A stretch of 64,000 nucleotides of DNA, taken from contig OU612067.1 in the NCBI GenBank assembly GCA_914767715.1, forward strand, positions 32,586,162 to 32,650,161. The letters are read 5' to 3'. The position numbers and the translations under genes were made by a program. Positions 1 through 64,000 of this stretch are shown here, piece after piece; the stretch's first letter is position 1; every line of letters starts with the position of its first letter. The notes under the pieces are model-generated. The model saw only the letters and a list, made by a program, of their open reading frames with translations, ran no database searches and was not told the DNA's origin. Source of the stretch: Membranipora membranacea (Eukaryota; Bryozoa; Gymnolaemata; Cheilostomatida; Membraniporidae).

Positions 1-1532
1 GAGCTAATTATGTGGGCATTATTCTTGGAGATCCCGGTAGGGAAATCTGATGACGTTGTCGCTTTATTAGTCTTGATGTTAATAGTAGACGCAAGACTTT
101 GTATTCCTCAACTTTTGGCATTGTTTCAGCAGTTGGTATCTCAGGGTGAAGGTGAACGTACAGTGTGTTTCTTAGAAGTAGGCTTTTAACGCCTCAGTAA
201 AACTGTTTATTGCCAATGTGAGTCATCTTGGCAATTGAGCTGTTTGAAGAATCCTGCTCATCAGTGATATTTTTGGAATTGAGCCACCTATTAATAAGCC
301 TGTCACAGACTGGTTTATGTCTTTATTTGTCAGTTTTTTCTTTTCCGTGTATAGTTCATGTGTCAAAAGTTTTCAAAAGAATTTCCATGCAGGAATTTTT
401 TATCTGGCTCACCATTGATATGGCACTCTATTAGTGATGTTAATAGGGCAGGTTTGGTACTTGGATTTTCTTCAATGGACAGTGCTTGTCCAATATGGAG
501 TTGTGTACCTGTTCGTCGACTAAACTTCCAGAGCACAGAGCAAGCATAACATCTTGCGTATCATCATCATTCACCAATGATATCTGTATCCAAACTCAAA
601 ACATTGCAACTCAAATATTTTACGGCTAGAAATGTCATGCTCAGCATGAAATCTGTTACAGCTTCAATAATATGAGAGTTATCCAGTCTTGTGAGAAGAG
701 CAGATAACTGAAAATAGTATGTAAACTGTTCTTTGCCTGTATGTACATTATGAACTCACTAACACAGTTTCAGAGTGTTTGGGCATCCAATGCTGATCAG
801 GAAATGTACTGGTGCTAATGTGTTCTGTTTTTTGGCATGTTGAAGTCTCATTAAAGAGGGTAGGAAAATATAAAAGTGTGGGAAGGCTCCCTATTGATCT
901 GGAGCAACTTTTACATACGAGGAAAATTTTTTGCTGACGCTTAATTTCTTTTTATCGATAAATGTCTTTTCGAGGTCTGTTTAATGTCTAGATTCTGTCA
1001 CTGGTATACAAGGAGGGCAATCATGGCTGCTGTGTAGTACATAATAAGCTAAGTAACTATAAGCTTCCCTGTTGGTAAAAATGAGATAATTGAGAATAAA
1101 TGTTTTTGATTATAAACGCTTCATTTTTCTGACCAATAGAAAGGAGGCTGTATACTGACCTCAGCTTCTCAGGCACATCGAACTAGTAGTTTGTACATCA
1201 GCAATGACTAGTGATATAATGACTAGTGATGACTTTAACTTTGACCTTGTGTAATAATGTAAGCAGATGAAAAAATGCCTGTCAGTGTGTATATATACCT
1301 AGGGGGCAAGTGGTAAGCCTAACCAATGCTCATATAATAACCTGATCTAACGCTGGCCTAACCTAGAATAAAAATGAGACTTTGTATGTTGTCACTAAGA
1401 CAAGGAAGTTAAATGTTCTGTTTGCTGCCGCATCACTTAATTTTACACGCTCAATATGCTGATGGGATTGATACAGGGCAGTTGTGCTTAGAACTCATAG
1501 ACAATTAAGATATCAAACTCATACTTGCAGCT
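1..1532. other. Upstream flank of receptor A, no gene seen
   Basis: I see no convincing exon here; the short open frames have no domain-like content or splice-site support. Parts of it are related to the DNA just upstream of receptor B: bases 665-838 resemble 9297-9490 (shared stretches include TGAGAAGAGCAGATAA and GCTGATCAGGAAAT). Short pieces near 1275-1290 and 1395-1412 resemble 9958-9975 and 10075-10092. The promoters of A and B therefore probably lie inside the duplicated segment. No clear TATA box was found. Confidence 0.55.
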
Positions 1533-4500
1533 ATGCAGCAAAAAACTGTCAGCCTGTGTTTGGTGTTAACTGTGCTGTTTCTTCTGATAAAAAGTAAGCA
1601 CATTATCAAATATCATTAACCTCTTGTCTGTTACTGATACCAGGCAATGGATCAAACTGATACCAAGAAAACTGCTGAACTATGGCCATTCTAAAGTAAT
1701 TCATAGGTCTGTTGCTAGTAATCTTGAAACAGGTATACTTTTTTAAGTGGTATATTTCAGGTAGAGTGTGTCGGTGACTTTTCACCAGTTTGAGCATATA
1801 AAAGGCAATTCAATAATTTATTGGCTGCCATAAAAGATTGAACACTATCGTTTGGCTATGTGCACAAAGATGAGTGGTGAAGAATTTGATATTATCCCAG
1901 ATTTTGATCAACGATTGAGAGGTGATCACACTAATTAATTAATTAACAGCGGAACAGGATGTGACATTTTGTTAGCAAGAGACCATCTCTATTGATGTTA
2001 CACAGTATCCTAATGGCTCGATAAACTCAATGATTGCTCCAATCTTCACAACTGGAACATATTTTCGAACCTGCTTCATAAGGCTAGAACAAATACCTGC
2101 ATCCTCATGGTGTGGAATTAACATTAAAACACTGGAGCTTTGTGATGGAGATGAATTTAATTTACAATTTGGTGTTTTTGGTGAACTTGTTCAGATAACC
2201 AAATCAAAACTGCATGGAGGGTTTTACATTCCCACATTGAATAAGACATTGGAGGACGGCAAATCAAATTATTTGGTTACACTCCACCTACATCAGTATT
2301 CTATTATAGGATCTGCATTCTCAAATGAAATATCACTTTCGTACACAGGTAGGAACATTGTTTGTACACTGTTGTTGTTCATTTTGCTTGTGAGACTTTT
2401 ATACATTATATTTATAAAATTTTATAAACTCACCATTACGTTATGAATATTTTAGTCCGACAGCAGCCTATGCAAATAGTGTCTGAAAAGGCAACTTCAT
2501 TCACAAATTGGGTGGATAGGGTTTGACAGTTGTTCTGGTAGAGTTTTTTTATGCTGATCAAATTGGCAATATTTAACCTTTCACAAGATTTCACAATAGA
2601 CAGGCAATAGCCAAAGACGCTGCCGACAAAAAGGAAAAACATAAAAAATGATGATATGTTTTCGAAAAATCCAAAATCTGAAATAGCCTGTCAGAATTAG
2701 TGTATATTTAAGTTATGATGGGTCTTCTATCATAAACAGCTGATAAACGGTTGCAATACCCACTTATAGCACCTATATATAACCATCATTAAAGCTAAAC
2801 TCATTTTCTTATGTTGCTGCCTCCTGGAAAACTGGCTTCGGAAGATCGTATAAATCTGATTTTTTATGGTGGCTATGATAGCTGACCTATGAAGTTGATC
2901 AACAATGGTAATGATATTATATACATATGAAACCTCTTAGATGCACTAATTCTGATATGCTCTTTCAGATCTTAGATGTTTTGAAACCGATCATAATTTA
3001 TTAATCATTTTCTCCCTTTTTTTATGAAGCGTTTTTGGCGATAAGCCACCTATTGTGCAATTTAGTTTGAGGTACAATACAATCAACATGAAAAACTCTA
3101 TCAGAAACAACCTGTCAAACCCTATCCACTCAATTGTGTAAATGGAAGTGAAATATAGGATAACATAACTATAACTGTTTTAATGAATGAGCTGATTATT
3201 ATGCAACAAATGGCCAATCTCCAAACTATATTTCATCATCATGTTTCCTCCAGCTAAATTCCTTCTTAACAAAATTTGCAAAATGTTTCCTTTATTTCAG
3301 TTGCCCATGTGATGGATGAGATTAGCCGGCCACGGGATATAGACACTCGAGCTGGTAGTCGAGGTTTCATAGTGAGTCATAAGGAGTTTGACTTTGGTAC
3401 AACAGGATACAGATATGGACCAATGAGAACTAAATCTCTTTCTCTTGTGGTCGGTGAGCGTGCGAGAGTTGACATAAAGTTCCACTACATCAATCTGAAA
3501 CATGATACAAGTGGTGGATGTGGCAGTCTCTTAAAGTTTGATGTTGTGAGAGGATATACTGATCAGTATTATTTTGCACTCTGTGCACAAACAACTACTG
3601 ATATGGACTGGGACTACCATCTATATCCTTTTGGTGCGGGAGGAAGTCAGGAAATCATGCTCACTCTTGAGAGTTCTGAGTTGTCAGCACCTAGATATGG
3701 TGGATTCTTGTTTGAGTACAGAGGTGAGTGATACATTTCAGAGACCAATCAAGTTTGATTTGTGTAGCTACCAAGGCAGAATTGGATTACCATCTATTCC
3801 ATTTTATACCCAGTCATTGATGAAATCAAACTCACATTGAATTGAGGCATAAATAAGAGCTCAGAAAACTGTCTATTCAAAAGTATGATATTCAGATAGC
3901 AAGTCACCACACTACCACTCTATTTCTGCCTCTGCCTAACTCATAGATTTCCTTTATAATACATTATATAACCAACAATATATTATACAAAGATTCTATG
4001 GCCATTGCTTTGTAAATACTTGCCAAAAAGATAGTATACTGAACCGATAACAAAGCTGCAAGAATAAAGATAATTTATGTCAGTGGCACCATTTACGAAT
4101 TTACTCACTTAGAAAGCAATTGAAACAGAGCAGAATAAACATTGCAAGCGGCAAAATTGAAGTGTTGAATAAATGTATTTCATGTTCAGTAGTGAAATTG
4201 AATTATTATTACAGTGATAAAGGAGAATCAACAAACTGGAGCAGGCTGTGACATAAGCTTTATTAAGAATGCGGATTTGGTGGAAACGAGACGCAGAGGA
4301 GGAACAATAACTTATAACATGACCTGTAGATCTGGAACTACAACAACTAAAAGAATCTCTACACATATCTCCTGTGATTCTGATGGCTGGAGACACTTTA
4401 CACCTTGTACAAGTAAGTCATTGGGTCAACCAGTATCCATAGTTGCTCCTAATCTAGCTAGTAGTGTATATCTGACTAGGCCCTGAAAACTATTCTCTTA

Positions 4501-7500
4501 TTTTAGCAAGGGAAAAATACATTGATTATATAAGCTAACATTGAAAAACAACTATTGCTATTGGTGCTTTGAAAATGCAAATAAACAAGATCTGGAAGAG
4601 ACTTTTTTCCAGCTTTAGCTCAGTGAATTATAAACATCTCTCTATCAATGATACTTCACAAGTCATGGATCAAGTTAAACTATCAGTTATATGTATCAAC
4701 CATACCCAGGCTAGAACTCCTGGATATTAATTCAGATCTAGCGTAAAGGGTTAAAGGGTCTGGGTTAATTTGTATTACGCAAATAATGTTGGTAAACAGA
4801 CAACTTTTGAATTAATCAAGAAAATTAAATTATAAGTTAGCCTCATCAGGGAATGGCGCACGGATTGCAACACATGCCAATCCTTTTCTTGAGATCCTTG
4901 CCTTGCATATACCCATATACCTGTAAGATAAAGTGTTAATTATATAACGAAAATCGGTAGTTTATTGCACTCAAAAAGGCATAAAATTTGTTGCTGTGGG
5001 TATCTCTAGTTTTTTCAATCATCGTTTAGGAGATGTTACTACCCAGAGTGGGATAAGCGTGATTCCAGGTTCCTTGACAACACATACTACTACAGTATCT
5101 ACAGCGACCCCTTCCATACCAACCACATCTGTGACCGAACAAGCTTCCACCACTAGAGCATTCACTACAACAACCACAGGGATAGCTAAGGAGACTGATG
5201 ATCTGAAGATACGGGTTATAATAGGAGTGTCCTGTGGGCTAGCTATAGCCATCATAATAATCACTGCGATGGTGATTGTTGTGCTGAAGCAACGAAAGTG
5301 AGTAATCCAAAACTTCACTAAGTCACATGTCCAACAATGTAACTTTCTGGGATCCCGAGGCGGTTCTTTTTGAAAATACTTTAAATGGGTCAAACTTGAT
5401 CATACCAGAGCACTTGAATTGCAAATTAAATTGTGGTAGATCTAGATTGCAGTGTAAACTAAATTGCCTAGTAATAACGGTAGATTACTAATACAGGGTC
5501 CTTTGGTAACTCAAAAAACATCTCCCCATCCAATCAGGTCAACTCAATAGGGGATATAACTAGTTGTTATATCATTTATAGAAGTGCTTCTTCAGCCAGG
5601 CCAAGTACAGAGACTACACATGAAAGTGCAGAAGATACAATGCCATTAAGAAGAAGTCACCACACTGGCTCTGATGGTAGGTGGACTATTAAATCTTTTG
5701 GGTGACCGCAACCATCCATCATCACTTTGTGATATTGTTATGAAGCTCCGATAGATCAGATCGGCGCTTGCAATGAGAGCTTATATAAACCAATCAAAAT
5801 CAGTGGTTAAAGACTTAGTTTGAGGCTGCTATTTTGTATCACATCTTATTCTCCATATTTTATTCTATCATGTGAGCAATTTCCAGCTTTAGATTCTAAA
5901 AATCGAGGAAGTTATGGCCTCTCAAACTTCCAAGGTGAAGGCAGTCTATCGGCAGTAGGAATCAGCGGGCGATCCCAACGTGACGTCACAACCGTCATAC
6001 TTATTATGATATACTAATAAATAGGATGATGATCAAAATGTTCATGGATGACGTGGGTCTCGAACCCAGGTCCAGATGACCCTGCAGGCAACGCCGCTAA
6101 CGCTGAGCTATATTGTCTACAGGCTCACAGAGCTGGACCTAGTAGTGCGATGGCAGCGTTGTTGCATGCAGGTATGAAAGACCCAGGTTGAGTCCCAGCT
6201 AGTTCTAAATTTTGATCATCATCTTATCTGTGTAATTAAAAGTGTAATAACTAATTGGTATGACGTCGTGGTGTGCTTCCGACGATTCCCAATGCCAATT
6301 GAAGGTGATCGCCCTGGAAGTTTGAGAGGCCATAAATTCCTCAATATTTGGATTCTAAAGCTGGAAATCGCTCACATGATAGAATAAAATATGGAGATTA
6401 AGATGTGATACAGAATAGCAGCCTCGAACAAAAGTCTATAAGTAGTATACTGCACTAATTAGCAGTATAAACACAGTTTTTGTAAAGATATTTTCACTCC
6501 ATATTTCAGCCCTCAGACATATAAATGATGGAGAGGAGATGGATATAGGCTCTGTCAGCCAACAGACACCCACACCACAAATCCCCACTACAAGTCAACA
6601 CAGAGTATCTGGTGGGAACTCTGCGGAGATGGATACTAATGATCATCCAGATTATGAAAACTCTAACCTTGGGAGGTAAATTAAAAAGAGTTCTACAAGC
6701 CAGGGGGTATCAACGATCCCTGTGTGAATTAGAACAGCGGGGGCCATATCACCTCTCTGTCTGACGATAAAACCATATCTATCGTTAATCTTTGTCTAAA
6801 GTTGTGACATGCTTCAAGGTGATACCTGCAATAGGCTAGATGAGTAGCATAATTAGTAAAAGCTGGAACTGGAAATTGTTGGTGGCAAAATATTTGGAAT
6901 GGAGTTTATACGCTCAAACTGTACGGGGATAGCTGACAAAGAAATGCTGCTACCAGCTATCCCGGCATAGTTTAAGCGCATAAACTATGTGGAATGTTGG
7001 TAAAATATGTGGACAATGTAGATTCATAAGCCAAATTCTAATTTTTTGTAGCAAAATAACTGTTGCCGCGTGTACTAATTGCCCACAAGAAGAGATAACT
7101 GATGAGTTAACTGCAGTGTTCAGAGAATCTCATACATATAATGAAAAACAGTTCACCTCAAAATTATTTAAGATCCCCTGAGTTTCATGCTCTCCCTTTC
7201 TGCATTATCTATTGTTATCAAAGGTTATAATCACTATGACACACTATGCATTGCATTGTGGGTGATTTGATGATCTCTCAATTACACAATCATACATGGT
7301 AATTTGTCTTCTTCATCATTGTAAGCAGAGATTACCAGAATATGATGAGACAAGATGGACGACTTACTCTCCGGAATGGGAATACACAACCTCAGGGTGG
7401 TGATGGAGAGACAAAAATAAACTACTTTTGTGTAATAATGGAGGCGTCATCTGAAACCATGTCATGCAATAATATGTTCCCGATAGTGAAATTTTCTTGG

Positions 7501-7778
7501 CTATGTCCTCAATGCTGGAGAGTAGTTGTTTCACAGAACTCAATAACTCTACTCAGTATAAATAAACGGAGGGGTTTTATTACTCTTAACTGCGGCACTG
7601 TTGTAATTCAATTATTGTTCTACTGAATGCCTTTTTCTTACAATAAGATCTGTAACTTGTGAATTACGGAGTTTTTTTACTTTCTTTATTTGCAGCGACA
7701 TATGAGACATTGCACCAAAATCAACCAACAGATCAGAGCCATATCTACTCCTCACTCAATCCATCTATAAATGACTAA
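1533..7778 (+). CDS. Receptor A: CUB-CUB-sushi type I membrane protein with ITAM-like tail (carries an in-frame stop)
   Basis: Probable cell-surface receptor, ligand unknown. Exons: 1533-1593, 1950-2348, 3301-3723, 4215-4412, 5030-5297, 5582-5676, 6510-6675, 7329-7399, 7696-7778; total 1764 nt, a multiple of three. Exon 1 is a signal peptide. Exons 2 and 3 are CUB-like; exon 3 ends in GFLFEYRG and has the C..L.FD...C pair. Exon 4 is a sushi/CCP module with four Cys and a C-x4-GW-x4-PC end. Exon 5 has a Thr-rich stalk, one membrane helix and a KQRK stop-transfer. The tail carries YENS, YQNM and YETL-x11-YSSL. All extracellular introns are phase 1. Exon 2 has TAG at 1973-1975 where B has GAG, so the full-length product is blocked unless exon 2 is skipped, the stop is an allele, or the gene is decaying. 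The exon 8 donor is the least certain (7396 or 7399). An AATAAA lies at about 7910. The match to B is very clear; the function is inferred. Confidence 0.72.
1950..2348 (+). pseudogene. Receptor A exon 2: first CUB-like domain with in-frame TAG
   Basis: The exon is 399 nt, phase 1 at both ends, between acceptor AACAG and donor ACAG|GTAGG. It aligns with exon 2 of receptor B through FC-x-Q near the start, SWCGI, the DGD(E/K) block, FYIPT and the closing L(S/T)Y. The codon after TGT-encoded Cys is TAG at 1973-1975, where B has GAG. Because the exon is symmetric, skipping it restores the frame and removes the stop with the whole domain. A shorter acceptor at the TTAG itself gives the wrong phase. 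I call only this exon broken; the rest of gene A is open. Confidence 0.6.
2475..3160. repeat. Old fold-back (MITE-like) element in receptor A intron 2
   Basis: The left arm (about 2488-2705) and right arm (about 2940-3155) are imperfect inverted copies. The clearest match is GTGGATAGGGTTTGACAG on the left against its reverse complement near 3110-3130. Further inward, CACAATAG, GCCAAA-ACGCT and TCAGAATTAGTG are also mirrored. No protein is encoded. It looks like a non-autonomous hairpin element that has drifted since insertion. Confidence 0.6.
5812..6437. repeat. Large palindrome of two head-to-head tRNA-derived SINE copies
   Basis: This sits in intron 6 of receptor A. The outer arms (about 5812-6000 and 6250-6437) mirror each other: GAGGCTGCTATT on the left matches AATAGCAGCCTC on the right, and AGCTTTAGATTCTAAA matches its complement. 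The mirror symmetry continues inward through GATGATGATCAAAAT into two tRNA-like segments. The minus-strand one, about 6050-6115, has TAGCTCAGCGTTAG (A box-like) and GGGTTCGAGACCC (B box). The plus-strand one, about 6150-6205, is more decayed. Confidence 0.65.
6048..6126 (-). mobile_element. tRNA-derived SINE head
   Basis: Read on the minus strand, this has an A box-like TAGCTCAGCGTTAGCGGC and a B box GGGTTCGAGACCC at tRNA-like spacing, but no closed acceptor stem. It is therefore a SINE promoter region rather than a functional tRNA gene. A second, degraded copy faces it on the plus strand at about 6150-6205. Confidence 0.55.
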
Positions 7779-10242
7779 CATTGTTACCATTCAGAGAGGT
7801 GTTTGTATGTATCTCTGAGTTATTGGGAGCAAAAAGTGTGAGTACCTTGGCAACCCTCCAATCTCGCCATAAAATTTAAATTCTTATCATCTCCTACAAC
7901 AAAACAGCAAATAAAGAGTGTCAATCTTTGTTAACAATATGTAAATACTTTTATTGACATAAATCTCATTTGCTTGAAATATTTTTCAGAATAAGCCAAA
8001 AAAAAAACTTAAAAGGAACAAAGCAATAATTACACAAACAAAAGTGGAGTAAAACAATTTAGACTGTGTTTTGAAATGTTTAAGATTCAACTATGATTTT
8101 TCATGAAATTTTATAATATAATTTAAATAAAAAAACCTTTGCTATCAAAACTTGTATTATTTTCCGTTTGTCAAATAACTGATGTAGGCACAACATGACC
8201 AGTGCCATTTTCCTTTGCAAAAGTTTTACATGCATTACAAGAAAAAGACTATTGCAACTTATATTTAATTCATTTATATCCTATATAACTATCAAGATTG
8301 TTATTTTTGCCATTTTGCAACCATTGATTTATAAAATAAACACTTCATGTTTCATTTTCATCTTTACCTATTCATCGTGGAGTTATATTAGCTTGTTCCT
8401 TTTTTTACTAGATACTCAAACACAAAGAGAATTGCGTTTTGATTAACATAGAAGTAGTAGAATGCACCATTATATGTTTTTATGCTTATCGTTTTCCAAT
8501 AAAGTCAAGTCATCAAAAGAGACATGAAACCTCTTCATCAGACTTAGAGAACAAACTTGAACTTTTGTGCATCAAACCTGCCATAATTTGGAGAGTAATA
8601 AAAATTCGAGATTTCATTGGGTGGCCATTGGGTTATCTCCCCTGCACCTTACTTACACCTGACCAGTTACACGTAAGTATTGGAGGTCCGAGACTTCAGT
8701 TCTACTGATTACCTGATTACTGGGCTCTGTGCCCGAATGTTCTCTTACCTGCTGACAATCTGAGAGCAACTTGGCGACAAATATGGCGGACTGTGACAGA
8801 ACCTTGTGTTTTTAACCAACACAATTTTTAATTCTCGATGAAACAAGATGTGCTTTCCTAAACTTGCGGAAACCCTATCTTGTATAATTGGAAATTGAGG
8901 AATCTATTCTGTTTAAGAGAAATTTGCTCAAACCCAATGTACAGGAGAGAAGGATAAGGTTATTCCATTAATTTGAGTTGACACATATGACTAGTTTTCC
9001 TATTTTTTAGGCCTCATTGATTCTTCCCTATTTCTTCTTTCCCTCTCTAGTTCTACCATACCTCATTTGTCATCAAAACTCACACAATTGTTTGAGCTTG
9101 ATATAAATACAGCCCTGATCCCCCTATTTCTCCCTGATCTCTGAGGACTGACATATAATAATGTATGAGTTTATAATTTTTTTTTTGTCCAAACAGGAAT
9201 TCTTTACAATGTGTATCCTCACCACCAGTAAGAGCTGTATCAAAAGATATAAGAACTAAAACATTATTCTCCTAGATATGATTATATAAGAATTTACAAC
9301 AGAAGTTATCCAATATTGTGAGAAGAGCAGATAATCCTGATGCACTAAAAGATAACAGAAAGAAAATAATTCACTTAGAGTTAAATGATTGCATGTGCAT
9401 TACATAACCCATTAACAAAGTATCAGAGTAATGGGGTATTCGTCGCTGATCAGGAAATTTACTGGCTAAACTGTCTCCTGTTTTTGTTTGTACAATGGTA
9501 TAATGGTAACAAGTAGGAGTGTGAAACACTGTATCCAAATATCTGTTGTGTCTGGAATTCTTCTATTGACAGCAAATCTGTTCCCTGGATCAGTAGGTAT
9601 GACGGGTTATAAAAAGAGGATGCTGTCACTGCGTCAGTGTCTTGTTTTATTAAATATGCATGCTTATTAAGAGCAGCCGCTGGAGCGGCCATGTTGTCTA
9701 ATAGGTTAAGAGTGGCCAATGTCACTGCTATGTTGTCTGATGGCTTAGTCACCTTAGAACTTCCCGGTAGATGAATCAAATTTTGAAGCATTGGAATTTC
9801 TGTTGAAGAAACTTTCCCTTTTTTGTTGATAATAATGGTTGTGTAACGACCTTGTATTAGAAGTAGTCAGTATGACTATGACTAACACTTTATCGTACAC
9901 TACATTGTGTAATCTGTCTCCATAATCTTTGTTTGATTACTAAGCATTGCTGATAAAAAATGCCTGTCAATGAGTTAATAGCCCAAGTTCCTTGTTTCAC
10001 TGTAATAAACCACAGGGGAAGTTATTAAAGCTCCAACAATCATAGAAATTAATTGGACTTTCCTTGCGCTATTATGACAAGGAAGTTGAATTGAATTTGC
10101 AATAGTTAACTTTTACACACACACTTAGTAAGCTGTGTAGATAGGTACATGACATCAGATAATGTGTTCTAAGATAGCTAGTACCTAGTAGTATACTACA
10201 TACTCTCCAATTCGCTTAAATATTCAACTCACACAACTGACA
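7779..10242. other. Intergenic spacer between receptors A and B
   Basis: No supported exon. The first 150 bases are the likely 3' UTR of receptor A, with AATAAA near 7910. The last approximately 950 bases are related to the upstream flank of A (see 665-838 against 9297-9490) and should contain the promoter of B. The open frames at 8195-8708 and 9459-9791 are AT-rich, lack splice context and show no recognisable domain. Confidence 0.5.
9297..9490. repeat. Duplicated upstream segment of the receptor A/B pair
   Basis: This is homologous to 665-838 in the same orientation, including TGAGAAGAGCAGATAA and GCTGATCAGGAAAT. It shows that the A/B duplication unit extends at least 0.85 kb upstream of the start codons. 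The A and B start codons are 8,710 bases apart. Confidence 0.6.
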
Positions 10243-13200
10243 ATGCAGCAACATATCTTGAGCATTATCCTGGTATTCACTGTGCAGATTCTACCAACAA
10301 AACGTAAGTCTACTACAATAAACATTATTCCAGAGCTTGTGAAATTAAGAAGCTTGATTTTCCTTCCTTTCCTAACGCCTCTGATGAAAATCACTACAAA
10401 TACAAGTCATATTGGATGTTTTTCAATTCATCCAGTCTCCTGTCAGGCGTGCGTCAGTTGCCAAAACCTCACATTATGTTAAACATGTATGATACTGTTT
10501 TGCAGAGGAGAAAGCACGTACGTTTTGTGAGCAGAACGACTCCACCGACGTTGACGTATCAAGTCATCCTTTGGGATCTATGACAACTCCTCAGTCTGCA
10601 GTTATTTACAATAACTGTAACATTCATCTAACTGGAATACCTGAAGGTTCCTGGTGTGGCATTGAATTCACAAAACTGGATCTTATGGATGGAGATAAAC
10701 TAATCATACAGTCTGGGATAAGTGGTGAAAATGTGGAGATAGGCAATATGACAATCACAAACAGGTTCTACATTCCCACAATGACTAATGCACCAACCTC
10801 AAATGCAGCATCAAACAGAATAAAATTTCTATTCATTCCGTCCGCTGGAGCTGGATCTGAGACCTCAAGTCAAATAGCACTCACTTACAAAGGTATGTAT
10901 CCTACGTTTCAACTAACTAACACCTAGCTCAGCATCCTATTAAAGAATCCGATTTCCCCAGTGAGACAGCTCTCTCATACACAGGTCAGTGCATTGTTTG
11001 AACAATGATTTCGCTTGTGTGATTTAAAAAAAATTAAACAATACAATAATCTTCAGTCTTCAACCACAAGCTCCAAAATTTGACCCATTTATCTGTTTGA
11101 TAATGTTGTAGTGATAAAAAAACTGACACCCGATAGCAAATAGTATCACAGATCCCCAACCAATGTCTGCGTTAACCAGGGCCTATACTCTGTAGAGGAA
11201 GGTACCTCCTCCGTATTGATGTCTCTTTGTCAGTACTCCAGTTGAACGATCAAGAGCTGAGAAAAAGGTTTTTGAGTTTTTTTTAAATCAGAGCTGGATC
11301 GTGTTTCCATCATTTTGTTGTATATACTTGTTTCCTGTTTGGTGTGGTTTGCATGCAGGATGGAATAATATAATATGACAGATATCTTTAGGGGCAGAGT
11401 TGGAAACTTTTGCATTAGTCCAGTTTGTCTTGATTAGCATGATGTTGTTTAAGAATTTAACCTAACGGTTCCCCTGTTTTCCATTTATGTAGTTTTGAAG
11501 TATTGAAGACCACACACAAAATCTGATGATTGGTCTAAATCTGGTATCATATTGCTATGATACGCTATGATACACGCTATGATATGAATAAGAAAAATAA
11601 TAAACTGTATTGAGTTGTCATAACAAAACATTCTTTGCCTAAAAAGTGCATTCTCGGCTCGACTAAATTTTCTAAAATAGACCAGCAAGCCAAGTTAATT
11701 ATCGTAACTGTACTTGTTGTGAGTCTAGATGATTTCCCTCACAAGGTAATCTTTCAAATTGCCTGCGTATTGCGGTATACAAGTTCGCTGTACAAAGCCG
11801 TAAGAATTACCTTCCCCTATTCGGAGGGTAATAATAGATGATCATTTTGAATTTGAATTTGAACTTTTCCAAATAGCTCATAATATGTTTCTAGTTTGTA
11901 TCTTAATAGTCAGGAGAGGGTGCGGGGGGGGTTGGGGGGTGAAACAACCAAGTGGGACTCGGACCCACATCTCCTACATCACCAATCGCCTGGCAGTGAA
12001 TAGCAAGCGCGCTAACCGATTGCCCCATCTCACCATCCCTCAAAAAAAGGTTTGATGGTGTTAATTAGCATGTCCGCTATTCACTACTCATCAGTTGTGT
12101 TCTCCCAATATCTTAACAATCATTAAAGAGGTATGCTAAGATATTCCGACCCACCATAAGAGTATTAATTAGTATTTATGCATTAACGAGTTTTAGGCAA
12201 CAAGGGTGTTGATAGCTAACATTAATGACTAATCAACAAGGGATGATTATATAACCGATTTCAACATGCAAAAACTCAGGGTCTAGAAGGACCCAGAGTA
12301 TGTTATCTCCCCCGTGAAAGATTAATAAAGTTGATTTGTTGCAGTTTATCGGTTATATCATTCATTATTTATTGTTTTTGTTTGTTTGTTTGTTTGTTTG
12401 TTTTGCAATGAGTTTGCCTTGATATGAACAGTGGTTATTTTTTGCAATCCTATACACTTAACTGTCCCAACAGGTTATAATTAACTGCCGATAAAACCAT
12501 TAGAGATGTGTCCAATTGTTGATTGTAACATATATGGTGAATTATATGTAATTGCCTATTTGCGAAAGTTACTGCTTGCTGAATGATACTTACAGCTATC
12601 ATTCCTTCTGCCAATTATTTGTAAGATAATTCCATATTTCAGTTGCCCATGTCATGGATGAGACAAACCGAACTACGAACATAAGCATCCGGCCAGATAG
12701 TCGAGGTTTTATCGTAAGTCATAAAGAGTTTGACTTTGGTACAACTAGATATAGAAGTGGATTACGGAGTACTAAGCCTCTTTCTCTTATGGTCGGTGAG
12801 CGTGCTGCGAGAGTTGATATAAAATTCCACTATATCAATCTGAGACACACAATGACCGAGGCATGTGACAGTCACTTAAAGTTTGACACCGTGAGAGGAT
12901 ATACAGATGATTATTACTTTGAACTCTGTGCGCAAACAACTACAGATATGGACTGGGACTACCATCTATATCCTTTTGTCTCGGGAGGAACTCAGGAAAT
13001 CAAGCTCACATTTGAGAGTTCCCAAGCAACAATTCAAGGATATGGTGGATTCTTGTTAGAGTACAGAGGTGAGTGATACATATCTCAAAGACCAAAATAG
13101 TTTGGCTTGTGTTTAGTTTAGATGAGAGAAGTAAATTACACACAAGAGGAATAGTTCCCGTTCTTACACATGCTGGAATTCTAATATTTATAACAAGCTA

Positions 13201-16200
13201 GTATTTACTAAACCTCATTACAGTATATTGACTGCCTGCTCAGCTATAGAATGTTGGTGTAGCTGACATCAAAGTCACCCCAAAACAAGCTATGCTACAT
13301 AGCTAATATTCACTTTTCCAGAGTGTTTAAAATGGGGTCTTTTTCAAAATCCACATGAATGACAAAATCCATGGCTATTTAACCAATCTTCTGAGAAACA
13401 TAGAATGTCTGTCATGTCTGTCATTTTTTTTTCTACCGCTGTGATATGTACTTTGACTTGACAATCAACCTCAGACATGACAAATTTTACCTGCTTGTCT
13501 AGGCAATTGATCTTGGAGCTTAGGCCGTAATGTGCCTCTGATATGCTTCCGAATCATTAACCCTGACAAGCATGTAGTGAAATGGAAGAAATGACTTCAG
13601 CACACTTTCCCTCCCACCTACCTCCCTTCATCTCACTTACACAAAACTTCTCACCTCTCATCAAGGCAAAAAAATCTAGATTTATCAATATTATTAATTC
13701 CATGGCAAGAAACCTGTCTACTGAACAACATACTACATTGGTTTTAATTGTCACTTTCGAATACAATTGCTTGAAGAACACCCATATATCAATATATGCA
13801 ATACAATGTCAGTTCGACACACTTGACGGGTTTGTAGAAATGGTTTCAGGTGAAGCACAATAATCAGGAAAAAAATGATTGCGATCAACCAAACATGTTG
13901 TATACACTAACGAAATCATTCAATAATGAACTTTGTAGAGAAGGGAAGCCTTTGTGCTAGAGCTCTCATTTCTCTGGTTAATCTGAGAAAAGTTAATTAC
14001 AAGATAATAGATCCCGTGAATGTGTGTGTTCCAGAAATGATTTTTTTCATCATAAAGATAATATATTCCCCGGATATTAAGAGCAGAACGAGCCAACACT
14101 TTTGACACCACAAGGACGAGACAAATACGTTTTGGTGATAATGATAATGTATTTTATTACAGTGGTTAGGGAGAATCTACAAACTGGAGCAGGCTGTGAC
14201 ATGAACTTTATTAAGAATGCGGATTTGGCGGAAACGAGACGAGGAGAAGGAACGATAACTTATAACATGACCTGTAGATCTGGAACTACAACCAATAACA
14301 TAAACTCTACTGAGATCAAATGTGATTCTGATGGCTGGAAACAATTCTTACCTTGCACAAGTAAGTCATAGGGTCCCTCAGTATCTAATATTGCCCCTCA
14401 TGTATCTTGATGGGCATATTCGAATCAGTACTAAGACCTATCATCTTGCCTAATAAGAGAGAATAGATCTTCCGATGTTTTCCATTCCACACAGCTCTCT
14501 GAACTACTAAACTATTTTCAGAAAATAGTTTTCTCAAGGTCTTTTATTATTTCCAATTTCTCAAAATACTGAAGTGCTCAGTGAAATTTCAAATTAATGA
14601 AGTGTGTATCTCTGTGAGTTACGCAGATCTATCAATAAACCAGTACAAGTTGACAGACACAGATGGATATGATAGTTTGAGATGACAAATTCATTATCCG
14701 CTTGGTTATGAATGAAACACCATGGGACCATATCATAATATACACATTTGCTCCATAAAAAATTCATAAGAGTTACATTAATTATATTGCACCATCAAGC
14801 TATTCTAATGTAACAAGTCTTCATTTATTTTCTTTATCTACTGCAATTAAATAAAGGTTTTGATCTAATAACTAATTAAGATTTTGTCTCATACTATTTC
14901 AGGAGACAGACCATCACAGGCCGAGATAACCACCATTGAGCAGCCTGACATTGTATCTACTTCAGCTACTTCATCAACAAGTGCAGCTGCGACCACAACC
15001 GCAATATCGCCATCATCATCACCACCACCATCACCATCACCATCATCTCCACGTACTACTCGGCCTACCACTTTGCAGAAAACTGCATCATCCATCGCTG
15101 AACCAAAAACCTCATCTAGTGACACACCAACGGGTACAACAGCATCTACGACTGAAGAAGGGGAATCGTCACTGGGAAATCAGATGAAATTAATAATAGG
15201 ACTAGCTTGCGGAGTGACTCTAGTCATTGTAGTGATTGTAGTCATACTGGTCGTAGTTTGCATGAGGAAGCGAAGGTGAGTATCAAGTTATCAATGCTCC
15301 ATTTTAAGATGCCTTTGTCTTGAATCACCAGAGAGACCAGTCAAAAATGTATGAGAGGTTGTCCTGATCTTCCCAATAGTGAAAGCCATGGCTAAAGTCA
15401 TGCTAATGAATTGTTGATATTGGGTTTTGTTATAATGGGTCAACTAAAATTGTGTTGACGTCTTGATAGTCAACAGAAAGGTTTACAAATCTCTTAAACT
15501 AGGAACTCACACATCATGAAACGTCGCAGGATTGCTTGATTGTAGGAAGCCCCTTTATGGTGGATTGTCATGTACGATACATTTGGTCTTCTCTACTATT
15601 TGACTCAGCTGACATAACAAACCGTGAGCCTGTTCTATTTGGGTGTAAATCTGCTCATTTATAGAGAGGATCTTTGCTTGTAATAACTGCAATGATTCGA
15701 AAATATAAATAAAATTAAGTTAAGCTTGGTTTTAAACTTCAGGAACTCTCCGATAGACAAGAAAAGACATGAGATGACGAACAACAATGAAGAAGGTTCG
15801 GTCACAGTGCCTCTAACGCTTTATAACGGTGATGGTGAGCTCATGCTTTATTCTCATAATATCTATGCAAAGCTGCTTCCCATCCCACAAAAGGGCTATG
15901 ATAACGAACTGTTTCACTTACGCAAATCTTGCCAAACTTCCGCAGTGCTAACGAAAATTTTATTGGCCTCATCGAAACTTTGTTCAAGATCACTAGGTGT
16001 TGAAATATTCTTCCTAAATTTTAATCAACCAAAGATCGTACTACAAAACTCGCAACTCAACCTCTGGCGTGCCGGAAATGATCAAAATGACAAGAGGAAT
16101 CTATAACTATGCGCTGACGAACGGTTCTGACCTAAATAAGATAAGAGATCAGATCGCAAATAACATATTTTATATATATTTTATTTTTCTTTTGACGGAA

Positions 16201-16852
16201 AAATCTCTACAGTCATCTTTTACAATCATAGATAAAAATTAGACCCAGTCGATAAAGTATCCTTGTGCTCTGAGAGTATGTATTGAAGACTTTATTTTAC
16301 TTACAGGAGGTCATATTTATGAGTTGGCAGATGAAGGAGCGATATTACCAGATGTGGTCACACATCGCACACCCCTGTCCCCCTCTCCTCAACCTGCAGC
16401 AGAGATATCCACCCCTGATGAACCTGATGATGACAGTGAACTAGATTACGGAAACGCCAGCACTATTACTGGGTAATAATAATCATATCAAATGTATTAT
16501 ATCAAATAAAACACATTACAAATGTATATTTTGAGTATGTTTAAATACGCTGTTTATTAATCAGATGTGCCTACCGTTAATAATAGTTTGGCAGCTTTGG
16601 GCCACGCAACTGCCGATTTTCCTGGTATCATCTCGATCTCACAAGGCTACCTGCTGCTTCAAGCCTCATATTTAGGAAACAGACAAGGCTTATCCTGCCA
16701 TCCCGAATTATCAAGATGTTTTCAATCTCTTTCTCAGACAACACCAGATGGCCAACATGTCAGATCTGTACTCTCCGGTGCTGGCTTCTCAGAAGAAACC
16801 AAAGCAGCCTCAGGTAGACCTGGTGGACAATGATCTGTATGGCTCCTCCTAA
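10243..16852 (+). CDS. Receptor B: CUB-CUB-sushi type I membrane protein
   Basis: Tandem paralogue of receptor A. Exons: 10243-10303 (signal peptide), 10506-10892 (CUB-like), 12643-13068 (CUB ending GFLLEYRG), 14163-14360 (sushi/CCP), 14903-15275 (Ser/Thr/Pro stalk, membrane helix, MRKRR anchor), 15743-15834, 16307-16472. Exons 1, 4 and 7 have exactly the lengths of A (61, 198, 166), with identical phases. The stalk is about 35 residues longer than in A. Tail tyrosines include IYELA and DYGNA. The 3' end is uncertain. Reading on past exon 7 meets TAA at 16473-16475. However, a frame ending at TAA 16850-16852 contains NYQDVF, DLYSPV and DLYGSS and looks coding; acceptors for it lie just before 16676 (phase 0) and 16683 (phase 1). 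No good intermediate exon in the required phase was found. No stop interrupts the ectodomain. Function as a recognition receptor is inferred from architecture. Confidence 0.75.
11880..12046 (-). mobile_element. tRNA-derived SINE in receptor B intron 2
   Basis: On the minus strand it starts near 12045 with GGTGAGATGGGGCAATCGG, contains GGTTAGCGCGC (A box) and GTGGGTCCGAGTCCCAC (a perfect T-arm-like hairpin with a B box). The seven bases after the T-arm do not pair with the 5' end, so the acceptor stem is broken and a functional tRNA is unlikely. It resembles a SINE built on a tRNA with a long variable arm. Confidence 0.5.
14163..14360 (+). other. Sushi/CCP domain exon of receptor B
   Basis: This exon encodes one sushi (complement control protein) module. 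Cys 1 is in AGCD, Cys 2 in YNMTCRSG, Cys 3 in KCDSDGW and Cys 4 in LPC. The Y-x-C-x-x-G and G-x-W...P-x-C-like spacing fits the fold. The matching exon in A (4215-4412) is the same length and phase. Receptor C lacks it. Being phase 1-1, it can be gained or lost without a frameshift. Confidence 0.7.
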
Positions 16853-19607
16853 TGAGGCTGAGAGGATGAGTCATACTGTATGGACAGGGATAAACAGCCA
16901 TAGATCTGAAAGTCGAAACAAACTGCTAACTGCTATACAATCCTAGCCTAACCTTGGCTGTTGTATGTATTTGTAACACGAGCTGCATATTGTACAAACC
17001 TAGCCTTACTTTGAATGTTGTCCCTATTAATAACAGGGGCTGCGCCTGTAGTGTGAGTCAGACAGAGAACAAGGAAGATATCAATACCCCTATCAAATTA
17101 AATTATGTTTCATTCCAAAATTTGTTTGCTTCTTAAATGATTTAGCCTAAAGAAGGAAGTACATTATCAGCTCTTTGTATGCTTTCTATACTAACCATTT
17201 ATTTACGTAAGCTCTAACAACAGCTGTAATAGTTCACTTTAGGATTGCCCTGACATTCCTTACTGTCATGAGGCAAACGTAGCTTACTCGAGCTAACCAA
17301 CTTTACAATCAAACAAAGAAATGTGACTTACATTTTGTATGCGTCGGTTGAATTTTAGACTGTGCCATAATTTGCTTCCATTATCGACCGCTTCTCGTCT
17401 GGGCGACAGATAATGGAATGCATCGGGTGACAAAACCTATCAAATATTAGTATTATTATTACCCCCATGCTTTGCAAAATAATATATTCCTTATGAGCAC
17501 AAGTAGTTGACCCTTAGTGTATACGAATAAAATATAAAAGGCCTGCAGACTTGACCAAACTGTTAAAGTTTCTAGATCATATACCTATCTATTATTTGTC
17601 CTAAAACTGAAAATACATTTGTGCCATACACCATCACATATTTGATACTGGTCTTGACTGTACATGAAAAATATGAGAATTAGCTTTAATACTTCTGCGA
17701 CCATTTGTCTGCAGTGTCTTAATTACTACTGCTGGGTCCAAGTGGTCATTCATTTATAGACATTAATAGTTTTCCTTCAAACATTCAATATTAAGTCTAT
17801 TTTTATACAAACACTTATATACGCTAGCAAAAAATTAAATTAGTTGAGTTATTTTCACATAAATGTTGTTTTGTCGTTATATGGCGCTGTATATACTCAA
17901 ATATATAAACTCTACACTATAGGCTTAGGAATCAGATAACCTTTAATCCATTAGCAGTTATGATTCTGTGTGATATGTTGCTTAGTTTCAGCGCAATAAC
18001 TAACATAAATCTTTTTCTCATATCTAGCGCGATATAAAAATAGACATGTAAATTTACAACATTTTCTGATCAAATTTTTGCTACGCTATATTTTTATAAT
18101 GACGCTTTACCTCACCTATATTCTATTCCTTTGTTTTATAGTAATAAAGCTCTGGTTTATCTTATTTTGTTATTTTGTATGGTTTATTTGGTTAAATCAA
18201 CCACAAACTAACACAACATTGAAGGCTTAGCTTCACTTGATCAGTGCCAAGCCGTAGGTTGCCGTGTGATAAGGCAAATGTAGCCTGTCTTGAAAGGCTT
18301 TGTTCGGACAAAGCTTTTCAAGACAGGCTATGGTTTATGATGACTGGGCAGCTAGATGTAACCTTGATTTATGAATTGGCGAGTGGATACGGTGAGCTCT
18401 TTTTATAAGTTCAGAGGTGTACGGCAGACGTCTGAACAAATGAACTCAGGTCATCAACCATAATATACCTTCTCCTTAACTCCATACTAAACAATGGATA
18501 TCCTGTTAAGACAGACACAAGAATATATTTACACCCACACAACTGTATATAGTTACCCCCTTAATCTCTTGAGGATGAAAATTAATTTATAAAACTGTGG
18601 CAAATGATTTTATTAGCAGAGAGTTGACAACTTCTCATTTAGCTTCATAATGGAGATGAAAATGGCAACGAGGATGTTCCTTCTTGGATATTTGACAAGG
18701 AAAAATACTTTTTTGGAATGAGTCACAATGCGACTTTCACATTCTTACACGGTTACAGTACACAATTAGATACCAATCACCTCATGATAATGTCCTTACG
18801 CCTCTATGAGTCACAAATCAAATTAAGCTGTGAAACTTCCTCGCAATATTCAATTAGTTTTTGAACTTCAATATCAAGATTAGAAATAGTTGAAATTTGG
18901 GCTGCCCATCACGCCCTGTGCAATGAGCACTGAGAATGAATGATAGAATTACTCTATACAGCATATTGATAGGGAGACTCCATATTCATGAAACTTGATA
19001 AAAGCTCTAGAAAAAAAACATTTGCATGGAGGAAGCCAATTGGGAACCTGGCTGACCGCAACATAGCAAGATATAAACAAAATTTAATTCCTATATTTAT
19101 TTATTTATTTATATATATATATATCTAGGCGCAGCTTTTAATTCATTTAAATATTGAGGGAATGACCCAATTTGGCTAGCTTGGAATTATTAGTCAGAAT
19201 CTTGCCGCCGAATCAGATCCTGTGTATAAAACGACACATTCCACCAGCACTTTGTGATCATTTATCATCAGTACTCAGTACACAGTAATAATTCTCAATA
19301 ATATGACAGGTTCAAGTCAAAACAATACATTTTAATGGCAATTCAAGACCAAGCTACTTCATAATCAGTGTGGTCTTTCAATTATCTGTATTAGTTTTTT
19401 GCCAAAATATCACTCAATCCATGCCATCTTATCACTGATACGAACACATCGATCTTACAGTAGATTTGTTTGTGACAGAGTGTCAAGTTCCCTGTTGGTA
19501 TCAGTTCACTTTTCTCAGTATACTCAGCTATCTTGTCGTGTACTAGCTAGCAAATTCTAACTTTGAGAACCTTGGAAGTGGGCAAAACAGTAAAGATAAT
19601 AAGCGAG
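16853..19607. other. Intergenic spacer between receptors B and C
   Basis: No supported gene. It holds the 3' flank of B, AT-rich unique sequence, a short perfect-looking hairpin at 18281-18330, and a TA-rich tract near 19100. The open frame at 16954-17136 has no splice context. Confidence 0.5.
18281..18330. repeat. Short hairpin, 23-bp stem with 4-base loop
   Basis: TAGCCTGTCTTGAAAGGC runs into a TTTGT-TCGG-ACAAA turn and is followed by its reverse complement with a single mismatch (22 of 23 pairs). The loop is too short for an animal microRNA precursor, and I see no flanking direct repeats. A small palindromic insertion or the core of a larger decayed element is more likely. Confidence 0.6.
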
Positions 19608-22600
19608 ATGCGGTTGAGTCTTATATTTCTTGTTACTCTCTGTGTCCTCTCAACAAACTCAGTCATCTACGATGGTAAGTTTCAACATCACATGGTCAAC
19701 AACCATATCTCCATACAAAGTTGAGCAATAATGTGATTGAACAGACATCGATCATTACAGGCAAAGTCTTTATTGAGTAATACAATCACTATATGCTGTG
19801 ACAGCTGCAGATTTTTGGGCACTTTATTATGTAAATGAAGCCTTCAGATCATCAAACTATGAGGTCATGTTTGATCGGGAGATAGGTATGTTATTTACTG
19901 TTTGTGTAACTTATAACTTAAAACCATTAGCCAGGTGACGAGGAGATATGTTTTTGTAAGAATAGTAGGAACAGATTGATCCTTCTCTTGTGTTGTGTCG
20001 AGAATCTGAGTAAGTATCAAAGTGCACTTATCTCCCCATGTCAATATCTTACAATCCTCCCCTTTTCTTATCAATCTTCTTCATGTCGAGGTTTTAATCT
20101 TGTTTTTATTTTTGCTTCATAGATGTCGCACAGATTTGTGGTAACAATGGCTCTGTGTACCAAACGATAAATACATCAGGACGCGTACAGACACTCTACG
20201 CTGACTTTGAGCACGGCCTGATAAGTCAGAATCAGACCAGGCAATACAGACAGACACATAATTGCTTCCTTACGCTAGTGGATATCAAATTTGGATCATG
20301 GATATTGGTTAATCTAACAGCGATTGATATCCTGAACAGTGACAATAGGTACCCAGAAATATTAATATCTAACGACCAAGGCAGCGTCAAACATTCTGTC
20401 ACTACTGACAGTGCTATAGGTACGGCCATGTTCTTCATAGTCGATGAAAGTTTCCTCAGCAATGAGAGATATGTCCTAAGATTCCGACTATCATTCAACA
20501 AAACAACAAATAATCAAGCTATAAGAGTTGTCTTCACCTATATCAGTATGTATACAGCCATATTCCTCTTTCTTTATATTCCTTTGCGTTGCATTGCATA
20601 ATGATTCCCTGAATTTGAAGTTTGCATATCACTATCAAAGTTCCTATACCATGGTCAGATGAGAAGTAGAAAGTTAAAGTTTGACACAGTTTGCAATAAA
20701 GCTGCATTTGTTAGTCTCAGGCTGCGCTGGGCCCATGTAAGGCCGTAGACCCCCACACGTAAGGTGTTTTGCTTAGGTTGGGAACGGTACAATGAACTGT
20801 GGGAGTTAGCTATAAGAGAAATTAGTGAGATGCGCAATCGGTTGGCACGCTTGCTATTGATGGCCACACTGGGGGGGGGTTTACTGTTCCCTCTGGTGGA
20901 TATATCTTCTGTGTCGTCATTGAGAAATCCTTTGAGAGTTTTGGATTCCACATCATACAAAGCAAAGCAACTTCATTCTACGCCTCAATGCTAAGTACTA
21001 AGTAAGGAGAGGAAAGGTACCAATATTGTAAGACTTTTGATTGAAATGCAATGTATACGGGTCTACATCTAATTTAAATTAGGCAAATAGAGCTCTTACA
21101 GGATGCGTCACTCTAAATCTCATCAACACACAACAAACGCAAATGATTACTAATTATGTCAAACCTTGGTTGACATGTCCTTAGAAATTTTAATTCTGTA
21201 TATATGAAAACGTAGCTCGAAGAAGTAGAGATCAGAGAATTCATATATATCCCATATATCCTTATAGGCTACATATTTATCCACGGAATGTGTAATGATT
21301 TGATATCCATGATACCATATTGAGGCGGACATAATATTCAATCATCAGAACAGTTACTAATATATTATGTTGTTGACATTTTTGGTGTCTTTGAATGTAT
21401 TTTTTTATCTGATGTTCTTCCCTTTCGTTCCTGCTTTATACTGGTAATCAACTGCGGCTTAATGTAGAGGGGAGCGTCTATAAATATAGGAATAAACGGC
21501 ACATTCTAGTCCTGCTCAGTACCTGTGTAGGTAGATATTTATGGCTATAATTTGGCAAGAGTGATTCTCCTAGTATCAGCTAGTAGTATTAGCTTTAATA
21601 CGCCCGAGGAAAGCCCATTCTGGCTCTTAATTGTGATTTAATATTAATTTTAGCCGCTGACATATTATCTGGAGGTCCTGATAACCCCAGTACTCTCAAT
21701 TCAGCCCAAGGATTCATTGTCAGTCACTCTGCGTTTAACTACGGACAGGATATGGGCGGAGACTACAGTTCGGAACCAATCTCTGGGTCTAAGATACTTC
21801 TTCTCACACCTATATCACATATAGTTGTAAGATTTCTATACTTTGATCTCGCTGATGGTGATTATCTCAATCTCACACTGACGACGAGGGAGGAGACAGT
21901 AGGATCTGTGTACTTCTGTGGAGGGAGGGAGTTAGATCTCTCAGAGAGTATCTCTCTCTACAGTGGTCAGCTTGAGGGGGAGCTCGTCTTCAGCTTCAAC
22001 TCTACAAATAAATCAAACAGCTCTGGATTTTTGATAGAATACTCAGGTTTGACTTACATCTCGTTTATTCAGCCACATATTCTGTGGTCTGTGGAGTTTT
22101 ATTTCGGCTTTTTAGGCAAAACTGAGGGCTATCTTACCTAAATGTCCAACTGTCTACAAGTGAATTACAACCACGATCAGATTTCCCCAATATTTAGCAT
22201 TCCTTGCTATCTTTGAGACTGAAAAGTGATATTTCAATGAAAAAATAGCCGACCACCTTTACTTGTGATTCAATTTACAATTTTATCTTCCCTGTGACGT
22301 ATTATTAATATAAAGTCAATTCAAGTTAACAAGAAACAGTGACAATAACTCATCTCAAAAAGATATGATAGAAACCTGCTGATCTGGAAATGTCAATATT
22401 TTTTAGTTATAGGCTGTGGAAATGGTGGCTGTAATGACAGTGTATCAATTCAGCTCCGAACTCACAGACCATCAGATTCGCCCTGTGAAGTCAACACAAG
22501 AGCCGATAGCCCCATACACACAGAGATAGTGAGCCTACAGTCAGTGCTGAGCTGTGTAGGGGCTGGACTGGGTGTGATCCTGCTGCTGACTGTTATCATA

Positions 22601-23955
22601 ATAGGGACGACTGTGAGCAGACGCAGGGTCAAAAGGTGAGCGGGATAATCAGATTTATCAGGAAATTACTGGAATAACTCAGCTAGATAAACCAGTGTAA
22701 ACGGCCCAATCACTGAGGTGATGACTTTATTGGCTTTAAAATGTAACCAATTACATCACAGATTGAGAATTGTGAACTTGGTAAATAAATCTTATCACAA
22801 ATAAGATTCAATATAACTGCTGCTCAAAGGGTATGTATCTGAACTCCATACAAAAAAGAGCCTTTCAATTCTATACATTTGATAGCGTTGGACGCGAAAA
22901 ATTCGGTCTCCACCTGAGCCATGGAAAGCTGACCAGAGTGTTGTAAATGGGTTGAAGCGATCGCTGTCCATTTCCATATTATTTAATTTTCTATGCTTTG
23001 CAGACTGAACAGAACCTCAGTTGACAACAATGGCCTCAGTCCCCATACCACCATGAGGAGCATGTTGAGTTCAGATTTGAATCATTATGCCTACATAGAC
23101 ATTGTTACAAACAGCACAGTGTCAGAGGAAAATGGCGATAGCAGTACGTACAATTTATAAATACAAGATTTCAAAGCTGTGTCCTATTACATACTCTTTC
23201 TAAAAGACTTTCTTGAGGACTGATCGCACACATCAACAGTATCTTCAGCTTCAGTTATCTTAATCAACAAATGTCAGCTTTCCATTGTCACAATTGCATT
23301 TAAATTTGGGAGTAAATTCCACCACCAAAAGTTATGACCCCCTTACATATAGATATGATAACTCATATTTAGGATTATTCAGGTGTCGTAGACCCCAATA
23401 AACCAACTGACAATTATGTTCCGGCTCAATTTCTTAGTTTTATTCATGGTTGAGTTTTGTTTAACAATCTTATCAAAGGTTTTGGACAATTAGCTCGATG
23501 TTTGGGCGCATGCATAAAAATAGATTCAATTAGTTTCATACATCCGTGAGTGGATGAATGGTGAAACAGTGAATTTAAGATATAGGACACAACTCTAATG
23601 TTTGGAAAGAAATTGTTTTACCATTTCGTCTCTCACCTCTACCATTTTCTTTCTCTCTTCAGATGAGCCTCACTATGAAGTACCTGTTATCAATAACGGT
23701 AACACACATCTACTAAGAGAGTACAGCATCCCTGTTCTCATCCATGATGATAAGCCCACATCTGAGCAGACTGGCTCACAAACATATCATCTACTAGAGG
23801 AAGCGGGTACGGGTACTGTACGCGACTGTGGATGTACTGAGTTAGATATGAGTCACCACGACATGAGTCATCTTGGTACGAGTCATCTTGGTATGAGCCA
23901 TCATGTTATGACCGAGGCGAGAAGCTCTGCTAATGTGTATGAAGCTATGGATTGA
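19608..23955 (+). CDS. Receptor C: two-CUB type I membrane protein with multi-tyrosine tail
   Basis: Third, more diverged member of the cluster, without a sushi module. Exons: 19608-19674 (signal peptide), 19805-19885 (short linker), 20123-20545 (CUB-like, 141 residues), 21654-22046 (CUB-like, sharing GFIVSH with exon 3 of A and B and ending GFLIEYS), 22413-22635 (Cys-bearing linker, membrane helix, SRRRVKR anchor), 23004-23143, 23663-23955. The total is 1620 nt, or 539 residues, ending TGA at 23953-23955. Extracellular introns are all phase 1, as in A and B, and the post-membrane phases (2, then 1) also match. Tail tyrosines: YAYIDI, YEVPV, YSIPV, YHLL and a C-terminal YEAM of YxxM (PI3-kinase SH2-binding) type. 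The last exon has a small in-frame MSHLG-like repeat near 23846-23910. Likely a plasma-membrane signalling receptor; ligand unknown. Confidence 0.75.
23846..23912 (+). repeat. In-frame 15-nt repeat in the tail of receptor C
   Basis: Four degenerate 15-nt copies encode successive five-residue units of the type MSHHD, MSHLG, TSHLG, MSHHV. The period is a multiple of three, so copy number can change without a frameshift. It lies between the YHLL and YEAM tyrosines. Confidence 0.65.
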
Positions 23956-24700
23956 AGCCATGTTGCCAAGGGTTGAGATTTGGACTCAATTATTCTCATT
24001 CTCCACCTGTGAGCAGACCACTCATAGATCCAATTATTATTTGAAGCTGAGTCTGAATCTAACATTTTTCTTTGATTAAAGTGTCGGCACATGGGCCCCC
24101 AAGACTCGAATGCAGAAGTAGTGTTATGTTTTAAACAAAGCCCAATATTTATATATTTGGAAATTTTTGTGAGTATTTGTGCTCAAATTGCAGCTATGAA
24201 GATATTATTTGCCCTCAGAGTACAGACAGTATGTTATCAAAGTCTCATGGGCCTGCAATCAGTACTACATAGAGTTGTACATTATGTAGTCAACCATCTC
24301 AGAAAATATTGGCCCAATCTGAATAAGTTAAGCTTTGTTTGAATATTTATCAAATGTTGTGAATATTGTGATGTATGTGAAATTAATTTTTTTCCTTTCC
24401 TGGCTATTAGAGTATAGAATGTAGCACCGTGAGCTCATTGGAAAGAAAACGAGGTCAACTTGGGAGGTATCTATAGTAGAAAATAGCTTTGACTCATAAA
24501 AAATTGAGAAAGCAAACAATGATCATCTCATAACTTTATCAATAAAGTTCTACTCATATCCCTAATAATTTTAATCCATCCATATCCATCGTCAGCAATA
24601 CAACATATCACTATGTACATGTGATTGTGACTCAAAGTTAGCAGCTCACAGAATGTGAGCACGTCGCAGTGTGAGCACATCACGTTGAGTAAAAGATGAC
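23956..24700. other. Convergent 3' flank between receptor C and KLHDC4
   Basis: This separates two tail-to-tail genes. An ATTAAA at 24075-24080 could serve as the polyadenylation signal of receptor C. No other gene or element was recognised. Confidence 0.5.
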
Positions 24701-29994
<5,294 letters not shown>

Positions 29995-31076
29995 TCTCAC
30001 TCCTCAACCTGATGACAGAGAATATATACTATTTATACTATATATATATACTATATATGTATACTAGATCACCCTGCTGGCTCGGAGAGCATGAAGAAAC
30101 AATACACATCTACAATGGTGACTGAATATAGGCAATTCTTGTTGCATCAAAGTTTAATATATTGTCATTGACAAAACTGCCAACAAAACCAGGAGCCACT
30201 CATATTTAATCCCAATCATAATTTATTTTAAAATGGATGAATGGGTAGGTAGGTAATATTTTGCTACAGAGGCAGGCAGGCAGAGAAATTTCATTATTCA
30301 GTCCTAATCTCCATGACGAAAAATAAAATCATCACAAAAATTCATCTTATCTCTCAATATATAATTATATATATATAGGAAAGCTAAGGTAAAATCAAAA
30401 ATCCAGATGGAGTGGCCCAGTTATGGGCAGAGTTTAGTGAATTCTGCATGTAGAGTAAATATTACAGAGTTTACAGTACCTTTGGCTAATTGAGAACCAA
30501 CAAGGATCACTACTTCAGACTCAGATTAACTTTCCGGTTGCGATGCTTGAACCACTAACTTGGTGTTGAAAGACTGTTGCGTTAGGAGGTAGCAATATTA
30601 CTCACTCGTCTCTACAATAAATGAATAAATGAAATATGAGCTGCCAGTCTAATGTTGTAGAGTAATAAAATAAATTGGAGATTTCTGAACTATAAAAAGT
30701 CACCTGATGTTAAGTTGCAGATGCAGTATATCCATTTATACTGGTTTAAACAATGACATTAACCAAATTAAGCTTATTTCAAAGGTACACATGTAACCTT
30801 CAGCCCTTGCGTCGCAACTCAGAAAAGGAGTGAAAAGATGTGAATACCAACCCGGACCAATGCAGGCCTGATAACTCCTAAACCATACCTAAACAACCAC
30901 ACCCATCAACACAGTCATCCAATCCAAACATCCGATACAACAATTCCCATCATATCAAGGATCTGGTCTAAAGCGCACCCGATCTTGAAATTTTGAACAT
31001 GTTCCTCAGCCGCTTCACGGTTTCTCATTGAGAAAACACACAATCAAGATAAGACCAACATGAAAGCACTATCACA

Positions 31077-31331
31077 AACACACTCTAGTTGTAGCCAATG
31101 AGTTGGCTCTGAACGGCTAGTGGGAGGAGAGAGCCAATGCTAGGTCAGATGGTACTATCGTGAAAGTACCTATTAATATGTAATTAATAGTGAATGTGTA
31201 AATTATGCAGTTTCACTTCCATTATTTATATCAATAGATACTTTCAGTGACCTGGCATTGGCACTCCTCCCACAGATCATAGTCAACACATTAGCTAGCT
31301 AAGTTGTAGTGGTACTCTGCTAGAGTGTCAA
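31077..31331. repeat. Small fold-back (MITE-like) element
   Basis: The ends carry inverted ACACTCTAG / CTAGAGTGT. Inside, GTGGGAGGAG...GCCAATGC-AGGTCA on the left is mirrored by TGACCTGGCATTGGC...CTCCTCCCAC on the right, and GAAAGTA by TACTTTC. The middle is AT-rich. No protein is encoded; it looks like a non-autonomous inverted-repeat element of about 255 bp. Confidence 0.55.
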
Positions 31332-31401
31332 GTTTTCCAATATGAAGTTCTGTATACAACAACAACAAATCCCCGATGCATATAACTGCTAGACTTGGAC
31401 A

Positions 31402-31463
31402 ATGGAGGTGTGGTTCTTAGGTGAACTAAATAAGGAGGTGTGGTTCTTAGGTGAACTAAATAA
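31402..31463. repeat. 31-bp direct tandem duplication
   Basis: Two adjacent identical copies beginning GGAGGTGTGGTTCTTAGG. It lies upstream of CLPTM1L and shows a recent local duplication. Confidence 0.75.
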
Positions 31464-33178
31464 GATCCAACACATCATGCAAAGGTGTACGCTCGCCTAT
31501 TCATGAGGGCGGTGAACCCTGAGAGATAAAAGGATCAAAAATATTACACAATCATTTACATCTTCTAAGGATAATTGAGTAAAAGACACCTATGTAGCTT
31601 ATAGACAAGTAACCATATCAAGACCGCCTATATCCTACACCACTTCCAAGGATTATGACACTGAAACTTACACCCTGACACCCTTGCAATGTGTGAAACC
31701 AGTGTTGGAAAGAGTCTCAATGACAACATTTCAGAAGAAGTCCGGTCCTGTATTGGCAGTAGCTAATTTTATGAAAGAAATTTTATAGAGGGTTTGTTGC
31801 GTGCTAAAACGTATATTATTTTAGTTACTAAATCCAAGCAAACACTCATCATTATACGATGTACGCCGTGTGTTGTGAGATGTGTGGTAGGTCCTGCAGG
31901 GACGTGTTATACACTTACAGCCCCTACACAGCACCCATAACAATGATGCATAGGCCTTGATTGGTGTCAGACATTCCCAAACAGCATCTACCATATGTCT
32001 TACAACACCCTCCGCCACCATCAGTTTTGTGGTACCCATTGTGATTGAGAACAGACAGACAGTATAATTATTTGTAATGAACCAACAGCTACACTACATA
32101 TGGCTGGTTTCTCGTGTGTCAGCAAAAATTTTGGGTGGCTCTGCAGAACTTAATATCCAGAGAAGCAGTGTTGAGCATGATAGTGATCTAGATGTAAATG
32201 GCGTTGGCTATGGGATTGGTTAAGGTTGAGAAAAAACTAGTAAAAATAATTCTCACCAACACATGTGAAGGCTGAAAAACTGTGTAATCCATAGACCATC
32301 ATAAAAAATACAAAATATCGAAAATAAATATGACTACATCATAACAGTTCCTATTACCAGAAAAGCACTTATGTAGTTTAAAACTAGGCAAACCCAATTT
32401 TCACATTTATAAAAATTTCCGGTTTCAAATTTTTTTTTTCCTTTTCAAATCCTCAACACCCTCCCTCCATTGAAAAAATACGCCTAAATCCTGATCATAA
32501 GACTTGATGTGCTGTAATATAACCAGATATGAAGCATATTTCATACCTGACCTCAAAATATATACACAAGTTACAAAAAGACTTTTATTATGATGATACT
32601 AACTGGGACTGGCTAGTGTAGTAGACTGTAGTAGTACACACAGTGACAGTAGTCAAGTCTAGGCTGGCTGGTGGTTATTTACTTTAAAGAAGATAGGATA
32701 AATAGCCTGTAGTAGTGAAAACAACTCCTGGCGAGTGATCACCACAGGCAGCGACTCTTACTTTTATGCTCCCTTACTATTGGAAGATTTTGGTTGTGAA
32801 AGGGGTCAGGGCCCAACTGTTATTATTACCCCATACCTTAGCTTGGCCAGCTCTTGCCTGACATGGAAATGTGGATTATAAAAAACCTTTCAAACCAAAA
32901 TGGACTGCAGACTTAATTCTGTAGTTCATAGGCAAGAATTGTAGTCCTGAACCAACATGTTTCTATACAGCTCTCAATGTGACACCAAGTGACATCAATG
33001 ATGTTCATTGCTGGCATCATGAGCGCCTGGGACTTGCATGCATGAGATTAACTCATATCCAGTATCAACCATGCTTCAAATTGTTCAAAGTTCAAGCTGT
33101 TGTCTCAATTACTTTCTTTTATATAAAACTGCCAATTAACATAACACTGATTATTGACATGTACAATTTTTTTGAAGG

Positions 33179-36100
33179 ATGGGCTGGTTCAGCGTGACCA
33201 CGTTGCTGAGCGGTATTTGTCTAGCCTATGTCGCTCATTCCATCTGGACGATATTCAACATATACCACATTCCACAGTGTGATGATACAGTGTCTCAGTG
33301 CCTGCATCCTTGGTTATTCAAAATGGCTAAAGACGGGCGATATATAAACCAAGATGTATCTGTGAGTAATTTTCTCATTACCGTGTAAAACTATGTAATA
33401 TATATTTATTTATAACAATACTTTCTTTGACAAACTGACTTCAGCCTACACTAGGAACATCAATCTACTCTACTTGTATTTCAGAATGGTGGATTCATTT
33501 TATCATTTAAAGTGTAGCCTATTACGGATCACAGCATTGTTATCTTATCATTTTCGGTATCAATTCAATTCCTTGATCTGACCAATTTTACCTAAGCCGA
33601 TGATATATATTTACAGTTGGTGTTGTACGGGTCAAGAACTACAACAGTCACAGAAGGTACTAAGGTGGACCTGCTCTATAGTAACTCTTCATTTGATGTA
33701 TTTTCTAGTCATGAAATGTGAGTGTTCCATTCTAAAAACAGTTTTGTTATTATTTACATTTTGTTACAGCAATGAATCCCATGTTCATCACATCCTAACA
33801 TACTTTCACTGCATACAATTTTACGTAAACATAGTGATTGATATTCTGTCATGGATTGTTGTTACTAGGGGGACAATTTTTCGGTAACATTAAAATGAAC
33901 TGGTTGGTATATTTCTTGATTGAACTGATATCACGATTAAAGAAAATTGGTCAGTTGGACATTGTTGATTGATTTTAGTATTGTTGTATTCACAGAGATG
34001 TTTTGTCTTGTTCCAAAGTTCCCACAATTATTGTTGTATTTGACAGCTCAGTCAATGTATCACTGTCACAGAAGTCACTCAAAGACGGAGTTTATTTTCT
34101 GCACATGTTTGTCGTACCAACCAATCACAAACCGTTATCGAGATCTCCAAAAATCGCTCACAGCTATACAAAGCTTACTCAACTATCCACACCTAAACCT
34201 GAAGCTTTCAGTCTGATGGGCGGTTCTGCTAAAAATAAGACGGGGGCCAGTGCTAAGCCCCTCTCAGATGTGCCTGTACCACACTGGAGATCCAGGGTTA
34301 CAGTGTCTGTGATGACTGAGGATATATCTTTTGATCGGAATAACTTCCCAAGGGAGATAATCTCGTTTGTAAAGGACAGGATTGACTGGAGTAGTATGAG
34401 TTATTATCCCGTAGCTCTAATAGACAAACTAAGCTTCAGAATCAGAGACCTACAGGTCAGTCTTATTGGAAGGTTAAGATTTTTATTGAGAGCATATATG
34501 ATATCATCAGTAATTATGCTGTGATGATATGACATCACCACTATGCGTGATGATGATATGACATCACCAGTATGTGTAGTGAAAATATGACATCACCAAT
34601 ATGTGTTGTGATGGTATGACATCACCACTATCTGTAGTGATTATATGACATCACCACTATGCAATAATGATTTGACATCACCACCATGTGTGGTTATGAT
34701 ATGATATGATATGACATCAACACCTTATGTGGTGGTGATATCACAGCACTACGATATTTTATGAAGCTATAATATTGCCCTTCTTGTACTAGAAATCATA
34801 ATCATGTCCTAAAACAAACCCAGACTTTATCATTTTAGTTTAGGCCACAACATGACTCTGCAGGGTAGAATTTAAGTACCGGAAGCATGTGAGCATGTTA
34901 TCCACTTCTGATAAGGAATGTTCTGGGAACAATGATGTGTCAGACATGTAAAGCTCACATGAGTTTGCGATACATGGAAAATAAATTTGCGATGATTTTA
35001 GAGATCGTTTGTTTTATTTTCTGACAGCTGCTGAAGGAGGATAAAGAAGAGATGCCTCTGACGATAATCTATCAGCCGATGTCTGGAGGTAAACTCAGAT
35101 TCTGGGAGACAATCTCGCTGTCATTCGATCAGCTCAAGTCATATGGTAAGTTAAGCAACAAAGTGACGACATCATTTTTCAGCGCAAGGGATACATCAAA
35201 TATTGTGTGCGTTCTGACTTCTTGCAGCTGTTGCCGTATTTCGTTAACGAGCACATCTCACCGATACATTTCCTCAGTTTTGAGTGACTTTTGTACTCAT
35301 TAACAAACGTAAGCTAAGAGAGGAGATCATATATCGGTATATGAGCCTGAGGTATGAGGTATATGAGGTAAAGAAGATGTTATAAACGCTCAGCTACAGA
35401 ACTAACTGCCGTAAACATTGTTACCGTAATATAGCCACCAAAGCCCTCAACAGTGCTGTCTTTTGTATTTTGATACTTTTATTCTCATTTCACAATATGT
35501 AGTTTTATACACCTCTTAATTTTGTACATTTTTAGACAGAGCTCAAATCTTTTAGACAGCACGGCTGAAACGTTTTATTATTCATGCAAATGAATCAATA
35601 TAGGTACATACATACATACTTACGGGATTATTTTGAATTAGTTAGATATCTTTCACCACATCTTTTTTCCCTATTCAGGTTTTGGAGAGAAGGATGTGGA
35701 TGAAGTCAAAGGAATATTCGCCGATACAAACTTTTATCTTCTCTGTCTGACTTTTGTCGTCTCAGCAGTTCATGTGAGTCGCCTAGTTAAGCTATAGACG
35801 TCTTTTTACGGCGTGTAGGATTTAAATATGTGATAGTCTTCTTTATAGCATGATAGCAATACTTAGCCAGTTTGCTTCTTTTTTTATTATTTTCTTTTGA
35901 CAATTAGAGGACAATTTTCTTGCAGGACATGATATCATACAGTCCTGTGGATAAACTATTAAATTATTTGTCCAAGAGCTACAGTAGAGTACGATTGTTC
36001 TCATTTAACAGGTGACCAGAAACGATAAAACACTATATGATACTACAATTTTGTGATATATGGAAACATATGAATGATATATTTGCAGATATTATTTGAT

Positions 36101-39100
36101 GCTCTGGCCTTTAAGAATGACATCAGCTACTGGAGAAAGAGGAAAACGATGGTTGGTCTCTCCTCCAGAGCAGGTTTGTCTTTCACTCAAATATTATGGC
36201 TCTTTTAAAATAGCCAGGGTTCCATGGATGCTTTTATTTGAAAATTAAACATCCATATTCATTTTGCGTTATTTTTTCATAGTAGCGTAGCTAGCAAAGT
36301 GTCCCTGAGTCATCATTACACCTATGATAACCAGTTACCTATAGATGATTATTTTTTAACACCAAGCCCTTGCACAAAGTTTTTGGGAATATTAATAGAT
36401 AACAAGCTTTCTTTTAACAATCATGTCGATAATTTAGTCACTAAGTGCAACTCGAGGCTATTTTTAATGAGGAAGTTAAGAACAATAGGTCTAAGAAATG
36501 AAGGGCTTAAATTATTTTACACTACAAACATTCAATCAGTAGTGTGCTATGGTGCCCCTGCTTTGTTCACGTTCCTGTCTAACCACAACAAAGATCGGTT
36601 GGAACGAATTCAGCGATCAGCAACACGAATAATCTACCCTGACGCTGAATATGACGAGAGGTTCACACTTTTAAGCATTCCTCATTTAATTGATTTTATG
36701 TTTGATCTTTCCTTTTCTCATTTTACAAAAATAATGGGTAGCAAGTCTCATCCACACTACCACCGACTGATTTTTAACTCTGCAACCAGGACATCCTCTG
36801 GGGCCAGCCAAACATTCCGCCCTATCCGATGCCGTACTGCTAAACGGTCTAATAGCTTTTTTAACTACTTCATGAGATATTACGATAATGGTTTCATTGA
36901 TAAAGAGTAGATAATTGTCATTTTTTAGTAACCATCTTAACCAGCTGTTATGCATTCAGTTTTGTCTCCTCGTAGATATTGTTATGCACAATATATCAAA
37001 GTCAAAGTCAATGCTGGTCAAATATCATATTTTGTTATTGCTTTACTGTATGCTGCTCGAAAATTTATTGCAATCAGCTGAAATAATCGTCCACTGTTTT
37101 TGTTGTCAGGGCACTTATGTACTTTTAGTATTTGTCCTCGATTGCACTAGCTCTGCACAATATCCATTAATGATTGGAGCTCTCAATGTATTTATTTTGT
37201 CACCACCTGACTTGTTTATATTTGTTTATTTGTTAGTTGTTTGGCGTTGTGTCAGCAGTATAATCATATTCTTCTACCTGATGGACTCAGATACGAGTCT
37301 CCTAGTGACAATCCCGTCTGGTATCTCAGCCGTCATAGAAGTGTGGAAACTAAAGAAAGCATTCAAAATAACATTCAGTCTCTCAGGCAGATTCATCAAT
37401 GTAAGCTGGTTATATCCTGTATAATTCGCATGTCGTCTTCTAGCAATGGGAGATAGTTTTATGTTAACCTGCTCTTATTTGTTCTTCTGCACCTAAATGT
37501 ATTCTGAGTTGTCTTCTTTTAAATGATGAGAGGATAACTTCACTTATTGGATTAGAATAATGTAAGGGTTATTCTTATGTTATAATTATCAGTACATGAA
37601 CGTTTAAGAGCTAAAAGTGATGACTTAGATTTCAAGCTTAGCAACATCTGTAGTCAACCCAGTCATTCTCCACAATATTCTGTGATTAAATCAAATACAT
37701 ATTGAAAAGAATTGCGTTTGCTCCCCACCAACATGACACAATAGATCTGTTTTCTTTTCAACTCAATTCTCAGCACATCTTTATTCATAATCAGCCCATC
37801 TTTATTTAGTAGAATGTTGCCCCTTTTTTGTAGTTTGGAGATACAAGTGATAAAGAGAAGGAGACAGAGCAGTTTGATGCTAAAGCCATGTCTTATCTTA
37901 GTTATTTATTATATCCACTGATACTGGCTGGTGCTGTCTATTCTCTTATATATGTCCCTCATAAAAGGTGTGTATGATCTTATATATGTGTGTGTATGAT
38001 CTTATATAAGTGTGTGTATGATCAGCAGACTGTGGTGACTGTGTATGATCTTATATAAGTATTCTTATACTTGGTTTTGGGTTTATTGGTGACCTCTCCT
38101 CAAATCATAAATCATGATACATGTTGAGGCCTCCTATTAAGGGGGAGGGGGGTTTCAAAGGAGTCCAACAGCAGCAAGATTAGTTTAGTTTGACTATAAT
38201 AACAAATTGGCACTAAAAGAAGCATGTTTATATTATAATTAGGTAATCTCTTCTTTCTATACTCTGTGTGCCGATATCCGGACTCTCTAAAACCATACCT
38301 TTTATAATCAGCCTCACGACAGGATAAAGACAGCTCTGCCATCGGCTTTTCATCTGGCTTCTAACTATCGAGTGACCTCCAGACTGATATTAACCGCTGA
38401 TCCATCTTCTATTTTCCAGCTGGTGGTCTTGGTGCTTACAGAGCTTAGTATACGGGATATACGCATTCGGGTTTCTCTTTATGCTGCCTCAGCTATTTGT
38501 TAATTACAAACTGAAATCCGTGGCTCATCTACCATGGAGAGCTTTCATGTATAAGGTTTGTGTCTGTGTGCTTCCTGAGACGTGGATATTGGAAATTGTG
38601 TTTATTATACTTTGCTTCTAGTCATACACTACACTACACATATATGCTCAATAATTGAAGCTGTCCAGTGAACCGTGTGCAAGAAGAAGAAGATTGCCAG
38701 AGGATTGAAAGAAGAGGCATTTATTTGTTCATGTCATCATTCAGTGCAGTTGTTAAACTGACTTATTCGAGTTAGCTATCAACTGACAAGATTAGCATTC
38801 AATTTAGACTGCAAGGGCATTCAATAAAAAATTAACTGAATACTGAAAAATTGTACATTACGTTTTTCATTTGTAGGCGTTTAACACATTTATAGATGAT
38901 GTATTTGCCTTCATAGTCACAATGCCTACAGCTCATAGAATGGCCTGCTTCAGGGATGATCTGGTGTTTATTATATATCTATATCAGCGATGGTGAGTCA
39001 GCAATAAAATTATCACTTGTAAATTTAATTTCGTACTCTTGTCATCTTCTTGTCCAATGTACACGACTGTCAGCATCAGTAGTGTATACAATGTGTCAGT

Positions 39101-39602
39101 CAGAAATAGGACACCTCCCACTCTCGTACCTGGAATGAAATGAGAATAGCTCTTACTAACCCCCTTAACCAACAGACCACACAGAGAGGTTGCAGCATCA
39201 ATTCACTCAGTGTTTCATCACCAATAAAATTAATTTAATGTAGATCATACAAAAGCAGCAGTCCTCTCAAAAGTTACCGTTACTCGCGAGATGCATGAGA
39301 CTCTGTTTTACCCGTGTTAGGTCAATACCAACTAAAGTGAGACAGCTCTGCTGTTCTCTTTATATGCTTTGTGTTGACCTTATAAACTCATTACTCATAG
39401 AGTTTTAAAAAAACTAATTTAATATACTTAGTACTGATACATGTTGCTGATATGATCATATAATTATTTTTATATTATGCGATAAAATTTTAGGCTGTAT
39501 CCAGTAGACAAGACCAGAGTAAATGAGTATGGGCAGAGCTTTGATGATGAAGGAAGCAGTCCAACTACTGAGGGAGACAACTCTAAACAGAAAACAGAGT
39601 GA
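33179..39602 (+). CDS. CLPTM1L: CLPTM1-like protein (cleft lip and palate transmembrane protein 1-like)
   Basis: Eleven exons: 33179-33361, 33617-33717, 33996-34455, 35028-35145, 35679-35773, 36089-36173, 37237-37400, 37834-37967, 38420-38555, 38877-38992, 39494-39602; 1701 nt, 566 residues, slightly longer than human. An N-terminal signal-anchor-like helix is followed by a luminal domain ([16 protein letters not shown]). The conserved multi-pass C-terminal half contains [65 protein letters not shown] and YQRWLYPVDK. CLPTM1L is an ER multi-pass membrane protein reported to act as a scramblase for glucosaminyl-phosphatidylinositol in GPI-anchor synthesis. Exon order and residue matches leave little doubt. 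Intron 6 holds a retrotransposon fragment, and introns 3 and 8 hold minisatellites. AATAAA lies near 39884. Confidence 0.95.
34517..34735. repeat. Degenerate minisatellite of about 31 bp in CLPTM1L intron 3
   Basis: About seven copies of a unit containing ATATGACATCACCACTATG and a GTGATGAT-like spacer, starting some 60 bases after the exon 3 donor. Copies differ by several substitutions, so the array is not very recent. Confidence 0.75.
36285..36912 (+). mobile_element. 5'-truncated non-LTR retrotransposon reverse transcriptase fragment
   Basis: An open frame at 36299-36910 encodes the C-terminal end of a LINE-type reverse transcriptase. The stretch [20 protein letters not shown] and the following [15 protein letters not shown] and [13 protein letters not shown] are hallmarks of the region after the catalytic palm in CR1/L2/Jockey-like elements. 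The palm with its catalytic YxDD, the endonuclease and the first ORF are absent, so it is dead. It lies in sense orientation in CLPTM1L intron 6. The frame is still open over about 200 codons, which suggests a fairly recent insertion. The exact 3' end is not visible; it may extend past 36912. Confidence 0.8.
37962..38060. repeat. Tandem repeat at the CLPTM1L intron 8 donor
   Basis: Starting at the 5' splice site AAAAG|GTGTGTATGATC, a unit of about 20-22 bp (TGTGTATGATCTTATATA-type) occurs three times, the last after a short interruption. The repeats begin at the exon edge. Confidence 0.65.
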
Positions 39603-40717
39603 TTCCCTCGCAATGTCCATCAGACTCACTCAACTAGTCTCCGCCATTTAATTTTATGTAAAGCTGCATCAATGATATGACAATGGATGGTAAAATAATA
39701 CCTTTCCAAATTAAAGCATCCTATGTTCAAAGCTATTAAAACAAGTAGAACTTCTTGATTACACTGTAAAACCATTCCAGCCTCAACTCCAAAACTTACT
39801 TGTGTAATGGTAACTTGTGTTCCTTGTATGAGCAAGGAGTAAAATTTTTACTTTTACTTCTTAGTATGAGTAAGCTATGAAAAAATAAATAGCCATCTAG
39901 ATTGAGGTATTTTATTTTTGTAGCCCTTGTAGCAGAAAATGTATCCCCTCCCTCCATGTCTAACATATAGTTTGAGCTCCAGAGCATCCCACTCTCTCAC
40001 ATTTTCAGATATATAGTCATCATGGTGGATAAGTTTGGAGTTGGTTGTGAATTACGAAAAATGTTTAGCATGAAATTTTGTTAGTAATTGCTTGTAATAT
40101 TCAATTTGAACTTTGTCCTGTGAAATATCGATCTCAGAGAAATGATTATGATTATTGTAAGTTTATTTCTGTTTAATTAGTTTGTGCGGTCTACTTGAAT
40201 CATTCGTGTTTTATGTTTTCCTGTTAATCCGCCAAGTATTAGTATTAGATAGGCGTTTATGTGATTATGAAGCTAGTTTTGTAGTACTGTGGTAATATTA
40301 TATTTATTTTTTAGAAACAGACTAAAGTGCTGTAATAAGTGAAAAAGTATGTTCTTTAAAATGCCAGCATTATGCATTAGGTTACTTTCACAGATAATTG
40401 CTTCTTGCAGTGTTTCCTATGTATAACATTCTGTCTTGTTCATACATCGATCATCCGATCATCCTCTCATTATAATAATTATGATGGAAATTGTCTCCTT
40501 TTCTGACATGATAGGGCAACTTAAAGAAACATGAAAGAAAACTGAAACCAAAAATCTGAAGTGCTGAGCAAAAATAAAAAGAAAAAACGTTTGTTGACTT
40601 TGAGACAAGATTGGCAAAATTTATCAAGCGAACTTCCCAGCTAATTTATTGCATGCCAAAGGATAAGTGACTGCCTCCAATATTATAACTTGGTAATGCT
40701 TCATATTCAATCTGTGC
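39603..40717. other. Convergent 3' flank between CLPTM1L and the tektin gene
   Basis: Tail-to-tail spacer. AATAAA at about 39884-39889 can serve CLPTM1L. TTTATT at about 40645-40650 (AATAAA on the minus strand) lies some 70 bases past the tektin stop. No gene was recognised. Confidence 0.55.
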
Positions 40718-43700
40718 TCAGTTCATCAGCGGCATATTGAAGATTGGTCCAACATGTCCTGAAAATAAAGCAACAAAGCTTTACTATCTAGTCTTCTAGT
40801 GTTGAATAATCATGTGCGGTAAATGGAAGCCAGCTCAAGTATTGAACCCATGCACTGGTTTTAGCAAATGGCTCACTTTTAGTAGTTCCGCAGTCAAGCT
40901 CCTCGAGTATTAACAGATCAGCTTCCTAATAAGGATATAATATTATCAATACTCACCGTCTTTAGGGAAGGTTTTCCTCATGCCCATACAGGACTTAGAG
41001 TCGACAGACAGAGAATTCTCCTTAACACTGATATCTGTCTGTAGTTGTGACTTGGTCTTCATCAATCTAGCCATAGCCATCTCAGAACTTCTCAGCTTAT
41101 CCTTCAGAGTACGCACCGTGTCTCGGATCTCGTGTACCTCGGCTACAATTCTATAATACGGATATCGAGGTAATAAGATCCTTATAAGAGGATTGAAGAT
41201 CGCTATCATTACTCAACATTGTTACAAATAAAGTTTCTATTGTGAATATAGAATAATATATTACTTACTGCTAGTACCTATAATCACATAGCCTTATTAC
41301 TCAGCTTCTTCCTTAGTTATGGCTGCATGACAAGGGTAACAATCACATACCAGGATTTTTTTACAGATTCAACGTTGGAGCACTTTCATAATATGATACA
41401 TTTGTTCTTTATATTTCTATAAATTTTATATATGGCTGCCAACTTCCAGTTCGCAATACGACTAGATACATGTCATGATTAAAAGAAGGTGAATTGCTTG
41501 GTGAGTATGCTAGGGATGAATCCAGCTCACAAACTTACCCATGCATTGGCCTATCCTTACACAACTCAACGTTGAGTCTCTTAGTTCTGTCCTCTAGCCT
41601 GGTCTGAGCCACCTTCATAGGAGCTTCCTTGTCTCTGATAGCCTGTCGTAACAGCTCTATGTTACGATCCATATCCATAATCTCTTGCATCACCTATATC
41701 AAAACAGAGTGGATCTATCAGACTAACACAACAAACGTCAATAGTCAACCAGTTGGTCACTTTCGATAGTTTTTGGTGCTTCACACTTTGCATAGCACTA
41801 CCATGATTTTTTCATACTGTCTGACTGTAATTATACAAGTTACAATTCTGTTATAACCAACATGATGTAAAAGGACTCAGAAGCATCTCGCAAACGAATT
41901 GGAGCATGAAGAGTATGTGTTAGCAAAATTGTAATAAATTATATCAAAAGCGTGTGTGGGAAAACAAAGCAATATTTTTGGGGTTGGCCTGGGTATCGGA
42001 ACTCTTTGCTATTTCAAAAGAAAAATATTTCTATTGTTCCCAAGATTACATTGTGTTGCTCCAAGAAACCACAATTAATCGGTTGTTATCTCCACTTACT
42101 CTCTGTAGATGGCTCTGTAGTTTCTCTCTGGCGTCGGCTGTCTCTCTGATTCTGGTACTGAAGGAGTTGTTGACAGTGTTAAACTGGCTCCACATGGCGT
42201 TAGCTGTTGCTCTCAGACACTGGTCGATCTCACCTCTCATCCTCTCAGAGGCAGCTCTCTCTCGCTGTGACCGGGCGATGTTATTACGTGTGAATCTCAT
42301 CCACGAGTCAGGGGTGCTCAACCTGTTACAAATGTATACAATAAGTGTCAATAGCTAATAAATTTGAGCTAGTACTTTTATCCAATTGATATTTAGATAT
42401 CGTTGATTTTATTGCGCTAACTTCAGGATATCATTGCTGCCCTTGAAAAACAGTTGTGTACAAACAGTTGAATGTACCAAAACAAAACAACTTCGAAGAT
42501 TTTGCTTCTTGTGCATTTCCTTGCAATGACTACTATTTTCATCACTCACGTGTTATCGACATTCTCGATACCAGGGAAGTATCCGATGCCGATGCTGCCG
42601 TTCCTCATCTGGTACATTCTGTCGTCGATGTGCTCAGCGTGGTGCTTGTCTTTGGCATCCTTGTCCATCTCATGAAGAGCTGCTCTGTTCATCCTGTACA
42701 AGAGGACATCAAAACAAATCAATAAAATTCAGATGCTAATTTCGGCCAGTATAACTATGGTTGGGAGATACTGTGGAGGTCGGAGTAAGTATGATTCATA
42801 GAATGCTCAATGTGGCTTCCATGAATATCAATTACGCAACAGTTTCACTTCTGAGAATTGGCTGTCACGATTCCTAAGGTACTTATTTGTGAGATGTTTA
42901 CTTACTTGAGCTGAGCGTGAGATTTAGCGATAGTTTTTTTCATCCTGTCCTGACATTGTTTGATGACGTCGACTTCCTTTGTGAGTTGTCTCTCCACGTC
43001 GTCGTGTACGATATCGATACCGTGTCTCTTCTCTCTGTGCATAATACACTCCTCTGATACATGCATAGGGTTAGCTGTAGCCCTGTACGCCTTCTCCAGT
43101 ACCCGGGTGTGCTCCTGAATAAGGCGGGGGTGTATTATTATTATTATTATTAATATTATTATTATTACACGTTTTTATCAAGGTTTCTATGTAAATATGC
43201 TACAAACAAATGTGATGTGATGAAATTAGAAAACTCTTATGGTTTATTAGATTTTATGGATATCAAAACCAAGAGAGACATTTGCTTTATTGCTGGCCAT
43301 TTACATTTCTCAGATGATAAAAAATTGCGTCACAGTTTTGCCCATTTTCGAAAATGAGAATTCTCATTTCAGACCGGGTAATAAAAAAAGCTACCAACAC
43401 AGAGATATTAAGTCAGAAATTGGTGAGCTGTATACCTGTAGGTTTTCTATCTCATTCTCCATAGCTCTGCTCTCATTGATAAGCTCCTCCTTCCAGAAGT
43501 TGATGTCATTCTTACGACTCTGAAGCTTAGCGGAGTTATCCGCTTGTCTTCTTCTAGTTCTCTCATCTGTCTCCTACAACACAAATATCACCTGATGTTA
43601 AAAACTGACCCACCTCACCTCCATTACCTGCAGCTAGTTCTCTCATCTGTCTCCTACAACACAAAAATCACCTGATGTTAAAAACTGACCCTGTCCACCT

Positions 43701-44843
43701 GCCCACCTGCCCACCTGCCCACCTGCCCACCTGCCCACCTGCCCACCTCCATTACCTGCAGCTAGTTCTCATTGATAATATATAAGATATGTTAGACTGC
43801 TAGCGTTCTTCACATAATAACTCGCTAACCCAAGAAAATCACATTGTGTTTGACAACAAACACTCAACTATATCGATGATGATGCTGCAATTTGGAGACA
43901 GAAGCACTACCATAAACTTAGAATTTAGATTATATCATGAAAATTCCAGCCATTTCTGACATCGAGATCTGACCACAGATATATATTTTATATGAAGTCA
44001 CACAAAGTTGTCCGCTCTCACCTTGACAGCTCTCCATGCGTCCGCTCTTATGTTATGACCTAAGGACCTCTCTCTGTCAGACAGGCTATAGTGTAGCTTG
44101 TTACTGTGATCCCAATCTCCCTCCGAGTAACGAGAGTATACCATGTTCCTGTGTAAGATACAATATACTAGATAATATTCTACAAATTATGTACTTGGGA
44201 GGGACATCAATGTAAGAACAGTAGTTATAGTTGAAAGCAAAAATTATGAGCAATTGCAATATGTAAGAAGCAACAGTTTAAAACTTCACTTCTGCACCAA
44301 AATAGACATCGTTTTCATGTTGCCTTTGGTATTATGTTCTGGGTTTTCAGTTTATTGCAAATCAACAGTCTAATGTAAACGGAATTCGAAAGTAGCAAGA
44401 AGGAGAGAGTTTTACTCAGAGTTTCCTATATCAAATATCATTGTATACTGTATATAAACATATATATTTTATTCTGGTAATTTTGTCAAAGAGAAATTAC
44501 TAAGTACTGTGGAAACGAGGCTCTGTCATATAATACTATTAAGAATCTTAACCCTCTGTGGCACAAAACTCTCCAAAAATCTGTTGATTCTCGTCCTTAG
44601 CATTAGGAACCGAGACCTTCCTTTAACATAACAGGGATGTAAAATATGGTCTTCATATAACTTCTTGTGTTATTAATACCTTGCTGGGTTGTAGACATTC
44701 TTAGCATGGCTGACATCAATCAATCCGGTGCTGTTATTCATCGACTGAAACTTAGCCGCAGATCCCACTCTGCCTCCAAACATGGGAGGGGCAGAGGGTG
44801 TCCTACACAGAGGTGTCATAGATTCATACGCCATCACCGACAT
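40718..44843 (-). CDS. TEKT3: Tektin (tektin-3/5-like)
   Basis: Nine exons on the minus strand, 5' to 3': 44680-44843, 44022-44148, 43436-43573, 42906-43114, 42550-42693, 42100-42322, 41539-41693, 40957-41150, 40718-40758; 1395 nt, 464 residues, a normal tektin length. Tektins are alpha-helical filament proteins inside ciliary and flagellar doublet microtubules. Visible matches to the tektin-3 type are HREKRHGIDIVHDDVE, GIGYFPG, PDSWMRFTRNNIARSQRERA, ANAMWSQFN and CMGMRK. The tektin signature RPNVELCRD appears as RLNVELCKD, with Pro to Leu and Arg to Lys. The start is the first ATG of exon 1, just after an acceptor-like TTTTAG, so one or more 5' UTR exons upstream are likely; a donor CTTGAG|GTAAGC near 47237 is a candidate. 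The gene indicates ciliated or flagellated cells. Orthology to TEKT3 rather than a TEKT3/5 ancestor is not settled. Confidence 0.92.
43555..43776. repeat. 80-bp duplication across the tektin exon 3 acceptor, plus 8-bp repeat
   Basis: The first 19 bases of exon 3, its acceptor GTTGTAG and about 55 bases of intron are duplicated once (43555-43634 and 43635-43714, about 80 bp). A third partial copy at about 43746-43776 follows an array of about seven GCCCACCT units (43693-43750). The second copy keeps a complete AG acceptor and exon start, so it is a potential alternative 3' splice site. Confidence 0.75.
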
Positions 44844-47800
44844 TATGAGCTAAAATCAGTAACAGTTTATAGTTTAGGAGAAGGATGGAAGTATGAGTTA
44901 TTCTATGAGACGACGCGTCTATTAATTTAAACTTTAATGTCTTCATCAGACTGTTGTCAGTTTAACTGTTTTATCAGATTCTAACAACTTTTCATCTAAG
45001 ACTAAACATATATACACATTCTAGTCCCTGTAGTGGCTAGGTTATCCCCCCCTGTGTCTTACGAGTTTCACTTTCACCATTAAAAAATATACAAACAGTG
45101 TAATTCTGGGGGGTCTTATATTACAATCTGCATTTGTATCATCAGCACTAAATTATTACAGGCTCTTCTCATGTACTGGTGCAGCTCTAAGTTTGTACTG
45201 GTGCAGCTCTAAGTTTGGAGAACTTTTTGGACAGGTCAAGATACAGGCCCCTACTTTGATACTATAGAAATCTGATGGCTCTTCAATTGATGAAGTATTG
45301 GAATTTCAATTTTAAATACATTTCATCCTACGTCAGCGAGATAAACAACATGGTTATCAAGTTTAAAACTAGTATCAGAAAAGGAAATTTGCTAAGAGCA
45401 CTTTTAAAAAAAATCAAGTGGAATTAACAAAATCATTCAACATTTAATTGCATGTTTTCTTTATTGTTCATTACTTGAGATGTGGCCATTGCACTGAAAC
45501 AATGGCACACGCTGTTTGATTTTAACATTCGCTAAACAGAAGCCCTTCAGATTTTATAATATTTGCCATCCCTCCTCAAATCAATATAATTTATTGTTAA
45601 CTTTATACAAAATCAATTGCAATAAACAGAAATTTAGCATCTCGAAACCAAACATGATCCCTTGCCTAACGACCGAGGTGTGAAAACTCTTATTGAAGAA
45701 TACTCAAGTCAGCCAGTGGAGGGTAGCAACCAAACATACACGGGATGTAAGTAAACATGGCGCCGCGAGGGAAACACATTAAGTCGTCTGGAGTCCATGA
45801 TAAGCAAATATATACATGTATTAATTACTCTGTCTGTGTTTGATGATGGTATTTGTTATAACTTCAAGTGTCAAACGGTAATTGCATCGAACTGAAACTT
45901 ATCCCTAAACTATTATATCCAGTGGTCGTAGGGGGTTTTGTTTTAGAAACATAATTTTGACTGCCTCAGTGTTGACACTTAGGGACAAGTGGTCGACTAA
46001 CAGAGGAATTACAAGTTTTTAGAGGGTTTGTTTTGAATAAAATGAAATCTTAATAGCAGTTTTGCTGGCCATAATTAACATAGTGAGATAGATTTATTTT
46101 GGACAGTTAATTGGAGAGCTTTAGAATTGGCAGTCCGCCAATAATAAACAGTAGATGTATTTATATATATATATAATTATTTATATAGGAAATAAAGCTG
46201 ATATACATGAAAAGAACCCCAAATGGATTACCACTGCCGCGGTCATAGAGATGTGATAGAAACATTAAAGTTTATACCCATGTAGGACAAAATGTAGAAC
46301 ATTGAAAGGGCAACCAAACTAGTGCAGTTGTGTTTACCCATCTCTGCGTTGGCAATGGGAGATTTAAGTTTTTAAATTTGAATCCATTACGATAGCAAGA
46401 TGAACACAGATTCCCTTCAATCTATGCAACTAATGCAGAAACATGCCAAAAAAATGTGTATCTTATTTTCTCCACTGGAGATTATCTGACTACAGGGGTG
46501 TAAAGATGTGGATGGATTTCAGAACACAGAAGTTGTGAAAATTCTCCGTCATGATCGCCAACATAACATAACAAAAGTCATCATAGAAGGTTATGCACCA
46601 GATAGCTCTTCAATGTAAAAAATTATGAGCCCCCAGTAGAAGGGCGCAGAAGGTTTTTAACCAGCCTTAAGATCCCAACAAGCAGAGTAAACAGCCTCTA
46701 TACATAAGCTCTCACCTAAACTGACACCTATCCTTTGGACATATATTTAAATTTTGGATTAATTTTACATAAATTTTGAGGACCATAACAGTGTTGTTTC
46801 GATTTAATATAAAATTTGAAACATTCAAGAACTGTTTGTCGAATGTTTCTGACAACTTTTTTTGTTATATCATGGTAATATAGTGATACCGTAAAAAAAA
46901 TATTAACAGCAATAAAACAAGATTTGCTTTTTTGGACCTAACAAGCCTGTAAGCGGTCGATCATTTGGCTTTTTTGAAGCTACCTGAGATTATAAATCTC
47001 AATGTTTTCTGCTGCCAAATACTTATTGCGCCGTAGAATTAACCTCGCGCTACATGTACGGTGGGTCTTGTCAGCACCTAAACATTTTTTCTGTTTTCAA
47101 ATTTAACAGAAACCTAAAAGCTGGGGTTTTGTGAAATATTCAGGCATTAAAATTTAATATACTTTTTAAAATTACAAAACACATTGTTTCGAAAAAAAAG
47201 AAATTCTTCAATAAAACTGATAATAAATCTGCTTACCTCAAGATAATGTGAGTTTGTACGTGGAGGGATGTAAACTCGACAGTCAGATACAGAGGGCACT
47301 TGTTCTCGTTGTCAGATCAGTGAGACGACTGCGCGCCGTTAAGTAGCCCTGCTGTCGGATATTGTGCTCATCTGCCTGTGTGTCTGTGTTGTGGTGTCTA
47401 GGCAGCAGCAGTGGTGCTTAGCAGCAGACATTTCTATGATATCACGACTCAGCCGGCCCACCCTCGGTTAGAGCTGTGCCAATACACACAATTACAACCA
47501 GCGTAAATATTGGTAGGTTTTTCTTTTGATCTTTTAAAATAGGTTTTGATTGGGTAGTTTCTCTTTGTCCAAAATCCAATAGATGTTTAGTCATCATTAC
47601 TCTAAATAAAGTTTGACGCGATGCTTTAATACCTGCCCCTCTCAAACCAAGGAATTAGGAGTCTCTAACTCCTAGCTCATACATTGTACAAACTCTATCT
47701 CAACCCTAAAGCACCATAATAATAATTTTACTCATGAAGTTGCAGAGTTGTTACTCAATATAGAAGTACTCAGATAAATCAGCAGGCCGAGACGCTGACT

Positions 47801-48206
47801 TACCTTAGCCTTGTCATGTGTCCATGGTTTGTGTGGTCACGTGACAAGGTTAGACTTACCTCCCACGTATGATTGCAGGTCAGCAGACAACAGGGAGTTC
47901 TGTGTGAGGTCCAAGTACCCACCTCGTCTCATTATGTCACATAGTGACGTCCTAAATAACTCATACATGTTCAGCAAAAATATTGAATGTCTTATTTTCA
48001 TATTTCTCCATTTGATGAACTTGTTATTTAAATGAGCATCATTATTAAATTCCATATGAGAACAACTCAGCAGTAAGTTCTCACTTTGTATTACGAACTT
48101 TGCTCAGTGATTGATGGCGTTTATATAAATAAATAAATGTTTCTAGGACTCGTGACTTTCAGGCTTCTGAATCTGAAGTGCTGCATTAATTATAAGCATA
48201 TATATA

Positions 48207-48242
<36 letters not shown>

Positions 48243-48799
48243 CGTATATATACACAAAATATATATTCTTTGTTGATTTATGGATACTGATATTGTTTGG
48301 TGATATTTAGCTCAGCTCACAGAAACCAAAAGCTGCTCTAAATCCATTTCTAGATTTCACTCCTTCCTCATCATAAAACATAATTGACATTCCAGAAATA
48401 AAGTTATAATAATACCAGTATTTCCTATAAAATGTGAGAAGTAATACGTATTTTGAGTAATAAACTATCGGGTTTGAAGACTGATCAATTTTCTGCCATG
48501 ACGGAGAAGTGAAATCAATATATAATCGCTGTTTATTTTAAAATTAATACTATTATTAAAAGTTATTTGTATGATTCGGACGAAGAGATGGTCTTATTAG
48601 GCAGTAGATATTTTGCCGTTAAGTCATTGTCTGCTGTTTTCTCCTGCGACGGCCAAATGAAGTATAGTATTACTATCATGATATAGTTAAAGTGTTGATT
48701 ATTGTCTACTAAAACCATAATATCCCTCAAGCACTAATTGCCTCTCCTAGTGAAGCCTGAGCTACATGTTGACGAGTCAAGGAAACATAACTGCAGCCA
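44844..48799. other. Region between the tektin and the mucin-like membrane protein gene
   Basis: Probably holds tektin 5' UTR exons and promoter. Minus-strand donor-like sites occur near 47237 (CTTGAG|GTAAGC), 47800 (GCTAAG|GTAAGT) and 47855 (TGGGAG|GTAAGT). A 22-bp direct repeat lies at about 45174-45218 and an (AT)n tract at 48190-48250. A CpG-rich ATGGCGCCGCGAGG at about 45757 on the plus strand opens a 28-codon frame, but I could not link it to further exons. Confidence 0.45.
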
Positions 48800-48963
48800 C
48801 TATTTTTTCTTCTTCAGCTTTTTGTTAACTCCTTTTTTGTCCGGTGTTTTAGGATTTATTTTGAAGCCGCTGAAGGCCATCATGTAGCGTCTATATTTTG
48901 TCCATCTGGAATTGTTGAGCTTCTCTTCTGCAACGGCAGTGGCTTTGACAGCCGCCGGCGGTG
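48800..48963 (-). other. Alternative terminal exon (distal, Lys-rich)
   Basis: It follows an acceptor made of a TTTG repeat (TTTGTTTGTTTGTTAAG), enters in phase 1 and encodes EEKLNNSRWTKYRRYMMAFS and a Lys-rich end KKLKKKK before TAG at 48800-48802. It is paralogous in appearance to the proximal terminal exon. It could also be a third-party exon of another transcript, but phase and similarity favour alternative last-exon use. Confidence 0.6.
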
Positions 48964-51900
48964 CTTAACAAACAAACAAACAAATAATCACAACCAAATG
49001 GCATTAGATAAGAGTCCAGTAAAAATCCACTATGATCATAAAATCGGCAACAGTAAAATAATACCAGAGGTAGAGTCAGAGGGGCATAGTCAGGGGCACT
49101 ATCAGGGGCTGAATCAGGGACTGAGACAGAGTCAGGTGGGAATCGGGGGTAAAGTCAGGGTCAGTGAATGGGGGACAGAGAGGAGTCAGGGGCCAAGGGC
49201 AGATTCAGGGCGGAGTCAGGGACAGTGTCAGGGGCGGAGTCAAACAGTTCAGGCATCCATCTTACATATCTGAGTATGATTTAGTGGAGTCAGATAAATA
49301 AACAGCCTGGGTATCGGCTATACACCATCACTGAAGACATTGATAGGATCATTTGTTGGTTTCTATTGTTCATGCCCAAAATCAATTAAGCTGCCAGTTA
49401 GAATACAATAGAATCCCTCGATAAAATTGCTTGGTGATGGTCAAATTGTTGATAAGTTAAGACATGGGGAAAAGAAACAGCAGTTCATCTAGTTACGTGG
49501 TCTTGAACTGACATTGAACCCAACTTGGTTTCAGACCAACGTAAGATTTCCTCACACAAAATTTTATAAGATAGTGATAGATCATTAGACGTTAGAATGA
49601 TTGTTTATTGTTAACCCAGGCTGTTTATTTACCTGTAACAATTTGGTTGCAGTATTCTCTTTAGCCATTAACATCAGAATTGTAAGGCAGATATATCGAT
49701 CTTTTCAGGAGGATCGGAAGAGATTTGGTCTAAATCCGGTCTGTCTTCAGGATTACCAGACAGACGGTAAGCTTTCATAGCAGCATTATACTTGATATAC
49801 TCGGTCCAGGCTGAGCCCAACCCCCGATCCCTCTCAGACTCTGGTTACAGGGAGAAAACAGCTAAACCATAGCCTCAGGAGTTAAACCATACTCTCAGGG
49901 ATAAAACAGTTAAACCATAGCCTTGGGAGCTAGACCATACCCGGGGGGTCGTCGGACCGTGGTAAAAGCCTGGGGGCTCAGACTAGAGCTAAACCATAGC
50001 CTCAGGGATAAATATGTTAATCAGAGTTTTTCAGAGTGTTTAATTAAGTATTGAGGAAACTGGGTACCATTCACCCGACAGACATAGATAGGGAGGAGCG
50101 CACAGAGCTATTTGGGTTCAGGCATAGAGATTTTGAGATTATCAGCATCATAACCATATTTTTGTGGTAATTCTGTGTGAAAATGTTATATATTCGAACC
50201 TACGAATGGTCAAATGAAAATATGAGAGTTTAAGGAGCTCACCTGTTTCCTCCGGTTTTATCGAGTTTTTCTTTGGTGGCGGTACATCGGGCGTAACTGC
50301 AATACAAGCATTTGATGAAGTGAACAACGATCCAATTTATACATTACTTGCTCACCTTACAACTACTCTACTAGCTAAGCTATCCACAAAATTTATAAGG
50401 AGGAGTTGCCCCATTTCTATAAGGTGACAGACAACTACTATTTAAGTCAGAATAACTCGATGACGTTAGGTGATTTGTTAATACATGAGTTGAGATCATA
50501 CTCAATAATAATATACACTTTATTTCTATTCAGATCCCGACAACTAGAATGTGCTTACATTAATGATTAAGATCCACTCATCTATTAAGGTAAGGGTGGG
50601 CGGCAAGCTAGGCTATTGTCCGGAGAGCTCACCTCCTTTTGCAGCATGTGCAGTGACCGGGATTCGAACCTGCAGTTCTCTCAGATTGAGAAGCTCGAGT
50701 CCTAACCACTACACCACCCTGCCTGCCACTCTACCACTATGTAGACTCAGTACTGAGTTCAAAAAAAGATTGAGTGCTCAGGGCTTCTTAAGGTAATGTC
50801 AAAGACCGATCCGAATATCAACATATCATATACCGTTGGAAAGCTGCCGAGCTACTGAAAACGAATATCTGAACAAAAATTTGATTCGATGACGTTGTGT
50901 CATTAAAGGAAGGAAATGAGGCAGAAAACGCTGTTTTTGTCAAAGCAGATGGGGGAGTCAAATTAATTGCAAGAAATTTCAATTCAGGTGGAATGTATAC
51001 TTAGAGATTGAGTTCATAGTAAAATTTGATTTTCTTTGATATATGACTAGTCTAAACTGACTTTTTACGTCACGCCATACAACGCATTTTTTTTGGTGAA
51101 GCCGTGAAAATATGTGAAATTTCAATCATTAATTAAGAACAGATCATAGGCTCGAAACAAAATTAATTATTATTTTCCCTTAGAGTACACTTCAAATGTC
51201 ATACATATTGACTTTCAACAAATTAGCTTGCATATTGCGAAAACAGTAGACTCTCGAATACACCTGATATTTTTCGCAACTTTTGCATAACGTCAAATGT
51301 GCTGTCCAAATGACCATTATTGTGGCCAAACAAAGTTTTTTTGAAAGTTCTCACATACGAAGCCGCTTTTATTACCCATGGTGCACGCAGGAAATGCCAA
51401 CAGATATTTTCACTGCACCTTCGTTTTTCTTGAATTTAACGCAAAAGAATGGCCAAAAACACCTCAAAAGTCCCAAAAAATAGCTGTTTTTTTGGCATTC
51501 TTTTGCGTTAAATTCAAGAAAAACGAAGATGCAGGGAAAAAATCTTTTGGCATTTCCTGTGTGCACCATGGCTAATGAAAGCGGCTTCGTATGTGAGAAC
51601 TTTCAAAAAAACTTTAGCTGTATTCGAGAGTCTACTGTTTTCGCAATATGCAGACTAATTTGTTGAAAGTTAATATGTATGACATTTGAAGTGTACTCTT
51701 AGGGAAAATCATAATTAATTTTGTTTCGAACCTATGATCTGTTCTGAATTAATGATTGAAATTTCACATATTTTCACGGCCTCACAAAAATAAATGCATT
51801 GTATGGCATGACGTAAAAAGTCAGTTTAGACTAGTCATATATCAAAGAAAATCAAATTTTACGATGAACGCAATTTCTAAGAATGCATGCCACCTGGTTT

Positions 51901-53318
51901 GAAATTTCTTGCATTTAATTTGACTCCTCCATCTGCTTTGACAAAAACAGCGTTTTCTGCCTCATTTCCTCCATAAAATGACACAACGTCATTGGATCAA
52001 GTTTTTGTTCAGGTATTCATTTTCAGTAGCTGGGCAGCTTTCCAACGGTATATGATATGTTGATATTCGGATCGGTCTTTGACATTACCTTAATAGTTAA
52101 AACTGCACTTGCTAAGTAGATAGTAATTCTCTTAGACTGTTAAGACAGGCGCTGTAAGGATGCGGGTGAATCAGATATTTATCAGTCCAGAGCGTCAGAC
52201 TCTAATGACCACTTTCGAATCATTCTATGAGTGAGAAGTAGAGACGTTGGGCTGCCTGCCTGTTAGCATACCTGGTTCATCAGGATCTGTGAGGACCTCA
52301 GATTGTTTCTTCTTTCTTATGATGATCAAACAGCGGCAGCAGAATATAAGAAGCAGCAGTATCAGTATTATAATGATCGGTAATGTGTATAAGAATACAT
52401 CGAAAGCGGTTATCCCCTAAAAATGTAAAACATCTTACTGCATTTAAGTGGTGAACAAAAGTAACAACACTATGAACTGCGGTTTACAAAATCAGGTTAT
52501 CACCAGTTTTCTAAGACTCAGCTTAATTACCCTCAGGGCTGTATTCTATACTGCCATCCCTGCCCAAACAGGAACTGTTTTCTACCTTCGGAAATCAATT
52601 CTTTGGATTTTCCCAGGTCTTGTTGTGAGAAAACTATTTTAGACTTCTCCAATCTTCTCAGCGCTGGTGTATAAGATGATAGATAACAGTTGGCAGCATA
52701 CCAGTCCCTTTGACTAGTGATATTAAATGTAGCCTCATGGAACTCAGTCTTGTCATTTATATCTGTTTTGTATAAGTTAGAAGATATATATATATAGAAT
52801 TATTCACTGACCATGGCACAATTCATAGATGCCAGGTATTTTCTTATTTTTCAATTCGCTCGCTAAAATTTGATAAACTTCTTCCAGGAGGAAAGCCCTC
52901 GCATTCCTCCTCCCTCCATTCCAGGGGGCAAGCTCCGGGTCCCCGCCAGGTCGCCTACATTAATCATCTAGACAGGGCTTGAGCGGGAGTTCATTTCAAA
53001 CCATGGATACAGCCCTGATTTGACGAACTCACACAACACTCACTTCCTATTAGAGGGGATTCTCTCTATGGTGTGTATGATGATAATGTCGAATATGTGG
53101 GTCTAACTTCAATAATAGTTAATATCTACCTCCTGATACGTCTCTGTAGTAGATGAGGAGTTGCTCTGTGTCCCTTGAGTCGGTGTAACTGTTGATTGTC
53201 TCACAGTTGTTGATGGCCTTGTAGATGGTGGCACAGTTTTGCTGATATCAGCTGATTGTCCATTGACAAGAAGGAAAGGAAATACAGCAGCAAAGGCAAA
53301 TGTACAAAAGTATAACAT
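48800..53318 (-). CDS. Small mucin-like single-pass membrane protein with two possible last exons
   Basis: Unrecognised protein. Exons on the minus strand: 53130-53318 (signal peptide and a Ser/Thr-rich ectodomain of about 40 residues with NSSS), 52272-52416 (membrane helix from FDVFLYTLP through Ile/Leu-rich LILCC, then an IIIRKKK anchor) and 50243-50296 (Pro/Lys-rich, PPPKKN). Then there is one of two terminal exons, 49674-49840 ending ISALQF, or 48800-48963 ending in a Lys-rich tail. Both terminal exons are entered in phase 1, both are open to a stop, and they resemble each other (SAWTEYIKYN against SRWTKYRRYM). The product is therefore a type I protein of about 170-185 residues with a heavily O-glycosylated stalk and a variable cytoplasmic end. 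No enzymatic domain. Intron 2 carries a 1.3-kb palindrome and a SINE. Junction phases all agree, which supports the model. Confidence 0.7.
49075..49250. repeat. Degenerate GTCAGGGGC-type repeat
   Basis: Many imperfect copies of a 9-18-bp G-rich unit (GTCAGGGGC, AGTCAGGG) between the two alternative terminal exons. The open frame across it is low-complexity and not supported as coding. Confidence 0.65.
49674..49840 (-). other. Alternative terminal exon (proximal, acidic)
   Basis: Acceptor TAACCAG; phase 1 entry; encodes an acidic segment with SAWTEYIKYNAAMKAYRLSG, NPEDRPDLDQ and SDPPEKIDI, then stop TGA at 49674-49676. Using this exon ends the protein, so it is mutually exclusive at the protein level with the distal exon. 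Confidence 0.65.
49855..50012. repeat. Degenerate repeat (TTAAACCATAGCCTCAGGGA-like)
   Basis: About five imperfect copies of a 25-30-bp unit directly upstream (in gene sense) of the proximal terminal-exon acceptor. Confidence 0.65.
50636..50738 (-). mobile_element. tRNA-derived SINE
   Basis: On the minus strand: GGTGGTGTAGTGGTTAGGAC (A box type), an anticodon-arm-like hairpin CTTCTCAATCTGAGAG, then GGTTCGAATCCCGG (B box). This is a well-preserved tRNA-like SINE head. No matching acceptor stem was found, so a functional tRNA is unlikely. Confidence 0.65.
50789..52094. mobile_element. 1.3-kb near-perfect palindrome (fold-back transposon)
   Basis: The two arms, about 50789-51465 and 51470-52094, are reverse complements over about 640 bases with scattered mismatches. 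They meet at a spacer of a few bases near 51468. Both ends read TTAAGGTAATGTC and GACATTACCTTAA, so TTAA borders each end, as expected for a TTAA target duplication. No real gene lies inside; open frames at 51283-51575 are mirror images of each other. It sits in intron 2 of the mucin-like gene. This is a non-autonomous hairpin element; a piggyBac-type mobiliser is suggested only by TTAA. Confidence 0.8.
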
Positions 53319-54501
53319 GGTCTTATTCCTTGAGTAGTGATGAGACTTAAAGTTATATGTGCTGACAAAGTGAAGACGTAGAACATAAAGTAACCGACTG
53401 ACATGAAGAGCCAGACAATGGATAAGGAGAGGGGAGCATCACTGAGCTTGTCTGATTGTTGGCTTGTTATGTTTGTGGTGTTGTGTCAATGTGGTTTTAA
53501 TCAAACTGATTTTATCTTTAGTGTAAGGGAGGTGAGCCGTGCCATGATGCCACTTTTTCTTGTTAAGGGAGGAAGGGGATAGGCTATAATTTATACATTA
53601 AATAACATACATGGCTAGTCCAGATTCCTGCCAACAGCCATATATATACATATATGTATATATATATATGTATATATAAACATATATATATACACATATA
53701 TATATATTGAGTGTAACCCAAAACTTCAAGTTTAAGTACATCATGTTACTGTCTAGCCACTACGCAGATAACATTGGTCAAAGTCTCCCCATAAGCCCTA
53801 AGATCAGGAAACTAACCTGACCTGTTGGCATATTGTGTCACGTTGATGGATTGATTCTGTCCCAGTCTATAAATACTAAATCACCTGTCTGTTGTGAGGT
53901 TTTCCCTGCACATATAACAGAGACAGAAAGCATGCCATACCGGTACTCTGCTGAAGACTATGAGAGAAAACATACATCTCCTAAATATGCAATGTGAATA
54001 AAAACCTTGCAATTTTAACAAACAAATTTTAACTTAATAAATCATTAATTTAAAAAATTTGGTCTAATTTATTTGATATTTGTCATAATAATTGAGATTT
54101 ATAATCAAAAGGTTGAAATCGTTCAATGAGCGATAACTTGAGTGTCAGCTAATCGATGACAGTGTGATACATCATCAAAAAAGTGTTAATAATCAGTAAA
54201 TTAACTACCAGGAAACCTGGATATGGGGGAGATAACTTAGGGGTCTATCAGAGACATGAGGCTCAGCAGAGGACGTGAATAATTAGAGACATCGTTGTTA
54301 CCATTTTAGTCAAGTTTAGTCTCACAACGTCAGAAGATAATCATACAGTGGAAGAAAAAGAAGATCGGCAATGAACACTCAAATACTTGCAGTCACATAT
54401 CTGTGATAAATTATCATCAACTTTTGTGACTTATCCTATCGAAAAATTAATTTAATTTGTAAAAAAATCAGAGTTTAATAACCTGCGAGTAGACTTGATA
54501 T
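53319..54501. other. Spacer between the mucin-like gene and the oxidase
   Basis: Promoter side of the mucin-like gene and 3' side of the oxidase. It contains a TATATACA/TATATGTA-rich tract at 53638-53708. No coding exon was recognised. Confidence 0.5.
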
Positions 54502-57500
54502 TTAGTAATCACAGGCGAGTTCACCCTGGTTGTCTCCCACGTTATATTTGACCCAGTCTCTAGCAATAGGAGCGGAGAGCATCTCGTTATTCATAGCGAA
54601 GGCGTCAGTAAGCGACAGAGCCTGTGGTGTGAGGTCTCTACATAAATCAGCAGCCCGAGCTGAGATGTTCTGAGCTACTTCAGCTGGGAGCACTCCTGTA
54701 TGGGAAATAAATAGAAGGTCAAGGTAAGAGATGAAGGTGGCGGCATCTGATAACACATCCATATCTCATAGTATGAGCTCATCATTCATGTATAGATGAG
54801 GAATTAAACTCCGTGCTAACCTACAAAATGCCTCCCTTTATATTAACACCTAAGACACTCTCTGATATAAATATTTGATTTGTAGAAGGTACGGCTTACT
54901 CTTCAGAAGAAACTGATTGAACTGTGATGGCTTGTTTATGCTAGAATAAGTGTGCAAACTCTGCCTGGCACTGCCACCATCCCAAGTGGAGGCCGGGCAC
55001 TCAAACTAACATTGATCAATAAGACTTATTACAAGACCCAGGCTGGTTCAGTATAACACAGCCTGACAGAGACAGACCATAAGCTGTAAGCTGATAGTAT
55101 ACAGAGTACTGGCCTCTGACCCACCTGATAGTATGAGTGGTCCGAGGTTATTCTCTATAACACTGAGTAGATGAAGGTGATAGAGCTGAGACAGCGCAGT
55201 CTTACATGAATCATCCGCTGACTCAATCACTGAGGCAAAACTCTCACTAACAAGTCTCTCTCCTACAAACCATACCATACATATGAGAGCCGCTTACAAG
55301 TGTCAGAGGCTTAATAATGTGATGATGAGCCAGCTTGCAAGGATGGAGGTTAATATGCATAATTAGCATTTGTATCTCTGACAGATCAAGTCAAACCAAT
55401 CTAAGTAACTAATGATGTGTGCACAAACCCTCACGCTAGACTTCAACTAAGGGTGGACAACTCAAGTCCGTTAGAGGATACTTTGGCTACATGTATTTAT
55501 CCACGCTCTATCACTCCAAGATTTACATACAATTTCACTAGACCAGTGAAGCCATATATTGCTAATATTTTCAAAGGTTGTCCTAGAGACAAAGCAAATC
55601 TATGGGGCAACCTTTTAATATCAGGAAATTCCAAAAATATAACATTTTAATAATGATGATGATGGTTGAGCTAGTTTTCCATATATTTGGCTTTAGCTTA
55701 TCAGAAGTAAGAGTTCATACCGTAAGCGTGAGCGGCAGCTTGAACAAGATCACTCTCCTGTAACATCCATGTGGAGAAGAGATTCTCCTTACCAGCAGAC
55801 ATGAGCTTCTTACCGAGTGTCATAAACAGTACGTTCTCACTGGAAAATACAGGGAACATACAGTACGTTCTCACTGGAAACACAGGGAATATACTGTCCA
55901 TTCTCACTGGAAAATTAGGGAGCATACAGTAGTGTGCCAGTGGGAGATTCAGTGAATATACTCATAGATAGAACTATATGCAATCATAGTGAGCAATTCA
56001 AGAACGTATTTGTCTAATTGAAAGACCAAGTGAGTGATAATTTTGAGCTATATGGTGGTGATAATTTTAAAGGATCGTTCTAATTGGAAGACTCCCCTGA
56101 CCCTACACAAATCAGCAAGTTGCTCCACTGTGGTGTCCTTTGATCGCAGGATTTAGATGTTTGACTACTTGACTCATCCCCCTACAATGTTATCGGTATG
56201 TCACAGCCAAGTCTATTTTCACTGACATAATGGCAGCGATTAGTGGTTGGTCACCATGGAGCCGTGCCCAGGACCCTTCTTCTATTATCAGTGAGAGGCA
56301 AAGTAAGCTTACCTGTGTTTACAAATTATTAAATGTCCATTATTAGTATGTCAACAACAATGACTGAGCTTAAAGCAATCAGACAATAAGCCTTTGTTCT
56401 AATCCTGCTCACATCCAGATTCATTGTATGCATTATAATGTGGTGAATAAAGACTTTTGTTAATTTTGAAATTACAGTCAATCACTGACAGGAGGAACAC
56501 TAGGAAAGCTAGGGGCCTGAATATCATGCAGTTTGAAGTTTATCTGTCAACGTTGTCTTTTCTTGCAGTGATCAAAATTCAGCCACAACAGACTTGACAC
56601 CCCATCTGCCTCACTCGCACTGTTGGTATTTAGTATGTAACGATACATCAAAAGAGCCTGCCCGCTCTCAATTCGAATGATTGAATGCTGTTTCAATGAT
56701 GCGAACAATGTTGCTTATTTTGTGCTGAAACTTCTAAAAGTTCAGTCGTGGTTATGATGGACTCAGGCCTCCCAAAATGTAGGTATTTTACTTGTTAGTG
56801 AGTACACTGTGTAGGTATTTACCTGTTAGCGAGTACACCATGTAGATATTTAGGGTCATTGACATCAGGTTTGAGTTTCTCTACTTTGTTAGGTTTGAAT
56901 GAGGAGAGCCTCTCTTTAGCTACTTTCTGCATGAGTACAGAGTTGTCTCCCTCGGCAGTCATAGCAGCATGTGATAATCCAATAAATATACCTTCAGATA
57001 CAATACATTCCAAGTGTTAGCAACCTATGCTATTAAATACTGAGGGGACTAGCATCATGTTTCAGACTAATTAGAGATCGTGTTCAGGATATTCTAGAAT
57101 TCACATTAGCAGCTTATGGTATGAAATACTCCGCATACTGGGATCACGGCATGAGCGTCACCAAGGCATCCTATAAGAGTGAATGTGTGCAGGTGATTAT
57201 TACATGATTTATTATTTACATTCTGGATAATTCATTTTTCAAGAGAGGCTTTTCAAGGGAGTTCATATCGGTTAACTTCAGCAAAAAATCATCTTATCCA
57301 ACCCAAGGAAAATTTCGTGACACAGATAACTACTGACCGAATCTGTTAGCAGCGAGATAACCTTGACCTCCACATCTCTCCCTAGAGACAGATGAGACAT
57401 TCTCTACATTCCAGCCACACAGAGGTTTAATAACACAACACATGGTAACTATCTCCTGATGTTCGCTACCGTCTGCTGCCTGGTTAGAGTATCGGTCCTA

Positions 57501-60500
57501 CATTAGGGAGAAAAGATTATGGATTATGCAAGACGTAGAGATTTGGCGCTGGCAAATACTTTTTTTTGCCAAAAACGATGAGAAGACCTACACACACAAA
57601 TGCGGCCTTAACCCGACAGTGTTTGATTACATCATGATACAACGAGAAGACTTTTGCAATATATAGAAGCACACAATCAGGAGGATCCCAATTCCTGTTC
57701 CCTCAGTGAAGAGGATGCTCAGGACAGGATTAGATGGAGAAGTCTTATAGAGCTAGGCCTCTGGCAGACACCTGCTACCCGTACAGGACAGAGCAGAGAT
57801 AGTTAAGGACAGGTGAGGATAAACTCACTGTAAGGAGAACCCTGAGATCTGGTGGGTAGATGAATGTTATCAGGGTGGGGGGGGGGGGGGGAGGAGGTGA
57901 GTCGACAGTGGTATTTGAAACCTTAGTGAAACTTAAGGCTATTCAAAGACGTATAACTTTCGTAGTTTCCACAATAATTGAGTGAAAGCTAACCTTAATT
58001 CTATCCAGTCCAAAGTTAAGAGCATAAGTCCTGGCTAGCAGAGGTAATAGGGCTCTCTGCTGAAGTTGGTAATGTAAGATAGCTGTAACAACAAAGAATT
58101 AAAATATGGTGGGATATGTGATCATTATAGCCCAATCGATTTAATCATAATGATCACATGGCTCAATTGATTTTTGACTCGTTATTATATTTCTAATCAG
58201 TTGAGCCATAATGATGAGTAAATTTGGAGTTACTCTCTCTCTGAACTAAAACCTCAGAGAGAGGACAACTCCAATGTAATTTGCAATTTTGAGCCTACAA
58301 AGACTCTCAGCCCTAAAAAATCAAGACAGAGGCATCGCTAATTAAAAGGAAGAAGATATACACGATACCCACTTACAGTAGACATATATACACGATAGCC
58401 ACTTACAGTAGACATATATACGCGATACCCACTTACAGTAGACATATATACACGATACCCACTTACAGTAGTCATATATACACGATACCCACTTACAGTA
58501 GTCATATATACACGATACCCACTTACAGTAGTCATATATACACGATACCCACTTACAGTAGTCATATATACACGATACCCACTTACAGTAGACATATATA
58601 CACGATACCCACTTACAGTAGTCATATATACACTATACCCACTTACAGTAGTCATATATACACGATACCCACTTACAGTAGTCATATATACACGATACCC
58701 ACTTACAGTAGACATATATACACGATACCCACTTACAGTAGTCATATATACACGATACCCACTTACAGTAGTCATATATACACGATACCCACTTACAGTA
58801 GTCATATATACACGATACCCACTTACAGTAGACATATATACACGATACCCACTTACAGTAGTCATATATACACAATACCCACTTACAGTAGACATATATA
58901 CACGATACCCACTTACAGTAGTCATATATACACGATACCCACTTACAGTAGTCATATATACACGATACCCACTTACAGTAGTCATATATACACGATACCC
59001 ACTTACAGTAGACATATATACACGATACCCACTTACAGTAGACATATATACACGATACCCACTTACAGTAGTCATATATACACGATACCCACTTACAGTA
59101 GTCATATATACACGATACCCACTTACAGTAGTCATATATACACGATACCCACTTACAGTAGACATATATACACGATACCCACTTACAGTAGACATATATA
59201 CACGATACCCACTTACAGTAGTCATATATACACGATACCCACTTACAGTAGTCATATATACACGATACCCACTTACAGTAGACATATATACACGATACCC
59301 ACTTACAGTAGTCATATATACACGATACCCACTTACAGTAGTCATATATACACGATACCCACTTACAGTAGACATATATACACGATACCCACTTACAGTA
59401 GACATATATACACGATACCCACTTACAGTAGTCATATATACACGATACCCACTTACAGTAGACATATATACACGATACCCACTTACAGTAGACATATATA
59501 CACGATACCCACTTACAGTAGACATATATACACGATACCCACTTACAGTAGTCATATATACACGATACCCACTTACAGTAGTCATATATACACGATACCC
59601 ACTTACAGTAGTCATATATACACGATACCCACTTACAGTAGTCATATATACACGATACCCACTTACAGTAGTCATATATACACGATACCCACTTACAGTA
59701 GTCATATATACACGATACCCACTTACAGTAGTCATATATACACGATACCCACTTACAGTAGTCATATATACACGATACCCACTTACATATATACACGATA
59801 CCCACTTACAGTAGTCATATATACACGATACCCACTTACATATATACACGATACCCACTTACAGTAGTCATATATACACGATACCCACTTACATATATAC
59901 ACGATACCCACTTACAGTAGACATATATACACGATACCCACTTACAGTAGTCATATATACACGATACCCACTTACAGTAGACATATATACACGATACCCA
60001 CTTACAGTAGACATATATACACGATACCCACTTACAGTAGTCATATATACACGATACCCACTTACATATATACACGATACCCACTTACAGTAGTCATATA
60101 TACACGATACCCACTTACATATATACACGATACCCACTTACAGTAGACATATATACACGATACCCACTTACAGTAGTCATATATACACGATACCCACTTA
60201 CAGTAGTCATATATACACGATACCCACTTACAGTAGTCATATACACGATACCCACTTACAGTAGTCATATATACACGATACCCACTTACAGTAGTCATAT
60301 ATACACGATACCCACTTACAGTAGACATATATACACGATACCCACTTACAGTAGTCATATATACACGATACCCACTTACAGTAGTCATATATACACGATA
60401 CCCACTTACAGTAGTCATATATACACGATACCCACTTACAGTAGACATATATACACGATACCCACTTACAGTAGTCATATATACACGATACCCACTTACA

Positions 60501-63500
60501 GTAGTCTGATTTTCCTGTAGGTCCGACGGTGAGTCTTGTAGCAGCGTATCTCATAGCTATAGCTAATGCTGCCTTAGCCACACCTTGAGACATAGAAGCT
60601 ATACATATACGTCCTGATAGGAGCTGATCAGCTACTGTCAGAAACCTACAAGGGGGAGATCACTAAGTAAGTCATCATTATACAGATTAGTTCAGCCGTC
60701 AGCAGAGGGTGTAATGTATCAATATTACAGGGATGTCAGAGTAACGCTGTCACTTTCTATCTCAAAATAAACTACTCTGAGAATTAAGTGTCCACACAAT
60801 TTATAGTGTGAGGGACCATCGATAAATTATAACATCGGCTATTGATTATTGACCGGCAATAATAAAGTATATATTTATATAAGATATTGGGATATAACAG
60901 AGCACTATTTCCTAGTTACAGTGGACCGATGAGTTAGCTGTAGAGTCTTCTCTTACCTGGCGCGGCCTCCAGCTATAGGAGAAGAGAATACACCATTCTC
61001 ATCTACATCCGAGAATTTGTTGAGCAGATTCTCTCTGGGTACTCTGACATTGTCAAATATGAGTTTGGCGTTATCTACTCCATTAAGCTGCATCTTATAA
61101 CCCATATCCTCAACTCTTACACCTGAAAATATGAATCACATATAAATCAATGAATTCACAAGTATACAAAGTATGTATCCCTGTCCTGAAGAAGTACTAT
61201 GCATGTACAAACCACCTCCCCTATTTGCTATATATTTTGTCTGATCTCAGAAACCATACATTGTTACCAGGTATCTCGGTTGATCAAAATAAACAGATAC
61301 TTACACTTTCCAAAACTCCATCTAGATAGAGTATATCCATTATTATTACTATTGCATTACTATATAAAGCATATATTAAGAGGTGTGGTCAAAATCTACA
61401 CACAGACAAACCTTCATCTTAGTTTGTATTATATTAATTGTAAGATTTAGAGTAGGGGGGAGTGACCTACCCGGCATAGTTTTAAGTTGCTCATCTCTGA
61501 TTCTGACTACCACACCATGTATACCATTGTCTTTACCATCTACCATCAATCTATCATAATATAAAATAATAATTATACATACTGGTAGGGGAGAGAAGTT
61601 ACAAAGTATACATTCACATACAAGTCGAGCTTTCTAAAGATAGACCTCTGAATACCTGGTCAATATTTTTTTAAAGATATTTGTGGATATCTGAGATCCG
61701 AACTATAATCAATGATCAAAGTTTCACCGATGTGCTTATCGGATGCATACCCACCCTGTGGTTTGTTAAACTGACCGTCACTTGTAACCCAAGATTTAAC
61801 ACATTTCTGATATATAGACCAGTATATAATGTAGAAGAGGTACACACACACACACATACACACACACCTGGCGAATACCACACAATGCTTAGCATGTACA
61901 GCTCCGTTAGTTATCCAGTATTTTTGAGACAGAGTAGTAGGACTGTTTATTATCCATTCTGATGTATTCTTATCATATATAGCTGTAGTCTCCATCTCTA
62001 CTGCATTATTACCTGATTATTAAATAAATAATGAGTGTACTCGTTATAGTTACTCAAGTAGGAGGCAACTCGAAATCTACAGGTTGTATATTCAAAATTA
62101 TATTACAAACTTTAATGTCGTGTATTGATACAGACATTACTCAAGTTTGAAATGATAGAAGCTTTGAGGATATAATTGTTTAGAAGCTTAGAAATGAACC
62201 ACAGATAATTACATAGGCATCTAGAGATTCGAATGAGTTTCATCTATAGAGTAGTAGTTTGCAGCATACATATGTTATTAAAATCTAGTTTTAGTTTTGC
62301 CTACCATATCCTAACTCAGTCAGACCGAAACAGCCGACATCCTCCAGAGTATCGATTCCCTTGAGGAGTTTACTGTGGTGTCTCTCTGTACCAAGCTTCA
62401 GCACAGTACCACCTGTTATAGTAAGATAATATGAGATTTTAGAATACAATACTGAATCTGATACTGAACATATAAAGTGGGCAATATATAAAAGAGAGAG
62501 AGATGATATGATATGAGCAAGAGTAGAGAGAAAAGATTGTAATTTTCTCAATTCATCAGTAGATTAACCCAAGTTTATCTTCGTCATGCAATAACATGTT
62601 GTGAAATATTGACAGTAGAAAGGCAGTGAAGCTGACTGCAACATTAGGCAAAGGATGTGCAGTGCTTGTCATACAACAGAAAGCTAACGGATAAACCGCT
62701 TGCTGTACAGTTACTAGTTATTAGTTTTTTATTCCAGCCAGGCAGTTCTCATGCTTGGCCAGCAAGCAACAAACTTGATACCCTGCTGACATGACAAAGA
62801 GTCACATAGTTAAAAGACTTTGAAAGTGAATCAAGGAAGCTTGATGTGTTATACTCATACTAAACTTATACTGATAATTAAATTTTAAGATGTTGAATGT
62901 TGACTGGGATATAGAGCACCCAGTCTCAGTTATATAACCACCGCTCTGTTGTACCTACCAAACAGATTAAACTGGACAGTCATCTTAGTAGCCATAGCTG
63001 AGTCCACCACTGCTGCCAGCTCGTGTGCAGCAAATATTTTACGAGGATTGTCATTAAAGTTGAGTACAGAGATAAATCCGCCATCACAGATTCTCTGTAA
63101 TCTTTGTAAGGCTACCTCCCTCTCCTCTTCTAGTGGAATGTTATATCTACATAATAAAATCATATAGTGATAAGATGTATCTACATAATATCGAGTTAAT
63201 ATACAGAATATTAACAATTATACATGATGTAAATGTTAAATATGACCTATAAATATGATCCTATATCCTAGAGGCGTAAGTATTAGCGAGACTTCATTTT
63301 GGAGGTGACTAAATATTGTTAGTTCTTACTAGTGCAAAGAGGCTCTTTTACCTCCTGTGGAAACTTTACTTCGGCAAATTAAAAGATTATCAATGAGAGA
63401 CGGTTTGTAACTACAGAGTGTAACTAAATCTCTAGGCTGAAGCTCCTAGTCGTAGTTTGAAACCTTTTACCCCCTGAAGTCTTACTTAGGAGTGAAGACA

Positions 63501-63736
63501 GGATCACGTAAGAATTCTCTCATCTCTTTCCTCATCTCCAGATTATCATGATCGAGAATCTCCGTCATCTTATCCATATTAAAGTGAGGCTTAGGCCAGT
63601 CCTCTCTTAGAGCTGAGGGACTGTGGTTGTTAGCCAAAGAGCTGTACTGTATACTGGTGCTGGCTGCAGGCACCGTTAGATTGGACATACGAGCCTGAAG
63701 TGCCCATCTCACCGCCTTACCAAAAGCCAACGCCAT
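54502..63736 (-). CDS. Acyl-CoA oxidase, plant ACX3-like type
   Basis: Oxidises acyl-CoA to trans-2-enoyl-CoA with FAD, passing electrons to oxygen and giving hydrogen peroxide; normally peroxisomal beta-oxidation. Thirteen minus-strand exons: 63486-63736, 62959-63146, 62305-62412, 61868-62012, 61471-61550, 60957-61122, 60500-60645, 57994-58082, 57338-57497, 56823-56991, 55721-55839, 55125-55262, 54502-54695; 1953 nt, 650 residues. Matches: [32 protein letters not shown] (FAD/acyl region), [59 protein letters not shown] and [15 protein letters not shown]. These resemble plant ACX3 more than human ACOX1-3. The C terminus is CDY, with no PTS1; an N-terminal KAVRWALQA is close to the PTS2 pattern except for Ala at position 2. 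The start is the first ATG in frame; upstream exons beyond the window cannot be excluded. Intron 7 is a splice-site minisatellite. Confidence 0.9.
55827..55960. repeat. 33/34-bp tandem repeat spanning the oxidase exon 11 acceptor
   Basis: Three clear copies and a fourth degraded one of a unit that, in gene sense, reads pyrimidine tract, TTTCCAG acceptor, TGAGAACGTACTG exon start. Copy starts are near 55827, 55861, 55894 and 55927. The innermost copy is the real exon 11 start. The others lie in the intron as decoy 3' splice sites. Using the next one shifts the frame and meets a stop. Confidence 0.8.
56779..56858. repeat. Duplication across the oxidase exon 10 donor
   Basis: The last approximately 29 bases of exon 10 and its donor (GTGTACTCGCTAACAG|GTAAAT) are repeated in the intron as GTGTACTCACTAACAAGTAAAA. 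The intronic copy retains a GTAAAA donor-like site. Extending the exon to it would add an immediate in-frame TAA. Confidence 0.75.
57871..57889. repeat. Poly-G tract in oxidase intron 8
   Basis: A run of about 14 G within GGGTGGGG...GGAGGAGG context. On the transcribed sense strand it is poly-C. It may be length-variable. Confidence 0.6.
58355..60507 (-). repeat. 30-bp minisatellite of about 73 units, each containing a 5' splice site
   Basis: It fills nearly all of oxidase intron 7 (58083-60499). In gene sense the unit is ATG(A/T)CTACTGTAAGTGGG followed by TATCGTGTATAT. The first unit is the true exon 7/intron 7 junction: exon 7 ends ...CAGACTACT and the intron begins GTAAGTGGG. Each unit therefore copies about 7 exonic bases plus 23 intronic bases, including a strong GTAAGT donor. 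I count about 73 GTAAGT sites. Most units are 30 bp; several near 59780-60120 are 23 bp and one near 60240 is 28 bp. Two unit types (GACTACT and GTCTACT) are interspersed. The array ends inside a unit at about 58355 and passes into unique intron sequence. Confidence 0.95.
61845..61868. repeat. GT microsatellite at the oxidase exon 4 donor
   Basis: In gene sense exon 4 ends GCCAG and the intron begins directly with GTGTGTGTGTATGTGTGTGTG. Several overlapping GT dinucleotides could act as the donor, and length changes would alter the splice site. Confidence 0.7.
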
Positions 63737-64000
63737 CTACAGCAGACAAAACGTTCTCTGTATAATTTAGTTGTTAAATGGTGCAGGAGAATACAGTAGA
63801 TAAAGGACTCACAAGTGTCACCTGTCTAGAGGGTACCTGACAGACTGTCATAATACAGAAGCCACTGAATTAAATTCTTCTCATAGAATGGAAATAGTAT
63901 CATAGCGTTATACAGTTAGTACACTAAACACAGAGACCCATCTGACTGTTATCTGATTGGCTGTCCCTAGTAGCATGAATAATTAACCTGAGAAATTGTC
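63737..64000. other. Upstream flank of the oxidase
   Basis: An acceptor-like TGTAG lies immediately before the start codon. A minus-strand donor-like CTAGACAG|GTGACA occurs near 63820, so a 5' UTR exon or an extra N-terminal exon may lie here or beyond the window. Confidence 0.4.

Follow-up and report, generated by a model that had tools for sequence, protein, structure and literature searches.

The window, a 64,000-nucleotide stretch (C3:32586162-32650161) of the 339.3-Mb Membranipora membranacea assembly, contains an acyl-CoA oxidase (ACOX) gene on its minus strand, and intron 7 of this gene carries a tandem array of 73 copies of its own 5′ splice junction (Table 1). The identity of the gene was supported by Pfam (ACOX_C_alpha1, 9.5e-31) and by acyl-CoA oxidases in the PDB (best match 5.3e-63), and the closest protein among those listed is from another bryozoan, Bugula neritina (86% identical). 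Exons 1–11 were placed by script, while exon 13 and the exon 12 end at 55125 were read by eye and their junctions then located. The array-bearing intron 7 measures 2417 nt, compared to 292–983 nt for the ten other ACOX introns measured.

Other features lie in the same window. A tektin gene was found at 40952–44147 (PF03148, 2.2e-41 on joined exon pieces), with an 8-bp array, CAGGTGGG (minus strand, 43690–43748), just upstream of its duplicated exon 2 acceptor. A Kelch-domain gene at 24704–30003 (best Kelch family 1.2e-30 on joined exon pieces) presumably resembles KLHDC4. The near-palindrome at 50788–52093, whose arms (50788–51274 and 51607–52093, 487 nt) are 93% complementary and which holds a nested inverted pair (51332–51459 and 51488–51615), looks like a foldback-type mobile element from its sequence. 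Finally, the plus-strand open frames 3336–3728, 12705–13073 and 21653–21988 share a GFIVSH motif and possibly represent a local gene family; a Pfam search of the first and third gave no match.

Table 1. Positions of the ACOX gene, its intron 7 array and the neighbouring junction duplications (window coordinates)
Feature	Position	Strand	Basis
ACOX gene	54502..63736	minus	exons and homology
ACOX exon 7, last 7 nt (GACTACT) supply the exonic bases of the repeat	60500-60645	minus	alignment and script
ACOX exon 8, acceptor side of intron 7	57994-58082	minus	alignment and script
ACOX exon 13, stop at 54502	54695-54502	minus	by eye from sequence
Donor minisatellite, exon 7/intron 7 junction repeated 73 times in tandem	58354-60506	minus	TRF and script unit count
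Donor 1 (GTAAGT), yields the conserved protein	60494-60499	minus	alignment and script
Donors 2-9, in frame, +10 residues per step, without stop	60254-60469	minus	script
28-bp unit, shifts the frame and makes TGA	60239-60266	minus	script
Donors 10-73, any use leads to a premature stop	58371-60231	minus	script
Tandem duplication over ACOX exon 10 donor, 31 bp, 2.4 copies	56777-56852	minus	tandem-repeat finding
Tandem duplication over ACOX exon 11 acceptor, 33 bp, 3.2 copies	55826-55931	minus	tandem-repeat finding and junction check
Tektin exon 2 acceptor with the adjoining ~20 nt of the exon, second copy 80 bp upstream, 39/40 nt identical	43554-43673	minus	tandem-copy check

Structure of the array in intron 7

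The array is 2.15 kb long and was described by TRF as having a period of 30, 72.9 copies and 94% matches (score 3854). Its 73 GTAAGT motifs run from 60499 down to 58376 on the minus strand. The repeat unit, mostly 30 bp, reads GACTACT followed by GTAAGTGGGTATCGTGTATATAT, a full unit comprising the 7 exonic nt that end exon 7 and the 23 nt that start intron 7. The tandem units cross the exon–intron boundary with exon bases included (7 nt GACTACT plus GTAAGTGGG), and the splice signal GTAAGTGG is preserved in every one of the 73 units. An earlier proposal, that this is a minisatellite of about 73 copies built from the junction between exon 7 and intron 7, is borne out both by the unit, which carries exon end and donor together, and by the count.

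Forty of the 73 units are identical and 17 carry a single A-to-T change; five are 23 bp long, each then followed by one of five TATATAT variants, one is 28 bp long, and five carry one further substitution. These five unique substitutions fall in units 56, 64 and 71–73, on the acceptor side, and the variant copies are intermixed, a pattern that resembles minisatellite turnover. That GTAAGTGG is never broken in the 73 copies might suggest selection, but the numbers are too small: with only five unique substitutions, the chance that none falls in GTAAGT is 0.8^5 = 0.33, so the intact motif is no evidence of selection. Searching the whole genome for exact copies of the 27-base unit pattern gave 62 matches, all inside the ACOX array. 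With the exact unit found at one place only, the array does not resemble a dispersed satellite, although diverged copies elsewhere would escape a search of this kind.

Tandem arrays are a known weak spot in genome assemblies, and the array might in principle have been inflated or invented during assembly. We regard this as extremely improbable, as the 2.15 kb contain distinct variant copies and are surrounded by the open exons of a conserved gene. In addition, the assembly's description (PMC10290214) states that tzMemMemb1.1 rests on 66-fold HiFi reads, which makes an invented array of this length unlikely.

Donor choice and reading frame

Joining donor 1 to exon 8 gives GKSDY-SILHYQ without a gap against Bugula and seven other animals, the eight relatives having been picked from the best 120 proteins listed. 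This gapless alignment indicates that the normal protein results from the donor closest to the exon. The GKSDY at the end of exon 7 is common to Bugula, whose protein lacks an insert, suggesting that this exon boundary predates the array.

A script then joined the 73 donors one by one to exon 8 and checked frame and stops. Eight of the 72 downstream donors (donors 2–9) give in-frame inserts of 30–240 nt with no stop, and all 64 of donors 10–73 meet one early TGA created by the 28-bp unit. The preliminary description had assigned the normal protein to the first donor, had seen an in-frame ladder with a 10-residue unit in donors 2–9 and had placed a stop beyond the 28-bp unit; the alignment with the eight relatives, the open frames and the TGA agree with it on all three points. 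Its view of the donors as strong did not hold, since position −1 is a T and the modelled U1 duplex reaches −6.5 kcal/mol, eighth of the 11 ACOX donors scored (range −4.4 to −11.1 kcal/mol). The duplex model used what we take to be the 5′ end sequence of U1, and the predicted strength of the array donors is middling.

The open frames raise the question of an isoform ladder, in which donors 1–9 would be used at real levels and ACOX would be made with 0–80 extra residues before a helix. Donors 2–9 are in frame and stop-free, and in human IFI6, donors lying in repeat units yield three mRNA species (PMC4526556). We nevertheless consider the ladder unlikely: the insert is absent in all eight relatives, 64 of the 73 donors give a stop, and the insertion point adjoins a conserved stretch. 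Moreover, no M. membranacea protein by name, and no transcript-derived protein of the species, was found among the best 120 of 2230 matches to the full ACOX protein (identity ≤86%) or the best 120 of 477 matches to the junction region (identity ≤82%).

Junction arrays elsewhere in the genome

The donor word CAGGTAAGT occurs at least three times in close succession at 13 places in the genome (56 matches); the ACOX array carries ACTGTAAGT and hence stands outside these 13. Flanks were examined for ten of the 13 places, and a recognisable exon end precedes the first donor in three of them. For an ITPR exon the alignment runs as far as the last codon at the donor array (PDB 2e-31), and for a MED12 exon it reaches the final residue (PDB 1.7e-6), neither exon having a significant Pfam match; a laminin-type EGF exon ends in the third array (Pfam 8.5e-8). 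In another three flanks (L049, L051 and L052) an open frame runs to the array with no database match (for L051, in databases other than the PDB), and in the remaining four (L047, L053, L054 and L055) no exon was identified. The exonic nucleotides repeated exactly in the best-matching copy number 7 in ACOX, 17 in ITPR, 23 in MED12 and 16 in the laminin gene, which identifies all four as true boundary duplications. Junction arrays like that of ACOX therefore exist in other genes of this genome, namely ITPR, MED12 and the laminin-EGF gene. As to long arrays, the one at L047 (C6:28274074-28276290) has a 47-bp CAGGTAAGT unit and exceeds 2 kb, and a further GTAAGT array of 40-bp units extends over ~2.1 kb near a chromosome end (C1:124954-127119, L010-L025).

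We also asked whether such arrays are in excess. Clusters of three GTAAGT gave 6301 matches genome-wide versus 1222 for TGAATG, 1111 for ATGAGT and 2620 for TGAGTA, these being overlapping matches to which long arrays contribute many each. For the full donor word, an excess first appeared as 13 places against 0 for TGAATGGAC, the single-word counts being 4356 for CAGGTAAGT and 2523 for TGAATGGAC (the two words counted singly). This excess was rejected, as clusters of five composition-matched words gave 0 (TGAATGGAC), 7 at 2 places (TGACATGGA), 11 at 4 places (GAGTCATGA), 52 (AGGTACAGT) and 202 matches (AGTACTGAG, 9 places among the first 100 listed), bracketing the 56 of the donor word. Within the window, four of 38 scored junctions (24 in ACOX and 14 in tektin, with those of KLHDC4 left out) reached 24/40 matches, compared to 5.0% of 1353 other positions (~2 expected), which is not significant. 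The four are ACOX 60499 (32), ACOX 55839 (26), tektin 43573 (39) and ACOX 63146 (25), the last AT-rich and perhaps due to chance; the exon 10 duplication of ACOX at 56822 scored 23, below the cut. Ranking words in the 24 minisatellites of a 264-kb sample found GTAAGT in one versus 0.3 expected, too few to judge.

With no clear excess of the donor word over the five matched words, the other arrays can be read as ordinary minisatellite growth at junctions. The genome is rich in minisatellites, with 24 arrays of at least 2.5 copies and periods of 9–120 in the 264 kb sampled (window included), and the simplest reading is that such a genome also grows arrays on splice junctions, where ordinary growth is tolerated. 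The lack of a clear genome-wide excess also bears on whether the array could serve as a local platform that brings U1 snRNP to intron 7 and modulates ACOX RNA, as a shield from premature polyadenylation or through nuclear retention. The 73 intact GTAAGT sites within one intron would suit such a role, but each has only middling predicted U1 affinity, and we consider it highly improbable.

Origin, tolerance and comparison with known boundary duplications

Taken together, we think it probable that a splice junction seeded the minisatellite, that the array is tolerated as its exon-proximal donor keeps the frame, and that it is near neutral. Judging from the structure of the unit, a short duplication would have copied 7 nt from the end of exon 7 together with 23 nt from the start of intron 7, and slippage or unequal exchange may then have multiplied it to 73 copies, as in the amphioxus ‘mirages’. 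Extra copies would accumulate on the intron side, with the exon-proximal donor preserving the reading frame. Donor 1 is probably the one mainly used, by exon definition, and the remaining donors would be spare: donors 2–9 may give minor or trace in-frame isoforms, and donors 10–73 traces of premature-stop mRNA that are probably cleared by nonsense-mediated decay. Since such growth leaves the outermost donor working, the array can be tolerated, and it most likely does little harm, as the first copy still yields the normal protein; the ACOX array itself is most likely close to neutral. However, when 5′ splice sites are duplicated experimentally, it is often the copy closest to the acceptor that is preferred. 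With such a preference, the late donors of ACOX would be expected to be used heavily and message to be lost, which counts against the neutral view.

The preliminary description knew of no described case with this many donors; that arrays of this kind lack a precedent is not supported. The amphioxus mirages (PMC3087553, PMC3902484) and human 6-16/IFI6 (PMC4526556) are of the same kind. Mirages are minisatellite-like tandem duplications of exon–intron boundaries in the Adh3, TnC, globin and PGBD5 genes; they are length-unstable, at Adh3 even somatically, and normal splicing was reported to be undisturbed by them in the Adh3, TnC and globin genes (PMC3087553, PMC3902484). Like the ACOX array, they (the globins BflGb6 and BflGb9 included) carry splice signals in many copies, and they may be 5′ or 3′. 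On its two haplotypes, globin BflGb6 carries 6 and 3 units, each 150–160 bp long, whereas ACOX has 73 units of mostly 30 bp, a copy-number comparison that concerns this one globin gene, with the copy numbers of Adh3 and 6-16 outside it; the Adh3 units are 10–72 bp. The mirages are backed by RT-PCR and haplotype data, whereas the ACOX array was read from the genome sequence.

In human IFI6 (6-16), three mRNA species are made with repeat-unit donors (PMC4526556, citing Turri et al. 1995). As in ACOX, the repeat units are splice donors at an exon end, and donors 2–9 of ACOX are likewise open and in frame with exon 7. Downstream donor use is reported in IFI6, which is an unrelated gene. Two further systems are more distant. 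Intron gain through tandem duplication of AGGT segments (potato RdRp, PMC4974935) shares with ACOX small duplications that copy splice signals, but it creates introns whereas the ACOX array lengthens an old one. At GYNGYN tandem donors (PMC1779574), a choice among close donors can similarly alter the protein slightly, but these are two donors a few nucleotides apart and not a minisatellite.

A more far-reaching reading is that donor minisatellites at conserved exon ends (ACOX, ITPR, MED12 and the laminin-EGF gene) act as variable splicing dials, whose copy number, differing among alleles and perhaps among the zooids of a single colony, would set the share of mRNA that becomes in-frame ladder isoforms or is lost to premature stops. 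We consider this very unlikely.

Our literature search, with most subscription papers outside its reach, found no bryozoan paper on minisatellites and splicing, and a text search of the Flustra genome paper for minisatellites, tandem repeats and introns found no mention of them. What is new here is the copy number, the phylum (Bryozoa) and the related junction arrays within the same genome; the kind itself was already known. For this species, HiFi reads (ERR6406215), polyA RNA-seq (ERR6464929) and an alternate haplotype (GCA_914767555.1) are publicly deposited (PMC10290214), so that donor choice and array instability could be read from existing data. In summary, the ACOX array is a natural extreme test in which the spliceosome chooses among 73 near-identical donors while the protein must stay intact, and it extends boundary minisatellites from amphioxus to a bryozoan, in several conserved genes at once.
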